Shown: positions 1-64,000 of the stretch, in pieces
Position numbering within the stretch: the first letter of the stretch is position 1
Layout: the number at the start of each line of letters is the position of its first letter
NCBI GenBank assembly: GCA_944327135.1
Contig: CALVGQ010000012.1
Coordinates: 1-64,000 of the forward strand
Direction of reading: 5' to 3'
DNA: 64,000 nt
From: an uncultured Erysipelotrichaceae bacterium
GTDB lineage: Bacteria; Bacillota_I; Bacilli_A; Erysipelotrichales; Erysipelotrichaceae
Translations under genes and position numbers: made by a program
The notes under the pieces: generated by a model
Databases searched by the model: none
What the model was told of the DNA's origin: nothing
What the model saw: only the letters and a program-made list of their open reading frames with translations

Positions 1-614
1 GCATTCGGCTGCGTCAGATGGCATATGCTTATGCTGCCAGCGAGCAAAATGCTTCCATAGCTACTGTAGTCACCGCTCCAACATTAGGATCTTGTGGAAT
101 CATGGCTGGGTTGATGTATTACTATTATAACGATGTGGGGATCAGTCGTCAGCGATTAATCAGAGCGCTGGCAGTAGGAGGTTTGTTTGGCAATGTGATC
201 AAAGCCAATGCGACCATTTCTGGTGCAGTTGGTGGCTGTCAGGCAGAAGTAGGTGCTGCCTGCTGTATGGCAGCGGCAGCTAGCGCCTATCTTAATGAAT
301 TAGGTTTGAAACAAATTGAATATGCTGCCGAAATTGCGATGGAGCATCACCTTGGCTTAACTTGTGATCCGGTAGGCGGCTATGTCATTATTCCGTGTAT
401 TGAACGGAATGGGGTAGCTCTTTTACGTTCCTTGGATGCGATGCTGTTGGCTAAATATATGGGAAAAATCAAAGAGAACCGGGTCCGTTTTGACATGGTC
501 GTAAATACCATGAGTTATACCGGACAAAAATTACCACTTGAACTGAAAGAAACCTCCTTGGGTGGATTGGCTACCGAGGTCAAGGTTATTGAGGATTTAC
601 CGCGTCGCGGATAA
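1..614 (+). CDS. sdaAA: L-serine dehydratase, iron-sulfur-dependent, alpha subunit (5' truncated by window edge)
   Basis: C-terminal ~200 residues of the alpha chain of the two-subunit, [4Fe-4S]-dependent L-serine ammonia-lyase, which converts L-serine to pyruvate and ammonia. The frame is open from the left edge, so the first ATG at 18 is internal. Family cysteines are visible in GSCGIMAG, GGCQAEVG and LTCDPVGG; in this family three such cysteines ligate the cluster. The beta subunit (sdaAB) would be expected to the left, outside the window. A small membrane-protein gene and a U32 peptidase gene follow closely on the same strand, suggesting one transcript. Confidence 0.93.
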   Translation, partial: IRLRQMAYAYAASEQNASIATVVTAPTLGSCGIMAGLMYYYYNDVGISRQRLIRALAVGGLFGNVIKANATISGAVGGCQAEVGAACCMAAAASAYLNELGLKQIEYAAEIAMEHHLGLTCDPVGGYVIIPCIERNGVALLRSLDAMLLAKYMGKIKENRVRFDMVVNTMSYTGQKLPLELKETSLGGLATEVKVIEDLPRRG

Positions 615-631
615 AGAAAGGAAAGAAAAAC

Positions 632-841
632 ATGCTGCTGAATTTAATTTTATTTCCATTTCGGTTGTTGTTTATGATTGCCGGATTCATTTTGACAATG
701 TGCGGGAAATTGATGACCTTCTTAATTGGTTTGATTTTCTGTGTGCTCGGATTGTTTCTTTGTTTGACAGTGATCGGGATCATTCCAGGAATTATCCTTA
801 TTTTGATTGGAATAGCAACCATGCTGAAAGGATTATTTTAG
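632..841 (+). CDS. Small hydrophobic membrane protein, unknown function
   Basis: 69 residues, almost entirely hydrophobic, with two or three predicted membrane spans around residues 4-22, 28-48 and 50-66 and only a few charged residues. A purine-rich GAAAGGA lies just upstream of the ATG, and the TAG stop is immediately followed by the ATG of the U32 peptidase gene, so the two are probably translationally coupled. No recognisable family motif. It reads as a real gene because of its tight packing between two certain genes on the same strand. Confidence 0.72.
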   Translation: MLLNLILFPFRLLFMIAGFILTMCGKLMTFLIGLIFCVLGLFLCLTVIGIIPGIILILIGIATMLKGLF

Positions 842-3118
842 ATGAAAAAACCGGAATTGCTGGCACCAGCGGGTTCAATGGAAGCACTAAAAGCCGCCGT
901 GAACAATGGAGCAGATGCTGTTTATTTAGGAGGCTCACGTTTTGGAGCTCGCGCTTATGCTCAAAATTTTGATGAAAGAGCCATGGTGGAAGCTGTGCGA
1001 TTCTGTCATATTCGTGGTGTTCGAGTTTATGTGACCTTTAATACGCTGGTATATGAAGATGAGTTGGCTGAGGCGATGAAAATGGTTGACTTTTACTATC
1101 ATGCGCAAGTTGATGCGCTGATTATCCAGGATTTGGGGTTGTTTGAAATGGTTCGACAAACCTATCCTGATTTTGAATTGCATTGTTCAACACAGATGCA
1201 CATACATAATCTGGAAGGAATTCGACTGATGAAAAAATGGGGGGCATCCAGGGTTGTCGTAGCTCGAGAAACACCTCTTGAGCTGATTCGGGACTGGACA
1301 AAAGAAGAAATCGAAATCGAAGTCTTTGTATATGGCGCATTGTGTATTAGTTACAGTGGTCAATGTCTGTTAAGCAGCCTTAACGGAGGGCGCAGTGGCA
1401 ATCGAGGAGAATGTGCTCAGCCATGCCGAATGAAATATCAGCTTCAAAAAGGAAATTCTTATGAACCTATTCAAGCGACAGGAGAGTATTGGCTTAGTCC
1501 GCGAGATTTGTATACATTGGATCACTTAGAAGCATTGTTGGAAGCAGGAATCAGCAGTTTTAAGATTGAGGGAAGGATGAAGCGACCGGAATATGTAGGA
1601 GAGGTCGTTCATTTATATCGAAAGGCAATCGATGCCTGGTTTGAAAAGCGATCATGGAAATTGGGTTCAGAAGAAAAGGAAAGTCTGATGAAGCTTTTTC
1701 ATCGAGGGTTTACTTCTGGTCATTTATTTCATGCCGTTGGTTCATCTTTAATGAATTCAAGTCGACCTAATCATCAGGGAATTCTTTTGGGAGAGGTCAT
1801 GGGCAGAAACCAGCAGCGACTCGTTTTAAAACTTTCGCATGATCTTCATCAAGGAGATGGAATTCGTATTCTTTCTAAAAATCAAGACAGCGGATTAACT
1901 GTTCACCGTATTCTGAAAGATGGAAAACTCGTGAATCAGGCTAAAGCCTCTGAAACAGTCGAACTGGAAACATCCAAATCGCTTGTTTATCGGCCGCATG
2001 ATCTTGTTGTTTTGACAACTGATCGCAATCAATGTGAGTCTATTTTGAAACGTTCAGAGAAAATATTTCGGCCAATTCTTCTTCAGGGACGATTTGAGGC
2101 GCGAATTGGACAACCGGCAGTCTTTTTTTTAAGTGATGAAATGCATGAAATTGAGGTAAGCAGTGTGGAAATTGTTAGTCTTGCTAAGAAGGCTCCTTTG
2201 CAGCAAGACCAAATCCGAAAGCAGCTCAACAAATTGGGAGATACGCCTTATCAATATCAAAGTTTGGAATTGAATTGTGATTCTTCAATCTTTTTAAGTT
2301 TGCGCAGCTTGAATGAACTGCGTCGTCAGGCCGTGGAAAAAATAAATGAAGCCCGGATTGCGGTAAACCGCAAAATCATTCCGTTATTTGAATGGCCGAA
2401 AAGCATTAAACAGGATATTCAGGGAGATTGGTTCGATGCAGATCGAATTGAACAGGCTGAGGCAGTGATTCATTCTAAGCAGCCCTTATTCAGCTGTTTT
2501 CCAGATGTTTTGAATCGTTTCAGCGAAGCAGGGCAGAAAGGGCTCCGCGCAGAAGAAAAAACATCGTCCTTTCAAAGTAGATTTATTTTGCACAGTCAGC
2601 TAGGCTCTTTGCTTCAGCCGAAGGAAAAGGGACAAATTTGGCTGGCAGATACAGGTTTTAATGTTACTAACAGTTATGCACTTCATTTTTTAGCTGCTCT
2701 TCAGGTCGATGGCGTCGTTGCTTCTTTGGAAGCTTCTGATTCTCAAATTGAAGCAATGATCCAAGGTTATCAAAAACGTTACGGAGCCATGCCTTGTGTT
2801 GGAAAAAGAGTTTACGGTCGAAGAGAACTGATGATCATGAAACATTGCGTGGTCAACACGGCTTTATCGGATGGAAATCGTGTTCAATGCAGACTTTGTC
2901 AAAATGAACGTTATGCATTGAAGAATGAAAAAGGAGATCGTTTTTTATTAGGGAGAGATCCGCAATGTCATTCAATCCTGTTTGAAGAAAAACCTTTTAT
3001 AAGCATGGCTTGTCCAAAAGGAATTTCTTTTAGGATGTTCCGTTTTACTTTGGAAGATCGTCAGGAAACTGAAAAAGTGCTGCAGATGGCATTGGAAATC
3101 CCTTTTTCTAATGCTTGA
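842..3118 (+). CDS. U32 family peptidase (RlhA-type), long form
   Basis: 758 residues. The N-terminal half is a classic U32 domain: it opens with PELLAPAGS and continues with GADAVYLGG, and has the cysteine signature at about residues 168-195 (ALCISYSGQC, then GECAQPC). U32 members such as E. coli RlhA and TrhP work in hydroxylation of rRNA or tRNA bases; older names call them collagenase-like peptidases. The long C-terminal half, with additional Cys residues near the end (CRLCQNE), resembles the extra domain (DUF3656 type) of the long U32 form. The exact RNA substrate cannot be told from sequence. A clear terminator follows. Confidence 0.9.
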   Translation: MKKPELLAPAGSMEALKAAVNNGADAVYLGGSRFGARAYAQNFDERAMVEAVRFCHIRGVRVYVTFNTLVYEDELAEAMKMVDFYYHAQVDALIIQDLGLFEMVRQTYPDFELHCSTQMHIHNLEGIRLMKKWGASRVVVARETPLELIRDWTKEEIEIEVFVYGALCISYSGQCLLSSLNGGRSGNRGECAQPCRMKYQLQKGNSYEPIQATGEYWLSPRDLYTLDHLEALLEAGISSFKIEGRMKRPEYVGEVVHLYRKAIDAWFEKRSWKLGSEEKESLMKLFHRGFTSGHLFHAVGSSLMNSSRPNHQGILLGEVMGRNQQRLVLKLSHDLHQGDGIRILSKNQDSGLTVHRILKDGKLVNQAKASETVELETSKSLVYRPHDLVVLTTDRNQCESILKRSEKIFRPILLQGRFEARIGQPAVFFLSDEMHEIEVSSVEIVSLAKKAPLQQDQIRKQLNKLGDTPYQYQSLELNCDSSIFLSLRSLNELRRQAVEKINEARIAVNRKIIPLFEWPKSIKQDIQGDWFDADRIEQAEAVIHSKQPLFSCFPDVLNRFSEAGQKGLRAEEKTSSFQSRFILHSQLGSLLQPKEKGQIWLADTGFNVTNSYALHFLAALQVDGVVASLEASDSQIEAMIQGYQKRYGAMPCVGKRVYGRRELMIMKHCVVNTALSDGNRVQCRLCQNERYALKNEKGDRFLLGRDPQCHSILFEEKPFISMACPKGISFRMFRFTLEDRQETEKVLQMALEIPFSNA

Positions 3119-3130
3119 TTTGTGTTTAAA

Positions 3131-3156
3131 ACAACCTGGAAACAGGTTGTTTTTTT
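3131..3156 (+). terminator. Rho-independent terminator after the U32 gene
   Basis: Perfect 8-bp stem ACAACCTG / CAGGTTGT with a GAAA loop, followed by six or more T. It ends the sdaAA-U32 transcript before the smc promoter. Confidence 0.92.
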
Positions 3157-3209
3157 ATTTGTGAAAACTGAGTTTCTATGAATTTATAGTGTTCATTTAA
3201 GGGCATATT

Positions 3210-3218
3210 TGATATAAT
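3210..3218 (+). promoter_or_regulatory. Extended -10 promoter of the smc operon
   Basis: TGATATAAT is an extended -10 element (TG-n-TATAAT). No good -35 lies 16-18 bases upstream. It sits between the upstream terminator and the AGGAGG ribosome binding site of smc. Confidence 0.65.
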
Positions 3219-3244
3219 AATTTGGTGAAGTTAGGAGGCTGCTT

Positions 3245-6187
3245 ATGTTTTTGAAACGTATAGAAATGCAGGGATTTAAATCTTTTGCAGACAAAGTAGT
3301 CATATCCTTTGATCATTCGATTACCGGGGTCGTTGGCCCAAATGGCTGCGGGAAAAGTAATATCACGGATGCGATTCGATGGGTCCTGGGCGAGCAATCG
3401 GTAAAATCCCTGCGGGGCAATACCATGACAGATATTATATTTGCGGGCAGTGCTGATCGAAAAATGGTGAATCTGGCTGAAGTAACCTTGGTTTTTGATA
3501 ATTCATTGCATCAGCTGAATTCAGAGGCAGAGGAAATTGAGATAACTCGCCGTTTATATCGGCACACTGCGGAAGCAGAATATCTAATTAATCGGGTTCC
3601 TTGCCGGTTAAAGGATATTGTCGATCTGACTCTGGATACTGGTCTTGGAAGAGATTCGCTTTCCATGATCTCACAAGGCAATATTTCTTCTTTTGCTGAA
3701 GCTAAACCCATTGATCGGCGTGCTATTTTTGAAGAAGCAGCCGGTGTAAGCAAATACAAAAAAAGAAAAATTGAATCCCTTTCCAAGCTGGAAAGAACCA
3801 AAGAAAATTTAGAACGTGTTTCAGACATCGTTGCTGAATTGGAACGTCAGGTAACACCGTTGAAGCGTCAGGCAAGAAAAGCAGAAATCTTTCGAGAAAA
3901 GAAAAAACGTCTTCAGGAAATTGAGATTGCAGTTTTGGTCAAAGATATAGAACAGCTGAACCAGGATATGGAGCAGGCAGAAAAAACACTGTTTGAAATT
4001 GAGAGTCAGATGGCAATGCAAAACACGACGATTCAGGTACATGAAACGGCGGTTCAGCAATCCAGAGGACGAATCAGTCAATTGGAAACAGAAGTCAATG
4101 CGCTGCAAGATGAACTGATGAAAACGATTCGTGAAATTCAGACGCTGGAAACACGAAAGATCGAAGTAGATGAAAAGCGGAAATATGCCATTGAAGTAGG
4201 GAACAGTGAGGAAAAAATCCGAGAGTTATCCGAGTTGCTGGACGAAGCCCGTTTGGAATATCAAGATCGAAAACAGCGGATGGATCAGCTGAATATCGAT
4301 CTTGATTTGTTGAGCAGCCAGCTAACCGAGTCTGCCATGATGCTGATTGAAGCCAATCAAAAAAATGATCAGGCTCAGATGCTGGTCAGAAGGCTGGAAA
4401 ACCGCCGAGATCTGTTAGAAAACATGCTTAAAGAACCGTTTCACTCTCAATCCGGGGTTAAATCGATCATGGATAATCAAACTGCATTTTCTGGAGTTTG
4501 GGGTGTAGTTGCTCAGAATTTAAAGCCTGAAAACGGATATGAAGAGGCAATCAATGTTGCATTGGGCGGAGCGGTGATGAATATTGTAACCGAAGATGAA
4601 CGTGCAGCGCGTCGATGCATCGATTTTTTGAAAAAGAATCAAAGCGGTCGAGCAACCTTTTTGCCAGCAAGAGTGTTGCGGCCTCGAACAGTAAGTGCTG
4701 AACATCGAATTCTTGCAGAAAAAGCAGAGGGATTTCTTGGAATAGCCAGTCAGTTTGTTCACTGTTCTGCACGCTTTGAAGTGGTCAATCAAAGCCTGCT
4801 TCAAAATGTTTTGGTTGTGGATTCGCTTGAACATGGCAATCAATTGGCGGATTTGTTGAAATTCAGTTATAAAATCGTCACTCTGGAAGGCGACGTCATT
4901 CATCGCGGCGGCTCTATGACCGGCGGAAAAGTGCGAAATTCAACTTCGTTGATTACGGCTGAAAAGGAACTGAAGGAAATTCGACAGAAGCTGGATGGTG
5001 CAGCTGCTCAGAAGCAGTTAGCGGAGAAGGAAACTCATGCCATTTCACAGCGCAAAATTTCCCTTGAAAATCAGCTGATGGAAAAACGAATCAGTTTGGC
5101 TCAATTAGAACCGGTAGTAGAAGCGAAAAGAGCGAAATTCGAACGCTTGAAAAATGATTTGGATCAATTGCACCCCAATCAGGATTCAGTTCGATCTGAA
5201 GAGAATTTTCAGGATACGCTGATCCATCGCCTTAATGAAAATTATTCGAGAAGGGATGCAATTACTTCAGCGATTCAAGTAAAGCGAGAGGAAAGGATCA
5301 AGCTTTCTCAAGAAACCGAACGTAAAGAACAACAGATTCGTCAGATTCGTAAAGAATTAGAAACTGCGAATGCTTCTCAGCGGGCAATCGAAATCGATCA
5401 GGCAAAGCTTTCGACCCGTTTGGATGCGGCATTGAGTCGATTAACCAGTGAATATCAACTCACTTTTGATTATGCTAAGACACGAGTTCATGAAGGAAAT
5501 TTTGAGAATGCCAGAGAGGAAGTGCAAAGGCTTCGTCAAGAGATCGAAGCGTTGGGCAATATCAATATGAATGCTCCCGAAGAATATTCTGAGGTCAACG
5601 AGCGGTATGAATTCATGACAAAACAGATGAAGGATCTGATGGAAGCCAGAGAGAAGATCTTAACGGCTATTGATGAAATGGATGAAGTCATGATTCGATT
5701 ATTTAAGGAAATGTTTGAGAAGATCAATGCTGAGCTGAATGAAACTTTCCGTGTCTTGTTCGGTGGTGGAAAAGCTCGACTGATTTTGGAAGATCCGTCC
5801 GATATCTTGAATACCGGAATTGATATCGATGTTCAGCCGCCAGGGAAACAGGTTCAAAATATTCGCCTGTTTTCTGGTGGAGAAAAGAGTCTGATTGCAA
5901 TTTGTGTCCTATTTTCCATCTTGAAAGTCAGACCGGTCCCACTTTGTATTTTCGATGAGGTGGAAGCGGCTTTGGATCAGGGAAATGTTGAACGGGTTGC
6001 ACGGTATCTGAAAAATTTCAAACAGAATACACAGTTTATTGTTGTTACCCATCGTCCTGGAACAATGGAACAATGTGACGTATTGTATGGGGTCACGATG
6101 CAGAAACAGGGAGTTTCTCAGATGCTGAAAGTAGAACTGAAGGAAGCCGTTGGAATGGCAGATGAAAATCAGGAGGGAACAGCATGA
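3245..6187 (+). CDS. smc: Chromosome segregation ATPase SMC, short-armed
   Basis: Core subunit of the SMC-ScpAB condensin that organises and segregates the chromosome. Walker A GPNGCGKSN at 31-39; signature motif FSGGEKSL near 876-883; Walker B CIFDEVEAALD at 901-911. Flexible hinge at roughly 405-560 (VWGVVAQNL through GGSMTGGK), flanked by coiled-coil arms of about 230 residues each (170-400 and 565-790). At 980 residues it is about 200 shorter than the 1186-residue B. subtilis protein, and the shortening lies in the arms, not in the heads or hinge. ATG with AGGAGG seven bases upstream. The stop overlaps the ftsY start by four bases. rnc, often its upstream neighbour, lies 27 kb away here. 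Confidence 0.97.
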   Translation: MFLKRIEMQGFKSFADKVVISFDHSITGVVGPNGCGKSNITDAIRWVLGEQSVKSLRGNTMTDIIFAGSADRKMVNLAEVTLVFDNSLHQLNSEAEEIEITRRLYRHTAEAEYLINRVPCRLKDIVDLTLDTGLGRDSLSMISQGNISSFAEAKPIDRRAIFEEAAGVSKYKKRKIESLSKLERTKENLERVSDIVAELERQVTPLKRQARKAEIFREKKKRLQEIEIAVLVKDIEQLNQDMEQAEKTLFEIESQMAMQNTTIQVHETAVQQSRGRISQLETEVNALQDELMKTIREIQTLETRKIEVDEKRKYAIEVGNSEEKIRELSELLDEARLEYQDRKQRMDQLNIDLDLLSSQLTESAMMLIEANQKNDQAQMLVRRLENRRDLLENMLKEPFHSQSGVKSIMDNQTAFSGVWGVVAQNLKPENGYEEAINVALGGAVMNIVTEDERAARRCIDFLKKNQSGRATFLPARVLRPRTVSAEHRILAEKAEGFLGIASQFVHCSARFEVVNQSLLQNVLVVDSLEHGNQLADLLKFSYKIVTLEGDVIHRGGSMTGGKVRNSTSLITAEKELKEIRQKLDGAAAQKQLAEKETHAISQRKISLENQLMEKRISLAQLEPVVEAKRAKFERLKNDLDQLHPNQDSVRSEENFQDTLIHRLNENYSRRDAITSAIQVKREERIKLSQETERKEQQIRQIRKELETANASQRAIEIDQAKLSTRLDAALSRLTSEYQLTFDYAKTRVHEGNFENAREEVQRLRQEIEALGNINMNAPEEYSEVNERYEFMTKQMKDLMEAREKILTAIDEMDEVMIRLFKEMFEKINAELNETFRVLFGGGKARLILEDPSDILNTGIDIDVQPPGKQVQNIRLFSGGEKSLIAICVLFSILKVRPVPLCIFDEVEAALDQGNVERVARYLKNFKQNTQFIVVTHRPGTMEQCDVLYGVTMQKQGVSQMLKVELKEAVGMADENQEGTA

Positions 6188-7158
6188 GTTTTTTTTCAAA
6201 ATTAAAAGAACAGTTCTCCAGAAAAGAAGACCGCGATAAATATCTCAGTGGTTTCAGCAAGACCAAAGAATCACTGGCTCGAAAGCTTAGTCGCTTTGCT
6301 TTTGGCTTTAAAGGACTGACTGATGAATTTTTAGAAGAACTGATGATCAGTTTGCTGGAAAGCGATGTAGGAGTGGAGACAGCGGATCGAATTTTGGAAT
6401 CATTAAAAGAAAAGACCCGATCTTTGGATCATCCTGATTATGACACCGTCATTGACTTATTGGTCGAGTCCATGATGGAGTTATACCAGCAAACTGAAGA
6501 TCCTGTCATTACATTGAATGAGGAAGGGTGCACGGTCATTTTGCTGGTAGGAGTAAATGGCAGCGGAAAAACGACAACCTGCGCTAAACTTGCTAAAAAA
6601 TATCGGGATGAGGGGAAAAAAGTGGCGGTAGTTGCTGCGGATACCTTTCGCGCTGGAGCAGTTGATCAGTTAAAACGATGGGCCGATCGGCTGATGATTC
6701 CGTGTGTTGCAGGAAAAGAGAAACGAGATCCGAGCAGTGTTCTGGTCGATGGCTGTCGCTATGCAAAAGAAAACGGGATTGAAGTGCTACTTTGTGATAC
6801 GGCCGGCAGGTTGCAAAACAAAGCCAATCTGATGAGCGAGCTGGCAAAAATGCGGCGAGTGATCCAAAAGGAGATCAAAGGTGCGCCTCATCATGTTTGG
6901 CTGATTTTGGATGCAACAACCGGACAAAATGGAATGACTCAAGCTCGACTATTTCAGGAATCCACGCAGCTTACCGGTTTGATCCTGACTAAAATGGATG
7001 GAACCGCCCGTGGCGGAATTATTTTGGCTATTAAGGATTCGCTGCATCTGCCAGTGTATTTTATTGGATTAGGGGAGCATGAAGAGGATCTAAGGCCCTT
7101 TGATCTTGAGTCATATCTTTACAGCATGACTGAAGGAATCGTGCATGATGCTGGATAA
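6184..7158 (+). CDS. ftsY: Signal recognition particle receptor FtsY
   Basis: SRP-type GTPase that docks ribosome-SRP complexes at the membrane for co-translational insertion. A short charged N-terminal segment is followed by the helical N domain and the G domain: G1 GVNGSGKTTT near residue 123, DTFRAGA, G3 DTAGR near 203, and G4 TKMDG near 266. At 324 residues it is the compact Gram-positive form without the long acidic A domain. It overlaps smc by four bases (ATGA) and ylxM by 14 bases, so smc-ftsY-ylxM is one operon. Confidence 0.97.
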   Translation: MSFFSKLKEQFSRKEDRDKYLSGFSKTKESLARKLSRFAFGFKGLTDEFLEELMISLLESDVGVETADRILESLKEKTRSLDHPDYDTVIDLLVESMMELYQQTEDPVITLNEEGCTVILLVGVNGSGKTTTCAKLAKKYRDEGKKVAVVAADTFRAGAVDQLKRWADRLMIPCVAGKEKRDPSSVLVDGCRYAKENGIEVLLCDTAGRLQNKANLMSELAKMRRVIQKEIKGAPHHVWLILDATTGQNGMTQARLFQESTQLTGLILTKMDGTARGGIILAIKDSLHLPVYFIGLGEHEEDLRPFDLESYLYSMTEGIVHDAG

Positions 7159-7462
7159 AACAGAACGAATGAACGCTTTTCTGGATTTTTATGGCATGCT
7201 TTTGACAGAAAAACAACAAAGCGTGTTAAACTACCATTATCGAGAAGATTTTTCATACTCAGAGATTGCAGAACTGATTGGAACCAGCCGCACGGCGGTG
7301 TATGATTTGATTAAACGTTCGGAAGCACTACTTGAGTATTATGAGGAAAAGATGCAGTTGTTAAAACGTTATCAACTGCGAATGAAATGTTATGAAAAGC
7401 TGAATGCTTTACATATAGAAAAAGTAACAGAAATTGTTGCTGAATGCATGGAAACTGAATAA
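7145..7462 (+). CDS. ylxM: YlxM family SRP-associated DNA-binding-like protein
   Basis: 105 residues; helix-turn-helix resembling a sigma-70 region 4 (LTEKQQSVLNYHY, then YSEIAELIGTSRTAVYDLIKR). YlxM is the small helical protein normally encoded between ftsY and ffh; in streptococci it is reported to modulate SRP GTPase activity. The start at 7145 overlaps the end of ftsY. Unusually, the next gene is ackA and not ffh. Confidence 0.93.
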   Translation: MMLDKTERMNAFLDFYGMLLTEKQQSVLNYHYREDFSYSEIAELIGTSRTAVYDLIKRSEALLEYYEEKMQLLKRYQLRMKCYEKLNALHIEKVTEIVAECMETE

Positions 7463-7472
7463 GGAGGATTTT

Positions 7473-8672
7473 ATGAGTACAAAAGTAATTTCAGTCAATG
7501 CGGGTTCTTCTTCACTTAAATTCCAGCTTTACAATATGCCGGAGGAAGAGGTGCTTTGTTCCGGTGTAGCCGAAAGAATCGGATTAGAAGAAGGCATTTT
7601 TACGATCAAGATCCATGGAGAAAAACATACGATCAACACTCCGATTCCAGATCACGATACAGCAGTAAACATGCTGCTTAAAGCATTAATCGACTACAAG
7701 GTTGTGGCTGATTTGGCTGAAATCAAAGGGGCCGGGCATCGCGTAGTTCAAGGAGGAGATTATTTTAAAGGTAGCTGTATCTGTGACGAGGTCAGTACGG
7801 CAAAAGTGTTGGAATATGCGGAATTGGCACCGCTTCATAACAAAGCCAACGCCGGTGGTTATTTAGCATTCAAAAAAGCATTGCCGAGCTGTGGAAACAT
7901 CTTTGTCTTTGATACTGCGTTTCATCAAACGATGAAACCGGAAGTCTATATGTATGCGGTTCCGTATGAATGGTATACTGATTATAAGGTTCGTCGTTAC
8001 GGAGCTCATGGAACATCTCATGATTACGTTTCCCATCGGATGGCAGATCTGATGGACCGTGATATTCAAGGAACCCGGATGATCACTTGTCATCTTGGCA
8101 ACGGGGCTTCGATCTCTGCTGTAAAAGATGGAAAATGTGTTGCTACATCAATGGGATTTACACCGTTAGGCGGGATCATGATGGGAAGCCGTTGTGGTGA
8201 TATTGACCCTGCGATTGTTCCTTATGTCATGAAAAAGACCGGAATGACTCCTGATGAAATGGATACGGCATTAAATAAAAAATCGGGTATGCTGGGAATC
8301 AGTGGAATTTCAAGTGATGCCAGAGATGTTGAAAATGGTGTTCAAGAAGGTAATGAACGAGCTGTTCTGACGCAGGCCATGTATGTAAATCGTGTCATTA
8401 ACGTCATCGGAGGCTATGTCATGCAAATGGGAGGTGTAGACGCCATCTGTTTCACAGCCGGTTTAGGAGAAAATGACGTACACTTGCGACATATGATTTT
8501 AGAAGCGATGAGTGAGCATCTCGGCTTAGTTATCGATTATGAAAAAAATGATACCGTTCGTGGAGAAGAAGCGCTGCTTAGCAAACCGGAATCCAAAGTT
8601 CAGGTTTGGATCATTCCAACGAATGAAGAACTGATGATTGCACGGGATACTTATCGTATTTTGGGATTGTAA
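7473..8672 (+). CDS. ackA: Acetate kinase
   Basis: Converts acetyl phosphate plus ADP to acetate plus ATP, the last step of fermentative acetate formation. 399 residues, the usual length. Motifs: N-terminal NAGSSSLKFQ, YGAHGTSH, HLGNGASI, and FTAGLGEN near the C-terminus. The start at ATG 7473 is set by AAGGAGGATTTT directly upstream; a longer in-frame extension to 7434 overlaps ylxM and lacks a ribosome binding site. No pta gene is in the window. Its stop overlaps the neighbourhood of the nrnA start (one base apart), suggesting coupling. Confidence 0.97.
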   Translation: MSTKVISVNAGSSSLKFQLYNMPEEEVLCSGVAERIGLEEGIFTIKIHGEKHTINTPIPDHDTAVNMLLKALIDYKVVADLAEIKGAGHRVVQGGDYFKGSCICDEVSTAKVLEYAELAPLHNKANAGGYLAFKKALPSCGNIFVFDTAFHQTMKPEVYMYAVPYEWYTDYKVRRYGAHGTSHDYVSHRMADLMDRDIQGTRMITCHLGNGASISAVKDGKCVATSMGFTPLGGIMMGSRCGDIDPAIVPYVMKKTGMTPDEMDTALNKKSGMLGISGISSDARDVENGVQEGNERAVLTQAMYVNRVINVIGGYVMQMGGVDAICFTAGLGENDVHLRHMILEAMSEHLGLVIDYEKNDTVRGEEALLSKPESKVQVWIIPTNEELMIARDTYRILGL

Positions 8673-8673
8673 T

Positions 8674-9600
8674 ATGTTTGAAGGGTTATTGGAGAGTCTG
8701 GAATCAGCTGAAATCATTACGATTTTTCGCCATATACATGCCGATATGGATGCCCTTGGCAGTCAATATGGTTTAAAGGAATGGATTCTTGAGCATTATC
8801 CTGAAAAAAGAGTGTATGCTTTGGGAAAGGACCGTGATGATCATCTTTTTCCTTTAACGGACGAGGTAGAAGATTCCGTGATTGCCAACAGCTTGGTTAT
8901 TGTCTTGGATTGTGCCAATAAAGAACGAATCGATGATCAGCGTTTTGCATTAGGAAAACAGATCCTTGCTATTGATCATCATCCTTTTCAGGATTCGTTT
9001 ATGGATCAAGAGTATCGCTTTGTTTCCTATGCAGCAACCTGTGAAATCTTAACTGAATTTTTTCTTCAGACAGGAAAATCTCTTTCAAAGCAAGTTGCTA
9101 CTTTTTTGTATCGTGGACTTTTAACAGATACCTGTTCATTTAAAACCAACAACACAACAGCGCATACATTAAAAATTGCAGCGGCGCTTTGTGAAGCAGG
9201 GATCGATCTGGTTCAGTGCAATCAAGACGTTTTTGATGTAGCTCGAAATGAGTTTGAATTTGCGACGTATCTGCGCTCTAAAGCGACGCGGGAAAGCAAT
9301 GGGTTAGTCTGGTGTATTTTAGAAACTGAAGAATTTGAACAGTATGGATTAACTGCGTCACAGGCAAAGGAACAGGTTTTTCAGTTTCAAAATGTACAGG
9401 GTTTTGAAATTTGGTGTGTCTTTACAAAAAATGAAATCGGCTTGTATGATGGTTCTTTGCGCAGTCGTAAAAAGGCAATCAATCAAATTGCTTCGCATTT
9501 TCATGGGGGCGGGCATGCCTGTGCCAGTGGAGTCAAGAATTTGAATTGCCAAGAATTGGAAGAATGTTTGGCTGAACTTCGTCAATTGCTGAATCCATGA
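8674..9600 (+). CDS. nrnA: DHH/DHHA1 family phosphoesterase, NrnA-like oligoribonuclease / pAp phosphatase
   Basis: 308 residues, close to the ~313 of B. subtilis NrnA, which degrades nano-RNAs and dephosphorylates pAp. DHH motifs: HIHADMDALGSQ near residue 20, a D in VIVLDCAN, and DHHP near 105. The C-terminal DHHA1 part has GGGHACASG. The start is ATG 8674, one base after the ackA stop; upstream there is only a weak GGGA, so translation is probably coupled to ackA. The extension to 8638 lies inside ackA and is not used. Confidence 0.93.
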   Translation: MFEGLLESLESAEIITIFRHIHADMDALGSQYGLKEWILEHYPEKRVYALGKDRDDHLFPLTDEVEDSVIANSLVIVLDCANKERIDDQRFALGKQILAIDHHPFQDSFMDQEYRFVSYAATCEILTEFFLQTGKSLSKQVATFLYRGLLTDTCSFKTNNTTAHTLKIAAALCEAGIDLVQCNQDVFDVARNEFEFATYLRSKATRESNGLVWCILETEEFEQYGLTASQAKEQVFQFQNVQGFEIWCVFTKNEIGLYDGSLRSRKKAINQIASHFHGGGHACASGVKNLNCQELEECLAELRQLLNP

Positions 9601-9631
9601 CGAAAAAAAGCTTAAAATGACGCTTAAATTG

Positions 9632-9661
9632 TTGTTTTTGAATTATTGATAGTGGTATAAT
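9632..9661 (+). promoter_or_regulatory. Promoter of the HU gene
   Basis: TTGTTT (9632-9637) and TATAAT (9656-9661) separated by 18 bases, 23 bases upstream of the HU ATG. The ribosome binding site GGAGG follows near 9672. Confidence 0.82.
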
Positions 9662-9684
9662 ATTTATATCTGGAGGATAAAAAA

Positions 9685-9972
9685 ATGAGTAATATTGTAA
9701 ACAAAAAAGCATTAGCAGAAGTGATTGCCGCTAAAACGGGAATGACAAAAAAAGCAGCCACTGAAACCGTGGAAATGATTTTTGATGAAATAACCTCAAG
9801 TCTGACTAATGGGGATAAGGTCGATATTAGTGGATTTGGAAGATTTGAAGTAAAAGAAAGAGCCGAACGGACCGGAATCAACCCGGCAACAAAAGAAAAA
9901 ATTACTGTTCCGGCGACTCGTGTTCCTTCTTTTAAAGCTGCTAAAGCGCTGAAAGAAACAGTTAAGAAATAA
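9685..9972 (+). CDS. hup: HU family DNA-binding protein
   Basis: 95-residue nucleoid protein. It has the HU/IHF fold: the N-terminal helices contain NKKALAEVIAAKTG, followed by GFGRFEVKERAERTGINPAT, the beta-arm region with the conserved proline, and the closing VPSFKAAKALKE. It bends and compacts DNA as a dimer. It is monocistronic, between its own promoter and a strong terminator. Confidence 0.97.
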   Translation: MSNIVNKKALAEVIAAKTGMTKKAATETVEMIFDEITSSLTNGDKVDISGFGRFEVKERAERTGINPATKEKITVPATRVPSFKAAKALKETVKK

Positions 9973-9980
9973 CGAAATAA

Positions 9981-10015
9981 GAAACGATGTTTATAAAATC
10001 ATCGTTTCTTTTTTT
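9981..10015 (+). terminator. Rho-independent terminator of the HU gene
   Basis: 9-bp stem GAAACGATG / CATCGTTTC with a 10-base A/T loop, followed by T7. Confidence 0.93.
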
Positions 10016-10120
10016 ATATAGTTAATATAAACTTAAAAGGAGTTAAAATCCCGAAGATTTCCTGTTATTATCCCATATTTCTTTGTTATACTAGAAAATA
10101 AAGTAGAAAGAAGGAAGCTC

Positions 10121-10789
10121 ATGGACATATTTCTTTATCTGGCAGCATTGCTTATCGTTTTGTTCGCACAAGTAAAAGTGAATGGCGCTTATCAGCGATA
10201 TCAGCAAATTTATAATAGTCGCGGATGGACAGGGGTCCAGGCAGCAAGAAAGATCCTGGATACTCATGGATTAAATAATGTTCAAATTGAACATGCATCG
10301 GGTGTTTTAGGGGATCATTACGATCCCCGTACAAAAACGGTCCGCCTTTCTGATGCAATTTATCATGGAGATTCGATCGCATCCATTGCTGTTGCTGCTC
10401 ATGAATGCGGACATGCCATCCAGCACGCTGAAAATTATGGATTTATTGCGCTTAGAAATTCGATCCTTCCCATCTGCAGTTTATCAAGCAATTTGGCCTG
10501 GCCGATGCTTTTCTTTGGAATAATTTTTTCGATCCAAGGATTGCTTTATATTGGAATTATCCTTCTGCTGGCAGTTTTAACATTCCAAATCATCACGCTG
10601 CCAATTGAATTTAATGCCTCTTCACGGGCTTTAAAGATACTTAACGAAGAAGGGATGATCGATTCCCAGGAACAAGCTGAAGTAAGATCGATGCTTTCTG
10701 CAGCAGCGATGACTTATGTTGCGGCAGTCATTTCTTCAGCTCTGCAAATCCTTCGCTTTTTACTGATTGCCAATCGTCGTAGAGATTAA
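10121..10789 (+). CDS. YugP-like membrane zinc metallopeptidase
   Basis: 222 residues, with an N-terminal membrane span (residues 2-20) and further spans near 120-165 and 190-212. The zinc motif HECGH is at about residues 94-98 (VAAHECGHAIQHAE), and a downstream FNASSRA segment likely supplies the third ligand region, as in the DUF2268/YugP family (Zn peptidase_2). Its role is unknown in general; membrane quality control is a guess. A possible -10 TATACT lies at 10087-10092 and GAAGGAAG precedes the ATG. It is the last gene of the plus-strand run before the dif-like site. Confidence 0.9.
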   Translation: MDIFLYLAALLIVLFAQVKVNGAYQRYQQIYNSRGWTGVQAARKILDTHGLNNVQIEHASGVLGDHYDPRTKTVRLSDAIYHGDSIASIAVAAHECGHAIQHAENYGFIALRNSILPICSLSSNLAWPMLFFGIIFSIQGLLYIGIILLLAVLTFQIITLPIEFNASSRALKILNEEGMIDSQEQAEVRSMLSAAAMTYVAAVISSALQILRFLLIANRRRD

Positions 10790-10881
10790 CAGTAAAAAAG
10801 GGAACGTCTTATTGACGCCGTTATAGGAGCTACCTAGTTTTCTTTTCGTATGTATGTTAATTAAATTGGAGTAATATTCGC

Positions 10882-11378
10882 ATGTCAAAACATAAATTTA
10901 CCCTTGATAAGGCAGAATGGCAATGGAAATCCGCTTTAGATATTTATTTAAGGGAATATCATAAAACTGAAGACGTTTGGATGAAAAAGATAATCGCATA
11001 ATTTGGGAGTGCTCTGCTAATCATATATCATGTTTCTTAACATGGATGATCAATAATAATTTCTTGAGCAAAATACACGAAGCTCATCTTGAAGATATTT
11101 CAAAAGTGAAAGAAAGAAAAATGACTGGATATGAATATTTGTCGAAGAATTGCGATATGGTACTTTCAAGAGAAGATGTATCACGAAAACTTGTTAAATT
11201 CGTTGATTATTTTTATGAAACGTACATCGATGAATATTGTAATTTTATTGAAAATAATTTACATAAAACAGTGTTAGGGATAGTATTTTCTTGGGAAGAT
11301 TATGATAAAATAGCTTTTGATATCATTAATCCCAATTATGATAGCTTTATCAAAAATAAGACAAAGATAACGAAGTAA
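10882..11378 (+). pseudogene. Frameshifted gene, possible DUF7832/immunity-like protein
   Basis: A frame starting at ATG 10882, with GGAG upstream, reads for 39 codons and stops at 10999-11001. The continuation lies in another frame from about 10977 to 11378. Joining them near 10976-10980, where adding one T to the GTTTGG run restores the frame, gives a coherent ~165-residue protein with W-rich, HI..FL.W motifs (ANHISCFLTWMINNN). The pattern resembles small soluble proteins annotated as DUF7832 or immunity-like; this family call is weak. The region is visibly more AT-rich than its neighbours, as expected for acquired DNA. A single-base sequencing error is the alternative to true inactivation. 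Confidence 0.6.
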
Positions 11379-11424
11379 AGAATAAAGAACAACAAATAGT
11401 AATCTATTTTTCGAAAATCATATA

Positions 11425-11452
11425 ACTTCGCATAATGTATATTATGCGATAT
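11425..11452. other. dif: Candidate dif (XerC/XerD recombination) site
   Basis: 28 bp with dif architecture: left arm ACTTCGCATAA, six-base centre TGTATA, right arm TTATGCGATAT. Compared from memory with E. coli dif, it shares the central 18 bases starting at CGCATAA and 22 of 28 overall. The left arm also begins ACTTC, as in the Bacillus/Staphylococcus dif sites. The inner part is a perfect inverted repeat (TCGCATAAT / ATTATGCGA around GTAT). It lies exactly where gene orientation changes from all plus to mostly minus, and xerD is 1.3 kb away. The alternative is a chance palindrome. Confidence 0.68.
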
Positions 11453-11472
11453 TTTGACATTAAACATAAGAG

Positions 11473-11507
11473 TCAACCCCAGATCCTTTTATTGAATCCG
11501 GGGTTGA
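11473..11507 (-). terminator. Hairpin downstream of deoB, possible terminator
   Basis: Inverted repeat TCAACCCC / GGGGTTGA with a ~19-base loop, five bases past the deoB stop. The T-run on the minus strand is poor (CTCTTAT), so termination efficiency is uncertain. Confidence 0.55.
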
Positions 11508-11511
11508 TGGT

Positions 11512-12693
11512 TTATAAAAGTTTATTTAAAAGTGATTCACCATATTGCGGCATTTCCACTTCAAAATTATCAGCGATGGTAGCCCCGATAGCTGCAAAAG
11601 TATCGGTAGGTGCCAGCAATCCTCCACCGTTCATTGATGGAGAATACAGGATCAGAGGTACCATTTCACGGGTGTGATCTGTACCAGTATGCGTTGGATC
11701 ATTGCCATGATCCGCAGTAAGAATGAGTAAATCTTCTTCTTTTAACTTGCTAAGGACTTCTTTTAGCTGTCCGTCAAAGGTTTCAATCTCAGCTGCATAG
11801 CCTTGCGGATTTCTCCGATGTCCCCAAAGCGCATCGAAATCAACCAGATTGACAAAGCACAGTCCAGTAAAATCAGAGTCCATGCGTTCCAGCAAGATGT
11901 TCATTCCGTCGACATTGCTCTTTGACTTATGGGCTTCTGTGATTCCCTCTCCATCAAAAATATCTCTGATTTTTCCAATGCTAATGACATCCAAATGATT
12001 TTCTTTTAACGTATCCAATACGGTTTTTCCATAAGGCTTTAAAGCATAGTCGTGGCGGTTGCTGGTCCGTTTAAATTCGCCTTTTTTGCTTCCGATAAAT
12101 GGTCTCGCAATGACTCGCCCTACTTTCCATTCATCTTTCATCGTCAATTCTCGAGCAATCTCACAGCAACGATATAGCTCTTCAAGACCAAAAGTTTCTT
12201 CATGAGCACAGATTTGCAAAACAGAGTCCGCCGAGGTATAAACGATCATCTTGCCGGTCTGCATATGCTCTTCTCCAAGCTCATCCATAATCTCCGTTCC
12301 TGAAGCAGACTTATTTCCTAGAATTCCATGCCCTGTTTTTTCTGATAACTGATTTAACAATTCCTCAGGAAATCCGGTCTCCGTAAAGGTTTGAAAAGGC
12401 GTATCGATATACAGTCCCATCATTTCCCAATGTCCAGTCATCGTATCTTTTCCCACTGATTTTTCCAGCATTTTTGTATAATAGCTGCATATCTCTTGAA
12501 CGGGATCGATTCCTTTGATCGGATGAAGATTGCCCGCACCAAGCTTTTTTAAAGTCGGGCATTGAAGTCCGCCTACAGCTTGTGCGGTATGACCAAAGGT
12601 ATCTGTTCCTGCATCTCCATATTTTGCTGCATCTGGCATTGCCCCTACTCCTAATGAGTCCATAACAATGGTAATAATTCTTTTGTACTTCAT
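11512..12693 (-). CDS. deoB: Phosphopentomutase
   Basis: Interconverts ribose/deoxyribose 1-phosphate and 5-phosphate in nucleoside salvage. 393 residues, the normal length. The alkaline-phosphatase-superfamily metal motifs are visible: [13 protein letters not shown] at the N-terminus with the metal Asp, [17 protein letters not shown], and the C-terminal [18 protein letters not shown] cluster. ATG with AGGAG upstream. Twelve bases separate it from the upstream xerD stop, so spoIIM-xerD-deoB is an operon, matching the xerD-drm order of B. subtilis. Confidence 0.97.
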
Positions 12694-12705
12694 ACGTTTT
12701 CTCCT

Positions 12706-13614
12706 TTATTTATTTTGATCGTTTTGATCCAATTTAGCCATTGGATGAAACGAGCTGTATCCTTGAATTAATCGCTGCGAATCAACATGAGTATATATTT
12801 CTGTTGTACTGATATCAGAATGTCCTAACAATTCTTGAATCACTCGAAGATCAGCACCATGATTTAACAGATGTGTAGCATAACTGTGCCTAAGCTTGTG
12901 CGGGGTAATTGGCTTTTTTAACCCGACTTGATTACATACATATTTTAACACAATCTGTACCCTTTCGCACCGTATTCGCCTTCCTTTTTCATTTACAAAA
13001 AAAAGTCGTTCACGCGGATTTGCCCAATGAGCCCGAATCGTTAGGAAATATTTTTTTAAAATTGGCAATGAATTGGAAGGAATTGGAACAACTCGTTCCT
13101 TATTCCCTTTTCCTAAGACTCGTATAAATCCTTCGGATAAATTGACTTGACTGACCTCTGCATTAACACATTCACTAATACGCAATCCACATCCGTAAAT
13201 CATTTCAAAAATCGCATGATATAAGATATCCAGATCAGAGTTGGAAAAAAAATCCATAATTTTTTTAATTTCCTCTTCCGTGCAGTAAATCGGAAGAGCA
13301 TGAATTTTATGCGGTGCTGCTAAATTCATAGAGGGATCATTCAAATCATATTTATAGCTAAGAAAACGATGAAAAGAACGAATCGAGCTGCAGGCGCGAG
13401 TAACCGAAGAAGCTTTCTTTTGTTCGCATAATTCAGCAATATAGTGCTGAATCAACGATAAACCAATCTCCTCTATGCTTGAAATCTGTTGGTGTTTTAA
13501 CCAGCGGACGTACTGCATTAAATCGTGGCAATAGCTCTGAACTGTTCGTTCACTTTTGTTTTCGTTGTATGTTAAATACAAATGGAATTCCTGTACTGCT
13601 TTTTCTAATTCCAT
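12706..13614 (-). CDS. xerD: Tyrosine recombinase XerD
   Basis: Site-specific recombinase that resolves chromosome dimers at dif. N-terminal SAM-like core-binding domain (residues 1-90) and a catalytic domain with all active residues: Arg in CGLRISE (about 145), Lys in GKGNKE (169), His and Arg in PHKLRHSYATHLL (239, 242), His in LLGHSD (265), Tyr in STTEIYTHV (274). The ATG at 13614 is chosen because AGGTG lies seven bases upstream; a GTG nine bases earlier also reads in frame. It lies between spoIIM and deoB as in B. subtilis. The dif-like site at 11425 is 1.3 kb away. Confidence 0.94.
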   Translation of the reverse strand: MELEKAVQEFHLYLTYNENKSERTVQSYCHDLMQYVRWLKHQQISSIEEIGLSLIQHYIAELCEQKKASSVTRACSSIRSFHRFLSYKYDLNDPSMNLAAPHKIHALPIYCTEEEIKKIMDFFSNSDLDILYHAIFEMIYGCGLRISECVNAEVSQVNLSEGFIRVLGKGNKERVVPIPSNSLPILKKYFLTIRAHWANPRERLFFVNEKGRRIRCERVQIVLKYVCNQVGLKKPITPHKLRHSYATHLLNHGADLRVIQELLGHSDISTTEIYTHVDSQRLIQGYSSFHPMAKLDQNDQNK

Positions 13615-13643
13615 GTCAATCACCTGACTCTATTATAAGCATT

Positions 13644-14249
13644 TTACTGAAGCATTGCAAAGAGATCCATCAAAGACAAGACCAAAGTCGCCTTAATGAT
13701 GCTACTAAACAGGATCAAAGCCAAACTGAGAAGAACACCGTTTAATTTTTCATTTAGCAATGTTTTCCACTGAATAACCCGTGTGTTCATAAAACTGCGT
13801 TTAAAAAGCTGAAAAGAGAGTTCAAAGGCTACCGTGCTAATTACAAAGATTGCGATAGCATCAAAACTGACCTGTGGAATCAAGGTAAGAATAATTCCAA
13901 TCATTCCTTTTAGCTGATAAGTAATTAAATACATGGCACAGGAAAATCCAATTTGCACTCCCTTAGTAAAGATCACAAAAGCAATCATTGGCATTCCAAT
14001 GACAGAAAAGCCGAAAAAAAGAACTAGCAAACATAAAAGCAAATTGGTTGTAAATTGCGTGAGAAAAAAATCCTGCTTATCAACAGCCGTTAAAACTGTA
14101 GAAAAAGCTCCGCTGCTTAACGATGCGATGACTTCCGGGTTCATCCACTGACTAAGCAGCACGCCACAAATCATCCCAGAAAGAAATAAAATAGATAAAA
14201 AGTGAATCACATTTTGATGAGGACTCAATTTTTCGATGTAATTTTTCAT
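13644..14249 (-). CDS. spoIIM: Stage II sporulation protein M
   Basis: 201-residue integral membrane protein with about five spans (residues ~15-35, 68-90, 92-112, 118-140, 170-192). In spore formers SpoIIM acts with SpoIID and SpoIIP in septal peptidoglycan remodelling during engulfment. Overall length and order with xerD match B. subtilis. AGGAGG precedes the ATG with a seven-T spacer; the SD and T-run can pair loosely with an A7CC stretch next to the dinB stop, so the dinB end and the spoIIM start share a weak hairpin. An early sporulation promoter could not be identified. Confidence 0.9.
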   Translation of the reverse strand: MKNYIEKLSPHQNVIHFLSILFLSGMICGVLLSQWMNPEVIASLSSGAFSTVLTAVDKQDFFLTQFTTNLLLCLLVLFFGFSVIGMPMIAFVIFTKGVQIGFSCAMYLITYQLKGMIGIILTLIPQVSFDAIAIFVISTVAFELSFQLFKRSFMNTRVIQWKTLLNEKLNGVLLSLALILFSSIIKATLVLSLMDLFAMLQ

Positions 14250-14290
14250 AAAAAAACCTCCTGCTATACCCTATGTTCGCAAAGGTTTTT

Positions 14291-15460
14291 TTATGTTCTG
14301 TTCTTTTTTAAACGGGAAGCAACGATCAAAGAAGGATGAGAAAGCTGCCGATTCAACGCATCAACAATTTCCAAAGTATCATTCGTAGTTTGATGTTCTT
14401 CAAACAGATTCATCTGAATTTTCTGCTGATTACTGTCCTGAAGTGCAGAAACAGCAATCCCGATATGGCGAATTGTCTCATCACTAAGATTTTGATCAAA
14501 CAAAGCGATAGCATGTTCATAAAGATCATCCGCTTGCTGAATTGGATATTCAATTTTTTTCGAGCGTACAATGGTCGTAAAATCAAAAAAACGAACAGAA
14601 ATAGAAAGAGTACTCCCCCTTTTCCCCTCTTCTTTCAGGCGCTGAGAGAGCTGACTGGATAGTTTTCGAAAAGCGGTACAGATCTCATTATAATCCCGAA
14701 TGTCAGAAAGAAAAGTAGTCGATTGAGAAAGACTTTTTACTTCATGATTACAGATTATTTCATCTGAGGAGATTCCGTTGGCCCGATCAATCATCAATTG
14801 TGTATTTTTTCCAAAAATTGTGCGAAGCTGTTCCAAGTCTTTAAATTCAGCAAGATCTTGAATCGTTTCAATTCCTATTGACTTTAAAAGCGAAGCAGTT
14901 TTTTTTCCTATTCCCTGCATTTCCTGTATGGATAGAGGCCAAAGCTTAGATTTTATCTCCTGTTTTCGAAGGACCGTGATTCCCATCGGTTTTTTCATAT
15001 CACTCGCCATTTTTGCAAGAAATTTATTAGGTGCAACACCAATAGAACAACGCAAATGAAGATCAGAAAATAGATTTTGTTGGATTTGCCAGGCAAGGTC
15101 CAAAGGTCTAGAATACTTTTGAATGGCTTCGGTCATATCAGCATAGCATTCATCGATCGAAGCTTGTTCAACCCAAGGAGTAATTCTCCGGATGCGCTGA
15201 ATAAACTGCTCTGATAATTCTTCATAAAAACTAAAATGCCCTTTGACAACGATCAGCTGAGGGCATAATTCCAAAGCCTCCTGAATTGGCATGGCTGAAT
15301 GAACACCAAAAGAACGAGCAAGATAATTTGCAGTTGAAACAACACTGCGCCGTGATAGTCCGCTCACCGCTACCGGTTTTCCTGCCAAAGCAGGATCAAG
15401 AACTTCCTCAGCACTGGCATAAAATGCATTAAGATCTATATGAAAAATGATTTTAGCCAT
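14291..15460 (-). CDS. dinB: DNA polymerase IV (Y family)
   Basis: Error-prone translesion polymerase. 389 residues; palm motif IIFHIDLNAFYASAEE at the N-terminus, with catalytic Asp in FHIDLNAF, and SIDECYADMT near residue 100 with the second Asp/Glu pair. Helix-hairpin-helix thumb GIGKKTASLLKSIG near 180. Little-finger domain follows. The C-terminus (QIQMNLFEE) has a QxxNLF-type beta-clamp binding peptide. A good promoter with TTGAAC lies directly upstream, and this -35 shares TTGAACT with the SRAP promoter, suggesting possible damage regulation. Confidence 0.96.
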   Translation of the reverse strand: MAKIIFHIDLNAFYASAEEVLDPALAGKPVAVSGLSRRSVVSTANYLARSFGVHSAMPIQEALELCPQLIVVKGHFSFYEELSEQFIQRIRRITPWVEQASIDECYADMTEAIQKYSRPLDLAWQIQQNLFSDLHLRCSIGVAPNKFLAKMASDMKKPMGITVLRKQEIKSKLWPLSIQEMQGIGKKTASLLKSIGIETIQDLAEFKDLEQLRTIFGKNTQLMIDRANGISSDEIICNHEVKSLSQSTTFLSDIRDYNEICTAFRKLSSQLSQRLKEEGKRGSTLSISVRFFDFTTIVRSKKIEYPIQQADDLYEHAIALFDQNLSDETIRHIGIAVSALQDSNQQKIQMNLFEEHQTTNDTLEIVDALNRQLSHPSLIVASRLKKNRT

Positions 15461-15484
15461 GAAACACCGTACCCTTCCAGATTC

Positions 15485-15513
15485 ATCATAGCATTTAGTT
15501 GAAATTAGTTCAA
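15485..15513 (-). promoter_or_regulatory. Promoter of dinB
   Basis: On the minus strand TTGAAC (15513-15508) and TATGAT (15490-15485) are separated by 17 bases. AAGTACTT, a small palindrome, overlaps the upstream edge of the -35. Confidence 0.75.
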
Positions 15514-15515
15514 GT

Positions 15516-15551
15516 AAAAAAGATAATCACAGGAGCACCCCATGATTATCT
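15516..15551 (-). terminator. Terminator of spo0A
   Basis: Minus-strand 9-bp stem AGATAATCA / TGATTATCT followed by five to six T. The 5' arm overlaps the spo0A stop codon. Confidence 0.88.
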
Positions 15552-16379
15552 AACTTTGTATAACTGGCTTTGTTTGAGCTTCATTCGATGATCCAGCCGA
15601 AGTTTATCGGCAATCATGGCAATGAATTCAGAATTGGTTGGTTTTGCCTTTGTGGCACTGATTGTATAAGCAAAGATCTCATCAATCGCGTCAATATTTC
15701 CACGATTCCAAGCCACTTCAATTGCATGCCGAATCGCTCGTTCAACTCGGGATGAGGTTGTTTTATAACGTCGAGCAATCTCGGGATATAAGACTTTTGT
15801 GATCTGGCCAAGAAAATCAACGTTAAGATAAGTTTCAATAATTGCAGTTCTTAGATACAGATATCCTTTGATATGAGCAGGAATTCCGATTTCATGAAGG
15901 ATTTCGGTCACTTCTTTTTCTAATTGAATTTTCTGCATCGCTTCACTGGAAAGCGCTTGATCATCAAATGGAATCATATCCTTCGGTGTCTCTACAAATC
16001 CTATATCAGAATTAGCCATGATCTGAAGGCATTTATTCAGACACTGACGACAACTAAATGGTTTTAACATAAAATAATCTACATGCAGCTGCTGCATTTC
16101 CTTCATCAAGGTGTCATTGCTAAAACCGGATGTACACAGAATTTTACGGGAGGTAATACCACGTGATTTCATCTGCTTTAAGACTTCGATTCCATCGACC
16201 TTAGGCATGATACAGTCCAGCACCAAGACATCCATATCTCGTGGAGCATTACTTAAAAAATCTTCTCCATCTTTAAATAAACCTAGTAATTCAAAATTTT
16301 TGTTAGCATGAATTTCTTTCTGCATTTCAACAATGAAGTTTTGATTGTCATCGACTACGATAATTCGTATTTTATTCAT
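15546..16379 (-). CDS. spo0A: Sporulation master response regulator Spo0A
   Basis: Phosphorelay output that turns on sporulation genes. Receiver domain with acidic pair in VVDDN, phospho-acceptor Asp in VLDCIMPK, and Lys in MLKPF; linker; C-terminal Spo0A DNA-binding domain with the recognition helix region [19 protein letters not shown]. The second ATG (16379) is preferred because AGAGG lies nine bases upstream; the first ATG (16388) touches that same SD. spoIVB lies immediately upstream, the standard endospore-former order. Two 0A boxes lie upstream, so autoregulation is likely. Confidence 0.97.
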
Positions 16380-16430
16380 TTCACTCATCCTCTCACAGTC
16401 GCTATTTTAGACCGTTTTTCTCACGAGAAA

Positions 16431-16447
16431 TGTCGAAATGTGTCGAT
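16431..16447. promoter_or_regulatory. Tandem 0A boxes upstream of spo0A
   Basis: TGTCGAA at 16431-16437 matches the Spo0A-binding consensus core, and TGTCGAT at 16441-16447 differs by one base. They are ten bases apart, one helical turn, about 50 bases upstream of the spo0A start. Next to them is a small palindrome TTTCTC / GAGAAA (about 16417-16430). Confidence 0.7.
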
Positions 16448-16470
16448 AACTCCCATTTTTTGGATAACTT

Positions 16471-17481
16471 TCAGTAAAGAGAAAGGGATTGCTGAATCAT
16501 CCATTCAATATGAATGCCATATCCTTTTTGCGGGGTGCTTGTTACCATATGGGTCACAGCCCCGATCAATTGGCCATCCTGTACGATCGGACTTCCACTC
16601 ATCCCCTGAACAATCCCGCCTGCGGCTTCCAGTGCAACAGAATCAATAATATCAAAGCTTATTCCCTTGATAGATGGACTGTCTTGAAGCGTGATCTCTG
16701 TGATCATGATCTTGATTGGAACGATCGATTGGTTCTCAAGAACAGTATAAATATAAGCTTCACCTTCGTGGGCGGATTGCTGGCTCCCTACAGTGATTAA
16801 TTGTTTTGATGGATCCAGCAAAGTATAGTGTCCATAAAGTCCATAGGCGGTATTTTTTAAAACAGAGCCAATTTGAGTTAGCGTATTTAGACAATTTTTT
16901 TCACCCGGCTGATGAGGAGTGCTCGGAGTGATCGCCTCTACAGAAGCCAAAAAAAGGCTTCCCGCACTGATTTCAGCGATTTTTCCCAAATCATTCTCCA
17001 TAATTTCGTGTCCCAAAGCGCCGTAGGAATGATTGACCGGATTATAAAACGTTACAGTTCCGATCCCTTTGATTTTATCTTTGACATAAAACCCGGTTTT
17101 AAAAAGCTTTTCGTCCTCCAAATAATAGACACGCAATGTTTTCTGCAGGGTCGTTCCATCACGAATAACGGTTACGGCATAATCAGCATTTTTTCGCAGG
17201 TTTATAGAAAGAACCTGATAGAGATCCTCCAGATTCTCTACTGGTGACTGTTCAACAGCAATAATCTTATCGCCGATTTCAAGATCACTTTGCATCGCTG
17301 GAGAAATCCATTCTTCTTCCACCTTAAAATCATACATTCCACTGATGATTACGCCTTCATAATCGCCTTGAATTGCTACCGTCTCTCCTCCAAGATAAAC
17401 TTGACTGACAGCCGCATCCACTTTTGCTGGAACGCTACCAAATAAGACGATCGCAAGGAATACAGCAAGTTTTTTTTTCAT
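16471..17481 (-). CDS. spoIVB: SpoIVB peptidase (S55)
   Basis: Forespore-secreted serine protease that triggers pro-sigma-K processing. Order: signal-anchor (residues 5-23), PDZ domain (about 35-120), S55 domain with His158 in GALGHE, Asp280 and Ser295 in QGMSGSPIV; these positions match the B. subtilis triad by spacing. 336 residues, somewhat shorter than the 426-residue B. subtilis protein. AAGGAG precedes the ATG. It is directly upstream of spo0A, as in nearly all endospore formers. Confidence 0.95.
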   Translation of the reverse strand: MKKKLAVFLAIVLFGSVPAKVDAAVSQVYLGGETVAIQGDYEGVIISGMYDFKVEEEWISPAMQSDLEIGDKIIAVEQSPVENLEDLYQVLSINLRKNADYAVTVIRDGTTLQKTLRVYYLEDEKLFKTGFYVKDKIKGIGTVTFYNPVNHSYGALGHEIMENDLGKIAEISAGSLFLASVEAITPSTPHQPGEKNCLNTLTQIGSVLKNTAYGLYGHYTLLDPSKQLITVGSQQSAHEGEAYIYTVLENQSIVPIKIMITEITLQDSPSIKGISFDIIDSVALEAAGGIVQGMSGSPIVQDGQLIGAVTHMVTSTPQKGYGIHIEWMIQQSLSLY

Positions 17482-17547
17482 AAGAGCTCCTTTCTTTCGT
17501 TAGTCTCGGTACGATCAGAAAGGGCTAAACATGTAAAATTTACCTTG

Positions 17548-18387
17548 TTATTTTTTAAAATAAGCTATCGCACAGGCTCCCGGTCCGGCATGAGTGCCAA
17601 TAGCGCTGCCGATTGATGATTTTCCTTCTGTTTGGATTCCTTTTTCCTGAAGCAATTGATTCATTTCTTCAGCCAAAGCATCATCCTGAGTATATCCAAG
17701 AAGAACAGGCATAGATAAATCAATTCCTCCATCTTTTTCCACTTCCTGCCAAAGGGTCTCTAAAGCTTTATGCTTTCCGCGAGCTTTAGCGATGACTTCG
17801 ACCTTACCATCAATGACAGAAATCAGCGGTTTGATTGAAAGCAATGTTCCAGCAAATCCGGCAGCTTTGGAGAGCCTTCCGCCTTTTACTAAATAATCCA
17901 GTGTAGAAACAATCGCTTTAATGCTGACACGTGGAATTAAATCCTGAATTTTTTCTACGATCTGCTCTGCCGTGCATCCTTCTTCGCGCAAAGAAATTGC
18001 CTGCTCAACCAGCAATTTTAAACTCGTCGCTGCATTCAGGCTGTCAATTAAAAAAATACGATCATATTCAACAACATTCTGCGCCAGCTTTGCACTTTGA
18101 AAAGTGCCGCTTAATTCACTCGAAAGCAAAATGGCAACGACATCATCATTAGCTTCCTTAGCATCCTCAAAATATTGAATAAAATCATTGGGAGTAGGTT
18201 GTGATGTAGTTGGAAGTGTTTGTGATGAACAGAGCTTTTGATAAAATTCTTCATTAGAAATATCGACACCATCAAGATATTCCTGATCAGAAAAAATGAC
18301 TTTCAGCGGAACAATCTCGATTCCCTTTTTCTTTCCTTCAGCAGGGGTAAAATCTGCCGTAGAATCCGTTATAATTCGAATTGCCAT
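17548..18387 (-). CDS. DegV family fatty-acid-binding protein (FakB-type)
   Basis: 279 residues. DegV signature ITDSTADF at the N-terminus, LSSELSGTF near 92, a D/S-containing DSLNAAT, and LVKGGRLSK. DegV/FakB proteins present a bound fatty acid to the kinase FakA, whose gene is at 35838-37484. The start is ATG 18387 because AGGAGG lies seven bases upstream; an earlier ATG at 18393 is too close to it. It stands alone between spoIVB and polC. Acyl-chain specificity cannot be judged. Confidence 0.92.
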   Translation of the reverse strand: MAIRIITDSTADFTPAEGKKKGIEIVPLKVIFSDQEYLDGVDISNEEFYQKLCSSQTLPTTSQPTPNDFIQYFEDAKEANDDVVAILLSSELSGTFQSAKLAQNVVEYDRIFLIDSLNAATSLKLLVEQAISLREEGCTAEQIVEKIQDLIPRVSIKAIVSTLDYLVKGGRLSKAAGFAGTLLSIKPLISVIDGKVEVIAKARGKHKALETLWQEVEKDGGIDLSMPVLLGYTQDDALAEEMNQLLQEKGIQTEGKSSIGSAIGTHAGPGACAIAYFKK

Positions 18388-18483
18388 TTTCATTCCTCCT
18401 CTTATCGTTTCATGGAATTTTAAAAAAATCCGGAGTTATCATACGAAGATGGATCTTTTTTGTCAATTCCTTTCTGTGAAAAG

Positions 18484-18514
18484 TTGATGAAACCGCCTGA
18501 TGACAGCGGTTTCA
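18484..18514 (-). terminator. Terminator of polC
   Basis: Minus-strand 9-bp perfect stem TGAAACCGC / GCGGTTTCA followed by TCAACTTTTC, four bases past the polC stop. Confidence 0.75.
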
Positions 18515-18518
18515 TTGT

Positions 18519-21500
18519 TTAAAATAAAGACATTTGATTTTCTTCCTGGAGTCCTTGCAAAACCCCTAGGACATCCAGTTTTTTTACCAGTGTTGCAGAA
18601 AGCTGAGTTCGTTCCATCAAATCTTGTTTGGAAAGAAATGATCCCTTCTCTCGTGCTTCAACGATGGTCTTGGCCACACTTGCTCCTAAGCCATCCACCA
18701 CGGTAAACGGCGGAATAATCGTATGCAGATCCTCCTGCAAGACGCGAAATTCAGTTGCCAAGGAAAGATTGAGATCCAGATTACCAATTCGATAACCTCT
18801 TGCCTGCATTTCCAGAACGCTTTCTAACGTTGTCAAAAGCTGTACTTCCTTTGAAGAAACTGATTTTTTTGTCTCCAGGTTATTTAATCGTTTATTGATA
18901 TCATCAATTCTTGCTTGGACAATTTCATGCCCTTGGATCATTGTTTCGATCTCATAAGCGTCACATCGTAAAGTAAAATAAGAAACATAATAATAATGTG
19001 GATAATGAACCTTAAACCAAGCAATTCGGATCGCCATGATGACATAAGCCACTGCATGCGCTTTGGGAAACATATATTTGATTTTCAGGCAGCTATCAAT
19101 GTACCATTGCGGAATTTGATGCTCCTTCATCAATGCAATCCACTCTTCTTTAAGTCCTTTTCCCTTTCGTACGCTTTCCATGATAAAGAAAGAATCCTTT
19201 GGTGGCAGATCATGGTGGAGTAGATAGGTCATGATATCATCTCGACATCCGATAACCTGCTGCAAAGTAGCCTGTCCTGATTCGATCACATCCTTTGCAT
19301 TATTCAGCCATACGTCCGTTCCATGAGAAAGACCAGAAATGATCACCAGATCAGAAAATGTCTTAGGCTGGGTCAATTCAAGAATTCCTCTTACAAAAGG
19401 CGTGCCGAATTCTGGCAGACCACATGCACCTGTTTTATCATTATAAATTTTAGGATCCGCTTTTAAGGCATCGCAGCTTGAAAATAAACTCATTGTCGCC
19501 AAATCATTCATTGGGATTGTGGTAGGATCAATTCCAGAAATCGTCTGAAGCAATCGCATGGCCGTTGGATCAACATGACCAAGAATATCAAATTTCAAAA
19601 CATTATCATGAATCGCATGAAAATCAAAATGGGTCGTTTTCCATTCTGATTCAGGATTGTTGGCTGGATAGTTAACTGGAGTGAAATCATGAACATCCAT
19701 ATAGTTTGGAATGACAATAATTCCAGCAGGGTGCTGTCCGGTGGTTCGTTTAACGCCTTCACAGCCCATTGCCAGCCGAAGCTTTTGAGCTTGACGCATG
19801 TTCTCGATACCATTTTCTTCACAGTATCCGGAAACGTAACCAAAAGCCGTTTTTTGTGCAACGGTTCCAATCGTTCCAGCACGGAAAACATTTTTTTCTC
19901 CGAAGATTTCTTTAGTAAAAGCGTGGGCGATTCGTTGATATTCTCCTGAAAAATTTAAGTCAATATCCGGAACCTTATCGCCTTCAAATCCAAGAAAAGT
20001 TTCAAATGGAATATCCTGTCCCTCTCCCCGCATGATTTCGCCACAGACTGGACAAGCTTTATCCGGCAAATCGAAGCCAGAAGCAACGGAACCATCAGTA
20101 ATGAATTCAACATGATGGCAATGCAGACAAACGTAATGAGGAGCCAATGGGTTAACCTCCGTAATTCCGCTCATGGTGGCTGCAAAGCTGCTTCCCACTG
20201 AACCTCGTGAACCAACCAAGTAACCATCCGAATTGCTCTTTTTAACTAACAATGCAGAAATGTAATAAATCACTCCATACCCATTTCCAATAATACTATT
20301 TAATTCCCGTTCCAGACGCTTCTCTACGATGTCAGGCAGATCTTCTCCATAAATATGATGGGCCCGCTCATAGCACATGGCTCGAAGTTTTTCATCAGAG
20401 CCTTCGATAATTGGCGTATACAAATGATCATGAACCGGATTTACTGATTCACACTCATCGACAATTCGATTTGGATTTTCTATGACCAGTTCTTCAGCAA
20501 GAGAGCTTCCCATCCATTCAAAAGCTTTCAGCATTTCTTGGGTATTTCGAAAATGCTGATCTGGATGTATGGTATTTCTTCGCCGTTCTGCATTAAAAAT
20601 ATACAATGGGTGTCGGACTCCACCAATTCCCTGAGCACTAATATAGATATCTCTTAAAATCTTTTGGCTTGGTTCGACGTAATGCACATCACCGGTTGCA
20701 ACAACAAGCTTCCCAAGCTTCTTGGCTGTTTCGACAATACTCATCAAAACTTTTTTCAGGCGCTCCCAGCTGGCTACAGAATGTGATTCAATTAAAGGAC
20801 GGTAATTTTCCAGCGGTTGAATCTCAACATAATCATAAAATTGCAGTTTTGATTCCAATTCACTTAACGATCGATTTGCTGCAGTCTCAAAAACTTCTAC
20901 ATTAAAAAAGGCTGTTACTATCACCAAGTTTTGACGCAATGACTCTAGCGTTTTTCTCAGGATCCGCGGCTCTGCCATAAATTCTTCTCCGTTACCTTTG
21001 GAATTCGCTTTTCCAAAAATGGCTAACGTGTCAGTATGACTGATTGTAATCAGCTGAAACAAATCCTTCAGCCCTTTTTTATTTTTAGCTAAAACCGTAA
21101 CATGACTTTTCCGCACTTTTACAAATGCTTTTTCATCCTGCAGTTCTTCCATCTGCAAAAGAGTCCGAGCGCCTCTTTTTTTGCAGTCATTCAACATCAG
21201 CTGAAAAACGTTAGCAAGTACTTCTGCATCATAATCTGCGCGATGAGCCACTTCATCGTCATAAACGACATGATACTGCCGAGCGATATTTCCCAAACGA
21301 TAATTACGACGGTTGGAGTGCAGTGCTCTAGCGAGGTCTAACGTATCAATGACCGAATTATCTAAAGGAGCCATCTGTAACCGCTGAAGCTCCTGATTTA
21401 AAAAGCCAAAATCAAAAGATGCATTGTGAGCAACTAAAACACAACCCTGAAGAAATTTTGCGATTTTTGGCCAAATCGTATGAAAATCAGGCTGATTTTC

Positions 21501-22889
21501 CACCATTTCATTAGTAATGTGAGTCAGCTGAGTAATATAACTTGGAATGGGCTCAGCAGGTTTGATAAAAAGCTGGAGCCGTTCCTTGATTTCTCCATTC
21601 TCCAAAATTACTCCGCCAAATTCTATGATGCTGTCAAAACGAGTGCTTAGACCAGTGGTTTCGATATCAAAAACACAATAACGGGCTTGATCAAGATCAA
21701 GATTTCGTGGATGATAAACAAGATTCAGCTTTTCATCCACCAAATTCATTTCTACGCCATATAGTACTTTGAAATCCCGATCAGGATTTTTTTTCAGCAA
21801 TCCTGCCAGACAGCTTTGAGCTTTTGGAAATGCCTGAACTACCATATGATCTGTAATCGCAATACCGCGATGACCACTGTTAAAAGCATGGGTGACCAAC
21901 TCTTCTACTTCGCATACTCCATCCATTTCAGACATATTGGTATGTACATGAAGCTCAACTCTTTTTCGTTCAGCATCATCCAAGCTGTGCTGAAAGGCAG
22001 GCAGTTTTTCAATTGCTTCTGCCATCAATGCCAATTCTTTATTAAAGCTGAATGTATCAATTTTTAATGCTCCATAAAAATGGCAACAATCTCCTTTCTT
22101 ATATTGTTTCAAATCCTCTGCTGTAAAATAACGCCCTTCAAAACACTTAACAGTAATCGCATCTTTCTCATCATAAATCATCATTGTCACAATGACTTTT
22201 CCATCCCGTCTGATTTTGCTTTCCAGCTCAAAAATGGTTCCGGTAATTTTGATCTGACTGGCCTCTTCTAGGCATTCATGAATTTTTAAGTGCGGATATT
22301 GCTCCAGTTTCAGCCTTGTTGACCGATAATTATTTCGAATTGGTTCTTTTTTTTCAATAGTTATACATGGTGGTGTCTCAATTTTAACCTCTTTGAAATT
22401 GTATTCCACTTGATGATTTACAAAAAGAAATTCATACGAAATACCAAACAGATTCATGAACTCCTGTAAATCTTCTATTCGTCGGTTTCCCTCTTCTACC
22501 AATGCCAGATCCGCACACAGACATTCTACTGTTGTCCCCTTGACTATGACATTGCATCGCGTAAAAAAAGAGGTTCCATGAAGCCTATCAAAATGTTGAC
22601 CATATTGATTGATTTCCAAAGAATCCAAATGACAAGAGTCTGCTTTAAATTGAATCCGAATCGAACAATTCAATTTTTCCTCAAAAAAAGCTTTTAATTC
22701 CTGGATTGCTTTTAAAGGAATCGCTTGTTTTAAAAAAACCTTCAACAGAATTCGATCTTCAATGCGACCATCTTGAAAATGCCGACGATTAAGAATGCGA
22801 TCGGTTAATTCTGCATCTTGCAGTACCTCAAAGCTTTCTTCTGAAAAAGCTTCTTTTTCAATTAACTTTTTTATCAGTATTGCCGCCAT
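18519..22889 (-). CDS. polC: DNA polymerase III alpha subunit, Gram-positive PolC type
   Basis: Main replicative polymerase with built-in proofreading. 1456 residues, typical of PolC. Order: N-terminal domain, OB domain (about 215-300), PHP part 1 (HVHTNMSEMDG near 315), inserted DEDD 3'-5' exonuclease (VFDIETTGLS near 410, VAHNASFDFGFL, HRADYDAEV), PHP part 2, zinc-binding four-Cys module (CLHCHH, CPVCGE), palm with the PDIDLNFSG aspartates near 975, fingers and C-terminal duplex-binding HhH region. The C-terminus QMSLF is a beta-clamp binding motif. AGGTGAAATT precedes the ATG. It stands alone, without the usual proS-rseP neighbours. Confidence 0.98.
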   Translation of the reverse strand: MAAILIKKLIEKEAFSEESFEVLQDAELTDRILNRRHFQDGRIEDRILLKVFLKQAIPLKAIQELKAFFEEKLNCSIRIQFKADSCHLDSLEINQYGQHFDRLHGTSFFTRCNVIVKGTTVECLCADLALVEEGNRRIEDLQEFMNLFGISYEFLFVNHQVEYNFKEVKIETPPCITIEKKEPIRNNYRSTRLKLEQYPHLKIHECLEEASQIKITGTIFELESKIRRDGKVIVTMMIYDEKDAITVKCFEGRYFTAEDLKQYKKGDCCHFYGALKIDTFSFNKELALMAEAIEKLPAFQHSLDDAERKRVELHVHTNMSEMDGVCEVEELVTHAFNSGHRGIAITDHMVVQAFPKAQSCLAGLLKKNPDRDFKVLYGVEMNLVDEKLNLVYHPRNLDLDQARYCVFDIETTGLSTRFDSIIEFGGVILENGEIKERLQLFIKPAEPIPSYITQLTHITNEMVENQPDFHTIWPKIAKFLQGCVLVAHNASFDFGFLNQELQRLQMAPLDNSVIDTLDLARALHSNRRNYRLGNIARQYHVVYDDEVAHRADYDAEVLANVFQLMLNDCKKRGARTLLQMEELQDEKAFVKVRKSHVTVLAKNKKGLKDLFQLITISHTDTLAIFGKANSKGNGEEFMAEPRILRKTLESLRQNLVIVTAFFNVEVFETAANRSLSELESKLQFYDYVEIQPLENYRPLIESHSVASWERLKKVLMSIVETAKKLGKLVVATGDVHYVEPSQKILRDIYISAQGIGGVRHPLYIFNAERRRNTIHPDQHFRNTQEMLKAFEWMGSSLAEELVIENPNRIVDECESVNPVHDHLYTPIIEGSDEKLRAMCYERAHHIYGEDLPDIVEKRLERELNSIIGNGYGVIYYISALLVKKSNSDGYLVGSRGSVGSSFAATMSGITEVNPLAPHYVCLHCHHVEFITDGSVASGFDLPDKACPVCGEIMRGEGQDIPFETFLGFEGDKVPDIDLNFSGEYQRIAHAFTKEIFGEKNVFRAGTIGTVAQKTAFGYVSGYCEENGIENMRQAQKLRLAMGCEGVKRTTGQHPAGIIVIPNYMDVHDFTPVNYPANNPESEWKTTHFDFHAIHDNVLKFDILGHVDPTAMRLLQTISGIDPTTIPMNDLATMSLFSSCDALKADPKIYNDKTGACGLPEFGTPFVRGILELTQPKTFSDLVIISGLSHGTDVWLNNAKDVIESGQATLQQVIGCRDDIMTYLLHHDLPPKDSFFIMESVRKGKGLKEEWIALMKEHQIPQWYIDSCLKIKYMFPKAHAVAYVIMAIRIAWFKVHYPHYYYVSYFTLRCDAYEIETMIQGHEIVQARIDDINKRLNNLETKKSVSSKEVQLLTTLESVLEMQARGYRIGNLDLNLSLATEFRVLQEDLHTIIPPFTVVDGLGASVAKTIVEAREKGSFLSKQDLMERTQLSATLVKKLDVLGVLQGLQEENQMSLF

Positions 22890-22906
22890 AATTTCACCTG
22901 TATTTA

Positions 22907-22915
22907 ATTATATCA
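22907..22915 (-). promoter_or_regulatory. Extended -10 promoter of polC
   Basis: On the minus strand TGATATAAT, an extended -10, about 18 bases upstream of the start codon. No clear -35 is seen. Confidence 0.55.
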
Positions 22916-22981
22916 TATTTCTCGATATCCGTTGGAGACAAAATGGATCTTTTTTAGAAAGCCTTTTTCCAATGAATACAT

Positions 22982-23008
22982 AAAAAGAACTGATGGACCA
23001 TCAGTTCT
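22982..23008 (-). terminator. Terminator of the S9 peptidase gene
   Basis: Near-perfect 11-bp inverted repeat AGAACTGATGG / CCATCAGTTCT followed on the minus strand by TTTTTATG. The stop codon of the S9 gene lies inside the hairpin. Confidence 0.85.
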
Positions 23009-25286
23009 TTTCATTGTTTATTTCCTTTAAAGTAAAATGAAAATCTTTCGGAGGATCTTTTTTTAATAAATGTTGGACAAAATAGTCCATTTTTCGCCGA
23101 ACAAAATAAAGATCAGCAGGGATATTATGATCAGCACGTGGTAAAATCAATAGATCAAAATCTTTGTCTGCCCGAATCAGAGCATCAACTAAACGAAGAC
23201 TTTGGGAAAAAGCCACATTATCATCCATCGCACCGTGGACAATCAACAACTTTCCTTTTAAATTCTGGGCTAAAGCCGTGTTGTCTCCCAGCAAATAAAT
23301 TTCCCGATCATATAGGCCGTAATATCGTTCAGTCCAGCCATTGTTATACATTCGCTGATCATGATTTCCTGCAGAAGAAACTCCAACTTGATAAAAATCT
23401 GGATATTCCAGCATGCCTCGACTGGTTGCACAGCCTCCGCCACTGTTTCCCCACAAGCCAATTCTTTCAAAATCTAAAAAAGGATATTTTTCTTGAAGTT
23501 CTTTAGCAGCATAGACATGATCTTTCAATCCGGCACAGCCGTGGATATTCTGATAAGAAAGATCGTGCAGTTTTTTCCCTCTTCCTGGAGTTCCCAAACC
23601 ATCCAGCATAATCCCGGCAAATCCCAGTTGGGCTAATGATTGAAGCCCTCCGAATATTTCCCGATTTTGCGGATGATCCCAGGTAAATTGTTTAGGTACA
23701 AAATAACATTGCATTCCTCCATAAAGATGATCGATAACAGGCACTTTTTCTTCATTCTGAGCGAAAACAGGCCGAATCAAAATCCCGTAAAGATCAGTTT
23801 TTCCATCACTGGCTTTAACTGTAAAACGTTCCGGGATTTGATATCCCAACGCTAATAAAGCAGAAATATCCGCTTTTTCAAGGATTGTGATCAGCTTTCC
23901 CTTGTGATCACGCAATAGCGTAGTAGGAGGAAGATCTACACGGGAATAGGTATCAACAAAATACCTTTCTCCCATGGAAATTTCATGGAATGCGTCTTCT
24001 TCAGTCAGACATCGAAAGTTTTGCCCATTTAGGCTGACCGAACACAAACATTCATAAACTGGATCACTTGTATGGCTCAGGTGGGTTCCGATAAAATATA
24101 ATAGATGCTGTTGCTCATCCCAACGAATCATCGAGGAAGCTAAAATGGTATCTGGAGTAATTGCCCCTTGGCAACGCCCCGTTTCGACATCATAAAGAAA
24201 ATATCGCGCAAGATCATCCCGTTCTGACTGCCAGACAGCCCATTTTCGATCCTGCGTTACGAAATTACTAAAAGCATATTCACCAAATCCATCGAGTTCG
24301 CCATGTGTTCCTAAGTTTAGGAATGTACTTGTCGATTCCTCCACAAGGCAGCGGCAATGTCCATTTTGAGCGTTGATTAGAAAGAGCCGTGCTGTTTTGC
24401 TGCCACGGCTGAGCCAAGTCGCAACTAGATCTCGATCATCGTCCATCCAGTAAGCAATTTTAGAATGCTCTGTAAACAAGCCATAACCAGTGTAAAAGGG
24501 ATCGCATTGAACCGGAGTTATTTTTCCGCTAACCAGATCGATCAAATATAAATAAGCCAAAGGAACATCTTGATCTTCTGGAAAAGGGCATTTATAAGTA
24601 TAAAGCTGTGGTCGAATCGATTCGCGTCCTTCTTCATCAAAGGACTGCAGCACAAATAAACTGCGGACTTTTCGCTGATCGAGCCGATAGGTTAAAATTT
24701 TCTTACCATCATGGGAAAATAGTATCCCAGGCAAACAAGGCTCCTGATTTCGTCTGCGTTTGACAGCTTCTGAATACTCCGCATAGGAAGCATAGCTGTT
24801 TTCCGGCTCTCCATCAAAGGTCAGCTGGCGAATATGATGGTCTTTCAGGCATTCTGCATATAAATTATAATCTTTGACAAAAACACGATAAAAGTCAGAG
24901 CTAAGGCTCTCTTCTTGTTGAACATATCCCCATGAATTCCACGTCTGATCAGCAAAATCATAACTATATTGTTTCTGATCTAATATAAAAGTGATTTGCG
25001 TCCCTTTGATTTCCATTTGTTCAAAACAAAGATGATCAGAAAGTCCCTCATTTTTTAATCGATCTTTGAGTTCCTGATGATCAAATAATGGCTTTTTCTT
25101 TCCGCTTCTGCAATCCACTAAAAGATAAGTGATTTCGATACCTGCTTCGCTGCGAGCTTCATGTCCATAATAAAAAGAATTCTGATCGATCCATGTGATT
25201 TTTAATCGACCATTCAAAACAGCATTTTTTGTGTTTTGAACTAATAGTTTTTCTGCATTTTGATACCGTTGCAACATCTCATTCAT
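23001..25286 (-). CDS. S9 family serine peptidase, DPP-IV/prolyl oligopeptidase type
   Basis: 761 residues. The N-terminal two-thirds is a beta-propeller of the dipeptidyl-peptidase IV type; the C-terminal third is an alpha/beta-hydrolase domain with nucleophile Ser in GNSGGG (about 620), Asp in GAMDDN (about 695) and His in RADHN (about 727). No signal peptide, so probably cytosolic cleavage of short peptides. The start is ATG 25286; an in-frame GTG at 25301 lies in the G-rich SD itself. Monocistronic between a terminator and the divergent promoter at 25360. Confidence 0.92.
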   Translation of the reverse strand: MNEMLQRYQNAEKLLVQNTKNAVLNGRLKITWIDQNSFYYGHEARSEAGIEITYLLVDCRSGKKKPLFDHQELKDRLKNEGLSDHLCFEQMEIKGTQITFILDQKQYSYDFADQTWNSWGYVQQEESLSSDFYRVFVKDYNLYAECLKDHHIRQLTFDGEPENSYASYAEYSEAVKRRRNQEPCLPGILFSHDGKKILTYRLDQRKVRSLFVLQSFDEEGRESIRPQLYTYKCPFPEDQDVPLAYLYLIDLVSGKITPVQCDPFYTGYGLFTEHSKIAYWMDDDRDLVATWLSRGSKTARLFLINAQNGHCRCLVEESTSTFLNLGTHGELDGFGEYAFSNFVTQDRKWAVWQSERDDLARYFLYDVETGRCQGAITPDTILASSMIRWDEQQHLLYFIGTHLSHTSDPVYECLCSVSLNGQNFRCLTEEDAFHEISMGERYFVDTYSRVDLPPTTLLRDHKGKLITILEKADISALLALGYQIPERFTVKASDGKTDLYGILIRPVFAQNEEKVPVIDHLYGGMQCYFVPKQFTWDHPQNREIFGGLQSLAQLGFAGIMLDGLGTPGRGKKLHDLSYQNIHGCAGLKDHVYAAKELQEKYPFLDFERIGLWGNSGGGCATSRGMLEYPDFYQVGVSSAGNHDQRMYNNGWTERYYGLYDREIYLLGDNTALAQNLKGKLLIVHGAMDDNVAFSQSLRLVDALIRADKDFDLLILPRADHNIPADLYFVRRKMDYFVQHLLKKDPPKDFHFTLKEINNEKN

Positions 25287-25359
25287 TGTTATTTCCCCCA
25301 CTTGAGATTATTATAAAAGTCTGGCTGTTTTCCGTCAATCAACAGTTTTTAAGTTTTTT

Positions 25360-25388
25360 TTGACGAATAAAAGAAAGAAAGTTATAAT
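25360..25388 (+). promoter_or_regulatory. Strong sigma-A type promoter
   Basis: TTGACG (25360-25365) and TATAAT (25383-25388) with a 17-base spacer, directly upstream of the zinc-ribbon membrane protein gene. Confidence 0.88.
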
Positions 25389-25414
25389 GAGAGGCAGCAG
25401 GAAATAGAAAGGTT

Positions 25415-25966
25415 GTGATTTTTTTGAAGCTGGATTGTGCACATTGTCATCACACATTAGAAAAAGAAATCACTCATCATTTTGAGTCTTATACCATAGG
25501 ACAGGTGGAATGTCCCTTTTGCCATTTGAAACAGCAGCGATATTTAAGTGCTTTGGACATTTTTCTCTATTTTGCCTTTTCTTCATTGCTTTATTCTTTG
25601 GGTCTTGTTTTGGTCGTTTTGCTGATGAATCGTTATGGAACCACTTTGCTGGTCATTGCGGTTGCCTTGATCTTGGTTGTAATCATGTATTTTCTGATGA
25701 AGCTGAGTTGTTTGCTGATCTATCAGCACGCTTTTTTTAAAAAAGAGTGGAAAGAAACAGTGATTCAGGAAGACGCCCAGACAGTCCAGCGCAAAGGAAA
25801 ACGTGAATTTTGGATTTATATGGCTCTTGCTTTTCTTTTTGCAACACAACGCATTTTGATCCAGTATTATCCTTTGGTTGTTTTGCTGTTTATCATGACC
25901 ATGGCTGGACAGATTCTCCATTTAATCAAGAAAGAACAACGTTTTGTTCGAGAACATAAAGGTTAA
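25415..25966 (+). CDS. Zinc-ribbon membrane protein, unknown function
   Basis: 183 residues. The N-terminus carries two CxxC pairs (CAHC near 8-11 and CPFC near 34-37) that likely bind zinc. They are followed by two long membrane spans (about 48-70, 74-98) and two more near 128-145 and 148-165. The start is uncertain: GTG at 25415 lies only two bases past AAAGG, while TTG at 25424 has an eleven-base spacer and gives a protein opening KLDCAHC. It has its own strong promoter and terminator. No family name can be given; zinc-ribbon plus membrane helices is a common but uncharacterised layout in Bacillota. Confidence 0.82.
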   Translation: MIFLKLDCAHCHHTLEKEITHHFESYTIGQVECPFCHLKQQRYLSALDIFLYFAFSSLLYSLGLVLVVLLMNRYGTTLLVIAVALILVVIMYFLMKLSCLLIYQHAFFKKEWKETVIQEDAQTVQRKGKREFWIYMALAFLFATQRILIQYYPLVVLLFIMTMAGQILHLIKKEQRFVREHKG

Positions 25967-26024
25967 AAGGATAACTTTAAACATATTTTCTTATTCATCA
26001 TAATCCTAACTCAGCTTTCAACAA

Positions 26025-26065
26025 AGTCCAAATGATAATCGACACGATCATTTGGGCTATTTTTC
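26025..26065 (+). terminator. Terminator of the zinc-ribbon membrane protein gene
   Basis: 12-bp stem AGTCCAAATGAT / ATCATTTGGGCT with one G-T wobble, then a T-rich ATTTTTC. Confidence 0.85.
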
Positions 26066-26076
26066 ATGCCGCCGAA

Positions 26077-26118
26077 TAAAAAAAGCGTTTTTAAACAGTT
26101 ACTTTTACATAAAAACGC
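26077..26118 (-). terminator. Terminator of the TelA operon
   Basis: Minus-strand stem GCGTTTTTA / TAAAAACGC with a loop of about 15 bases, followed by T7. It lies about 70 bases past the telA stop. Confidence 0.88.
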
Positions 26119-26185
26119 CTTAAATATAACCAGTGATTCTTCATTTTCAAAGATTTTTCAATGAAGCTGCCAGCCAAACTGTCTT

Positions 26186-27325
26186 TTACGCTCGGATATC
26201 CAGCAATTTATCGTTCAGTTCTTTTTCGATACGAGCAAGCTCTTTCTGGGCTTCCTCACGTTTTGTACGACCTTCGGTCTGAATCTTCATAACCTCATCC
26301 AAAGTCGAAATCAGCGTTTCATTTGTATGAATCAGCGTTTTGACATCAACAATGCCGCGTTCTGATTCCTTAGCCGTATCGATTGTTGCCATTTTCAGCA
26401 TATCTGCATTTTTCTTTAATAAGGTATTGGTCATGTCCGTCACTTCACGCTGCGCCTCCATGGCTTGTTTGGAATGATTTACCCCCAAAGCTAAAACCAT
26501 TTGGCTCTTCCAGAGCGGAATGGTGTTGACCAATGTTGACTGGATCTTTTCTGTCATTAGCGTATCGTTATTTTGAACTAGACGGATCTGGGGAGCCATT
26601 TGGATCGAAACCATTCTCGTCAGTTCCAAATCGTGCAATTTCTTCTCAAATCGATTACAGGCATTCGCTAAATCATTCGCTGCCTGAGAATCTTCCGGAA
26701 GACCTGATTTTTCTGCTTTCTCAATCAAAGCCGGAAGATCATTTTTCTTGATTTCATCTAATTTTTTCTGGCCAGCTAAAATATACATCGACAATTCTTT
26801 GAAGTTGGTTAAATTCTTTTCATAAAGCTGATCCAGTAAGGCAATATCTTTTAGCAAAGTAATCTGATGCTCTTCCAAAATATTGCAGATTTTATCCACA
26901 TTTACCTCAGCCTTATCATAGCGGGCTTTTAAGCTGGCAATTTTATTTCCCGCTTTTTTGAACATTCCAAAAAATCCTTTATCTTCTTCTTCCTCTGCAG
27001 AAAAGCCTTTCAATTCAACAATCAGATCGGATAAAGCATCTCCTACAACACCTAAATCTTTGGTTCTGACATTCTGTAATGCAGATTCGCTGAATGAAGC
27101 AATTTTTTTCTGCGCTTCCGAACCGTATTGAAGAACAATATTACTGGAAGTGATGTCGATTTGCTGAGAAAATTCATCAACCATTTTTCGTTCTTCTTCG
27201 CTAAGAGATTCTTCTGTTAGTTGAGGAGGAATCTCCACTTCCGGTTCTTTTTCTGCTGACTCCTCTTTGGCGGTGTTGGGAGATAAAGTCAGCGTGATTT
27301 TTTCTTCCTTCATTTCTTCTGCCAT
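26186..27325 (-). CDS. telA: TelA/KlaA/YaaN family (toxic anion resistance) protein
   Basis: 379 residues, acidic N-terminus then a long, almost wholly helical coiled-coil body typical of the TelA family (PF05816), including IPLWKSQMVLALG near residue 270. TelA members are named from plasmid tellurite-resistance loci; biochemical function is unknown. The start is ATG 27325, after GAGTGGA; an upstream in-frame extension to 27382 overlaps the ATPase gene and reads as non-coding. Last gene of the four-gene XpaC-AAA-TelA operon; B. subtilis also pairs xpaC with the TelA homologue yaaN. Confidence 0.92.
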   Translation of the reverse strand: MAEEMKEEKITLTLSPNTAKEESAEKEPEVEIPPQLTEESLSEEERKMVDEFSQQIDITSSNIVLQYGSEAQKKIASFSESALQNVRTKDLGVVGDALSDLIVELKGFSAEEEEDKGFFGMFKKAGNKIASLKARYDKAEVNVDKICNILEEHQITLLKDIALLDQLYEKNLTNFKELSMYILAGQKKLDEIKKNDLPALIEKAEKSGLPEDSQAANDLANACNRFEKKLHDLELTRMVSIQMAPQIRLVQNNDTLMTEKIQSTLVNTIPLWKSQMVLALGVNHSKQAMEAQREVTDMTNTLLKKNADMLKMATIDTAKESERGIVDVKTLIHTNETLISTLDEVMKIQTEGRTKREEAQKELARIEKELNDKLLDIRA

Positions 27326-27378
27326 AATTCCACTCTCTTTCCTATTCTTCTTAATCTTACCGTTCATAGAAAGGGGTG

Positions 27379-29436
27379 TCAACTGTTCAAATTGAAATCT
27401 TGCATAATTAACAAATCGAGAGGTTGATCCGGTTCACGCAGGATTCGACCAGATTGATTTAAAATCGCCTGTTCGACTACATTTCGAGCGACTCTTCCAT
27501 TACCGAAACTTCGACCGGATTTTTTCTTTACCCCCTCAAAGTACATATGAAGTGCGCTTAAACAATCAACATCGATTTGATATTCTTTGCTTCGTGCTAT
27601 ACTTTGAGCAATTTCCACCAATTCCTCAGCGGAATAATCTGGAAACTCAATCTGATTGGGAAATCGGGATTGCAGTCCAGAATTTGCTTGCAGAAAATCC
27701 TTCATTTCTTTCGAATAACCAGCAAGAATAATTATCAAATCATCCCGATAATCTTCCATAGCCTTAACAAGCGTATCGATAGCTTCCAGACCAAACGTAT
27801 CTTCTTTTCCTCGATAAAGCGAATAAGCCTCATCAATAAAAAGCACTCCCCCTAATGCAGATCGAACGATCTGCATGGTTTGAGGGGCAGTATGTCCTAC
27901 ATACCGGCCAACCAGATCAGCACGAGTTACTTCGATCAGCTGCCCGGAAGAAAGTACTCCCATGGCTTTCATCATTTGAGCGATCAGGCGGGCAATCGTA
28001 GTCTTGCCAGTTCCTGGATTACCAGTAAAAATCATATGTTTGCTTATTTCAGGAACTTTAAGTCCTCTTTTTTTTCGGATTTTTTGAACCTGAACCAATT
28101 CTTCTAAGGAAAACAGATATTGTTTTACTTCTTTTAAGCCGACGATTTCATGAAGCTGCTGACGAAGCTCCAATAAATGATCTGATTCATTTTGGATCAT
28201 GGAAGATTGTAATGAGTGTGTCTTTCCGTCGATTTGTAAACTAATCTCCGAATCTGCAGAAAAAATGGCTTGGATACGATCAGCATCAGAGCGATTCATC
28301 CGTATTTCGGCAAAATTCTGATAGCTCTTCTCGATCCATTCCTGAATGCTTTTGACACCACGGGAAGGATCGCTCTGCATCAAGAGCCATTTTTTTGCAC
28401 TTTCAGTAACGATTAGCTCGATCTGAAGCTGATCACTGCAGCGTCGCTTTAAATTGTCCAGCTCATGCTCCAAGATCAAGGCTAAAGCATCAGAATTCAG
28501 AGGTTCGGTCATTATACAGTCATGAATTCCTTGAGAAAAATTTGATCCAAAGGCCTCGATCAATGAAGAAGGATCATTTTGAGCAAGAAATACAAAGATT
28601 TTTCCTGCCCCGGAAAATGAGCTGACTGCACTCTTCAATAATCCTCCAGAGGCTTCGATTAGTTTTCCCTGAGAGTGATCGGCATACCGTTTGGATAAAT
28701 TCATCTTTCCAGTCACCACCAGCTCATTGAGCTGATATAGAAAAAGCGGATATCCCTGTGCAGCATGTTCAACACAGATCACATCAGATTCACTTTGAAG
28801 GCCCATATACAGATCCTGCAAAAATAAGGCTTCCTGCTCTTTAGATGGATAAATTGCCATGTCTAGAACATAGTAGTCTGGATTCTTCAAAAAGCCGTAT
28901 TTTTTTAATAAGCCAATAATCTTTTTTAAAGCAGAATGCCTTCCTGTTCCCTCCGGTCCTCCAAGAACAAAACTAGTCAAGGGAAGGTTCGGCTGGACTC
29001 CTAATACAAATGGACGTTGAAAAGCCAAACAAAGTTGATGAAGAAACGATTTTTGTCCTAAAATCTCCTGATTAAGTTCTTTTTCAATCGCAGCGAAAGC
29101 TGATCTGATCGAAGCTAAATTCTTTTCTTGCATTGGCCCTTTTTTATCCTCATCAAAAGAACAGCCAAAATCCTGCATGATTTCCTGTTTTAACCGCTGG
29201 TAATCTTCTTCACTGAATCCCAGCTGGTTTTGAGAAATTTGTCTTAGCTCTTCATTTTGCTGCTTCAGCTGTTTTAACAAATCAATTTGAGCCGAAGGAG
29301 AAACAGCCGGATTCTCATCAAGATTCCGGCCGCTTTTCTTTAGATAACTTTGAGCATTGATCGCTGAAATGGTCCGTGATTTTCGTTGATTCAGCACCTG
29401 TTCCATCAGCGCTTCTTTTTCTTTATTCTTTTTCAT
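27379..29436 (-). CDS. Two-module AAA ATPase (degenerate ClpB-like module plus CbxX/CfxQ-type module)
   Basis: 685 residues. Residues 1-120: charged, partly coiled. Residues 120-400: ClpB-like AAA module whose Walker A reads GGPEGTGRHS (159-168), with His in place of the essential Lys, and no clear Walker B, so it probably does not hydrolyse ATP. Residues 425-685: CbxX/CfxQ/SpoVK-type AAA module with intact Walker A GNPGTGKTT (473-481), pore-loop-like RYVGHTA (511-517), Walker B VLFIDEAY (531-538) and arginine-finger SRF (590-592). It lies 11 bases downstream of the unknown 191-residue gene and ends close to telA. Likely a remodelling ATPase working with TelA and XpaC-like partners; this is inferred from context. 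Confidence 0.86.
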   Translation of the reverse strand: MKKNKEKEALMEQVLNQRKSRTISAINAQSYLKKSGRNLDENPAVSPSAQIDLLKQLKQQNEELRQISQNQLGFSEEDYQRLKQEIMQDFGCSFDEDKKGPMQEKNLASIRSAFAAIEKELNQEILGQKSFLHQLCLAFQRPFVLGVQPNLPLTSFVLGGPEGTGRHSALKKIIGLLKKYGFLKNPDYYVLDMAIYPSKEQEALFLQDLYMGLQSESDVICVEHAAQGYPLFLYQLNELVVTGKMNLSKRYADHSQGKLIEASGGLLKSAVSSFSGAGKIFVFLAQNDPSSLIEAFGSNFSQGIHDCIMTEPLNSDALALILEHELDNLKRRCSDQLQIELIVTESAKKWLLMQSDPSRGVKSIQEWIEKSYQNFAEIRMNRSDADRIQAIFSADSEISLQIDGKTHSLQSSMIQNESDHLLELRQQLHEIVGLKEVKQYLFSLEELVQVQKIRKKRGLKVPEISKHMIFTGNPGTGKTTIARLIAQMMKAMGVLSSGQLIEVTRADLVGRYVGHTAPQTMQIVRSALGGVLFIDEAYSLYRGKEDTFGLEAIDTLVKAMEDYRDDLIIILAGYSKEMKDFLQANSGLQSRFPNQIEFPDYSAEELVEIAQSIARSKEYQIDVDCLSALHMYFEGVKKKSGRSFGNGRVARNVVEQAILNQSGRILREPDQPLDLLIMQDFNLNS

Positions 29437-29447
29437 GGATCTGTCCT

Positions 29448-30023
29448 CTACTTTGCCTTGATTGCCTGAATCAAAGCCTCATTTACTTCTTCCATCAAAA
29501 CAAACTTGGATTGCAAAAGGCATCGCTGAACAAATTTCAACCCATCAAAATAACCTTCCGCGTACTTATCACGATGACGCCAATCGCTGCAGCTTCTGAT
29601 TTCCTCCTGAATGATCTTTTCTAAAGCACAGAGGTTATTGCGATTCATTTCTGCTTGTTCTTGATATCTGGAAATCGCCTCTTGATGACCTTGCCGATAA
29701 TATCCGCGGTGTCGATCCAGATATAAATGATCTTCTACGGCATCCATAAAATAGTCATAACGGGAATGATAGTGGGAATGCCTCCTGCGAACCGTTCTGG
29801 AAATCGATGAAATTCTTTTTTTTGACTTCAGTCCCTGATTCAGCTCCCCTTGGATCATGTCTTTCAGATCATCATATCCGTTCTTTTTAGCCTCTTCATT
29901 AATGGATTCACGAACCATTCGGCCAAATTCATTAATCGAGCTATTAATAAAATGGTCATCATTCAAATGTTTTTCAAACAAAGTGTCCAAAAAATCATAA
30001 TCTTCTTTTTTACGATTTGTCAT
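29448..30023 (-). CDS. Hypothetical protein of the XpaC-AAA-TelA operon
   Basis: 191 residues, soluble, highly charged and rich in His, Arg and Tyr in the middle (residues 75-120, RRRHSHYHSRYDY). No recognised domain and no signal peptide or membrane span. GGGGGA lies seven bases before the ATG. Its start overlaps the end of the XpaC-like gene by 14 bases, and the ATPase gene follows 11 bases later, so co-translation is near certain. A partner or adaptor of the ATPase is the simplest guess, but nothing in the sequence proves it. Confidence 0.8.
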   Translation of the reverse strand: MTNRKKEDYDFLDTLFEKHLNDDHFINSSINEFGRMVRESINEEAKKNGYDDLKDMIQGELNQGLKSKKRISSISRTVRRRHSHYHSRYDYFMDAVEDHLYLDRHRGYYRQGHQEAISRYQEQAEMNRNNLCALEKIIQEEIRSCSDWRHRDKYAEGYFDGLKFVQRCLLQSKFVLMEEVNEALIQAIKAK

Positions 30024-30951
30024 TCACATCCCCCGCCTTTGCCCGCATCGCTTCCAATGTTCCTTCTTTAACCAAACCGTCTTTTTTTAATAGCGCTTCC
30101 AAAGTAGACATATCCGCCGATAGATTCAGGAAATCTTCTTCACACAGTGTAGAAGAAATTGTTTTCATCGCTTCATTGATCAAAATGATCGTTTTAATCA
30201 AACGCTCTTCTGACTTTTGAAACTCCTCGTGATGCTGGGCACTGCTAGTCAAGTTCTTATAGTTTTCTAAAATATCCAATAAAATCGGAAGATAGTATTG
30301 ATACAGCTTGTTAAGTTTTGGACGGTTATCAGGAAATTTCTGTTCGATCATTGCAATGTGTTTCAGCAAAGCACAAGTCTGATAAAGCCCATTGGTAATC
30401 TGTTCATTGCTGATTTCTATATTTAGCTGATTGATTTTTTCGATATACTTCTCCGCAGTCATTTCTGCTGAGGTATATGAATCTTCGTCCCTGTGCTGAT
30501 CAGACCTTTCCTTTTGGCCTTCTTTCGCAAATTGAAGCACCATTTTCATAATCGTGTCATACATTTCCGGATAATTCCGGCCAAATTCATCTAAGGTCGC
30601 AATATTTTCGTTTTCCAGCGTGATATAAAGCTCCTTAAGGGATGTATAAACTCCTTTTTCCGGTCTTAAAAAGACCGTTTCAATAATCGGAAGCTTTTCA
30701 TTCTGATTAAAATATTCTGTCATTTTTTCATCAACAAGCTGCTGATCCCGTGCATTCAGCCGTATTCTTTTTTTACGCAAAGATGAATGAGAATTCACAG
30801 GACGCGAAAACGGAGCAGTTCCTGTCGTTCCAGCATTTTTAAAAAAGGTCCGGATAATCACTGCAAACAGAATCAGCGGGATTACCATACCAAAAGTCAA
30901 AGGAGTAAAAATGACCAAGACAATCAGCCAAAATACCCAATTCTTTTGCAT
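30010..30951 (-). CDS. xpaC: XpaC-like membrane protein
   Basis: 313 residues. Two closely spaced hydrophobic stretches at the N-terminus (about residues 4-22 and 23-36) are followed by a basic segment and a long helical cytoplasmic part. The C-terminal section with LYQYYLPILLDILENYKNL is the characteristic stretch of the XpaC family (5-bromo-4-chloroindolyl phosphate hydrolysis protein, a name from an old genetic screen; real function unknown). The start is ATG 30951 because AGGGGG lies nine bases upstream; ATG 30957 and GTG 30969 are alternatives. First gene of the operon. Confidence 0.85.
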   Translation of the reverse strand: MQKNWVFWLIVLVIFTPLTFGMVIPLILFAVIIRTFFKNAGTTGTAPFSRPVNSHSSLRKKRIRLNARDQQLVDEKMTEYFNQNEKLPIIETVFLRPEKGVYTSLKELYITLENENIATLDEFGRNYPEMYDTIMKMVLQFAKEGQKERSDQHRDEDSYTSAEMTAEKYIEKINQLNIEISNEQITNGLYQTCALLKHIAMIEQKFPDNRPKLNKLYQYYLPILLDILENYKNLTSSAQHHEEFQKSEERLIKTIILINEAMKTISSTLCEEDFLNLSADMSTLEALLKKDGLVKEGTLEAMRAKAGDVNDKS

Positions 30952-31089
30952 CGGCATATTCCCCCTCACTGTAAGCTATTATAGCATGATTCAGAGCTCT
31001 TTCAAATCGATTTTTACCGGCCTTTTTTTCGAAAAGAATAAGAAGCAATCTGCTATTAACGATCTTCCCCACGTTCTTAGCGCTTTATC

Positions 31090-31118
31090 TTGACATTTTG
31101 CAATCCTCTCGGTAAATT
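31090..31118 (+). promoter_or_regulatory. Promoter of the LacI-type regulator gene
   Basis: TTGACA (31090-31095) and TAAATT (31113-31118), 17-base spacer. It is divergent from the XpaC operon. Confidence 0.75.
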
Positions 31119-31126
31119 AACCTTAA

Positions 31127-32146
<1,020 letters not shown>

Positions 32147-32162
32147 AATAAAAACGATCTTA

Positions 32163-32735
32163 TGATAAGTACCCCAAATCCTAGACAACTGGAAGAAGGG
32201 GTATTTTTTTGAAGTATTCATGGAAATATAAATTGGAAAGTGTTCCCTATCACCCATACTAGACATGTATAACGATGAGATTGTCTCATACAATTTATCG
32301 TTACATCCAAACTTTGAACAAATAATCGATATGCTCGATAAAGCATCCGAAAAATATAGTAGTTGCAGCGGGTTGATATTACATTCGGATCAAGGTTGCC
32401 AATACCAACACCAGGCAACCATCAACAAGCTAAAAGAAAGAGGAATCCTTCAATCAATGTCCCGTAAAGGCAATTGCATTGATAATTCAATTATGGAATC
32501 ATTCTTTAGAAGGCTTATGAATGAAATGTATTATGAATCAACATACAAAATGTTTGAAGAATTCTCTAAAGCCATTGATAAATATATAAACTACTATAAT
32601 AACGAAAGAATCCAATCTAAAACAAAATGGACGTCTCCTGTAAAATACAGAGAAACATCCACGATTCAAACAATCAATGATACAATAGAACCAATTAACA
32701 AATTCATACATGTCTAGGAAATTAGGGACATATCA
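32163..32735 (+). mobile_element. Internally deleted IS3-family (IS150-like) insertion sequence remnant
   Basis: 573 bp bounded by imperfect inverted ends: TGATAAGTACC... at 32163 and the complement of TGATATGTCCC... ending at 32735 (about 19 of 25 positions match, with TCCTAGACA identical in both). Inside are the first ~11 codons of orfA from TTG 32209 (KYSWKYKLES) joined directly to the middle of orfB; everything between, including the first catalytic Asp, is missing. No target duplication is obvious with these ends. It cannot transpose on its own. Confidence 0.82.
32247..32717 (+). pseudogene. IS3-family transposase orfB, C-terminal fragment
   Basis: In-frame reading of about 156 codons (an ATG occurs at 32265) covering the second half of the rve integrase core: LSPILDMYNDEIVSYNLS, catalytic Asp in HSDQGCQYQH, and catalytic Glu in NCIDNSIMESFF, ending in the usual YNNERIQSKTKWTSPVKYR. 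The N-terminal half with the helper helix-turn-helix and first Asp is lost by the internal deletion. Its own start codon lacks a ribosome binding site, so it is a dead fragment. Confidence 0.9.
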
Positions 32736-32950
32736 TCCATCAGAATGCAAAATAAGATCGCTTTTTATTCAGGAATCATACTGAGACGGGACAATTTTTT
32801 ATTTCTTTTTGAAAACAAATTCAGATATTGAATTGATCTATAAAAACCCAAGTGGCATCACATCATCTAAAGACACATAAAATGAATAGCCCCTTCAGCT
32901 TTTTTGTTCATTCGTCATTTAAAGCAATTGCTGGTTTCGTTGTTTCTTGC

Positions 32951-33634
32951 TTATTTAACCATCTTTTCAAAAGCATTCTGAGCTGCATTTTGCTCCGCCT
33001 TTTTCTTTGAATTTCCTTTTCCGCTCCCTAAAATAATTCCATCCATAATTACCTGAACTTCAAATTCGGGACGATTACTTGGGCCGCTGACATGCACGAC
33101 CTCATAGCTGACACTTTTTCTAAGATCTGCCTGAACATATTCTTGAAGCTTGGTTTTGAAATCGACTTGCAGATGCTGTTCAGGATTTTTCAATAAAGGC
33201 AAGATAACCTCACCAAGCAAATGGTCGATAGGAGCCATCCCTTCTTCCAGATACAATGCTCCCAAAAGAGCCTCAAACATATCTGCCAAAATAGAATCCC
33301 GATCACGACCTCCGGTTTTTTCTTCACCAACGCCCAACTTTATGAACTGGTTAAGCTGCAGCTGACGAGTATAGCTAGCCAGCGCTTCTTCACAGACCAG
33401 CTGTGCTCTTAAGGTCGTCATTTTTCCTTCACTCAATGGATGAGGCAACCGCATCAATTGATTGGACACCCAAAGTTGCAACACTGCATCCCCCATGAAT
33501 TCCAGACGTTCATTATCGTGTTTAGCCTGTTTATGTTCATTTAAATAGGAAGAATGCACAAAAGCCTGATCGATCAAATCCATTTTTTTTACCGTAATTC
33601 CACGGTTTTTCAGCCAATTCTGTACTTCCATCTT
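32951..33634 (-). CDS. rnc: Ribonuclease III
   Basis: Double-strand RNA endonuclease that matures rRNA and regulates mRNA. 227 residues: RNase III signature HDNERLEFMGDAVL near residue 37, second acidic cluster DMFEALLGALYLEEG near 113, and a C-terminal dsRBD (FKTKLQEYVQ through KKKAEQNAAQNAFEKM). The start at ATG 33634 has AAAGGAG upstream; an in-frame extension to 33670 runs into recG. It directly follows recG, whereas in many Bacillota rnc sits between acpP and smc. Confidence 0.96.
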   Translation of the reverse strand, partial: KMEVQNWLKNRGITVKKMDLIDQAFVHSSYLNEHKQAKHDNERLEFMGDAVLQLWVSNQLMRLPHPLSEGKMTTLRAQLVCEEALASYTRQLQLNQFIKLGVGEEKTGGRDRDSILADMFEALLGALYLEEGMAPIDHLLGEVILPLLKNPEQHLQVDFKTKLQEYVQADLRKSVSYEVVHVSGPSNRPEFEVQVIMDGIILGSGKGNSKKKAEQNAAQNAFEKMVK

Positions 33635-33650
33635 GTTTCTCCTTTCCAAT

Positions 33651-35660
33651 TTAAACCGCTGAGTTCTCATTTAAAATAGTCAAGCTCTCAATACAATGCC
33701 GATATTGTGGATTGTCCGAATGCGCTAAGATCCACATTGCATCTTTTTTAGCTGTTTCAATAATTCTCGTGTCTTCAAACAGATTTCCTAAAATAAAACC
33801 TGGCAAACCGCTTTGCCGTACTCCCAGAATATCACCAGGCCCTCTGAGTTTCAAGTCTTCCATTGAAATTTGAAACCCATCATGGCAATCAACCAAAATC
33901 TGCAGACGTTTTAAAGAATCCGCATCCTGTGTCCCACTCAGTAAATAACAATAACCTTGCCGACTCCCTCGCTGGACTCTTCCTCGCAGCTGATGCAGAC
34001 TGGAAAGACCAAATCGATGAGCATCATAAATGATCATGGTCGTTGCATTCACTACATTGACCCCGACTTCCACGACCGTTGTACTAATCAGAATCTGAAT
34101 TTCATTCGCTTCGAATTGTTGCATGACCTTCTCTTTTTCTTCACTACTCATCCTTCCATGCAAAAATCCAACATGAATATCGTTTCCTAATGCCTGATTG
34201 ATCTGTAAGGCGGCATCCGTTACAGAATACGCATCAAAATGTTCGCTTTCTTCAATCGCGGCGCAAACAACATAAATCTGTTCCCGCTGTGCCAGCTTCT
34301 TTTTTAATTCCGATACAATGGGAAAAATACTGTTTTGCCGAATTAATCGAGTTATAACCGGCTTTCGCCCTTTTGGCATCGTTTTAATCGTTGAGATATC
34401 CATATCTCCATAAAGCGTATTGGCTAAAGTACGCGGAATCGGCGTCGCACTCATTAATAAAAAATCTACTTTTTGTCCCTTTGCTTTTAGCTTTCGGCGC
34501 TGTTCTACCCCAAAACGATGCTGTTCATCTGCAACCACTAAACCAAGGTCAGAAAAAATGACTGAATCTTGAATCAGTGCATGGGTCCCAATCAGAATAT
34601 CGATTTCATGACACCGCAATTTTTCAAGAATTTCTTTTTTTCGTATCGGCGAAAGTGCTGAATACAGAACTTCAATCCGTACTGGAAATGTGCCTGCTAG
34701 GGAAAGAAAGCTTTCATAATGCTGACGAGCAAGAATTTCTGTCGGAGCCATCAATGCAGCTTGTTTTCCTGCCAACACACAAGCAGCCATAGCAACCCAG
34801 GCAACTGCTGTTTTACCGCAGCCAACATCTCCCTGAACCAACCGAAGCATCATTCGATTACTTCGTAAATCCTGTACAATTTCATCGATAACCTGCAACT
34901 GATCTTCTGTACATTCAAACGGAAGCTCATCGATCAAAGCTAAAACTTGAGTCAAATCAATCTTTTTTCCTTCAATATATTCGACCCCTTTTTCCTGATT
35001 ACGAAGACCCTGAACAGCCAAATGAAAACGCAAAAATTCTTCATATTTTAAAGTTCGACGTGCTAGTTCTACTTCTCGCATCGAACGCGGAAGATGAATA
35101 CAGCGAAGCGCAGTCCATCGATTCATTAACTGATATCGTACAATCAATTCATCAGGAACAAAATTATGCAAGGATTCCTGAGAAGCCAATAAAACTTTTT
35201 TTATCAATGCTCTTAATGAACGCTGTTGAATGCCTTCTTTCAGCGGATAAACAGGAATGATTCCTAATTGCTCGTTCAGCGGTTTAGCATTAGTTTGTAA
35301 AGCGGTAATACGATGATGCCCCTCGAATCGGCCAATGATAGTCAGCTGCGATCCCACCTGCAAGCGCTGAGTCCATGGACGGTTAAAAATCGTCACTTCA
35401 AAAAGCTGATCTTCCGTTTCAATCTGAAAGCGGGTCATAGAACGATTCTTTCCAAAGCGCACTGAACGCGGATAAGTCATCAATCGTCCTTCAAAGATTA
35501 CTTTCTCTTTTTCTTTCCATTCATTCATCGGTTTCTTGACCATCTCTTCATAACGGAATGGATAAAGCGTAAGCACCTCTTCACTATTATGCAAGCCATA
35601 TCGTTCCGCTAATTCGATCTGTTTCGGTGTGCATCGGCATTCTTTCAGTGTCATTGTCAT
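33651..35660 (-). CDS. recG: ATP-dependent DNA helicase RecG
   Basis: Branch-migrating helicase that remodels stalled forks and Holliday junctions. 669 residues. N-terminal wedge OB domain (residues 55-145); helicase motif I QGDVGCGKTAVAW near 280, Ia APTEILA, II DEQHRFGVEQR near 385, III LMSATPIPRTL, IV-VI including STTVVEVGVNV and QLRGRVQRG near 590. AGGTGAATTT precedes the ATG. A strong promoter is directly upstream; rnc follows 16 bases after the stop, so the two are co-transcribed. Confidence 0.97.
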   Translation of the reverse strand: MTMTLKECRCTPKQIELAERYGLHNSEEVLTLYPFRYEEMVKKPMNEWKEKEKVIFEGRLMTYPRSVRFGKNRSMTRFQIETEDQLFEVTIFNRPWTQRLQVGSQLTIIGRFEGHHRITALQTNAKPLNEQLGIIPVYPLKEGIQQRSLRALIKKVLLASQESLHNFVPDELIVRYQLMNRWTALRCIHLPRSMREVELARRTLKYEEFLRFHLAVQGLRNQEKGVEYIEGKKIDLTQVLALIDELPFECTEDQLQVIDEIVQDLRSNRMMLRLVQGDVGCGKTAVAWVAMAACVLAGKQAALMAPTEILARQHYESFLSLAGTFPVRIEVLYSALSPIRKKEILEKLRCHEIDILIGTHALIQDSVIFSDLGLVVADEQHRFGVEQRRKLKAKGQKVDFLLMSATPIPRTLANTLYGDMDISTIKTMPKGRKPVITRLIRQNSIFPIVSELKKKLAQREQIYVVCAAIEESEHFDAYSVTDAALQINQALGNDIHVGFLHGRMSSEEKEKVMQQFEANEIQILISTTVVEVGVNVVNATTMIIYDAHRFGLSSLHQLRGRVQRGSRQGYCYLLSGTQDADSLKRLQILVDCHDGFQISMEDLKLRGPGDILGVRQSGLPGFILGNLFEDTRIIETAKKDAMWILAHSDNPQYRHCIESLTILNENSAV

Positions 35661-35677
35661 AAATTCACCTTGTTTTC

Positions 35678-35706
35678 ATTATACTTCAACTTTTTCTCCT
35701 TGCCAA
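35678..35706 (-). promoter_or_regulatory. Promoter of recG-rnc
   Basis: Minus strand TTGGCA (35706-35701) and TATAAT (35683-35678) with a 17-base spacer. Confidence 0.88.
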
Positions 35707-35755
35707 GCAACTGGCAATCAACCGTATAAGACTGCTGAATAACGCTTAAATGTAG

Positions 35756-35776
35756 TTTTCCACTAAGTTATCCACA
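35756..35776 (+). promoter_or_regulatory. DnaA-box-like pair between fakA and recG
   Basis: TTATCCACA at 35768-35776 is the perfect consensus DnaA box; TTTTCCACT just upstream is a weaker relative. They lie in the ~175-base gap upstream of the recG promoter. One such 9-mer is expected by chance in a window this size, so binding is only a possibility. Confidence 0.4.
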
Positions 35777-35802
35777 ATTTGTTGAAAACTTAAGCAAGAC
35801 AG

Positions 35803-35827
35803 AAAAAAAGATTCCCTTTCGGGAATC
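35803..35827 (-). terminator. Terminator of yloU-fakA
   Basis: Minus-strand stem GATTCCC / GGGAATC around a GAAA loop, then T7, ten bases past the fakA stop. Confidence 0.93.
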
Positions 35828-35837
35828 CTAAATAAGT

Positions 35838-37484
35838 TTATTCAACTCCGAAAATAAAACTGTATACTGGCTGCTGACCTTGCTGAAGATCGATTTCCAC
35901 ATCAAAATGCTCAGTAATATAACTTTCAAGAGCACGGCATTCATCTTCTGAAGCATCTTCTCCTGCAATAACCGTAATTAATTCTGAGTCTTCATCAATC
36001 ATAGCCTCCAATAAACGGTAACAGGCTTCCAACTTAAAAGGAGTTGAAACAAGAATATTCTTCTCAAACATTCCCATGTAATCGCCTTCTTTGATCTTAA
36101 GGCCTTCAAATGTTGTATCTTTAATCGCATAAGTTACCTGGCCCGTTTTGACATGCTGGATTGCTTCGGTCATTTCGGCTAGATTTTCTTCTACCGATAC
36201 TTCCGGATTAAACATAATACAAGCACTCAAGCCTTGTGGAATCGATTTGGTCGGAAGAACATGAATGTCCTGCCCTTCCAGCACCTCTGCTGCTTGCTGT
36301 GCTGCTAAAATGATATTGGAATTGTTCGGAAGCAGAAAAATATGACGTGCACGTACATGCTGGATAGCAGCAACGAAATCCTCCGTAGATGGATTCATTG
36401 TCTGCCCACCAGAAATAACTTCATCACAGCGGAATTCTTTGAATAAAGATTTCAGCCCTTCGCCGGCAGCACAGGTGATCAAAGCATACTCTTTCAATTC
36501 TTTGGGTTGCTCACCCATAGCTTTTAAATGCTCCTTCTCCGGTGCTACACCACCCTGAATCGTACTATGCTGTTCCTGCATATTTTCAATTTTCAATTTT
36601 ATAAATTCACCATAACGCTGAGCTAAATTCAATGCATCTCCTGGCGTCAGTGTATGCACATGAACCTTTACCAAATCCTCATCTTGAACAACAACAATGG
36701 ATTCTCCTAAACGAGCCAAGGCATTTCTTAATTTATCTTCAGTAAAAATCACTTGGCCTTTTTCCGAAAGCCGAACAATAAATTCTGTGCAATACCCAAA
36801 TTCATCATTTTCAATTTCCATTGCAGCCGCAGCCGTTTTGCTTTCTGACTGTTCAAGCTGAAATGGTCGTCCCTCCAAAGCAGCCTGGAACCCTTCAAAA
36901 ATAACCAACAGACCTGCACCACCTGAATCTACCACACCGACTTCTTTTAAAACAGGCAAAAGCTCAGGGGTATGCTCAAGGGAATCTTTAGCGAAAAGGA
37001 TCAGCTGATCCATATATTCTTTGATCGTACAATCCGGGTTGTTTTTTACATAATCTCGAGCATAGAAGCTGGATTCACGGATTACCGTCAAAATGGTTCC
37101 TTCAACAGGACGCATCACGGCTTTGTAAGCCACTTCAGCTCCTTTTACGAAAGCATCTGCAAACTCAGAAACACTAATTTCATTTTTCCCTTCTATGGAC
37201 TGATAGAATCCTCGAAAGATCTGTGAAGTGATTACACCTGAATTTCCACGTGCTCCCATCAGAAGGCCTTTTGACAGCGTTTTTGCAAGCAGGCTCAGCT
37301 GATCGGTACACGCATCGACAGCTGCTTTGACTCCAGAAGAGAAGGTCATTGACATGTTTGTACCAGTGTCACCATCTGGCACAGGGAAAACATTCAGAGC
37401 ATCAATTTCATGGTGCTGATTGCTCAAGTTTGCAGCCCCGCTCAACAACATTTCTTTAAATGTGATTCCATTTAATGTTTTCAT
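35838..37484 (-). CDS. fakA: Fatty acid kinase FakA (YloV, DAK2 domain)
   Basis: 548 residues. N-terminal DAK2 kinase domain with the DGDTGTNM motif near residue 37 (NVFPVPDGDTGTNMS) and GARGNSGVI near 77; a middle domain; and a C-terminal DegV-like domain (EDYMGMFEKNI region). FakA phosphorylates exogenous fatty acids bound to FakB; a DegV/FakB gene is at 17548-18387. The ATG at 37484 is preceded by GGAGGG at correct spacing; a TTG four codons earlier is part of that SD. It is co-transcribed with yloU (12 bases apart), as in B. subtilis yloU-yloV. Confidence 0.94.
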   Translation of the reverse strand: MKTLNGITFKEMLLSGAANLSNQHHEIDALNVFPVPDGDTGTNMSMTFSSGVKAAVDACTDQLSLLAKTLSKGLLMGARGNSGVITSQIFRGFYQSIEGKNEISVSEFADAFVKGAEVAYKAVMRPVEGTILTVIRESSFYARDYVKNNPDCTIKEYMDQLILFAKDSLEHTPELLPVLKEVGVVDSGGAGLLVIFEGFQAALEGRPFQLEQSESKTAAAAMEIENDEFGYCTEFIVRLSEKGQVIFTEDKLRNALARLGESIVVVQDEDLVKVHVHTLTPGDALNLAQRYGEFIKLKIENMQEQHSTIQGGVAPEKEHLKAMGEQPKELKEYALITCAAGEGLKSLFKEFRCDEVISGGQTMNPSTEDFVAAIQHVRARHIFLLPNNSNIILAAQQAAEVLEGQDIHVLPTKSIPQGLSACIMFNPEVSVEENLAEMTEAIQHVKTGQVTYAIKDTTFEGLKIKEGDYMGMFEKNILVSTPFKLEACYRLLEAMIDEDSELITVIAGEDASEDECRALESYITEHFDVEIDLQQGQQPVYSFIFGVE

Positions 37485-37496
37485 GATTCCCTCCAA

Positions 37497-37856
37497 TTAG
37501 CCTATCACTTTGACTCCTTGGACGTAAACATTGACAATGATGGAATCAAGTTCCAACGTTTTCTCCAAGATATATTTCACTTTTTTCTGGACTTCCAAAA
37601 TGACTTCAGAAATTTTTACACCGAAGCTGATTATGATATACAGATCAAGTTCAAGCCCTTTTTCTGTTTTGCGCACAACTACTCCTTTCGAGTAATTTTC
37701 TTTTTTGAGCAGCTCAGCCAAACCGTCTTTTACCAGTTTTTGGCTGGCCATTCCGACAACACCGTAACATTCACTGACAACTCCTCCAGCAAGAGCGGCA
37801 ATGGCGTCCTGTGAAATATTGATGTTTCCCAGGTTTGTTACTCTTTCGATTGACAT
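37497..37856 (-). CDS. yloU: Asp23/Gls24 family protein YloU
   Basis: 119 residues with the Asp23/Gls24 pattern: N-terminal GNINISQDAIAALAGGVVSECYGVVGM, a central LDLYIIISFGVKISEV and a C-terminal ILEKTLELDSIIVNVYVQGV. Family members are small, abundant cell-envelope-associated proteins. TTAAGGAGGAAAACTT precedes the ATG. First gene of the yloU-fakA operon, with its own good promoter. Confidence 0.94.
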   Translation of the reverse strand: MSIERVTNLGNINISQDAIAALAGGVVSECYGVVGMASQKLVKDGLAELLKKENYSKGVVVRKTEKGLELDLYIIISFGVKISEVILEVQKKVKYILEKTLELDSIIVNVYVQGVKVIG

Positions 37857-37880
37857 AAGTTTTCCTCCTTAACCTTAACT

Positions 37881-37908
37881 ATTATAACAATATTCCTGTT
37901 TTCTTCAA
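37881..37908 (-). promoter_or_regulatory. Promoter of yloU-fakA
   Basis: Minus strand TTGAAG (37908-37903) and TATAAT (37886-37881), 16-base spacer. Confidence 0.8.
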
Positions 37909-37939
37909 CTTTTGTGTTGGAATTTTCATATTCACCCGG

Positions 37940-38842
37940 TCAATCCTCTTGATTTTGTCCCGAATTTTCTTCTGATTGAGCTTTTTCTTCTGCATTTTCT
38001 GCTTCTTCCGCTTCTTTTTGAGCCTGTTCTTCTGGACAAAGGCTGGTATAAGGATTCCCCGACATCTCATCAATATAGATGCAATTTTTCTTTTGTGGCA
38101 AAGCAGAAGCCACCTCATTGTATCGATTCAACACGGAAATCGAATAGAAGCTACCATACACCTCATTTCCATCTTGCATGATGCACAAGATCGCACAGTC
38201 ATCATAGCTAAAGGAAATTTGATGAATTTCAGAAATCATCTCGATTTTTTCCGGATTAACTTTTTTTAATGCTTTTGCCAGCTGCTGAATCTGCGAAAGC
38301 TCACCCTTTTCCATCTCTTCTTCCGTCAGCGCCGCATCAAATCCTATGATCAATGGAAGCCGGCTCAAAAGAAAGGAAAGCTCATCAGTCATTTCAATCA
38401 GCTCCCCTTCCGCGGTAAGAATTTCTGGGATCGTTAAATATCGGTATCCCACCAATTGTTTTTCTTCTACCTCAATCTCCACTACGCCGGCATCATTTTG
38501 GTGGATGGATATGGAGTCAATCAACGGATGGTTCTGAGCTGTTTGTCGAATTAAACTTTCAAATAAAAATAAACTGCGGGAATTTTCATTGATTCCCGTT
38601 AGCTTCAGGATCTCATCCTCCTGCAGCCAGCGATTTCCGCGAATTCGAATTCCCTGAATCTTAGAACGATCTGAACTGAGATAAACGGCAAAAATCAACA
38701 AAAAGCCACTAAGCATCGCTGCCAGAAAGATTCTGAAACGCATTTTCTTAAACTGTGAACGAAGCAAAGCACGTCGATGTTCTTCAAAGACGCGATCCAC
38801 CGAAGAAACAGCTTGATCAGATTGCTTTTTGTGCTTTTTCAT
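37940..38842 (-). CDS. divIB: Cell division protein FtsQ/DivIB
   Basis: 300 residues, bitopic: a basic cytoplasmic N-terminus of about 33 residues, one membrane span (about 36-54), then the POTRA domain (IQGIRIRGNRWLQEDEIL near 62) and the FtsQ/DivIB beta domain. The last ~30 residues are a Glu/Gln/Ala-rich acidic tail, typical of DivIB in low-G+C Gram-positives. It forms the FtsQLB/DivIB-DivIC-FtsL divisome subcomplex. It overlaps the end of murB by four bases and closes the ftsW-murG-murB-divIB operon. Confidence 0.92.
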   Translation of the reverse strand: MKKHKKQSDQAVSSVDRVFEEHRRALLRSQFKKMRFRIFLAAMLSGFLLIFAVYLSSDRSKIQGIRIRGNRWLQEDEILKLTGINENSRSLFLFESLIRQTAQNHPLIDSISIHQNDAGVVEIEVEEKQLVGYRYLTIPEILTAEGELIEMTDELSFLLSRLPLIIGFDAALTEEEMEKGELSQIQQLAKALKKVNPEKIEMISEIHQISFSYDDCAILCIMQDGNEVYGSFYSISVLNRYNEVASALPQKKNCIYIDEMSGNPYTSLCPEEQAQKEAEEAENAEEKAQSEENSGQNQED

Positions 38843-39741
38843 CTCCAGTTAAACTTCTCCACTTCCATGATCAGTTCTATTGCGTATTTTTCTTTCACCT
38901 TTTTTTGAATCTCTTCTACCAGTGCTAAAAAGTCTTCAGCCTGAGCATTGCCTACATTGACAATAAAATTAGCATGTTTTTCTGAAATCTTAGCCCCGCC
39001 AATCTGTTTGCCCCGCCATCCTAATTCTTCAATATATTGCCATGCCGGCCGTTCTGTAGGATTACGGAAGACACTTCCGGCACTTGGATAATCCAATGGC
39101 TGAGAGTCCAACCGCCGATGCCGACGGTTTTCCATCAATTCTCTGATTTCTTTTGGATCGGCTTTTTGAAGTTTCATGCGAACTGCTAAAATGATCCAAT
39201 CAGGATGATCATGAAACACGGAATGCCGATAACTAAACTGACAAGCCTCTTTGCTGATCCATTCACAGCGTCCTTCTCGTAAAACGAACACTTCCTGAAT
39301 GACATCGGATAAACTGCTTTTATAAGCGCCCGCATTCATAAAGGTTACACCGCCTACAGTTCCCGGAATACCACTGGCAAACTCCAGCCCAGCTAACCCA
39401 TGCTTGACCATTTCATAGGACAACGCAATGATTGAACAGCCAGCTTCTGCATAACATTCCTCATGATCAAAATAAAAATCAGTAAACGTACGATCCAAAC
39501 GAATCACCACACCATCAAAACATTCGTCTGAACAAAGAAGGTTGCTTCCTTTTCCAATCACTTTATAAGGCAGATGGGCCTCCTGAATCTCACGGACGAT
39601 CTGAGTCAGAGCCAAAGTTGTCCGAGGATATACAACAAATCGTGCCATGCCGCCAATGCGAAGCGTAGTCATGGTCTTAAACGAAACTTGTTCGGCAACC
39701 TCACCGTACTGTTCCAGTTCGCTTTTCAAATCCATCATCAT
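38839..39741 (-). CDS. murB: UDP-N-acetylenolpyruvoylglucosamine reductase MurB
   Basis: FAD enzyme reducing enolpyruvyl-UDP-GlcNAc to UDP-MurNAc. 300 residues. FAD-binding region with TTLRIGG near 27 and VIGKGSNLL near 70, GIPGTVGG near 130, catalytic Ser in PSAGSVFRNP near 220, and C-terminal Glu near LIMEVE. Short type without the extra E. coli loop. The start at 39741 overlaps the murG stop in an ATGA; the longer frame to 39771 lies inside murG. Confidence 0.96.
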   Translation of the reverse strand: MMMDLKSELEQYGEVAEQVSFKTMTTLRIGGMARFVVYPRTTLALTQIVREIQEAHLPYKVIGKGSNLLCSDECFDGVVIRLDRTFTDFYFDHEECYAEAGCSIIALSYEMVKHGLAGLEFASGIPGTVGGVTFMNAGAYKSSLSDVIQEVFVLREGRCEWISKEACQFSYRHSVFHDHPDWIILAVRMKLQKADPKEIRELMENRRHRRLDSQPLDYPSAGSVFRNPTERPAWQYIEELGWRGKQIGGAKISEKHANFIVNVGNAQAEDFLALVEEIQKKVKEKYAIELIMEVEKFNWR

Positions 39742-40826
39742 TTTCTCATTCCTTTTAACTCCTGAATCCAAGTCAGTATATTCTCACAGGCATCAGGCCG
39801 ACCACACAAACCTGCCTGAACCGACATTTCCCGCAACTGAATTGGATTTTCAAGTATATCCTCTATTTTGGAAACAATCGCTTGTTCTGTCAAGTCTTTT
39901 TCTTCAATCATGACCGCCGCCTTTTTTGCGGCAAGAGCCTGAGCGTTTTTGACCTGATGATTATTCGGGACATAAGGACTAGGAATAATAATACTAGGCA
40001 TTCGCATCGCCGTCATTTCAGCAGCAGTCGTCGCACCGCCTCTTACAACACAAAGCGTCGCATTGATCATCATGTTGCACCCGTCAATATAAGGAACAAC
40101 ACGAAGATTCTCAGCAAGGGCTATATCAGAGCTGAATTCTTCATAATGACTTCGTCCGGTCACATAAAGCACCTGATAAGGTTTTCCAGCCATCATTTTT
40201 AAAGCCCCCTTCATGACTTCATTTACACTCTGCGAACCCAGGGATCCCATCACGATAATAACCAAAGGACGATTAGGGTCCAATCCCAATTGTCGAACAA
40301 GTTTTGGATTGCGTTGAACTTTCGCAGCCTCACTAGCTCGAGGATTTCCCAATATCCGGATTTTATCAGAGGGAAACTGGGAACGATTTTCTTCGTAACA
40401 TCCAACTACAGCATCAGCAAAACGTGACAAAAAACGATTGGCTTTTCCAGCATAAGAGTTCTGTTCATGAAGCATTGTAGGAAGATGGGCACGATGCGCA
40501 GCCAAGATAACAGGGACGCTGATATAATTTCCAAATCCCAAGACTATATCTGGCTTTTCTTTTTTTATCAGCTGGATACAAGCTTGATAAGCACGAAAAA
40601 GACGCCAGCTGGAAAGCAGTTTATGAAACGGTCCGCCATTCATTCCACTTACCTGAATTGGGCTGAATCGGTATCCAGCATGAGGCACTTCTTGTGCTTC
40701 CATTCGGTCCGCAGAACCGACAAACAAAATCGAAGAATCTGGCTCGATTTTTTTTATTTCGTTCGCTAGCGCTAACGCCGGGTAAATATGCCCGCCGGTG
40801 CCACCAGTTGCGATCAGATAACGCAT
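39738..40826 (-). CDS. murG: UDP-GlcNAc transferase MurG
   Basis: Membrane-associated GT28 glycosyltransferase that makes lipid II from lipid I. 362 residues. N-terminal GGTGGHIYPALALA, LHEQNSYAGKANRFL near 120, GSLGSQSVNE near 192 and donor-binding RGGATTAAEMTAM near 262. The ATG at 40826 is preferred because AAGGAG lies eight bases upstream; a GTG three codons earlier lies within that SD. It lies between ftsW and murB, as in the division/cell-wall cluster of many bacteria. Confidence 0.97.
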   Translation of the reverse strand: MRYLIATGGTGGHIYPALALANEIKKIEPDSSILFVGSADRMEAQEVPHAGYRFSPIQVSGMNGGPFHKLLSSWRLFRAYQACIQLIKKEKPDIVLGFGNYISVPVILAAHRAHLPTMLHEQNSYAGKANRFLSRFADAVVGCYEENRSQFPSDKIRILGNPRASEAAKVQRNPKLVRQLGLDPNRPLVIIVMGSLGSQSVNEVMKGALKMMAGKPYQVLYVTGRSHYEEFSSDIALAENLRVVPYIDGCNMMINATLCVVRGGATTAAEMTAMRMPSIIIPSPYVPNNHQVKNAQALAAKKAAVMIEEKDLTEQAIVSKIEDILENPIQLREMSVQAGLCGRPDACENILTWIQELKGMRK

Positions 40827-40873
40827 TCTTTTCACTCCTTAATTTTTTTTATTATAACACAGGATGCAGCACC

Positions 40874-41953
40874 TTAGGAGGATTTTATTGCACTCATGAT
40901 AAAGCCAAAAGAAGCCATCATCATAATCAAACTGCTTCCTCCATAAGAAAGAAATGGCAATGTAATACCGGTTACTGGAAACAAGCCCACCACTACCCCA
41001 AGATTGATCAAAACCTGAATCGTAAACAAACTGGTAATTCCAATAACCACATAACAATGAAACAAATCCTGACAGCGAAGCGCAGCCCGTAAGCATTCCA
41101 CTACCAGCAATAAATAAACCAAAATAATCAAGGAAGCTCCAATCCAGCCTAGCTCCTCCGCACAAATAGCAAAGATAAAATCAGTCTGAGGTTCTGGTAA
41201 ATAAAAATGTTTCTGCATTGACTGATTTAATCCGACACCCAACAGTCCTCCTGGAGCAATCGCATAATAACTCTGAATGATTTGAAATCCACTACCCAGT
41301 GGATCACTCCAAGGGTTTAAAAAAGCCGTAATTCGGGCAAGACGATACGGAGCTGCCAAGATCAGTCCCGCCAATCCTACAGCAGCCAGTATTCCGATAC
41401 GAAAAAAATATTTAAAAGGAGCTCCAGCAGCTAAAATGATGACAACAACACTGCATACCATAACTAAACCGCTGCCAAAATCAGGCTGTAACAAAATCAA
41501 TCCGAATCCAAGCAATGGAATTCCAAGCGGGACAATAAAATCTTTCAGCTTTTGGATTCGCTGTTTTTGAGCCAGAATATCTGAAACACTGAAAATACAG
41601 GCCAATTTAAAGAATTCTGAAGGTTGAACTGAAAAGGAACCAATCCCGAACCAGCTTCTTGACCCATTCCTGGCAATTCCGATTCCTGGAATCAATACTA
41701 AAATTAACGAAACAAAAGAAAGCATCAGCCAAAGTCGATGATGTTTTCGAATAAAATCCAAAGAAAGCCGAGACGTTAATGCCATGGTCAAAAAACCAAT
41801 TCCAGCAAATAAAAGCTGACGTACAATAAAATGATAAGGATCATCATATTTCATTGTTGCCCATAAATAAGAGCTAGAAGCAACCATAACAATTCCTGTC
41901 AGAATCAGGGCCATGATTTCCAAACAAAGCAGCCGGCATTTCGGATGAAACAT
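40874..41953 (-). CDS. ftsW: FtsW/SpoVE/RodA (SEDS) family peptidoglycan polymerase
   Basis: 359 residues with about ten membrane spans. SEDS motifs: ARNGSRSWFGIGSFSVQPSEFFKLA near 95-118, LLQPDFGSGLVM near 155 with the catalytic-loop Asp, ICAEELGWIG near 262, and the closing GLFPVTGITLPFLSYGGSSL near 328. The neighbouring murG, murB and divIB make a division (FtsW or SpoVE) role more likely than elongation (RodA). The start codon immediately follows the T-run of a terminator-like hairpin that contains its SD (see next entry), so expression may depend on reading through or melting that structure. A later ATG at 41914 has only a weak GGAAA. Confidence 0.95.
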   Translation of the reverse strand: MFHPKCRLLCLEIMALILTGIVMVASSSYLWATMKYDDPYHFIVRQLLFAGIGFLTMALTSRLSLDFIRKHHRLWLMLSFVSLILVLIPGIGIARNGSRSWFGIGSFSVQPSEFFKLACIFSVSDILAQKQRIQKLKDFIVPLGIPLLGFGLILLQPDFGSGLVMVCSVVVIILAAGAPFKYFFRIGILAAVGLAGLILAAPYRLARITAFLNPWSDPLGSGFQIIQSYYAIAPGGLLGVGLNQSMQKHFYLPEPQTDFIFAICAEELGWIGASLIILVYLLLVVECLRAALRCQDLFHCYVVIGITSLFTIQVLINLGVVVGLFPVTGITLPFLSYGGSSLIMMMASFGFIMSAIKSS

Positions 41954-41987
41954 AAAAAAATCACCCCATATCAGTATATGAGATGAT
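41954..41987 (-). terminator. Terminator-like hairpin overlapping the ftsW ribosome binding site
   Basis: On the minus strand the arms ATCATCTCATAT and ATATGGGGTGAT pair over 12 bp (two G-U pairs) with a four-base loop, followed by T6 and then directly by the ftsW ATG. The only SD for ftsW, GGGGTGA, is in the 3' arm. This can act as a terminator after the small membrane protein gene, as an SD-blocking structure, or both. Confidence 0.8.
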
Positions 41988-41995
41988 CAGCAATT

Positions 41996-42223
41996 TCATT
42001 TCGTTTCCAATTCTTTTCCAAACCGTTTCATCAAAGATTCTGCCGTCATCCATATCAACAGGGGATTGATCAAAACAAGAAAAGGAAGATAAGTCAAAAT
42101 AGGAACAGGACCAGTGAACAAAAGCGGAGCCAGAAATTCAGTAAAAGTATATTCCAGAAAAAACAAAATCAAATATTCCAGAAGACAAACTATAAAATAA
42201 AGAATTCCTCGAATGCTTTTCAT
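41996..42223 (-). CDS. Small membrane protein, unknown function
   Basis: 75 residues with two hydrophobic stretches (about 7-25 and 30-60, Phe/Leu-rich) and a charged C-terminal tail (MKRFGKELETK). No recognised family. It starts two bases after the stop of the S24 repressor, so it is translated from the same message. A strong hairpin separates it from ftsW. Confidence 0.7.
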   Translation of the reverse strand: MKSIRGILYFIVCLLEYLILFFLEYTFTEFLAPLLFTGPVPILTYLPFLVLINPLLIWMTAESLMKRFGKELETK

Positions 42224-42224
42224 A

Positions 42225-42842
42225 CTAAAAACTGATCTTGTTATGAATTAACTTTCCAAGAATCTGAATGCCCTTCTGCTGGATTTCTTCATCACTGAAT
42301 TCGATTGGTGCCATCGTTTCATTTTCCGGTTTTAGAATCATCTTGTTTTTCTTAAAAAAGACTCGTTTTAAAGTAACTTCTTCATTTTCCAGCAGGATCA
42401 CTCCGATGTCCCCATTCTCAAGTGTAGATTGCTGCCGACAGTAAACACGATCACCTTCCAGGATACGCGCATTTTTCATTGAATCACCCACTACATCCAG
42501 ATAAAAATAAATTCCTGAACCAGTTTCCGATTCCGGAACATATTCATACCCTGAAATATTTTGGTAGGCTAACAACCCATATCCTGTTTTTACGGTTCCA
42601 ACAACCGGAACTTTTTTTTGCGGCACCATGATCTCGCTCAGATTTTCATTACAAAAAACATCCAATGGAACATGGTAATGCTCAGCAATCCGTCCAATAA
42701 CCGGCATACTGGGAATCGAAGTGCCGTCTTCCCATTTCTGGATGGTCGTAAAAGAACGATATCCTAAATGTTCTGCCAGCTCATCCTGAGATTCTCGATT
42801 CAAATGCCGCAGACATCGCAAGTTTTCTTTAAAAAACACCAC
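42225..42842 (-). CDS. LexA-like repressor: HTH plus S24 peptidase domain
   Basis: 205 residues. Cro/CI-type helix-turn-helix at 8-60 (RESQDELAEHLGYRSFTTIQKWEDG) and a C-terminal S24 self-cleavage domain: cleavage region VGTVKTGYG with a Thr-Gly pair (86-87) where LexA has Ala-Gly, catalytic Ser121 in GDSMKN and Lys159 in EEVTLKRVF. All catalytic residues are present, so RecA-stimulated autocleavage is plausible. The start is one of two tandem GTG codons (42842 or 42839); the second has better spacing from GGTGAT. A divergent SRAP gene, an SOS-linked family, shares its upstream region. It differs from the canonical LexA (winged helix), resembling phage-type repressors. Confidence 0.88.
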   Translation of the reverse strand: MVFFKENLRCLRHLNRESQDELAEHLGYRSFTTIQKWEDGTSIPSMPVIGRIAEHYHVPLDVFCNENLSEIMVPQKKVPVVGTVKTGYGLLAYQNISGYEYVPESETGSGIYFYLDVVGDSMKNARILEGDRVYCRQQSTLENGDIGVILLENEEVTLKRVFFKKNKMILKPENETMAPIEFSDEEIQQKGIQILGKLIHNKISF

Positions 42843-42857
42843 TCATCACCCGGATTT

Positions 42858-42886
42858 ATTATACTTGAAAAATCTTCTATTGCCAA
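42858..42886 (-). promoter_or_regulatory. Promoter of the S24 repressor gene
   Basis: Minus strand TTGGCA (42886-42881) and TATAAT (42863-42858), 17-base spacer, about 15 bases from the start codon. Confidence 0.85.
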
Positions 42887-42928
42887 GCGTAAAACCTGGA
42901 TTTTTTCTTTGAAAAAATGAATAGAAAA

Positions 42929-42960
42929 CAAGTTGAACTTGAATCATCATCAATTATAAT
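42929..42960 (+). promoter_or_regulatory. SRAP promoter with an operator-like dyad over the -35
   Basis: TTGAAC (42933-42938) and TATAAT (42955-42960) with a 16-base spacer. The 13-bp perfect dyad CAAGTTGAACTTG (42929-42941) covers the -35 hexamer, the place a repressor would bind. The divergently encoded S24 repressor is the obvious candidate. Confidence 0.72.
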
Positions 42961-42978
42961 AAAAGAGGAATCAAATCA

Positions 42979-43023
42979 ATGAACTGGTTTCTTCTGATTT
43001 ATTTTTCGCTATCGATTAGATAG
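42979..43023 (+). CDS. Possible 14-codon leader ORF upstream of the SRAP gene
   Basis: AGAGGA lies about nine bases upstream of ATG 42979; the frame encodes 14 mostly hydrophobic residues (MNWFLLIYFSLSIR) and ends in TAG. It lies in the ~120-base leader between the promoter at 42960 and the SRAP start. Short ORFs with an SD occur by chance, so this is weak. Confidence 0.25.
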   Translation: MNWFLLIYFSLSIR

Positions 43024-43083
43024 GCCGATCCGCTTTTATCCTTCTAAGACGAAAGCATCTGATAACAGAAAGGAAGTGAAATT

Positions 43084-43617
43084 TTGTGCAGCTGTCTTTA
43101 TTTGGAAGATAGACTTTATTATGAACTTCAATCTTCTCTAAAACAATCTTCCTTTTTGATTTCAGCCCCGCAAGAGCAATCATCCCTAAAAAAAATCTAT
43201 CCAGGCCAGAAAATGTTGGTCTGGACGTCAAGTAATGCACTTCAAATTCTGCGTTGGGGATATCAAAAATGGAATCACAAAGGACGAGTTCTTCACGCAC
43301 GATGGGAAACCGCCGGAACTTCTATTTTTTTCCATCAAAATCACAGTCGTCGCGGTATTTTGTGTGTCAGTGGTTATTTTGAATGGAGTACACAAAAGGA
43401 ACAATACTATTTCCATCGTCAATCTCCGCTTTATCTTGGCATCCTTTATAATGATCAAGGTGAATTTGTAATCCTTACGGTCGCAGCGATGATGCCTTAT
43501 CAACGAATTCATCCACGGATGCCTGTTGTTTTTTCAAGACAGCAGGCTTACGATTTTCTTGAGCATCAACCAATTAAAAAAGAAGCTTTGGATCTCCATG
43601 TTTCAAAAGTCCAATAG
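43084..43617 (+). CDS. yedK: SOS response-associated peptidase (SRAP), YedK/HMCES-like
   Basis: 177 residues. SRAP proteins trap abasic sites in single-stranded DNA through a thiazolidine bond to Cys2. The start is TTG 43084 (SD AGGAAGTG just upstream), which puts Cys at position 2 exactly as the mechanism requires. Other family signatures: LRWGYQKW, an N/HARWETA segment, GYFEW with the active Glu (near 98), and HPRMPVV with the active His (near 142). Shorter than the ~220 residues of E. coli YedK. It is divergent from the S24 repressor and convergent with ruvB, supporting a damage-response role. Confidence 0.93.
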   Translation: MCSCLYLEDRLYYELQSSLKQSSFLISAPQEQSSLKKIYPGQKMLVWTSSNALQILRWGYQKWNHKGRVLHARWETAGTSIFFHQNHSRRGILCVSGYFEWSTQKEQYYFHRQSPLYLGILYNDQGEFVILTVAAMMPYQRIHPRMPVVFSRQQAYDFLEHQPIKKEALDLHVSKVQ

Positions 43618-43625
43618 CTTCTTTT

Positions 43626-44630
43626 TCATTCCTGAAACAAACTATCATTATAACTGATTTTTAAATGTTCATATGCTTTATGTGTCGCAGTACGGCCTCG
43701 CGGTGTTCGATTGATAAACCCAATTTTGATCAGATAGGGTTCATAGACATCTTCCAGTGTCATGGGTTCTTCACTGATTGCACTAGCCAAAGCTTCCAAT
43801 CCCACCGGGCCTCCTTTAAACCTCTCAATAATTCCACGAAGATAACGAAGGTCCACCTCATCTAAGCCAAGATGATCTACTTTCAGCCGATCTAAAGCCT
43901 GCTGCGTAATGGCTCGATTAACATGTCCATCATTGAGCACTTGGGCAAAATCACGCACCCTACGAAACAAGCGATTGGCGATTCGCGGAGTTCCCCGTGA
44001 ACGACGGGCAATTTCTACAACTGCATCATCATCGGCTGGAACCTTCAATACCCCCGCTGTACGGGCTACAATGCTGGTCAGCTGCGCCTCGGTATAGTAC
44101 TCCAATTTAGAAACGATTCCAAATCGATCACGAAGAGGCGCAGTCAGATCTCCAGCCCGAGTGGTTGCTCCGACCAAGGTAAACGGTGGCAGGTCCAAAC
44201 GAATCGATCTTGTTCCTGCATCCTTGCCAACCACAATATCAATACAAAAGTCCTCCATGGCCGGATAAAGAACTTCCTCTACCACTTTGGGCAATCGATG
44301 AATTTCATCAATAAACAACACATCTCCTGGTTCCAATGAAGATAAAATTGCCGCCAGATCACCGCTTCTTTCAATGCTTGGGCCACTGGTAGCACGCACC
44401 TTTCCTCCCATTTCATTAGCTAAAATATATGCCAGTGTGGTTTTCCCCAGTCCTGGAGGACCATATAGCAGCACATGATCCAAAGTTTCATGGCGCTGTT
44501 GAGCAGCCTGAATAAATACTTTTAAATTCGCCTTTAAATCATCCTGACCGACGTAATCACTCAGCCGCTGCGGACGTAACGAAGCATCTTCATCCTGCAC
44601 GGTTTCTTCTGCACTGAGTATTCGATCCAT
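43626..44630 (-). CDS. ruvB: Holliday junction branch-migration helicase RuvB
   Basis: 334 residues. Conserved N-terminus [18 protein letters not shown]; Walker [12 protein letters not shown] near 58; Walker [10 protein letters not shown] near 108; sensor 1 GATTRAG near 155; arginine finger region RDRFG; C-terminal winged helix with RTPRGR. Eleven bases after ruvA, with TAGGAGG before the ATG: a ruvAB operon. Confidence 0.98.
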
Positions 44631-44641
44631 TTGTTATCCTC

Positions 44642-45220
44642 CTATCGTTTAAAAGAAAGCAGGTACTGCAGTCCCAGCTTGACATATTCATCCGTTGTTT
44701 TATCAGGAAATCCAGTGAGGTATTTCAGCACCTGCGTGCATTCATTTTGTTTATATCCTAGAGCTTTAAGTGCGTCCAAAGCATCTTCCATCTCACGACT
44801 GCTTCCCACGTTTGAATCAGGTGCACTGCTGACCAGTTTCCCTTTGAGATCCAGAATGATCTGTGAAGCCGTCTTTGCCCCTATTCCCGGCATGCTTTTA
44901 ATAAATGCAATGTCCTGTTGTTCGATTGCTGTAATCAGTGCGTCATAGGAGGCTTTTCGAAAAATCCCCAAAGCGGTTTTAGGCCCCAGTCCTTTTACAG
45001 AGATCAGTTTGATGAACAATTCCTTTTCCGGTCGGCTTAAAAAACCATACAACGAATTCTCATCTTCACGAAGATGCTGATAAGTATAAATCTGTACCGG
45101 CATGGATAAACTTAGCATTTCCGGTTTCGCAAAATTAATTTCATAACCAATTCCCGCCGCTTCCACCACAATGCTATCCTGATTGATCATTTCAACGGTT
45201 CCTTTAATATACGCAATCAT
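44642..45220 (-). CDS. ruvA: Holliday junction DNA-binding protein RuvA
   Basis: 192 residues, normal length. OB domain (MIAYIKGTVEMINQDSIVVEAAGIGYEI), central helix-hairpin-helix pair (LISVKGLGPKTALGIF and IKSMPGIGAKTASQIILDLKGKL) and the C-terminal domain III that contacts RuvB. The start is ATG 45220; an in-frame extension to 45319 reads as non-coding. An upstream extended -10 (TGGTAAAAT) with TTGGTT 16 bases before it is the likely ruvAB promoter. No dyad like that of the SRAP promoter is seen there. Confidence 0.96.
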   Translation of the reverse strand: MIAYIKGTVEMINQDSIVVEAAGIGYEINFAKPEMLSLSMPVQIYTYQHLREDENSLYGFLSRPEKELFIKLISVKGLGPKTALGIFRKASYDALITAIEQQDIAFIKSMPGIGAKTASQIILDLKGKLVSSAPDSNVGSSREMEDALDALKALGYKQNECTQVLKYLTGFPDKTTDEYVKLGLQYLLSFKR

Positions 45221-45403
45221 CCTATCACCGAGATTTATTTTACCATAGAATGCTAAAAAACCAAAGCATACAACTAAAAAACAACATCGTCCGCTGATTT
45301 TCTCTTTCAGCTTTTCCAAATGCAGAATGCTTTTTTGCTAATTGGTAATCAATCATGCAGAATTTCTTAGTTATGGTATACTTAATTTAACAGATATTCT
45401 TTT

Positions 45404-46175
45404 AGAAAGAAAAAATTAACGAAACAATGGAAGTGGATTGCCGCTTTGATTGTTGGAACTACCTTATTAGGATGCACTTCCTTTGAAATGTCAGGCAATC
45501 TGGAAAGCACAATTTCAGCAAATTCATTGACGTAGGCCTTAGAAACAAAACTGGTGCCAGTGGTGTTTTAACCTGCTTGTCAAGATCCAAGAAGAAGGAC
45601 TCAAATTGACTTATCAAGAAGATAATTTCAAAATTACAGCTCAGACTCTCAACCAGAACAGATCGTTCCAAGTAGAAATGGAATCTGAAAAAACTATGAA
45701 TTACAACACCAAAAAGCCGATGAACAGAAATCCGCCCTTTTGCATGCAGCATATTTTATTTATACCGGCCCTGTCCACCATTTGCTTCAAGCTGGACTGA
45801 TTGCTAAACAAGGAGCACTTTTGGTCCCATTTGGGGCTATCAGTTTTCCTGTTGCCGGTGGGCCCCACATTCACTATCTTGCCAGTAATGTAACCAAAGC
45901 TCATTATGGAGCCCTTCCTAACCCCATATCAAACCTGTGGTAAAGATCATGGAATATCATCTGGACAACTAGGTTATTTTTTTGATTGAGGGCTCCCAAA
46001 CAATTATCAGCACATGCTATAGCGATAATAGACCTTATTCGCTGCATGCCATGAATAAACAAGCTTCTTTATATCTTAACGAATCAGTACTGTTAAAAAA
46101 GAAGACCAATGGTTTATCGTCTTTTCCAACGTACAGATTCTAAAAGAATTAGTTTCTTTTAATATTTATTGCAGA
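45404..46175 (+). pseudogene. Decayed lipoprotein gene
   Basis: The ~770-base stretch between ruvA and nth holds pieces of one protein in shifting frames. First a lipoprotein signal peptide without a start codon (KLTKQWKWIAALIVG, lipobox LLGC, stop at 45533-45535); then LTYQEDNFKITAQTLNQNRSF and, after a frameshift, ALLHAAYFIYTGPVHHLLQ through about 45940; and a last fragment with KKEDQWFIVFSNVQIL near 46090-46145. An extended -10 (TGGTATACT, 45374-45382) upstream may be its old promoter. Family unknown. At least three frame breaks rule out a simple sequencing error. Confidence 0.7.
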
Positions 46176-46184
46176 TATTAAAAA

Positions 46185-46202
46185 AGATCTTGTACAAGAT
46201 CT
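46185..46202. repeat. Perfect 18-bp palindrome
   Basis: AGATCTTGT followed by its exact complement, just past the lipoprotein pseudogene and eight bases before a TTGACA. It could be an operator or an unstable cruciform. No gene uses it in the obvious direction. Confidence 0.6.
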
Positions 46203-46253
46203 CAGAGTGTTGACAAAATAGATCGACAGACAATTATTTATCTGATAAAATAA

Positions 46254-46307
46254 AAAAGGCAGGAAAGGACTTTATAAACCCAAAAATTGTCAACTTTTCT
46301 GCCTTTT
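46254..46307. terminator. Terminator-like hairpin downstream of the pseudogene
   Basis: Arms AAAAGGCAGGAAAG and CTTTTCTGCCTTTT with a loop of about 26 bases, A-run on one side and T-run on the other, so it could work in either direction. Confidence 0.65.
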
Positions 46308-46376
46308 ATATTGTCAAAATGGTATAATTCAAGAGGGTTTTATTATTCTGTAATAGCTAGCTTCTTGCTAATAGAA

Positions 46377-46398
46377 AAAAAGAAGTTGCCTTCTTTTT
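46377..46398. terminator. Bidirectional terminator before nth
   Basis: Perfect stem AAAAAGAAG / CTTCTTTTT with a four-base loop. It lies about 75 bases beyond the nth stop on the minus strand and ends on T5 (A7 on the complementary side). Confidence 0.7.
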
Positions 46399-46473
46399 GA
46401 TTCTTGTCTAAAAGCATCTTCCATTTTTCTCAGTTGTCATCCTGACTTTTATAATTCACCCAATTAAACAAAA

Positions 46474-47127
46474 TCACTTTGCATGAATTGGCGAAAGATT
46501 GTTGATATTTTTATTCTTTTCTTTGCAAAGATCAATCAGCTGGCATTCTGCACAGCATGGTTTTTTAGCCTTGCAAAAATATCGGCCAAAAAAGATAAAC
46601 AAATGATGCGCGTGGCTCCATTGATTCTTAGGAATTTTCTTCATCAATTTTTTTTCCACCGTATACACGTCATCTGCTGGTGCAGCCAGTCCCAGCCTTT
46701 TACTGATTCGTTCCACATGAGTGTCTACCGCTATCGCCGGAACATTGAAACAAACCGATAAAATTACATTAGCACTTTTTCTTCCCACACCAGGCAGTGT
46801 TAATAATTCTTCCATTGTTTGAGGCATGACCCCATTAAAATCCTTGGTGATCTTCTGGGCCATCGCCTGAATGCTTTTCGCTTTGTTATGATACAACCCG
46901 ATCGTTCGAATACATTCTTCAATCTCATTCAAAGAGGCTTCCGCCATGGCTTGAGGGGTTGGATAACGGCTAAATAAGTTAGGCGTCACCTTATTGACGG
47001 ATACATCGGTGGCTTGTGCCGACAAAACAACAGCCACAGCCAATTCAAAAGGATTGCGATGATTCAATTCACAATGGGCGTCCGGAAACTGTTCCGACAA
47101 GGTAGTCAAAATGCGTTCAATGTTCAA
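46474..47127 (-). CDS. nth: Endonuclease III
   Basis: DNA glycosylase/AP lyase for oxidised pyrimidines. 217 residues. Helix-hairpin-helix with catalytic Lys (LPGVGRKSANVIL near 113-125), catalytic Asp in VDTHVERIS near 138, and the four-Cys [4Fe-4S] loop at the C-terminus (C-x6-C-x2-C-x5-C: CKAKKPCCAECQLIDLC). It overlaps dnaD by 11 bases; tseB-dnaD-nth follows the B. subtilis ypmB...dnaD-nth order. Confidence 0.97.
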   Translation of the reverse strand: MNIERILTTLSEQFPDAHCELNHRNPFELAVAVVLSAQATDVSVNKVTPNLFSRYPTPQAMAEASLNEIEECIRTIGLYHNKAKSIQAMAQKITKDFNGVMPQTMEELLTLPGVGRKSANVILSVCFNVPAIAVDTHVERISKRLGLAAPADDVYTVEKKLMKKIPKNQWSHAHHLFIFFGRYFCKAKKPCCAECQLIDLCKEKNKNINNLSPIHAK

Positions 47128-47665
47128 GATGCTTCCCCTTTTCTATCATTGCAGCCGTATATCCTTTCTGTGTCCAGGCTTCCAAGATCGTTGCAATATA
47201 ATGAAAACCTAGTTTTTTATATAGGCTCGCTTCTTTTAAAGCGTACAAGATCAATTTGCTGTCATAACAATGAAGCCAATCCGCCAAATTTTCCATCTCA
47301 TTCGGGGTTAATGGACGACCAAATTCACTTTCAAAAACATCATAAAGTGATTGATTGACAGCCCGCTCACTTTTGGCAACCTCCGCTTCAAACAAACCGC
47401 TCAGATCAAATTGAAGACCCTCGCTGCCTGCCCGGATCTGCAAATACTGTTTGGCACATAGAAGTCCAATTGCGCGATCAACTGCTTCTTGTTTCATCGC
47501 ACTGAGCTTTACCAGTTTTTCTGTGGACAAGATCTGATGATGCTCAGTAGCATGATTGATCAACAGTACAAGTATCCCCTCTTCGCTGCTTAAATTAAGA
47601 TGCTGATAATTTTCAAGAATCCAGTTTGCTTTGTTGATATAAGAATGCTGATACCACTTTCCCAT
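47117..47665 (-). CDS. dnaD: Primosomal DnaD-domain protein
   Basis: 182 residues. N-terminal winged-helix-like domain (about 1-95) and C-terminal DnaD/DnaB2 domain with YDVFESEFGRPLTPNEMENLADW near 115-137 and the closing FHYIATILEAWTQKGY (the YxxxILxxW motif). It helps load the replicative helicase during initiation and restart. Shorter than the 232-residue B. subtilis protein. It overlaps nth and lies five bases after the tseB-like gene. Confidence 0.94.
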   Translation of the reverse strand: MGKWYQHSYINKANWILENYQHLNLSSEEGILVLLINHATEHHQILSTEKLVKLSAMKQEAVDRAIGLLCAKQYLQIRAGSEGLQFDLSGLFEAEVAKSERAVNQSLYDVFESEFGRPLTPNEMENLADWLHCYDSKLILYALKEASLYKKLGFHYIATILEAWTQKGYTAAMIEKGKHLEH

Positions 47666-47670
47666 GTGAA

Positions 47671-48144
47671 TTACACTACTTTCTTTCTATAGGTTAAAAC
47701 CACTTCCAGAGAATCATAGTCCAAAAGGATCTCAGTTTGTGAATTTTCCAAGACGATGGCTGGCTGCTCATGAAACCACCCTAATGAAAAGGTCCAGTCA
47801 GTTAATCCCAATTCCTTTGCAGCCTTCTGAACTTCTTCTTCTTTAAAACTGCTCAGTTCTCGCTGAGCTAATAAATTCAGCTCCCGATCATACCAAATGA
47901 TCCATTCTTTTCCTTGATAACGGACCTGAGCCACATAAACTGTTTCATTCAGCTGATAACGATTTAGAAATTGAAATTCTTCTGCTTCAACTAGTTTCAT
48001 CATTTGTCGAGTGATTTTCTGCTCCTCAGAATAGGTTTTCAAATAAGGACCAAGAAATGTGTTCGCTGAAAAAAACAAGACCGATAAAGCGAACAGAAGC
48101 GTTAGAAACAGCGTTGTTCCCACCGAGATCAGTCTGTTTTTCAT
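47671..48144 (-). CDS. tseB: TseB/YpmB-like cell-wall regulator
   Basis: 157 residues: short cytoplasmic N-terminus, one membrane span (about 8-29), then an extracellular pair of PepSY-like segments (VAQVRYQGKEWIIWYDRELNLLAQ; AAKELGLTDWTFSLGWFHEQPAIVLE). B. subtilis TseB (YpmB) modulates the penicillin-binding protein PBP2A. The similarity is in layout and key aromatic pattern; the position upstream of dnaD-nth agrees with B. subtilis. A TATAAT about 25 bases upstream marks its promoter. Confidence 0.78.
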   Translation of the reverse strand: MKNRLISVGTTLFLTLLFALSVLFFSANTFLGPYLKTYSEEQKITRQMMKLVEAEEFQFLNRYQLNETVYVAQVRYQGKEWIIWYDRELNLLAQRELSSFKEEEVQKAAKELGLTDWTFSLGWFHEQPAIVLENSQTEILLDYDSLEVVLTYRKKVV

Positions 48145-48208
48145 CGTATCACCTCGTATGCATTATTATAACAAAAAGTTGTCCTGGCGAAAACAGAATT
48201 TAACAGAT

Positions 48209-48237
48209 TTGCAAAGTTCGCTGAAAAATGATAGGAT
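48209..48237 (+). promoter_or_regulatory. Promoter of the secreted thioredoxin-like protein gene
   Basis: TTGCAA (48209-48214) and TAGGAT (48232-48237), 17-base spacer, followed by AAGGAGG before the ATG at 48259. Confidence 0.62.
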
Positions 48238-48258
48238 AGGTAAGCAAGGAGGACGACA

Positions 48259-48861
48259 ATGATAAAAAAACTCATCACTTCTGGACTTGTTTTGGTCTGG
48301 ATCAGCAGTCTCGCTTTAGCAGGCTATCGTTTTTTTGAACCTCGAGCTGCTGAAGCCGTCACTGAAAATAAAGTAGCGATCGCCAGCATGGATGCTCAGG
48401 GAAGATCGATCAATAATGATGAAGCACAGACACCGCTAGTAGCAGCGATGGACCAAGATGACAAAACCGGGGAAGAATCCGGTACAGAAGAATACCATTA
48501 TTATCTGTTCTGCTCACCTGACGATTCAAACTGTATATATCTGAATGATTATGTTTTAAAGCCACTGGCCACTGAATTGGAAGTTTCTCAAATTGAAATC
48601 TTAGAATATGTTGATATCAGTACCTTATCTTCTGAATGGACCCCGCAACGATTAAAAAATCAATGGGGATTCGACAACTTTCCTGCCTTTGTTGCCATTG
48701 CGACAGATTCTGAAGGAAACCGTTCTATCTTATCTGTTCTGCAGTGGATAGCCGAAGAACCAATCGATCAAAATGATCTGAAAAACTGGATGATCGAAAA
48801 TGGAATCTGGACTGGTCCGGTTGAAGAACAGGGCGAACTGATCGAACAGCCTGGAGCTTAA
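48259..48861 (+). CDS. Secreted or membrane-anchored protein with thioredoxin-like domain
   Basis: 200 residues. N-terminal signal anchor (about 5-25), a low-complexity acidic stretch to residue 75, then a domain from about 78 to 185 that looks like a thioredoxin fold: YYLFCSPDDSNC with two Cys six apart, a helix, a second strand (IEILEYVDIS) and a cis-Pro-like FDNFPAFVAI. The CxxxxxC spacing is not the CxxC of classical oxidoreductases, so redox activity is unsure. It is monocistronic, between tseB (divergent) and the VTT gene (convergent). No family name can be given. Confidence 0.75.
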   Translation: MIKKLITSGLVLVWISSLALAGYRFFEPRAAEAVTENKVAIASMDAQGRSINNDEAQTPLVAAMDQDDKTGEESGTEEYHYYLFCSPDDSNCIYLNDYVLKPLATELEVSQIEILEYVDISTLSSEWTPQRLKNQWGFDNFPAFVAIATDSEGNRSILSVLQWIAEEPIDQNDLKNWMIENGIWTGPVEEQGELIEQPGA

Positions 48862-48864
48862 AAA

Positions 48865-48899
48865 AACAATGGATTTGAAATTAATCCATTGTTTTTTTC
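48865..48899. terminator. Bidirectional terminator
   Basis: 11-bp stem AACAATGGATT / AATCCATTGTT, A6 before and T7 after, shared by the convergent thioredoxin-like and VTT genes. Confidence 0.92.
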
Positions 48900-48909
48900 A
48901 TTTCAAACA

Positions 48910-49512
48910 TCACAATCCATGCCGGCGGGAAGTATACCGAGAAAGCAAAAGCAACAGCAATAAAATTGCTCCAGCCGGTAATAAATACCATGGATTTTCA
49001 AAAGAAAGTGCAACGCTGCTTCCAAAAAACGCCAGTCCGCTCATCATAATGGCTTTCGCAAAAAATAATGTCACAAAGAACGTCCGCTGATTAAAGTCGG
49101 ATAGTCCAAAAGTCATATTCAAAAAAGAGCTTGGAGTAAACGGAAGCATGGCTAAAAGAAACAAAATTTTCCAATTAACTTTCGCTACCCATTTCAATCC
49201 AGAAGATAACGCTGGCTTTCTCTTTATCCAAGGATTTAGAAAACGGCGGACCGGATAACGAAAAAAACAAAATACCAGATAACAGCCTAGCGTCGATCCG
49301 ATCCAGGAATAAAGAAATCCAGCTGCGGCACCATGAACCGTAATGTTAAAGGTGACAATGGCGACCAATGGAAGCGCCGGAATCAAGCTTTCCAGCATCG
49401 CCAAAAAGATCGGAGCTGCTGGCCCAAGATCCTTAAATGCCTCCAGCATCTGGATCCAGAATTCCAAAGACCCGACTCTTTCCATTAACTTTTGGAAAAA
49501 CTCAAGCATCTC
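48910..49512 (-). CDS. VTT-domain (TVP38/DedA-like) membrane protein
   Basis: 200 residues with about five spans. VTT/SNARE-associated signature: ALPLVAIVTFNITVHGAAAGFLYSWIGSTLGCYLVF near 45-80 with the loop GSTLG, and LPFTPSSFLNMTFGLS near 120. Homologues handle lipid scrambling or undecaprenyl-phosphate flipping. The ATG at 49512 overlaps the mtnN stop and lacks an SD of its own, pointing to coupling; the longer frame to 49581 lies in mtnN. Confidence 0.87.
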   Translation of the reverse strand, partial: EMLEFFQKLMERVGSLEFWIQMLEAFKDLGPAAPIFLAMLESLIPALPLVAIVTFNITVHGAAAGFLYSWIGSTLGCYLVFCFFRYPVRRFLNPWIKRKPALSSGLKWVAKVNWKILFLLAMLPFTPSSFLNMTFGLSDFNQRTFFVTLFFAKAIMMSGLAFFGSSVALSFENPWYLLPAGAILLLLLLLSRYTSRRHGL

Positions 49513-50191
49513 GATAGGATGCGACAAATTTTTCGCACCAAATCGCTGAGCGTTCTGCTGCTTTTTGAGCATATTCTTCAAAAGTCATCTCATTGCCTTC
49601 TTTTAAAGTGATATCAGACAGCGAACGAACAACAACAAAAGGAATATCGTAAGCATCTGCAACCTGCGCAATGGCTGCCGCTTCCATTTCTGCACATAAC
49701 GCTTCTGGATAATTTTGTTTGATCCGATCCACCTGATCCTTCCTACAAACAAAACAATCTCCGGAAACCACTGGTCCCACCCATACACGATCCTGTTCTG
49801 AAATGATTTCAGAAATTAATTGAACATAGCGAGAATCGGCTTTAAAACAGCAGGGATTCTTTGGGTCAAATCCTTTTTCCCATCCAGGAACATCGATATC
49901 GTGATGCGCCGCTTCTGTTGCCACCACCACATCTAACACCTGTTGATTTTCCCATAGACCGCCAGCTGTTCCAATATTGACAATTCCCTCTACTGAAAAA
50001 TGCTCTAGCAAAACCGTCGTGCTGCGTGCTGCATTGGTTTTCGCAACTCCACTTTGGCTCACTACAACTGAAACCCCCGCTAATTTCCCGATATAAAACG
50101 GAATTTTCTGATAAGTATGATCTTCTATTTCAGTCATTCTCATCAACAGCGCATCCACTTCGATCTTCATCGCTCCAATAATCGCAATCAT
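49502..50191 (-). CDS. mtnN: 5'-methylthioadenosine/S-adenosylhomocysteine nucleosidase
   Basis: Hydrolyses MTA and SAH to adenine plus the thioribose. 229 residues, typical length. IIGAMKIEVDAL at the N-terminus with the active Glu, GIVNIGTAGGL near 72, CAEMEAAAIAQVA with the catalytic Glu near 172, and VVRSLSD with the catalytic Asp near 197. It starts at the stop of yqeM, sharing one base, which is fitting since methyltransferases make SAH. Confidence 0.97.
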   Translation of the reverse strand: MIAIIGAMKIEVDALLMRMTEIEDHTYQKIPFYIGKLAGVSVVVSQSGVAKTNAARSTTVLLEHFSVEGIVNIGTAGGLWENQQVLDVVVATEAAHHDIDVPGWEKGFDPKNPCCFKADSRYVQLISEIISEQDRVWVGPVVSGDCFVCRKDQVDRIKQNYPEALCAEMEAAAIAQVADAYDIPFVVVRSLSDITLKEGNEMTFEEYAQKAAERSAIWCEKFVASYRDA

Positions 50192-50895
50192 TATTTCTTC
50201 CTCCCGGCAATAAATATTTTTTCACCCGGAACAATCCCGGGATGATCAAAATCCGTCCAACAGGCAGTTTCAAACCCTGCCTGATTTAAAAGCAACCGAA
50301 CCCGTTCTGGATCAAAGACCGTCTGGACATGGGTCTCCTGTTCAATATGTCCATCAGGGAACCAAAATGCAAAATGATGAAAAAGGCATCTTTCATCACT
50401 TTGAATCGTCCATTGATACTGAACATCATCGATCACACCTTCTTCAATATATTCTTCTTCAAATTCCTTCAGCCGATCCAAGGAATGCAAATCAAACAGA
50501 AACCAACCGCCTGCTTTAAGATGCTGCAAGACCAACGCAAACATTGCCTTTAATTCATTTTCATCTTTCAGATAATTTATGCTGTCGCAATAACACAAAA
50601 TTCCATCATACAATTCAGGATCCTGAAAATCAGTCATGTCTGCCTGATAAAATGTAATTTGATTTTGTAAATCTTTAGCACTGGCTTTCTTAAGCATCTC
50701 GGCTGAAAGATCACTAGCAGTCATCTGAAATCCGCAATTGTTCAACGCCAGCGTGATTTCTCCTGAACCACAAGCCAGCTCCAGCAAAGCCCCCTGCTGA
50801 AGGAATCTTTGAGTAAAAGCAACCCATTGTTTTGTTGCTGCTTCATCTTTAACCAGCCAATCATAATAATCGGCAAGACAATGATAAATCATCAT
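50191..50895 (-). CDS. yqeM: YqeM-like SAM-dependent methyltransferase
   Basis: 234 residues, class I methyltransferase: motif I LLELACGSGEITLAL near 38-52, motif II Asp in TASDLSAEML, motif III YDGILCYCDSINYL near 98. Substrate unknown; position after rsfS matches B. subtilis yqeM. It overlaps the rsfS stop by four bases. Confidence 0.9.
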   Translation of the reverse strand: MMIYHCLADYYDWLVKDEAATKQWVAFTQRFLQQGALLELACGSGEITLALNNCGFQMTASDLSAEMLKKASAKDLQNQITFYQADMTDFQDPELYDGILCYCDSINYLKDENELKAMFALVLQHLKAGGWFLFDLHSLDRLKEFEEEYIEEGVIDDVQYQWTIQSDERCLFHHFAFWFPDGHIEQETHVQTVFDPERVRLLLNQAGFETACWTDFDHPGIVPGEKIFIAGRKK

Positions 50896-51227
50896 TCAAT
50901 CCTCACTTCAGGAAGATCTCCCCACAACTGGTCCAGCTGATAGACCGCCCGTTCCTCTCCTATAAAAATATGAACGATCACATCATAACAATCCAACAGA
51001 ATCCAGCGGCTATCCGCCTGTCCTTCACAAGATCGAAGAGGGACACTGTGCTGTGATAAAACCTCCTCAAGATAATCCACCATCGCCCAAGCCAAACGCG
51101 AATTAGATGCAGTAACAATCACAAAGTAATCATAACTGGCAGACTGACTGCGAAAGTCTAAAACACGAATCGCTTCCCCATGATGCTGTTCGATCGTATC
51201 TACAATCAATTTTAAAGCGTTAGACAT
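50892..51227 (-). CDS. rsfS: Ribosomal silencing factor RsfS
   Basis: 111 residues, Iojap/RsfS family; binds the 50S protein uL14 and blocks subunit joining. Motifs VLDFRSQSASYDYFVIVTASN near 21-41, CEGQADSRWILLDCYDVIVHIF near 74-95, and the closing YQLDQLWGDLP. It overlaps the nadD-yqeK gene by eight bases. Confidence 0.97.
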   Translation of the reverse strand: MSNALKLIVDTIEQHHGEAIRVLDFRSQSASYDYFVIVTASNSRLAWAMVDYLEEVLSQHSVPLRSCEGQADSRWILLDCYDVIVHIFIGEERAVYQLDQLWGDLPEVRIE

Positions 51228-52245
51228 CCATTTCCTCCTGTGTCTTTAAATAATGCTTCTGCTCAGCTTGGATCAAAGCGACCCCTTCATCCAAATCCTT
51301 CAAGCTGACGCTGAGCTGCTTTTGAATATCATAACCCCGACCTGGATCAATTTTATCCGCAATATAAATGATCTTAGCCAGTTTGCTTTTTCCCTTTCCC
51401 TGGACATGATGGGCAATGGCAGAACAAATTTGAGGATCGGTAATCCCCAGATGATGACAAACATAATCAGCCCCCAGCCATTGGTGCCAGATTTTACAAC
51501 TGACATGGAGCTGATCTGGATGCAAGATTTCCATCAGCCGTCGGGCTTCAGCAGGGTCCAATTCTTTGGCAATATCATGGAGCATTCCTGCGATATATGC
51601 CTTTTGCGGATTCACATGATGAGCCAAAGCCAGCTTAACGGCAATTTCCGTCATGGAGCGGCAATGAGCAGATCGATAACGGGAAAGGCGATGCTGCAAA
51701 ATCTCATCCAAATAAAGTTGATGCTGAATCATGCAGGCTCGTACACACTTCGGAACCCAATGCCATTCTCCCTGCCGAACAGCTGTTGAACTGGCTCCAT
51801 GATGAAATTCAAGAATTTTGATTTTTTCAGGATTTACCACAGAAGCCCCCGCTCGAGCCAGACAGAGAAAATGAACCTCCTGCTTCAGCTCTTGAATCGA
51901 CTTCCAACGATCCAATTGTGCGACCTGATCCTGGCCAAGAATCCAGTAAAACTCATTTTGTGGAAACCGTTTTTTCAATTCACGAACGGTCTGGATCGTA
52001 TAGCTTGGAACTGGAAGCTCATTTTCCAGGGTGCTAAGAAACATTTTCCGATAAGGAGCAATCGCTCGACGGATCATCTTCACTCGAATCGAATAATCTG
52101 TCAATGGACGATCCTTTAAAGGAGTTTGGCGTGCCGGCATAAACCAGACTTCCTGAATTCCTTGATGCAGGACCTGCTTTGCCATAGCCAAATGCCCCAA
52201 ATGAACTGGATCGAATGTTCCTCCAAAAATAGCAACTTTTTTCAT
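51220..52245 (-). CDS. nadD: Fused NadD (nicotinate-nucleotide adenylyltransferase) and YqeK (HD-domain Ap4A hydrolase)
   Basis: 341 residues joining two enzymes separate in B. subtilis. Residues 1-~155: NadD with IFGGTFDPVHLGHLAMA (HxGH nucleotidyltransferase motif), FMPARQTPLKD, YWILGQDQ, and a degenerate C-terminal SSTAVRQG that corresponds to ISSTxIR. Residues ~160-341: YqeK HD domain with H..S, AYIAGMLHDIAKELD (HD), HQWLGADYV and AIAHHVQGKGKSKLAKIIYIADKIDPGR. It makes NAD precursor and cleaves Ap4A. It overlaps yhbY and rsfS. Confidence 0.94.
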   Translation of the reverse strand: MKKVAIFGGTFDPVHLGHLAMAKQVLHQGIQEVWFMPARQTPLKDRPLTDYSIRVKMIRRAIAPYRKMFLSTLENELPVPSYTIQTVRELKKRFPQNEFYWILGQDQVAQLDRWKSIQELKQEVHFLCLARAGASVVNPEKIKILEFHHGASSTAVRQGEWHWVPKCVRACMIQHQLYLDEILQHRLSRYRSAHCRSMTEIAVKLALAHHVNPQKAYIAGMLHDIAKELDPAEARRLMEILHPDQLHVSCKIWHQWLGADYVCHHLGITDPQICSAIAHHVQGKGKSKLAKIIYIADKIDPGRGYDIQKQLSVSLKDLDEGVALIQAEQKHYLKTQEEMDV

Positions 52246-52529
52246 GGCAGCAGAATCTTTCTTTCCTTAGAAACGCGATACAGAAGGATGGTTCTTCCAA
52301 TAATCTGAACCACTTCACTTTTGGTTGCTGCTGCTAAATCAAACGCTACTTCCCGAACATCCTGCGGACAGGTTTTTAAAACCGAGATTTTAATCAGTTC
52401 ATGAGCCGTTAGCGAATCATCCACTGTTTTAAATAAATTGGGAGTACAGCCTTCTTTGCCAATCTGAAAAATAGCACGAAGCGAATTCGCCTGAGACTTA
52501 AGAAAACTTTTTTGTTTATTGTTCAGCAT
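52242..52529 (-). CDS. yhbY: YhbY/YqeI CRM-domain RNA-binding protein
   Basis: 95 residues; single CRM domain with LRAIFQIGKEGCTPNLFKTVDDSLTAHELIKISVLK and the GR.I.LYR closing (IIGRTILLYR). It binds pre-50S ribosomes. It overlaps yqeH by one base and nadD by four. Confidence 0.95.
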   Translation of the reverse strand: MLNNKQKSFLKSQANSLRAIFQIGKEGCTPNLFKTVDDSLTAHELIKISVLKTCPQDVREVAFDLAAATKSEVVQIIGRTILLYRVSKERKILLP

Positions 52530-53584
52530 TAAATCATCGCCTTTCTTTTACAAACCGTGACGTGAGATGGAACTCGAATCACGGCTTTCTTCATATTCCG
52601 AACAGTAATCCACCCCAAGCCATAAATGCAAAGATCCGTTTTCGAATCAAGATCTTCAAAGCTGAAAAGATGCCACTGATCCACATGCTCTTCTGTAGTA
52701 GGAGATAACAGCGTTCCTTGATGTACCGCCCAAAGTTCATCACTCTTCTTAATTTTACCGCGATGAATCTGAAGCCGTTCACCAAGATAGAAAACAACGG
52801 TCGTCTTTGCTTTGGGAAAGCAATCAATCCGACATAGACCTCCTATCGCAAAACTCTGATTCTCATAAATCTGATAAACCTGCGGTTTCAGCGGCACTGT
52901 CGGAAGCACAGTTTTCAACGCTCTTTCTGGTAATGCAAGCAAAATACTTTCTTGATTTAATAGCCCAGGAGTATCGATATACTTCCAGTCCTGAATTGTA
53001 ATTTCATTGAAAGCTAAGGTTGTTCCAGGATAACGGGTCACTGTCAACTGCTGTGAATGAATCAGCTGATTCAATAATGTACTTTTTCCAGCATTGGCCT
53101 TTCCAAGAAAGAGCACTTTTTGATTCTTGCAAAGATTCTGGATCCTCTTTTGCAGATTCCACAGGTCTTCTTGATTCCCTCTTCGAAGAAAACAACAGGC
53201 AGCAGGAAAAAAGCGATGCACTTTTAACCGTTCCTGGACAAACCGAAAAAGCTTTTCCCTTGAAAGTGTAGAAGGAAGCAGATCACACTTAGTCAATGCT
53301 AGCAGCACGGTTCGATTAGAAAAGAGATTTTCCGTCTCACAAGGAAGACCGGCCTCCAGATCAAGACAATCAGCGACCCAAACAATCAGTCCATCCTGCC
53401 CCACTGCTTTGCGAAGCACTTGACGGTCATCAATTCCCTGTTTCATCGAATACCCGGCATCATCATAGTGTTGCATCCGAAAACACCGCTGGCACAAATC
53501 AGCCTCTTTTTTTGGTGTATACCCTAATTCTTCAGGATGGTCATATTGCAGTTCTATTCCGCATCCTTTACATTTTGTAACCAT
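52529..53584 (-). CDS. yqeH: Ribosome biogenesis GTPase YqeH
   Basis: 351 residues, circularly permuted GTPase needed for 30S assembly. N-terminal zinc finger with CKGCG and CQRCF (C-x2-C..C-x2-C), then permuted G motifs: G4 ALTKCDLLP near 97, G1 GKANAGKSTLLNQLI near 160, G3 DTPGLL near 205. C-terminal RNA-binding part. It overlaps yqeG by 17 bases. Confidence 0.96.
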   Translation of the reverse strand: MVTKCKGCGIELQYDHPEELGYTPKKEADLCQRCFRMQHYDDAGYSMKQGIDDRQVLRKAVGQDGLIVWVADCLDLEAGLPCETENLFSNRTVLLALTKCDLLPSTLSREKLFRFVQERLKVHRFFPAACCFLRRGNQEDLWNLQKRIQNLCKNQKVLFLGKANAGKSTLLNQLIHSQQLTVTRYPGTTLAFNEITIQDWKYIDTPGLLNQESILLALPERALKTVLPTVPLKPQVYQIYENQSFAIGGLCRIDCFPKAKTTVVFYLGERLQIHRGKIKKSDELWAVHQGTLLSPTTEEHVDQWHLFSFEDLDSKTDLCIYGLGWITVRNMKKAVIRVPSHVTVCKRKAMI

Positions 53585-54104
53585 AATACTCTCCTTTTTT
53601 CCACTTTCCCTGAAAGCTCAGCCAACGCAAAATGTAACGTTCCAAAAAACGGCTAAATTCAGTATGGCGGCTATCTTCCTCCACCAACGGATCCAAAAAG
53701 ATCGTATGCAGATCCATCCGGTTCCCACCCAGAATATCGGTCAGGATCTGATCGCCTGCCACTACCGTTTCTTGAGCGCTGAAACCTGTTTTTTTCAGTA
53801 ATCTTCGATAATTTTTAGAAAATGGCTTACAAAAAAAACTGACATAGTCCACTCCTGAAGCTTCACTGAAGGTCTTGACCCGTTCACGTGTATTGTTTGA
53901 ACACAAAATCACATTCAGTCCCGCCTTTTGACAGCGTTCAAAAAATTTTCGTGCCGATTCAGTAGGGACCGTTTCATGAAAAGCCACCAAGGTATTGTCA
54001 ATATCACAAAGCAGCAACCGATATCCTTCTGCAGCCAACCGTTCCACATCAACAGCATAAATATTACGGGCATAGCTTTTTGGAAGAAAAAGTCTTGTGA
54101 ACAC
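53568..54104 (-). CDS. yqeG: YqeG family HAD phosphatase
   Basis: 178 residues, matching the ~172 of B. subtilis. FLPKSYARNIYAVDVERLAAEGYRLLLCDIDNTLV holds the HAD nucleophile motif DIDNT; NVILCSNNTRERV holds motif II; motif III Lys in FCKPFSK; GDQILTDILGGNRM is motif IV. The start is GTG 54104, six bases after GGGAGGG; an open extension to 54260 runs through the promoter and is not coding. First gene of the yqeG-yqeH-yhbY-nadD/yqeK-rsfS-yqeM-mtnN-VTT operon. Confidence 0.92.
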   Translation of the reverse strand: MFTRLFLPKSYARNIYAVDVERLAAEGYRLLLCDIDNTLVAFHETVPTESARKFFERCQKAGLNVILCSNNTRERVKTFSEASGVDYVSFFCKPFSKNYRRLLKKTGFSAQETVVAGDQILTDILGGNRMDLHTIFLDPLVEEDSRHTEFSRFLERYILRWLSFQGKWKKGEYYGYKM

Positions 54105-54125
54105 ATCATCCCTCCCACGGTCTTC

Positions 54126-54134
54126 ATTATACCA
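54126..54134 (-). promoter_or_regulatory. Extended -10 promoter of the yqeG operon
   Basis: Minus strand TGGTATAAT, an extended -10; no clear -35. It lies between the AlkA-like stop and the yqeG GTG. Confidence 0.65.
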
Positions 54135-54183
54135 AAAAGTATTCTTGTGGAAAAGAGATGCATCAGAAACAAACTTCATCCTG

Positions 54184-54804
54184 TCAGATCCAATGCTGCT
54201 GAGAGCCTTCCGCTGCAGCCTTCCACAAATAAAATGATGCCAGACTGCCCTGCGGGGCAAAATATCGCTGATATTTATGCAATAACGATCTTGTGATTTG
54301 CCGGTGATGATACACTTGCTTTAGCCCTTGAATGACCTGTTGGTCATGAATACAAAAAACATTCATTCGATTCAACGAAAGAACCATCAGCCACTCAGCC
54401 TTCCAAGGCCCAATTCCAGGAAGAACAAGCAATTTTTTCAAAACCTCGTCATCCGTTTTATTATGCAGTACCTGCGTCTTTATTTCTTCCTCTATTGCAA
54501 ATCCTGCCAGACGATGCAGTGCATGCGCCTGCCGTGCAGTCAAGCCAATTGTTTTCAGCTGAGACACAGTTATTCCAATCACAGTTTCAGGATCGATTGT
54601 AATTCCAGCCTTTTGCAAAGAATCAAACGCAGGTGCAGACAAACAAGCCGCTCCTTGACGAGCTAGCTGTGCATAAACTAACGTTTTAAAAAGGTCTGGA
54701 AAAAGCGGCGGCTCGATTTTCCCTATGGACTGAATTACCGCCGCCATCCGACGATCCTTTTTTTTCAGTTCTTCCAGATCTTCAATACGATAATGAAACT
54801 TCAT
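54184..54804 (-). CDS. DNA-3-methyladenine glycosylase (HhH-GPD, AlkA/MAG-like)
   Basis: 206 residues. HhH motif with LPGIGPWKAEWLMVLSL near 130-146, and catalytic-position Asp in CIHDQQV near 156. Trp in GPW fits the AlkA/MAG branch that removes alkylated purines. There is no iron-sulfur loop, unlike nth. GGGAAAC-type weak SD before the ATG. Alone, between the divergent SGNH gene and yqeG. Confidence 0.88.
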   Translation of the reverse strand: MKFHYRIEDLEELKKKDRRMAAVIQSIGKIEPPLFPDLFKTLVYAQLARQGAACLSAPAFDSLQKAGITIDPETVIGITVSQLKTIGLTARQAHALHRLAGFAIEEEIKTQVLHNKTDDEVLKKLLVLPGIGPWKAEWLMVLSLNRMNVFCIHDQQVIQGLKQVYHHRQITRSLLHKYQRYFAPQGSLASFYLWKAAAEGSQQHWI

Positions 54805-54918
54805 GTTTCCCCACCCTTTATTTTCATCTTATCATCCGCCTGATTGATTTTCAAGGAAGTTAAAAGTGAACAGATTAAGAAAATTTTTTTGAGTTTTCAC
54901 AATCCTTTCCAAAAGGCA

Positions 54919-54928
54919 GTGCTATAAT
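54919..54928 (+). promoter_or_regulatory. Extended -10 promoter of the lipoprotein pair
   Basis: GTGCTATAAT: TG-n-TATAAT with TATAAT at 54923-54928, 33 bases upstream of the SGNH lipoprotein ATG. Confidence 0.65.
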
Positions 54929-54961
54929 AGCAGTGATGAATAAAGGTATAGGAGTGATAAG

Positions 54962-55723
54962 ATGAAAAAACTACTTTCTCTTCTTCTGGCCCTTCTTCTG
55001 GCCGGTTGTACAGTCCAATCAAAGGAACACCCTGTCATTTCAGCAACTCCCACCCAGACTCCTGAGGTTCCAATTCCGTTAGAAACTCCAGAACCGCCTA
55101 AAAATGCCGGTCTATTAAATGAAAGTGATCCGGTTGAAGAAAGCTATTTTGATGATGTAGTTTTCATTGGCGATTCTCGTTTTTCCGGCTTGATTGATTA
55201 CAATCTGCTGACCAATGCAACGATTCTGGCTGCAGTTTCTCTTTCGGTCAATGAACTGGGGACAAAAAAAGTAATTTCTGGAACAGAGGGAAATATAACG
55301 GTTTTGGAAGCATTAAAACCGCTTCAATGCAAAGCCATCTATATTTGCTTTGGCATCAATGAATTGGGATATGCCTATCCTGAAATCTTTATTGAACGCT
55401 ATAGTGCTGCCATTGATCAAATCCGAGAAATTCAGCCGGATGTTCCGATCATCGTTTCAACTTTATTTCATATCTCACAAAGAAAAGAAGCTAAAAACGA
55501 TGAATATCTGAATAATCGCCGAATTGATGAATTTAACACCTTGATTCGAGATATGGCTGCAGAAAAAGAACTTTATCTGCTCGAAATCGGTCCTGCGGTA
55601 GAAGATGAAAATGGCTATCTGAAAACCGAGTATACAGAGGACGGGGTCCATCTGGATCAAGAAGGATTCCAACATTGGATCGACTATTTGAAAACACACA
55701 CTTTGGAGGGGACTCTATGCTAA
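54962..55723 (+). CDS. SGNH/GDSL-type lipoprotein
   Basis: 253 residues. Lipoprotein signal peptide with lipobox LLAGC (Cys16), a Pro/Thr-rich linker to residue 50, then an SGNH hydrolase domain: block I FIGDSRF (nucleophile Ser near 72), block III FGINELG (Asn near 135), block V DGVHLD (Asp and His near 229-232). Probably an extracellular esterase or acetyltransferase/deacetylase acting on envelope glycans; the substrate is unknown. The last seven bases overlap the next lipoprotein gene. Confidence 0.88.
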   Translation: MKKLLSLLLALLLAGCTVQSKEHPVISATPTQTPEVPIPLETPEPPKNAGLLNESDPVEESYFDDVVFIGDSRFSGLIDYNLLTNATILAAVSLSVNELGTKKVISGTEGNITVLEALKPLQCKAIYICFGINELGYAYPEIFIERYSAAIDQIREIQPDVPIIVSTLFHISQRKEAKNDEYLNNRRIDEFNTLIRDMAAEKELYLLEIGPAVEDENGYLKTEYTEDGVHLDQEGFQHWIDYLKTHTLEGTLC

Positions 55724-56160
55724 AAAAAATATGGATTTTATTTGTTTGCCTGTTTCTAGTTTCCGGATGCAGCCAAAACGTCGAATCGAAAGATCCTGAT
55801 CAGCTGGCTGAAGCCCTGATTGATCAGGGCACATTTGAAACTGGATTTATCAAGCTGGAAAAGGATCAGCTAGAAAGCTTTTATCCAGGCATCGATGCGA
55901 TCTGCCAGTCAGCAGCAATCTATGAGTCAGATTCTCAAATGCTGCAGTTGGTTGCCGTCATCAAAACTCAAGATCTTGAACAGGCTTCATCCATTTTACA
56001 GGAACGTCAAAGCTATCTTCTACGACAGGCGGAAAATTACTTTCCAGAACAACAAGAAATGGTTGAGAATGCCCTTTTGACCGTTTCAGGCGACTGTGCC
56101 ATCCTAGTGATTTCCTCTGACAATTCACAGGCAGAACAAATTATAAAAGAAACAAAATAA
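55717..56160 (+). CDS. DUF4358-like lipoprotein
   Basis: 147 residues. Signal peptide with lipobox VSGC, then a small alpha/beta domain with alternating acidic and hydrophobic pattern and the ending SGDCAILVISSDN. The pattern matches the DUF4358 lipoproteins common in Bacillota. The start at 55717 follows GGAGGGGA and overlaps the SGNH stop; the in-frame extension to 55675 is inside the SGNH gene. The pair is likely exported together. Confidence 0.82.
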   Translation: MLKKIWILFVCLFLVSGCSQNVESKDPDQLAEALIDQGTFETGFIKLEKDQLESFYPGIDAICQSAAIYESDSQMLQLVAVIKTQDLEQASSILQERQSYLLRQAENYFPEQQEMVENALLTVSGDCAILVISSDNSQAEQIIKETK

Positions 56161-56169
56161 CTTGTGATC

Positions 56170-56216
56170 ATCGCCTCTTTCTTCTAAAATAAAAGAAGAA
56201 AGAAGGCGATTTTTTT
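56170..56216 (+). terminator. Terminator hairpin overlapping the M20 gene start
   Basis: Arms ATCGCC-CTTTCTTCT and AGAAGAAAG-GGCGAT (6 + 9 bp with a 1x2 internal loop), loop of about eight bases, then T6. The TTG start of the M20 gene lies at the end of the T-run, and its SD AAGG is in the 3' arm. Confidence 0.85.
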
Positions 56217-57492
56217 GAAAGAACTTGTACAGCACTGCATTGATTCTCACGCTGATGAAATGATTCAGTTCGGAAACGAATTATTTGAAACACCGGAGCT
56301 TGGCTTCAAAGAAAAAAAGACCAAAGAAAAAATCGTTCATTTTTTAAAACAGCTTCAGATTTCGGTTGAAAAAGAATATGCTGAAACCGGTTTTCAGATT
56401 ACCTTGGGGCATGGAAAACCCCATATTGGACTGATTGCAGAACTCGATGCCATCGTTACCCCGCATCATCGCTGTGCCAACAATTCTGATCAAGCAGCCC
56501 ACAGCTGTGCTCACAGTACCCAGGTCACAATCATGCTCAACGCGGTACGAGCACTAAAAGAAATCGGTCTTTTTGAAAAAAAACAAGGCACTGTTACTTT
56601 GTTTTTTACTCCCGCCGAAGAATTTGTCGATCTTGCTTATCGGCGTAGCTTGATTCAAGAAGGCAGAATTCGTTATTTGTCAGGAAAGGAAAATATGCTG
56701 GCCGATCACCATTTTGATGGAATCGACTGCATCATTCATCTTCATGCCATGGGAACAACACCAGGTATTCGCTACAATGTCAATTCCCAGCTGGCTGGCT
56801 TTGTTTATAAAATTTTCCGTTTCCAAGGAAAAGGAGCTCATGCAGCAGTCCTTCCGCATGAAGGCATCAACGCGCTAAACGAATTTACATTATTCCAAAG
56901 TGCTGTAGCCATGCTTCGGGAAACCTTCAAAGAAGAAGAAAAAACAAGGATCCATGGAATGATTACTCATGGCGGTGACTCAGTGAATACCATTCCTCAA
57001 GAAGTCGTGTATGAAGGATATGTACGATCATTTGATCCACATCGTCTGCTAGAACTCAGCACACAGCTAACACATACCGCACGATGCTGTGCTCAGGCCT
57101 TAGGCGGAGACTGTCAGGTAGAAAATATCCCAGGATATCTTCCTTTTCAGCAAAATCAGGCTTTATCCGAGATTGTTTATCGCAACATGCTGCACTTCGT
57201 AAATGCAGATCAGATCATGACTGCTGAACAAAGTGTCGCTGCAGGAGATATTGGTGATGTCGGCTGCTTTTTTCCTACTATTCAGTTCGGCTACAGCGGC
57301 TTCAGCGGAACGATCCATGGAAGCAATCTGGAGATCGATGATCCGCAGGCCGTTTACATCGAACCAGCTAAAATTGTTGCAATGAGCGTGATCGATCTGA
57401 TTGAGGATCCGTCATTAGTTAAACAGATTTGTGCTTCCTTTCAGCCAACCATGAGCAGGGAAGCCTATCTGAATTATTTGGATCAGAAATAA
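56215..57492 (+). CDS. M20 family amidohydrolase/peptidase
   Basis: 425 residues. Metal-dependent hydrolase of the M20 amidohydrolase type: ELDAIVTP near 77, HSCAHSTQV near 101 (metal-binding His region), TPAEEFVD near 135 with the Glu pair, HLHAMGTT near 178, and GKGAHAAVLPHEGINALN in the lid domain near 208. C-terminal GFSGTIHG carries the last His. Substrates of this group are N-acyl amino acids or short peptides. The start is TTG 56215, SD AAGG eight bases upstream. A bidirectional terminator follows. Confidence 0.9.
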   Translation: MKELVQHCIDSHADEMIQFGNELFETPELGFKEKKTKEKIVHFLKQLQISVEKEYAETGFQITLGHGKPHIGLIAELDAIVTPHHRCANNSDQAAHSCAHSTQVTIMLNAVRALKEIGLFEKKQGTVTLFFTPAEEFVDLAYRRSLIQEGRIRYLSGKENMLADHHFDGIDCIIHLHAMGTTPGIRYNVNSQLAGFVYKIFRFQGKGAHAAVLPHEGINALNEFTLFQSAVAMLRETFKEEEKTRIHGMITHGGDSVNTIPQEVVYEGYVRSFDPHRLLELSTQLTHTARCCAQALGGDCQVENIPGYLPFQQNQALSEIVYRNMLHFVNADQIMTAEQSVAAGDIGDVGCFFPTIQFGYSGFSGTIHGSNLEIDDPQAVYIEPAKIVAMSVIDLIEDPSLVKQICASFQPTMSREAYLNYLDQK

Positions 57493-57558
57493 ACCGTTTT
57501 CTTTCTCTTTTTCCTCGGAATTCCAAACCGTGCATGCAATCCGCTTGTTTTTTTAATT

Positions 57559-57604
57559 CAAAAGAGGACAGCCGTCAAAAATTCACGCCTGTCCTCTTTT
57601 TTAT
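57559..57604. terminator. Bidirectional terminator
   Basis: Stem AAAAGAGGACAG / CTGTCCTCTTTT with a loop of about 17 bases, T6 on the plus side. Shared by the M20 gene and the convergent 57601 gene. Confidence 0.92.
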
Positions 57605-57870
57605 TTATGCCGCCAGCGATAATATTCCTCATCCTTTTCAGGATTGATTGTCATCTCTTCTGAGCGTTCTATCCAATAAAACGTTTCTTCTTTAAATAAT
57701 TCTATGAAATCTTTTTCAGAAAGACGATAGCTGCAGCCGTCACAATGAATTGAAACTCGTTTTGAATTCCATCCAAAGAAAATCATACGGCCCTCTTGAT
57801 TAATCAGCAATACCACGCCTTCTTTTAAGCACTGCAGAGCTTCTGTTGCACCTTCAATCGCTAGTTTCAT
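57601..57870 (-). CDS. Hypothetical protein downstream of M42 aminopeptidase
   Basis: 89 residues, mixed alpha/beta pattern, acidic C-terminus. CDGC in the middle could bind metal. No recognised family. It overlaps the M42 stop by four bases (ATGA), so it is translated from the same message; this coupling is the main evidence that it is real. Confidence 0.65.
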   Translation of the reverse strand: MKLAIEGATEALQCLKEGVVLLINQEGRMIFFGWNSKRVSIHCDGCSYRLSEKDFIELFKEETFYWIERSEEMTINPEKDEEYYRWRHK

Positions 57871-58904
57871 CGTTCTTCGGTTAAATAGGCCGCAAGCAGC
57901 TTCAATGTGTTCAAAACCCCATCCTGATGGGTCCGCTCCATTCCATGACTAGCACAGACTCCAGGACCGATCAAACCGCCTCGAATATCATTGCCGCCAC
58001 GTAAGGCTGCCCCAGTATCAGAACCATAAAATGGATAGATATCCACTGCATAGCCCAGTTGATTTTTCTGTGCCAGTGCAATCAGAGAGGAAGTCAGCTC
58101 GTAATCATACGGTCCTGCTGAATCTTTAGCACAGATCGAAACATCATACTCTGTACAACTTAGATCCAAGCCAATGCAGCCCATATCCACAGAAATCAGT
58201 TCAGTAATTTCTTCTGGAATGCAGCTGCTTCCATGCCCCACCTCTTCATAGGTTGAAATCAAAAAATACGTGTCAAACTGGGGAAGACAGGCATTTTCTT
58301 TCAAAGCTTTCAGCATGCCAAAAAGGATCGCTACTGAAATCTTATCATCCAAAAACCGGCTTTTTAAAAATCCAGATGGAGTCCGTACCGTTTTTGGATC
58401 AATTGCCACGATATCTCCATTTGAAATTCCTAATTGTTTAACATCCTCTGCATTTCTAACCTTCTCATCCAAACGGATCTCCATCGTATCTTCATTGCGT
58501 TCCAGTGTATTAGCGTCCTTAAAGACATGAGTCGCACTGGAAACAGAAAGAATCGTCCCGGTATAACGACGCCCATCTCGTGTAATCACAGTACAGTATT
58601 CTCCATCCAAGGTATTCATAATTGGGCCTCCCAGTTTTGTAATGGCCAATGTTCCTTGAGCCTTGATCGAGCGAACCATCAAGCCCAGCGTATCCGTATG
58701 AGCACTGAGTCCAATACATTTTTCAGAGGATTTCCCCTTCACCGGAAGAATCAGATTCCCCTTTTGATTCCTTTTTGTGGAATACCCTAACCGCTCAGCC
58801 TCTTCCTTTAAAAGCTGAATAGCGGACTGCGTATAACCGGTAGGACTTGCTACCTGCAGTAATTTTTCAGCAAAATCTAAAACATAATCTAGATCAAGAT
58901 TCAT
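57867..58904 (-). CDS. M42 family metallo-aminopeptidase
   Basis: 345 residues. Two-metal site: LSAHTDTLG (His near 70), SRFLDDKIS (bridging Asp near 185), STYEEVGHGSS (Glu pair near 218), SVDMG (Asp near 240), and the final His in ASHGMERTHQDG near 320. The TET-type aminopeptidase trims N-terminal residues in the cytosol. The ATG at 58904 lies eight bases past AAGGAG; a GTG three codons earlier is inside that SD. Confidence 0.94.
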   Translation of the reverse strand: MNLDLDYVLDFAEKLLQVASPTGYTQSAIQLLKEEAERLGYSTKRNQKGNLILPVKGKSSEKCIGLSAHTDTLGLMVRSIKAQGTLAITKLGGPIMNTLDGEYCTVITRDGRRYTGTILSVSSATHVFKDANTLERNEDTMEIRLDEKVRNAEDVKQLGISNGDIVAIDPKTVRTPSGFLKSRFLDDKISVAILFGMLKALKENACLPQFDTYFLISTYEEVGHGSSCIPEEITELISVDMGCIGLDLSCTEYDVSICAKDSAGPYDYELTSSLIALAQKNQLGYAVDIYPFYGSDTGAALRGGNDIRGGLIGPGVCASHGMERTHQDGVLNTLKLLAAYLTEER

Positions 58905-59008
58905 GATATTCACTCCTTTTTCTTTTTTTATTTTACCACTACTTTTAAAAAACGTCCGCCCTGTTTCTTATTTCTCACTCCAAAGAGAAAAATCTTCCTG
59001 TAAAACAT

Positions 59009-59030
59009 AAAAAAAGCCCTTTAAAAGGGC
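59009..59030 (-). terminator. Terminator of the tRNA-Ser gene
   Basis: Minus-strand stem GCCCTTT / AAAGGGC, then T7. Confidence 0.9.
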
Positions 59031-59042
59031 CTAATTCTCTTA

Positions 59043-59130
59043 TGGCGAGGAGCATGAGATTCGAACTCACGGAAGCTTTCACTTCGCCACCTTTCCAAGA
59101 TGGTGCCTTAAACCACTCGGCCAACTCCTC
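59043..59130 (-). tRNA. tRNA-Ser (GGA)
   Basis: 88 bases on the minus strand. Acceptor stem GGAGGAG-type pairing between GAGGAGT... and ...CTCCTCG, D-loop region GGCCGAGTGGTTTAAGGC, anticodon loop TTGGAAA giving GGA, a long class II variable arm, T-loop GTTCGAATC, and an encoded CCA end. A terminator follows directly. Confidence 0.96.
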
Positions 59131-59136
59131 AAGAGG

Positions 59137-60060
59137 CTATATAATGATATAATAAACCCATCTGAAAATCAAGAGGATTATTGCTAAAATTAAAAGCCAC
59201 GAAGTAAAAAAGGAGCGCCAGGCTGTTCCAGCAGCAACACTATGATGCCATAGCAGTTTCTTATTGCGATTGACACTCAATGCATACATCGAAACAGCAT
59301 ACGCCGCTACCGTCAGAACACCAAAAATCCAGCTATATTGTATCGGCAGAAGAAGCCCAATCACAATCATCGCATTGATGGCGAAATGAGTTATAAAAGA
59401 AGGCCAAATGCTTCGATAAACCATCGCCTGCAAAGACAAATACATGCCTAAAAACAGTATGACCAGCGGATAACCCTGATCCCAATATACTAGCATATAA
59501 AGCAACGAGCTGCTTATCATCCCAAATGTTCCACCAGCCCAACTGGTACAGCGTAAAATGACTCCACGAAAAACATATTCTTCCAGAAACGGAACCAGCA
59601 CTAAAAAGTAAAAAAGATAAAGAACAATCAGCCATGGTTCTGAAGAATGAAAAACTGGATGAATCGTTTCCGACAGCAACAAATTAGGGTTCAAAGCATA
59701 AGCAACACTGCTAAAAAGAAACGTCAGAAACAAGTAAAAAGCAATGCCGCCACAGGCCCAGGAAATCAAGGCACTCAGGTTCAGTCGAGCAATGCTGAAC
59801 AGCTCTTTAAAGCGGATTTTTAACAACAGCCGCACTAAAAGAAAAGGAGCCAGACAAACAATAAATTTTTCAGCAATTTCCAGCCCTAAGCTGATTGCCA
59901 GGGGATTCAAAGTTTGAAAGAAAGCATCCAATTTTTCCAATAAAAGCTTATTTTCCATCTGCAAGCCAAAAATCAATGTCCCCATGATCAACAGTCCAAG
60001 TCCGATCAGGTTAAATTGATTTCTCAGTTTTTTTCTGATAATCTTTTCCGATTGTTCCAT
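59137..60060 (-). CDS. CPBP family intramembrane metalloprotease
   Basis: 307 residues, about eight spans. CPBP (Abi) motif 1 FLEEYVFRG near 185 with the two Glu, and motif 2 ITHFAINA near 248 with His and Asn. Homologues process membrane proteins or, in bacteriocin loci, give self-immunity; no bacteriocin gene is seen here. The ATG at 60060 has AGGAGCG upstream; the frame to 60120 is not coding. Confidence 0.9.
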   Translation of the reverse strand: MEQSEKIIRKKLRNQFNLIGLGLLIMGTLIFGLQMENKLLLEKLDAFFQTLNPLAISLGLEIAEKFIVCLAPFLLVRLLLKIRFKELFSIARLNLSALISWACGGIAFYLFLTFLFSSVAYALNPNLLLSETIHPVFHSSEPWLIVLYLFYFLVLVPFLEEYVFRGVILRCTSWAGGTFGMISSSLLYMLVYWDQGYPLVILFLGMYLSLQAMVYRSIWPSFITHFAINAMIVIGLLLPIQYSWIFGVLTVAAYAVSMYALSVNRNKKLLWHHSVAAGTAWRSFFTSWLLILAIILLIFRWVYYIII

Positions 60061-60148
60061 TACTTCGCTCCTATCTGTATCGTATCCTGTGTTCACCGCA
60101 GAAACAAAAAAGTAAGTCAAAAATTCAACGATCTTTCTTTGATTCCTA

Positions 60149-60628
60149 CTAGATCCCGATTTCTTTTCGAATCAACGCAAGAAAGCGCTCCTGGTTGCTT
60201 TGAAATGGCTGCGGCTCAAAATGATTGATCTGCAGCAATGCGCTTTTTAGCTCTTCACGATTTTTACAAGACAAAATATAGCCTTTTTCACAAAAACTGT
60301 CAATTAATTGACATTGATGATCGTTGTGATGTTCTCCATACTGAGCCAGACGCGGAGAAGCAATGATTTTCTTTCCCATTTTTAAAGCTCCAACAATTGT
60401 CCCTGCTCCACCATGGGTAATAACTAGATCCGCCTCTTTCAGCAAAACATCAAATTCTTTCATATCGATATAATCAAAAATTTTCATCCGATCGCTTTGA
60501 AACTCAGTGTAGCCGGCTTGAACGATGACTTCTTCGTTCCAGTTCAGTTCCTCAAGAACACTTTCAAGCATTTCCAGTAATCGACGAAATGGTTTATCCT
60601 GTGTTCCTAGCGTCACTAAAATTTTCAA
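60149..60628 (-). CDS. Alg13/PssE-like glycosyltransferase subunit
   Basis: 159 residues. It opens MKILVTLGTQ and has the GT28 C-terminal signature ADLVITHGGAGTIVGAL near 67-83. It supplies the UDP-sugar-binding half of a two-part transferase. The start is TTG 60628, which gives the family N-terminus and has G6 upstream; a GTG three codons earlier is part of that SD. It overlaps the Alg14-like stop in a TTGA, so the two halves are made together. Confidence 0.9.
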   Translation of the reverse strand: MKILVTLGTQDKPFRRLLEMLESVLEELNWNEEVIVQAGYTEFQSDRMKIFDYIDMKEFDVLLKEADLVITHGGAGTIVGALKMGKKIIASPRLAQYGEHHNDHQCQLIDSFCEKGYILSCKNREELKSALLQINHFEPQPFQSNQERFLALIRKEIGI

Positions 60629-61095
60629 AAAATCCACCCCCCGACCACCGCCTCAGGATAAAAACGAAGCATCGTTTCCCACTGAACAATAAAAGTATCC
60701 GCAATCGGATAAATCAGTTTCCCTGCTTTTGTTGGCGTTTGACTGTTAGCAAACGTCTCTATCCAAATCACTTTCTTTTTAAAGAAATGAGCGATAAAGC
60801 AAAGAGGCACCGCAGTATGGGTCCCTGTTGTCACAATCACCTCAGGACGCAGAGAACAAAACAACAGCAATGATTTCAGCCAGTTAAACGCAAATTTGAA
60901 AAGGTAAGAAAACAAATGCTGCTTTGTGCCATAGACCAGATAATAAACTGGACAGTCCAGTTCCTCCTTCAGCTGGCTATTGGACTTTGTTTTTTCCGTA
61001 ATTACGACAGCTTCCACTTCCGTAAACAGCGGCTTCAGCTGAAGCAATTCTGTCAAATGACCGCCGCAGGATGAAATAAAAACTACTTTTTTCAT
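60625..61095 (-). CDS. Alg14/PssD-like glycosyltransferase membrane subunit
   Basis: 156 residues. N-terminal VVFISSCGGHLTELL (GGH acceptor-side motif) and VTTGTHTAVPLCFIAHFF near 95-115. It recruits the Alg13-like half to the membrane to extend a lipid-linked sugar. GAGGAG precedes the ATG. No polysaccharide cluster surrounds the pair, so the glycan is unknown. Confidence 0.9.
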   Translation of the reverse strand: MKKVVFISSCGGHLTELLQLKPLFTEVEAVVITEKTKSNSQLKEELDCPVYYLVYGTKQHLFSYLFKFAFNWLKSLLLFCSLRPEVIVTTGTHTAVPLCFIAHFFKKKVIWIETFANSQTPTKAGKLIYPIADTFIVQWETMLRFYPEAVVGGWIF

Positions 61096-61112
61096 AAACT
61101 CTCCTCAAAACA

Positions 61113-61133
61113 AAGGGTGTTTTCACACCCCTT
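61113..61133 (-). terminator. Terminator of the ACP-enzyme I gene
   Basis: Minus-strand stem AAGGGGTGTG / CACACCCTT-like pairing around a four-base loop, followed by TTTGTTTTG. The T-run is interrupted, so some read-through into the glycosyltransferase pair is likely. Confidence 0.7.
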
Positions 61134-61141
61134 ATTTTAAC

Positions 61142-63079
61142 TTATTTTAAACAATTTTTCACCAGCTCCAGTACTTCTTGTTCTGTACTGCAAGCCAACG
61201 CTTTTTCAGCCATCGCTTCCATCTCTTTCTTGGAGAGACGGCGAATCAAGCGACGAGTTCGCAAAATTGAAGTTGCCGACATCGAAAATTCATCCAATCC
61301 CAGGCCCAGCAGCAATGGAGCGGCCATTTCATCGCCGGCCATTTCACCACACATGCCAACCCATTTGCCTTCCTTATGAGCGCCATCGATGGTCATCTTG
61401 ACCAGACGCAGAATCGATGGATTGCACGGCTGATACAGATAAGAAACTTTTTCTGACATCCGATCTGCTGCCATGGAGTACTGGATCAGGTCATTGGTTC
61501 CGATTGAGAAGAAATCTGCTACTTTAGCAAATTGATCTGCCAGCACTGCTGCCGCAGGAATTTCAACCATCATACCAACTTCGATCTTTTCAGAAACCGC
61601 TGTTCCCTCTGCAATCAGTTTCGCTTTTTCTTCTTCAAAGATGCTCTTTGCTTCATTGAACTCATTGATCGTTGCAATCATCGGGAACATGATGCACAGC
61701 CGACCATAAATACTTGCTCGAATCAGCGCCCGCAGCTGAGTTCTGAAAATATCTTTACGATCCAAGCAAAGGCGGATTGCACGATAGCCTAAGAACGGGT
61801 TCATTTCCTGAGGAAACTCAAAATAATTCAGCTTCTTGTCCCCGCCGATATCCAAGGTACGTACAACAACTTTCTTTCCCTGCATATTTTCCAAAACTGT
61901 TTTATAGGCTTCAAACTGTTCATCCTCAGTTGGGAAATCGTGTTCACTGTCCATATACAGGAACTCTGTCCGATACAATCCAACGCCTTCTCCACCATTA
62001 TTCAAAACACCTTCTACATCTTTCGGCGTGCCAATGTTTCCCGCCAGTTCCACTTCATGGCCATCTACGGTTTCGCTCTTGGCATCCTTCAACACCTTGA
62101 GTGCTTCTTTTTCTGCCTTGAAGGCTTCCGCTTTTTGCGTGTATTCAGCAATCTGTTCAGCTGTCGGATTCAAAATGACCGTCCCTTCAATCGCATCCAG
62201 AATGATCTGATCTCCCTGTTTCGCCTGTTCCATGATCCCAGCTGCACCCACTACGGCCGGGATTTCCAGACTTCTAGCCATGATTGCACTGTGACTGGTT
62301 CTTCCTCCAATCGCGGTAGCAAACCCCAATGTAAACTGTTTGTTTAACTGCGCCGTATCTGATGGAGTCAAATCTTCCGCAACAATGACGACCTGCTCAT
62401 CAATCGTCGTCAGATCTGGAATTACCGCTCCAACAAGATTGCACTTCAAACGGAAAGTCACATCCCGAACATCTGCAGCCCTTTCTTTGAAATAGTCATT
62501 ATCCATGGATTCAAACATCGAAATCATCATATTAGCGACCGTCTCGGTTGCATATTCTGCATTGCAGCTTTCATTTTTAATCATCTCGATAATTTGACCC
62601 GATAATTCCGGATCGTTGGCCATCATCAGATGGGCATCAAAAATCGCCAGTTCTTCTTCTGACAGGTTTCCCTCTGCTTTCGCCTTGACCTGCTCAATAT
62701 CCGCCTGAGTTTTAGCCAAAGCGGCTTCAAATTTCTTAATTTCTTCAGTGCTGTCGCATTCTTTTTTCTCGATGTTTAAAACCGGCTGCTCCAGCTTGTA
62801 AACCTTTGCAATAGCAACTCCTGATGATGCTGCGATCCCTTTTAACATAGTTTTACCTCCCACTGAATCGATTGCGTCGATGATGTCTTGAACACAGCGA
62901 AATTCCAGCATTTCCTCATCCTTAAAAGCAATGTCCAGCTGTTCTTCAATTTTTACCAGAAGGTCTACCACATCCATGGAATCCAATCCAAGCTCCCGAA
63001 AGTTGGACTGCGGATGCACAGCAATCTTCAGCCGCATTTTCCTGGCAACCATTGAAAGAACAAATTCTGTGTGTTCCAT
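61142..63079 (-). CDS. ptsI: Acyl carrier protein - PTS enzyme I fusion
   Basis: 645 residues in one frame. Residues 1-77 are a complete acyl-carrier-protein domain with the phosphopantetheine motif [13 protein letters not shown] (Ser34). Residues 78-645 are a full-length PEP-protein phosphotransferase (enzyme I, 568 residues): [17 protein letters not shown] start, phospho-His263 in [32 protein letters not shown], and MCGEMAGD near the end. There is no stop between them, but GGGAGGT lies seven bases before Met78, so enzyme I alone may also be made. It starts 31 bases after the upstream small gene. No HPr gene is in the window. Confidence 0.93.
62846..62861 (-). promoter_or_regulatory. Internal ribosome binding site at the ACP/enzyme I junction
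   Basis: On the minus strand GGGAGGT (62861-62855), then seven bases, then ATG (62848-62846), the exact start of a normal-length enzyme I. The SD is read as Gly-Gly codons of the fusion. Spacing is ideal. Confidence 0.75.
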
Positions 63080-63110
63080 CTCTCCACCTCACTTATGATG
63101 ATAGCATTTT

Positions 63111-63440
63111 TTAAGCATGTAAGCAACGCAAAAATTTATCGACTGCCTGAACTTTCAGGCGGTGGTAGGTGCTTCTTGAAAAGTACTCCAAATACCATTG
63201 CCCTTCTTTAGGATGCATGTAATCATAGCGGATGATCTTTCGCTCATCCTGCGTCAGTTCTTGCAAAGCATCATCCACCAACATGCAAGTTGTCTTATCA
63301 TAACGATAGATTTCAAAGTTTTCCCGGACGCTGTCACAGATTTCATAGCGATGGATCCGATTTGACGACTTGCGATAACATTTCATCAGATAACGAACTA
63401 TTTGTTCTTTCTGCTGAAAAGAAAGATTTTCATCAAACAT
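63111..63440 (-). CDS. MG284/MPN403-like small protein
   Basis: 109 residues from ATG 63440, chosen for GGGAGGA nine bases upstream; the frame stays open to 63542 without a good start. Helical, with IHRYEICDSVRENFEIYRYDKTTC, ALQELTQDERKIIRYDYMHPKE and the closing WYLEYFSRSTYHRLKVQAVDKFLRCL. This pattern matches what I know as the MG284/MPN403 family, found in Mollicutes and Erysipelotrichia; function unknown, with a sigma-region-4-like feel in the last 50 residues. It lies directly upstream of the ACP-enzyme I gene and is probably co-transcribed. Confidence 0.72.
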   Translation of the reverse strand: MFDENLSFQQKEQIVRYLMKCYRKSSNRIHRYEICDSVRENFEIYRYDKTTCMLVDDALQELTQDERKIIRYDYMHPKEGQWYLEYFSRSTYHRLKVQAVDKFLRCLHA

Positions 63441-63570
63441 CTTTTCTGTCCTCCCGTTTATATATACGCAGTCAGAAAAACATTCCTTCTTCATTTTGAA
63501 ATGCTTCTCAAAAAAGTTACCCGTCGACAAATAGTCAGGCATGTTTTAAAATAGATTTGGAGGTTTTTTT

Positions 63571-64000
63571 ATGACTAATCAATCTACCAGCTTATCAATT
63601 CAGCGAATTTTAATGACTTTGGCGCTCTATTTCATAATGCCATGGGGAGCACGCCTGTTGGATATTTTGCTTCAAAATCAGACCATCTCGCAGACAGTCA
63701 TGCTGCATACGATCACTCTGCTGCTGGTTATTCTTAATTTCGATATTCTTGATCTGCACGCCCGTCGGCTGAAAGGAAAAATCGGTGATTTCCTCTTCTT
63801 TTCCATTCTGGCGCTTTTTTGCACCTCTTTGATTGCCTTTTTTAACCAGCAATGGCTGCATGCAAGTGTTTGGACTCCACAGGAAGAAGTGCTCCATACC
63901 TATACTTTTTTCATTCCCACCATTTTGCTGGCTTACTCTTTTTCTTATGCAGTCAGTTTCATGATTACCTTCAAATCGATTACCGACCGCTTTAAAATCC
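63571..64000 (+). CDS. Multi-span membrane protein, 3' truncated by window edge
   Basis: Open from ATG 63571 to the right edge without a stop (143 codons). GGAGG followed by T7 precedes the ATG. Four hydrophobic stretches: about residues 11-33, 42-60, 72-92 and 104-128. No motif visible yet identifies it; a CPBP-like or other polytopic protein is possible. Divergent from the MG284-like gene. Confidence 0.75.
   Translation, partial: MTNQSTSLSIQRILMTLALYFIMPWGARLLDILLQNQTISQTVMLHTITLLLVILNFDILDLHARRLKGKIGDFLFFSILALFCTSLIAFFNQQWLHASVWTPQEEVLHTYTFFIPTILLAYSFSYAVSFMITFKSITDRFKI

Follow-up and report, generated by a model that had tools for sequence, protein, structure and literature searches.

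A putative chromosomal dif site adjoining xerD at the replication terminus of an uncultured Erysipelotrichaceae bacterium

Results and discussion

The 28-mer ACTTCGCATAATGTATATTATGCGATAT, found exactly at positions 11425–11452 on the plus strand of the window (the whole stretch of 64,000 nucleotides analysed here), is very probably the chromosomal dif site of a normal XerCD system, and we would put the probability of this reading at about 0.96. Our conclusion is drawn from the single copy of the site, the flip of GC skew around it, the homologous sites of relatives, their mid-chromosome position in closed genomes, and the co-occurrence of XerC, XerD and an FtsK gamma domain. The site itself, its copy number, its location at the terminus and the presence of these three proteins are thus directly supported, in agreement with the original prediction of a chromosomal dif at the terminus; no new mechanism is needed. 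The features of the region are collected in Table 1.

Table 1. Features of the dif region (positions are those of the window)
Feature	Position	Strand	Remarks
Left flank, end of one replication arm	1–11378	+	all genes on the plus strand; GC skew about +0.19
smc	3245–6187	+	left flank
ftsY	6184–7158	+	left flank
ackA	7434–8672	+	left flank
Complete dif site	11425–11452	+	single copy in the draft genome; model R1 34.7 bits, E 3.9e-8
Left (XerC-type) arm ACTTCGCATAA	11425–11435	+	invariant positions in relatives; G-rich side
6-bp central region TGTATA	11436–11441	+	strand exchange expected here; spacing as in XerCD sites
Right (XerD-type) arm TTATGCGATAT	11442–11452	+	inverted repeat; TTAT conserved in relatives
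Intrinsic terminator of the incoming deoB/xerD operon	11473–11507	-	14-pair stem with 7 GC pairs; end 20 bp from dif
deoB (phosphopentomutase)	11512–12693	-	TIGR01696 575 bits, above cut-off; between dif and xerD
xerD, tyrosine recombinase	12706–13623	-	NF001399 283.5 bits, above cut-off
spoIIM, dinB, spo0A, spoIVB	13644–17481	-	Pfam/NCBIfam matches; continuation of the right-arm block

Structure and copy number of the site

The site has the format of XerCD targets, namely 28 bp with two 11-bp arms in partial dyad symmetry around a centre of 6 bp, a spacing typical of such sites (PMC5357621). The segments 11428–11436 and 11441–11449 form an inverted repeat with 100% complementarity, and the central TGTATA is the same as in E. 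coli. In an alignment of the sites of 22 relatives, T4, C5, G6, A8, T9, A10 and A11 of the left arm are invariant; the right arm ends here in CGATAT, as against TAATNT, which is commoner in the family, while CGAT is shared by other genera. The left arm lies on the G-rich (leading-strand) side, both here and in all 16 relatives with sequence on both sides.

The original prediction started from a match to E. coli dif at 22 of 28 positions and from an ACTTC motif shared with Bacillus-type sites. Both were recovered: we counted 22/28 identities to E. coli dif and 20/28 to B. subtilis dif, the latter also containing ACTTC. The E. coli match taken alone is just above chance for a 64-kb window and only mildly improbable, the best identities in 50 mononucleotide shuffles of the window reaching a maximum of 21 (mean 18.7). 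The case for dif therefore rests on other evidence. A weight matrix derived from the relatives' sites gives the site a score of 43, and all six shuffled windows stayed below 8. Allowing up to three mismatches, we found no other copy of the 28-mer in the window or in the whole 2,045,300-bp draft genome (117 contigs, 96% complete), in line with one copy per chromosome; such a scan had been proposed along with the prediction. A second site could sit in an assembly gap of this draft.

Position at the replication terminus

Over the first 10 kb GC skew is about +0.19, and from there it stays mostly between -0.05 and -0.2 out to 84 kb of the contig. At the site it flips from +0.19 to about -0.12, and cumulative skew peaks at 11727, 275 bp beyond the site, which is the kind of switch seen at a terminus and the sign change that had been put forward as a check. 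Transcription converges on the same point: ORFs matching genes to the left of the site are all on the plus strand, and nearly all large ORFs to its right are on the minus strand, just as originally described.

The genome itself is not closed, and its own dnaA contig (C57) displays a weak skew change of the opposite kind. In five relatives assembled as one contig, with dnaA at the start or, in G006, at 1.26 Mb, the distance from dnaA to dif amounts to 45%, 50%, 51%, 54% and 57% of the chromosome. Skew sampled along G030 as twenty 8-kb stretches was positive in the ten stretches between 1 and 668 kb and negative in the ten from 735 kb onwards, with dif at 697 kb. The site fixes the replication terminus in an unfinished genome.

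Some oligonucleotides are also polarized with respect to the site: GAAGAAG occurs 48 times towards dif and 12 times away from it, and GNNAGGG 35 and 11 times. We rejected this polarity as a sign of FtsK-loading (KOPS/SRS) signals, since the coding strand shares the same direction and the counts are uninformative; canonical KOPS/SRS motifs were too rare to use.

Homologous sites in relatives

When the 91-bp region around the site was compared with relatives, 59 of 60 gave some match to it, and the best matches were centred on the 28-mer. Twenty relatives were fetched with flanks, of which 16 had sequence on both sides. In all 16 the site has the same orientation, with positive skew to its left and negative skew to its right, and in 12 of them the cumulative maximum lies no more than 500 bp away. 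The site of another genus in the family shares 27 of 28 positions, and those of the other 19 fetched relatives share 23–26.

We then scanned 138 genomes of the order with a sequence-only model built from 22 sites (threshold E ≤ 0.01, E-values of such a short model being rough). A dif site was found in 127 of them, mostly exactly one, and 11 gave no match. The resulting consensus, ACTTCGCATAATGTATATTATGTAATnT, supplies a dif reference for a little-studied order.

Such conservation bears on the idea that the 28-mer arose by chance, as a palindrome (a terminator, say) where convergent genes meet in AT-rich DNA. It is true that a terminator scan accepts the palindrome with its following T's and that the resemblance to E. 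coli dif hardly exceeds that of shuffles. However, near-identical sites across genera, nearly all of them at a skew switch, and the near-universal presence of dif across the order refute this explanation, to which we give almost no credence.

In one genome, three dif-like sites (two on the minus strand and one on the plus strand) lie within 5 kb (G083:C1:1605393-1610238), as might be left behind by a mobile element using Xer at dif. Another, G041:C1, contains repeated runs of three consecutive tyrosine recombinase genes (e.g., 755022-757837, 1368860-1371675 and 2402679-2405494); three of the runs score identically, and the runs look like recombinase-in-trio elements.

Genes flanking the site

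The original prediction regarded a location of polC, smc, ftsY and xerD close to a terminus as unusual. For this lineage such a view does not hold, because these neighbours recur near dif in relatives: smc-ftsY-ackA is found within 10 kb of dif in several of them, and polC in one. On the other side, dinB, spo0A and spoIVB are also to the right of dif in several relatives. The distance of 1.3 kb given for xerD was accurate, the gene beginning 1,254 bp to the right of the site. Among named sequences, those closest to the intervening deoB come from Erysipelotrichaceae, so that the host probably belongs to this family. Directly to the left, a DUF7832-family gene is split at 10882–11378 into a 39-codon ORF that begins at 10882 and another frame that begins at 10977; it is frameshifted, being either a pseudogene or an assembly error.

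This broken gene is one reason to consider whether the 28-mer serves a mobile element that exploits Xer (IMEX) as its attachment site, or is a pdif of the plasmid type; another is that such elements are known to target dif. Yet the site occurs once only, neither the window nor the draft genome contains a second half-site or another dif-like site bordering mobile DNA, XerC and XerD are the only tyrosine recombinases, the flanking genes are conserved chromosomal ones common to relatives, and the site sits at the skew switch. An attachment site of this kind is accordingly very improbable, if slightly less so than a chance palindrome.

Recombinases and FtsK

The genome encodes exactly two tyrosine recombinases. 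The product of the window gene scores 279.4 bits as XerD (TIGR02225) versus 277.7 bits as XerC (TIGR02224), both below cut-off; five copies from linked relatives score higher as XerD. Its neighbour deoB matches the ripX-drm arrangement of B. subtilis (drm = deoB). We named this recombinase XerD mainly on account of the deoB neighbour, the scores of the relatives and the unambiguous assignment of the second gene to XerC. Its catalytic-type residues R148, K172, H242, R245, H268 and Y277 are invariant in 20 relatives. The second recombinase, on contig C110, scores 306.5 bits as XerC versus 288.2 as XerD and is flanked by ORFs reading as trmFO and rpsB, a setting like that of codV/xerC in Bacillus. 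Together with one FtsK gamma domain (102.5 bits), all three proteins of the system are encoded.

The machinery would probably act as in other XerCD systems, from which the individual steps are taken. Recombination would join sister chromosomes into a dimer, and the septal DNA pump FtsK would bring the two copies of dif together. The left arm ACTTCGCATAA is the predicted binding site of XerC, and the right arm TTATGCGATAT that of XerD; XerD would be activated by the FtsK gamma domain, so that the reaction at this dif is expected to depend on FtsK, and the XerC/XerD pair would swap strands at the 6-bp centre, yielding two monomers.

No XerC/XerD-grade match was present in 3 of the 11 dif-less genomes (G016, G072 and G112), as compared with 0 of the 127 dif-bearing ones (hypergeometric p about 4e-4, calculated by hand). 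This joint absence fits a functional coupling of dif with XerC/XerD, although in drafts it is no more than suggestive. The three genomes are nearly complete and belong to the same family, and G016 and G072 are devoid of any tyrosine recombinase; loss of the whole Xer/dif system is possible.

Linkage of dif and xerD

A XerD profile made from 20 sequences was run on the same 138 genomes, the best match in each being taken as XerD. As it was built mostly from linked copies, this profile could confuse XerC with XerD in a few cases, an error that cannot by itself place a gene close to dif. The counts refer to 97 genomes with both features on the same contig and leave out 10 whose best XerD match fell outside the matches listed and 20 with dif and xerD on different contigs, in some of which both are near contig ends. 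In 92 of the 97, xerD is on the right (XerD-arm) side of dif, and in 91 of these 92 it is transcribed towards dif. The median distance is 1.5 kb, with 75 genomes at 5 kb or less and 91 at 20 kb or less; the shortest gap, about 13 bp to the profile match, was found in G030 and G071. In closed genomes, xerC is 55–543 kb from dif. Two one-contig genomes have the xerD beside dif broken into frames (G096:C1:1138944-1139809 and G085:C1:2443552-2444450), through decay or sequencing error.

In the wider class, xerD is on the right side, convergent and within 12 kb in 29 of the 38 genomes that have both on one contig, these 29 representing ten further families. The arrangement fails in family f13 (same side, 173–236 kb) and in f14, f18 and f22 (other side, 60–112 kb). 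Outside the order, 20 sites were checked, 19 of them picked for being linked, and skew turns from positive to negative at 18. Among 80 named deoB loci, dif lies on the far side of deoB in 11, which by name are Erysipelotrichaceae, Holdemania or Traorella, except for HGW-Firmicutes-19; none of the 11 is clostridial.

At 17 loci chosen by dif alone, xerD was the commonest neighbour within 10 kb (13 loci, always on the right); other right-side families were kept in 11, 10 and 10 loci, and left-side ones in at most 7. Since the whole right-hand block is kept in relatives (deoB, xerD, dinB, spo0A and others), it most likely represents an ancestral gene order of the right arm protected near the terminus, and its breakage in some lineages is most simply read as the result of insertion or inversion. 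Inversions near the terminus are fewer and shorter (PMC5993296), and the order would be preserved because rearrangements there are selected against. It might alternatively be supposed that selection acts on the dif-xerD linkage as such, for instance through a terminus-timed dosage of xerD, and that the linkage is not leftover order. In G030, G156, G176 and G158, deoB is absent from this place yet xerD remains beside dif, which favours such selection; we nevertheless regard it as rather unlikely.

The same proximity raises the question of a single-recombinase module of the XerS/difSL or XerH/difH kind, to which xerS beside difSL (PMC5357621) offers a parallel: xerD is no more than 1.3 kb away here, and in those 75 genomes it lies on the same side at 5 kb or less. 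Against this, XerC is also encoded, the centre of the site is 6 bp and not 11 bp, and the XerS model reaches 127.9 bits versus a cut-off of 267, which leaves such a module scarcely credible.

Comparison with known systems

Over positions 11422–11455, which give the best fit in the window, the site matches loxP of phage P1 Cre in register at 27 of 34 positions (the 34-bp comparison comprises dif plus the preceding ATA). The right arm, however, matches at 7/11 only, and instead of the 34-bp loxP with perfect 13-bp inverted repeats and Cre, we found imperfect repeats and no third, Cre-like tyrosine recombinase in the genome. Ordinary dif sites share most of the match (over 28 positions, 18 for E. 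coli and 19 for B. subtilis), even though the present site matches loxP better. A loxP/Cre system was rejected on these grounds.

XerS/difSL of streptococci and lactococci and XerH/difH of epsilonproteobacteria resemble our case in having the recombinase gene linked to the site, but they use one recombinase, whereas here two accompany a canonical dif. The single 356-aa XerS-family recombinase and the 31-bp site with its 11-bp centre that define XerS/difSL (PMC5357621) are both lacking here. Recombinase-site linkage has been described for single-recombinase systems (PMC2731167, PMC5357621); in the literature that we searched (incompletely covered, with few subscription papers), no description of a dif-xerD block in a two-recombinase system was found. 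Such a block hints at how single-recombinase modules could come about.

Finally, the system shares with XerCD/dif of E. coli and B. subtilis a 28-bp site of 11-6-11 format, present in a single copy at the terminus, and two recombinases with an FtsK gamma domain; it differs in that xerD adjoins dif. In B. subtilis, xerD (ripX, beside drm, i.e., deoB) is about 0.5 Mb from dif. The xer genes of two-recombinase systems have been described as scattered (PMC2731167), with an overall trend that places xerC close to dif and xerD close to the origin (PMC3025954). The dif-deoB-xerD block, kept in most of the class members tested, qualifies both the rule and the trend.

Follow-up and report, generated by a model that had tools for sequence, protein, structure and literature searches.

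The window, the whole 64,000-nucleotide stretch of DNA that was analysed, carries on its minus strand a gene in which an acyl carrier protein (ACP) is joined in frame to enzyme I (EI) of the sugar phosphotransferase system (PTS). The fusion is more general than first noted, being present in ten genomes from two clades of the family. The gene would most likely give rise to two products, the long ACP-EI and free EI, as judged from sequence and conservation. We regard it as fairly probable that the gene has two products and that the ACP is a working accessory domain of the longer one. The features of the locus are as follows.

61,142-63,079, minus strand: ACP-EI fusion gene of 645 amino acids with an ATG start and the stop codon at 61,142-61,144 (open reading frame and profile matches).
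62,849-63,079, minus strand: ACP domain, amino acids 1-77, with four predicted helices (PF00550, 53.3 bits for the domain alone; AlphaFold2 model).
62,978-62,980, minus strand: codon of Ser34, candidate phosphopantetheine site in LGLDSMD (sequence; Ser in 40 of 42 EI-linked ACPs).
62,894-62,896, minus strand: codon of Cys62, the residue preceding predicted helix 63-73 (all 10 fused EI-linked ACPs have Cys here, as do 2 of the 32 unfused).
62,855-62,861, minus strand: internal Shine-Dalgarno sequence GGGAGGT, also coding part of Val-Gly-Gly (sequence and duplex energy).
62,846-62,848, minus strand: internal ATG, Met78, the start of EI (sequence).
61,145-62,848, minus strand: complete EI of 568 amino acids; His263 of the fusion is EI residue 186 (profile matches).
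63,084-63,089, minus strand: Shine-Dalgarno-like AGGTGG for the ACP start (sequence).
63,111-63,542, minus strand: gene of the MPN403/MG284 family, 31 nt upstream of the fusion (NF045770, 9.2e-21; a relative lies upstream in 110 of 139 loci).

The frame on the minus strand runs without a stop from the ACP (77 amino acids) into the EI (568 amino acids). PF00550 covers amino acids 6-70 and scores 53.3 bits for the domain alone and 48.7 bits for the whole protein against a gathering score of 20.8; PF05524, PF00391 and PF02896 cover the EI part, all above their cut-offs, and the EI profile TIGR01417 reaches 774.9 bits (cut-off 341.7) over amino acids 79-641. These four Pfam domains are the only ones in the chain at E≤0.001, with no GAF, HPr or IIA domain among them. 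The ACP equivalog TIGR00517 is not reached (42.0 versus 70.45 bits). TSHSA, with its His at residue 263, and GMCGEMAGD, from residue 575, are taken by us to be the phosphorylatable His motif and the catalytic Cys motif of EI. The AlphaFold2 model of the fusion (mean pLDDT 83.4, pTM 0.66) places ACP helices at residues 3-15, 34-48, 54-57 and 63-73, with Ser34 of the DS motif where helix 34-48 begins; because the last ACP helix ends at 73 and the first EI strand is modelled at 78-80, the linker would comprise about four residues. Among the solved structures, 60 of the 61 matches listed, no chain spans both ACP and EI: the chains are EI or related enzymes from residue 78 on, or ACP to residue 74. 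The 50 Foldseek matches listed comprise EI, pyruvate phosphate dikinase, PEP synthase, pyruvate kinase and one citrate lyase. In the window genome (96.36% complete, 117 contigs) nothing but the fusion matches PF00550 or, at full length, ptsI; one 893-aa frame, 27-33% identical, accounts for the two further ptsI matches.

The initial annotation had described the in-frame fusion and proposed a search for EI with an N-terminal ACP in relatives. Of 272 genomes of the family searched, 267 had a match, and 139 ptsI loci, one per genome, were fetched from the better matches listed and examined. About two dozen further places listed for the family lie outside this set, and none of them looks fused, since their matches begin at query residue 69 or later. 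An ACP stands directly upstream of ptsI in 42 of the 139 loci, fused in 10 and separate in 32; 95 have no ACP before ptsI and two had too little upstream DNA. The acp-ptsI pair is a widespread neighbourhood in the family, and in the 32 separate loci acp overlaps ptsI or lies within 25 nt of it (gaps of -8 to 25 nt). EI does not need an ACP in the 95 loci that have none before ptsI. ACP counts and trees are based on the ACP stretch of the match to a hidden Markov model whose seeds were picked by the DS motif; the search itself was run without that requirement and recovered two ACPs without the Ser. A mixed alignment of separate ACP and EI rows was left out, its ACP rows being only 11-25% identical to the window. 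As a separate observation, PF00550 was matched at E≤0.01 in only 167 of the 272 family genomes (100 of 152 good ones), and many bacteria of the family may live without any ACP.

Five fused genomes belong to genera g1 and g21 (the window genome G000 in g1; G020, G242, G243 and G244 in g21) and five to g31 (G079, G091, G095, G096 and G132); both clades also hold unfused members. A fusion unique to the window genome is ruled out by the nine further genomes with the same uninterrupted architecture, which together with the open reading frame and the Pfam and TIGRFAM matches bears out the fusion as first described. An assembly or sequencing error at the junction could be entertained for a genome in 117 contigs, but the ten genomes are fused with different junction sequences; with nine other genomes of this architecture such an error is no reasonable explanation, and its probability is practically nil. 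In a class-wide sample of 395 genomes, of which G000 was the sole member of the ten fused genomes, a profile of the fused N-terminal 150 residues found uninterrupted ACP plus EI only in G000 among the matches listed. In a protein search of plasmid entries 460 records matched, of which the five listed hold EI only, starting at query residue 78 or 79. A limited literature search of titles and abstract beginnings found no ACP-EI protein.

The junction in the window reads GTG GGA GGT AAA ACT ATG, so that the reported GGGAGGT is indeed there, its GGAGG lying 7 nt ahead of Met78. All ten fused genes retain GGAGG ahead of the EI ATG. At the internal start of the window, pairing with the anti-Shine-Dalgarno core has a duplex energy of -11.5 kcal/mol; over the ten fused genes it ranges from -10.2 to -11.7 kcal/mol, and medians at the EI ATG are -10.3 for the 32 unfused loci and -10.2 for the 95 loci without ACP. 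As background, 3232 in-frame Met codons elsewhere in these EI genes have a median of -1.7, and only two of them are as strong as the weakest fused internal site; the internal start signal is far beyond chance. The ACPs of G242, G243 and G244 have diverged to 62-72% identity, yet the Shine-Dalgarno sequence and Met are kept, which points to selection for free EI.

The MPN403/MG284-like gene lies upstream of ptsI in all 10 fused loci, in 31 of the 32 with a separate ACP and in 69 of the 95 without one (110 of 139 in total). The simplest reading is that the ancestral order was likely MPN403-like gene, acp, ptsI, with many losses of acp. The acp stop of several unfused relatives overlaps or adjoins the ptsI Shine-Dalgarno sequence, e.g. 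TTAGGAGG in g35, so that fusion is one small change away. In L124 (G090), L157 (G133), L167 (G138) and L029 (G005) acp runs 7-8 nt into the start of ptsI in a different frame, an arrangement intermediate between the separate and the fused state. The initial annotation held that close relatives with a clear stop at the same place would speak against the fusion. Such relatives exist, G252 and G253 among others having one in-frame stop (one TAA and one Ile codon precede the EI ATG), but other relatives are fused. Loss of the stop codon with internal initiation kept, one of its two suggestions, is well supported by the unfused coupled pairs and by the strong Shine-Dalgarno sequence and Met in all ten fused genes.

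On the EI tree of the 42 ACP-bearing loci the fused state requires five changes, three of them forced by well-supported branches, and unfused relatives stand within and between the two fused groups, G090 and G099 being unfused inside that of g31. A tree of 101 of the 139 loci (all 42 with ACP and 59 of the 95 without) also requires five changes, two of them forced. With at least five changes of the fused label on the EI tree, the fusion is easily gained or lost. On the most parsimonious reading it would have arisen at least twice. A single early gain followed by many losses may be set against this, but the linker is not the same in the two clades, nor is the reading phase of the Shine-Dalgarno sequence, which is GGA GGx in g1/g21 and AAG GAG GAx in g31. 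The recurrence of the fusion hints at an unexplored link between ACP and EI.

The ready interchange also bears on whether the long form has any use. The stop may have been removed neutrally by a small indel or substitution and hidden by strong internal initiation, leaving a long form without a special role. Many unfused relatives have their stop only a few nucleotides away from the EI start, close relatives switch between the fused and the unfused state (G090 and G099 within g31; G252 and G253, one TAA from fusion), and the internal initiation signals are intact in all ten fused genes. The long protein may be made in small amounts or go unused. Selection on the ACP speaks against neutrality. 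In six close fused pairs dN/dS of the ACP is 0.05-0.34, and that of EI 0.03-0.07; the ACP evolves faster than EI, but its ratios lie well below 1 and indicate that the fused ACP is under purifying selection and not a relic. Three species of g21 keep the fusion although their ACPs are only 62-72% identical, with dN/dS of 0.25-0.34, and a cysteine at one position tracks the fused state in two clades. We consider neutral stop loss unlikely, albeit the most credible of the alternatives. The putative functional link between ACP and EI that the initial annotation had suggested is favoured by recurrence, purifying selection and the fusion-specific Cys.

The cysteine is window residue 62, which is Cys in all 10 fused ACPs and in the 32 unfused ones Thr (17), Ser (12), Asn (1) or Cys (2). 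The last two are G252 and G253, whose position beside g21 on the tree is moderately supported; a stop may have been regained in them. When all ACP and EI columns were scanned, the next best residue marked 7 of 10 fused and 3 of 32 unfused rows; among 266 comparable characters (carried by 8-16 rows, with at least three changes on the tree) Cys62 is by a wide margin the best match to the fusion. Codon 62 uses both TGT and TGC, so the amino acid is kept and not the DNA. The association was spotted in the alignment of the fused proteins and counted in those same data, and in independent pairs on well-supported branches Cys62 goes with fusion 3 to 0 (2 to 0 in some random pairings), too few for a p of 0.05. 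On the reading of an accessory domain, Cys62 would be an adaptation to the tethered state.

In a tree of 67 ACPs, a branch with support 98/98 separates 22 of the 23 other ACPs, among which are E. coli AcpP and ACPs of genomes that have a FabF-type synthase, from the 42 EI-linked ACPs; two stand-alone ACPs from the neighbouring family f2 side with the EI-linked ones. The exception is the ACP of G254, which pairs with the EI-linked ACP of G004. The alignment has 81 columns and the tree several long branches, and its finer structure is unsure. Some genomes with a full-length FabF-type synthase, e.g. G007, G033 and G067, keep both kinds of ACP. The fused ACP as a carrier of fatty acid synthesis is ruled out by its separate branch and by the lack of a detected ketoacyl synthase in the window genome, where no FabF-type enzyme was found with PF00109 at E≤0.001 or at E≤1. 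FabF-type matches above 100 bits occur in 9 of the 32 genomes with a separate EI-linked ACP (G285 having a fragment only) and in none of the 10 fused ones. Short FabF-profile matches of about 27 bits in frames of about 400 amino acids in g31, some of them over the family cut-off, are taken to be putative thiolases. Profile search detected no PlsX in the window genome, and PlsX was above the cut-off in none of the ten fused genomes, two of which are only 69% and 80% complete, and in 13 of the 50 genomes tested overall.

The phosphopantetheinyl transferase profile PF01648 was matched above its cut-off in 32 of the 50 genomes tested, including four of the five fused genomes of g31, the exception being G079 (69% complete). 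Transferase loss as the cause of the fusion is ruled out by these four. With PF01648 and an in-family Sfp profile, both at E≤10, no credible transferase was found in eight genomes, the window genome G000 together with G020, G242, G243, G244, G252, G253 and G151; G244 has one sub-threshold match, which contains a stop. The in-family profile was built from eight divergent Sfp-type proteins and is aimed at enzymes of that type; it recovers those of G282 and G034, which were outside the training set, misses the PF01648 match of G067 and finds that of G096 weakly. At its cut-off, PF01648 on its own overlooked the Sfp-type enzymes of G007 and G282, and a very divergent enzyme could escape both profiles. 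Small divergent Sfp-type phosphopantetheinyl transferases are encoded at L074 (G007, below the Pfam cut-off), L067 (G019) and other loci.

With no ketoacyl synthase, PlsX or transferase detected in the window genome, its ACP may carry no acyl group at all. The suggestion that the fusion links acyl-group status to sugar phosphorylation is doubtful in the window lineage for the same reason. The phosphopantetheine Ser is kept in 40 of the 42 EI-linked ACPs. It is replaced in two unfused ones, by Glu in L150 (G099) and by Asp in L168 (G118), which are possible pantetheine-free forms. Ser34 and the Asp preceding it are invariant in the ten fused ACPs, and all eight genomes in which no transferase was detected retain the Ser, which speaks for its use. 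A live acyl or aminoacyl carrier whose transferase was missed, with the tether tying acyl charge to PTS flux, would have in its favour this conservation, PF01648 above the cut-off in four of the five fused genomes of g31 and the limited sensitivity of the profiles. Its standing suffers from the eight genomes, G000 included, in which both profiles found nothing credible at E≤10, and from the fused genomes having no PlsX above the cut-off and no full-length FabF, and we hold it to be quite improbable. On a further and rather unlikely reading, what was once a lipid carrier would in this family now regulate or anchor EI, with no phosphopantetheine arm in the window lineage. Cys62, acquired with fusion in two clades, would then be a new functional thiol (redox switch, acylation or partner bond) controlling the long form, with free EI running ordinary sugar uptake.

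For the dual-product gene with an accessory ACP, the following course is envisaged. A closely coupled acp-ptsI pair behind an MPN403/MG284-like gene would have lost its separating stop at least twice, so that one frame would yield the long ACP-EI and the kept internal ribosome-binding site and Met the free EI of 568 amino acids. As in the EI family, either form would pass phosphate from PEP to the sugar phosphotransferase system. The ACP, which has no part as carrier in fatty acid synthesis, would act as an accessory domain held to the N-terminus of EI by the linker of about four residues, and the tether may change the activity, location or partners of the long-form pool. Related species offer a natural experiment, in which the same two genes are found apart, overlapping, one stop codon apart or fused, with a residue that tracks the fused state; this opens a link between an ACP and EI, the enzyme at the head of PTS sugar uptake, to direct testing. 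The case also prompts one to ask what role an ACP has in bacteria in which no fatty acid synthesis, PlsX or recognised phosphopantetheinyl transferase is detected.

ACP-EI is an enzyme I with an extra N-terminal domain. In Caulobacter, according to PMC4848567, glutamine inhibits autophosphorylation of EI-Ntr via its GAF domain. Both enzymes have an extra domain at the EI N-terminus, but that of EI-Ntr is GAF and that of the fusion, which has no GAF match, is an ACP with a putative regulatory role. Multiphosphoryl transfer proteins combine IIA, HPr and EI domains in one chain, as described in PMC2405797, and likewise place EI within a multi-domain polypeptide; their partner domains are PTS phosphocarriers, which the ACP is not. 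In the main text of that survey 'acyl' occurs 0 times (PMC2405797). With stand-alone ACPs the domain shares the PF00550 match, the DS motif and four predicted helices, but it is fused to EI, falls below the TIGR00517 cut-off and stands apart from the ACPs of fatty acid synthesis. Regulation of E. coli SpoT by ACP, cited in PMC4848567, shows that an ACP can act on an enzyme of nutrient signalling; the target there is another one and the ACP is not fused.

The neighbourhood of ACP and the MPN403/MG284-like gene recurs outside the family. In three of nine f2 loci, one of them by a weak match, such a gene immediately precedes a stand-alone ACP of the EI-linked type. With a profile trained on the window's family, which may miss distant members, it was seen in 0 of 13 loci of other families and in 0 of 16 loci of the other ACP type in the window's own family. 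MG284 of Mycoplasma genitalium presumably lies near the ACP gene MG287. On the downstream side the fusion is adjoined by a PssE/PssD-type split glycosyltransferase pair (60,149-61,095, minus strand), and a CPBP-type (Rce1-like) membrane protein is encoded at 59,137-60,120.
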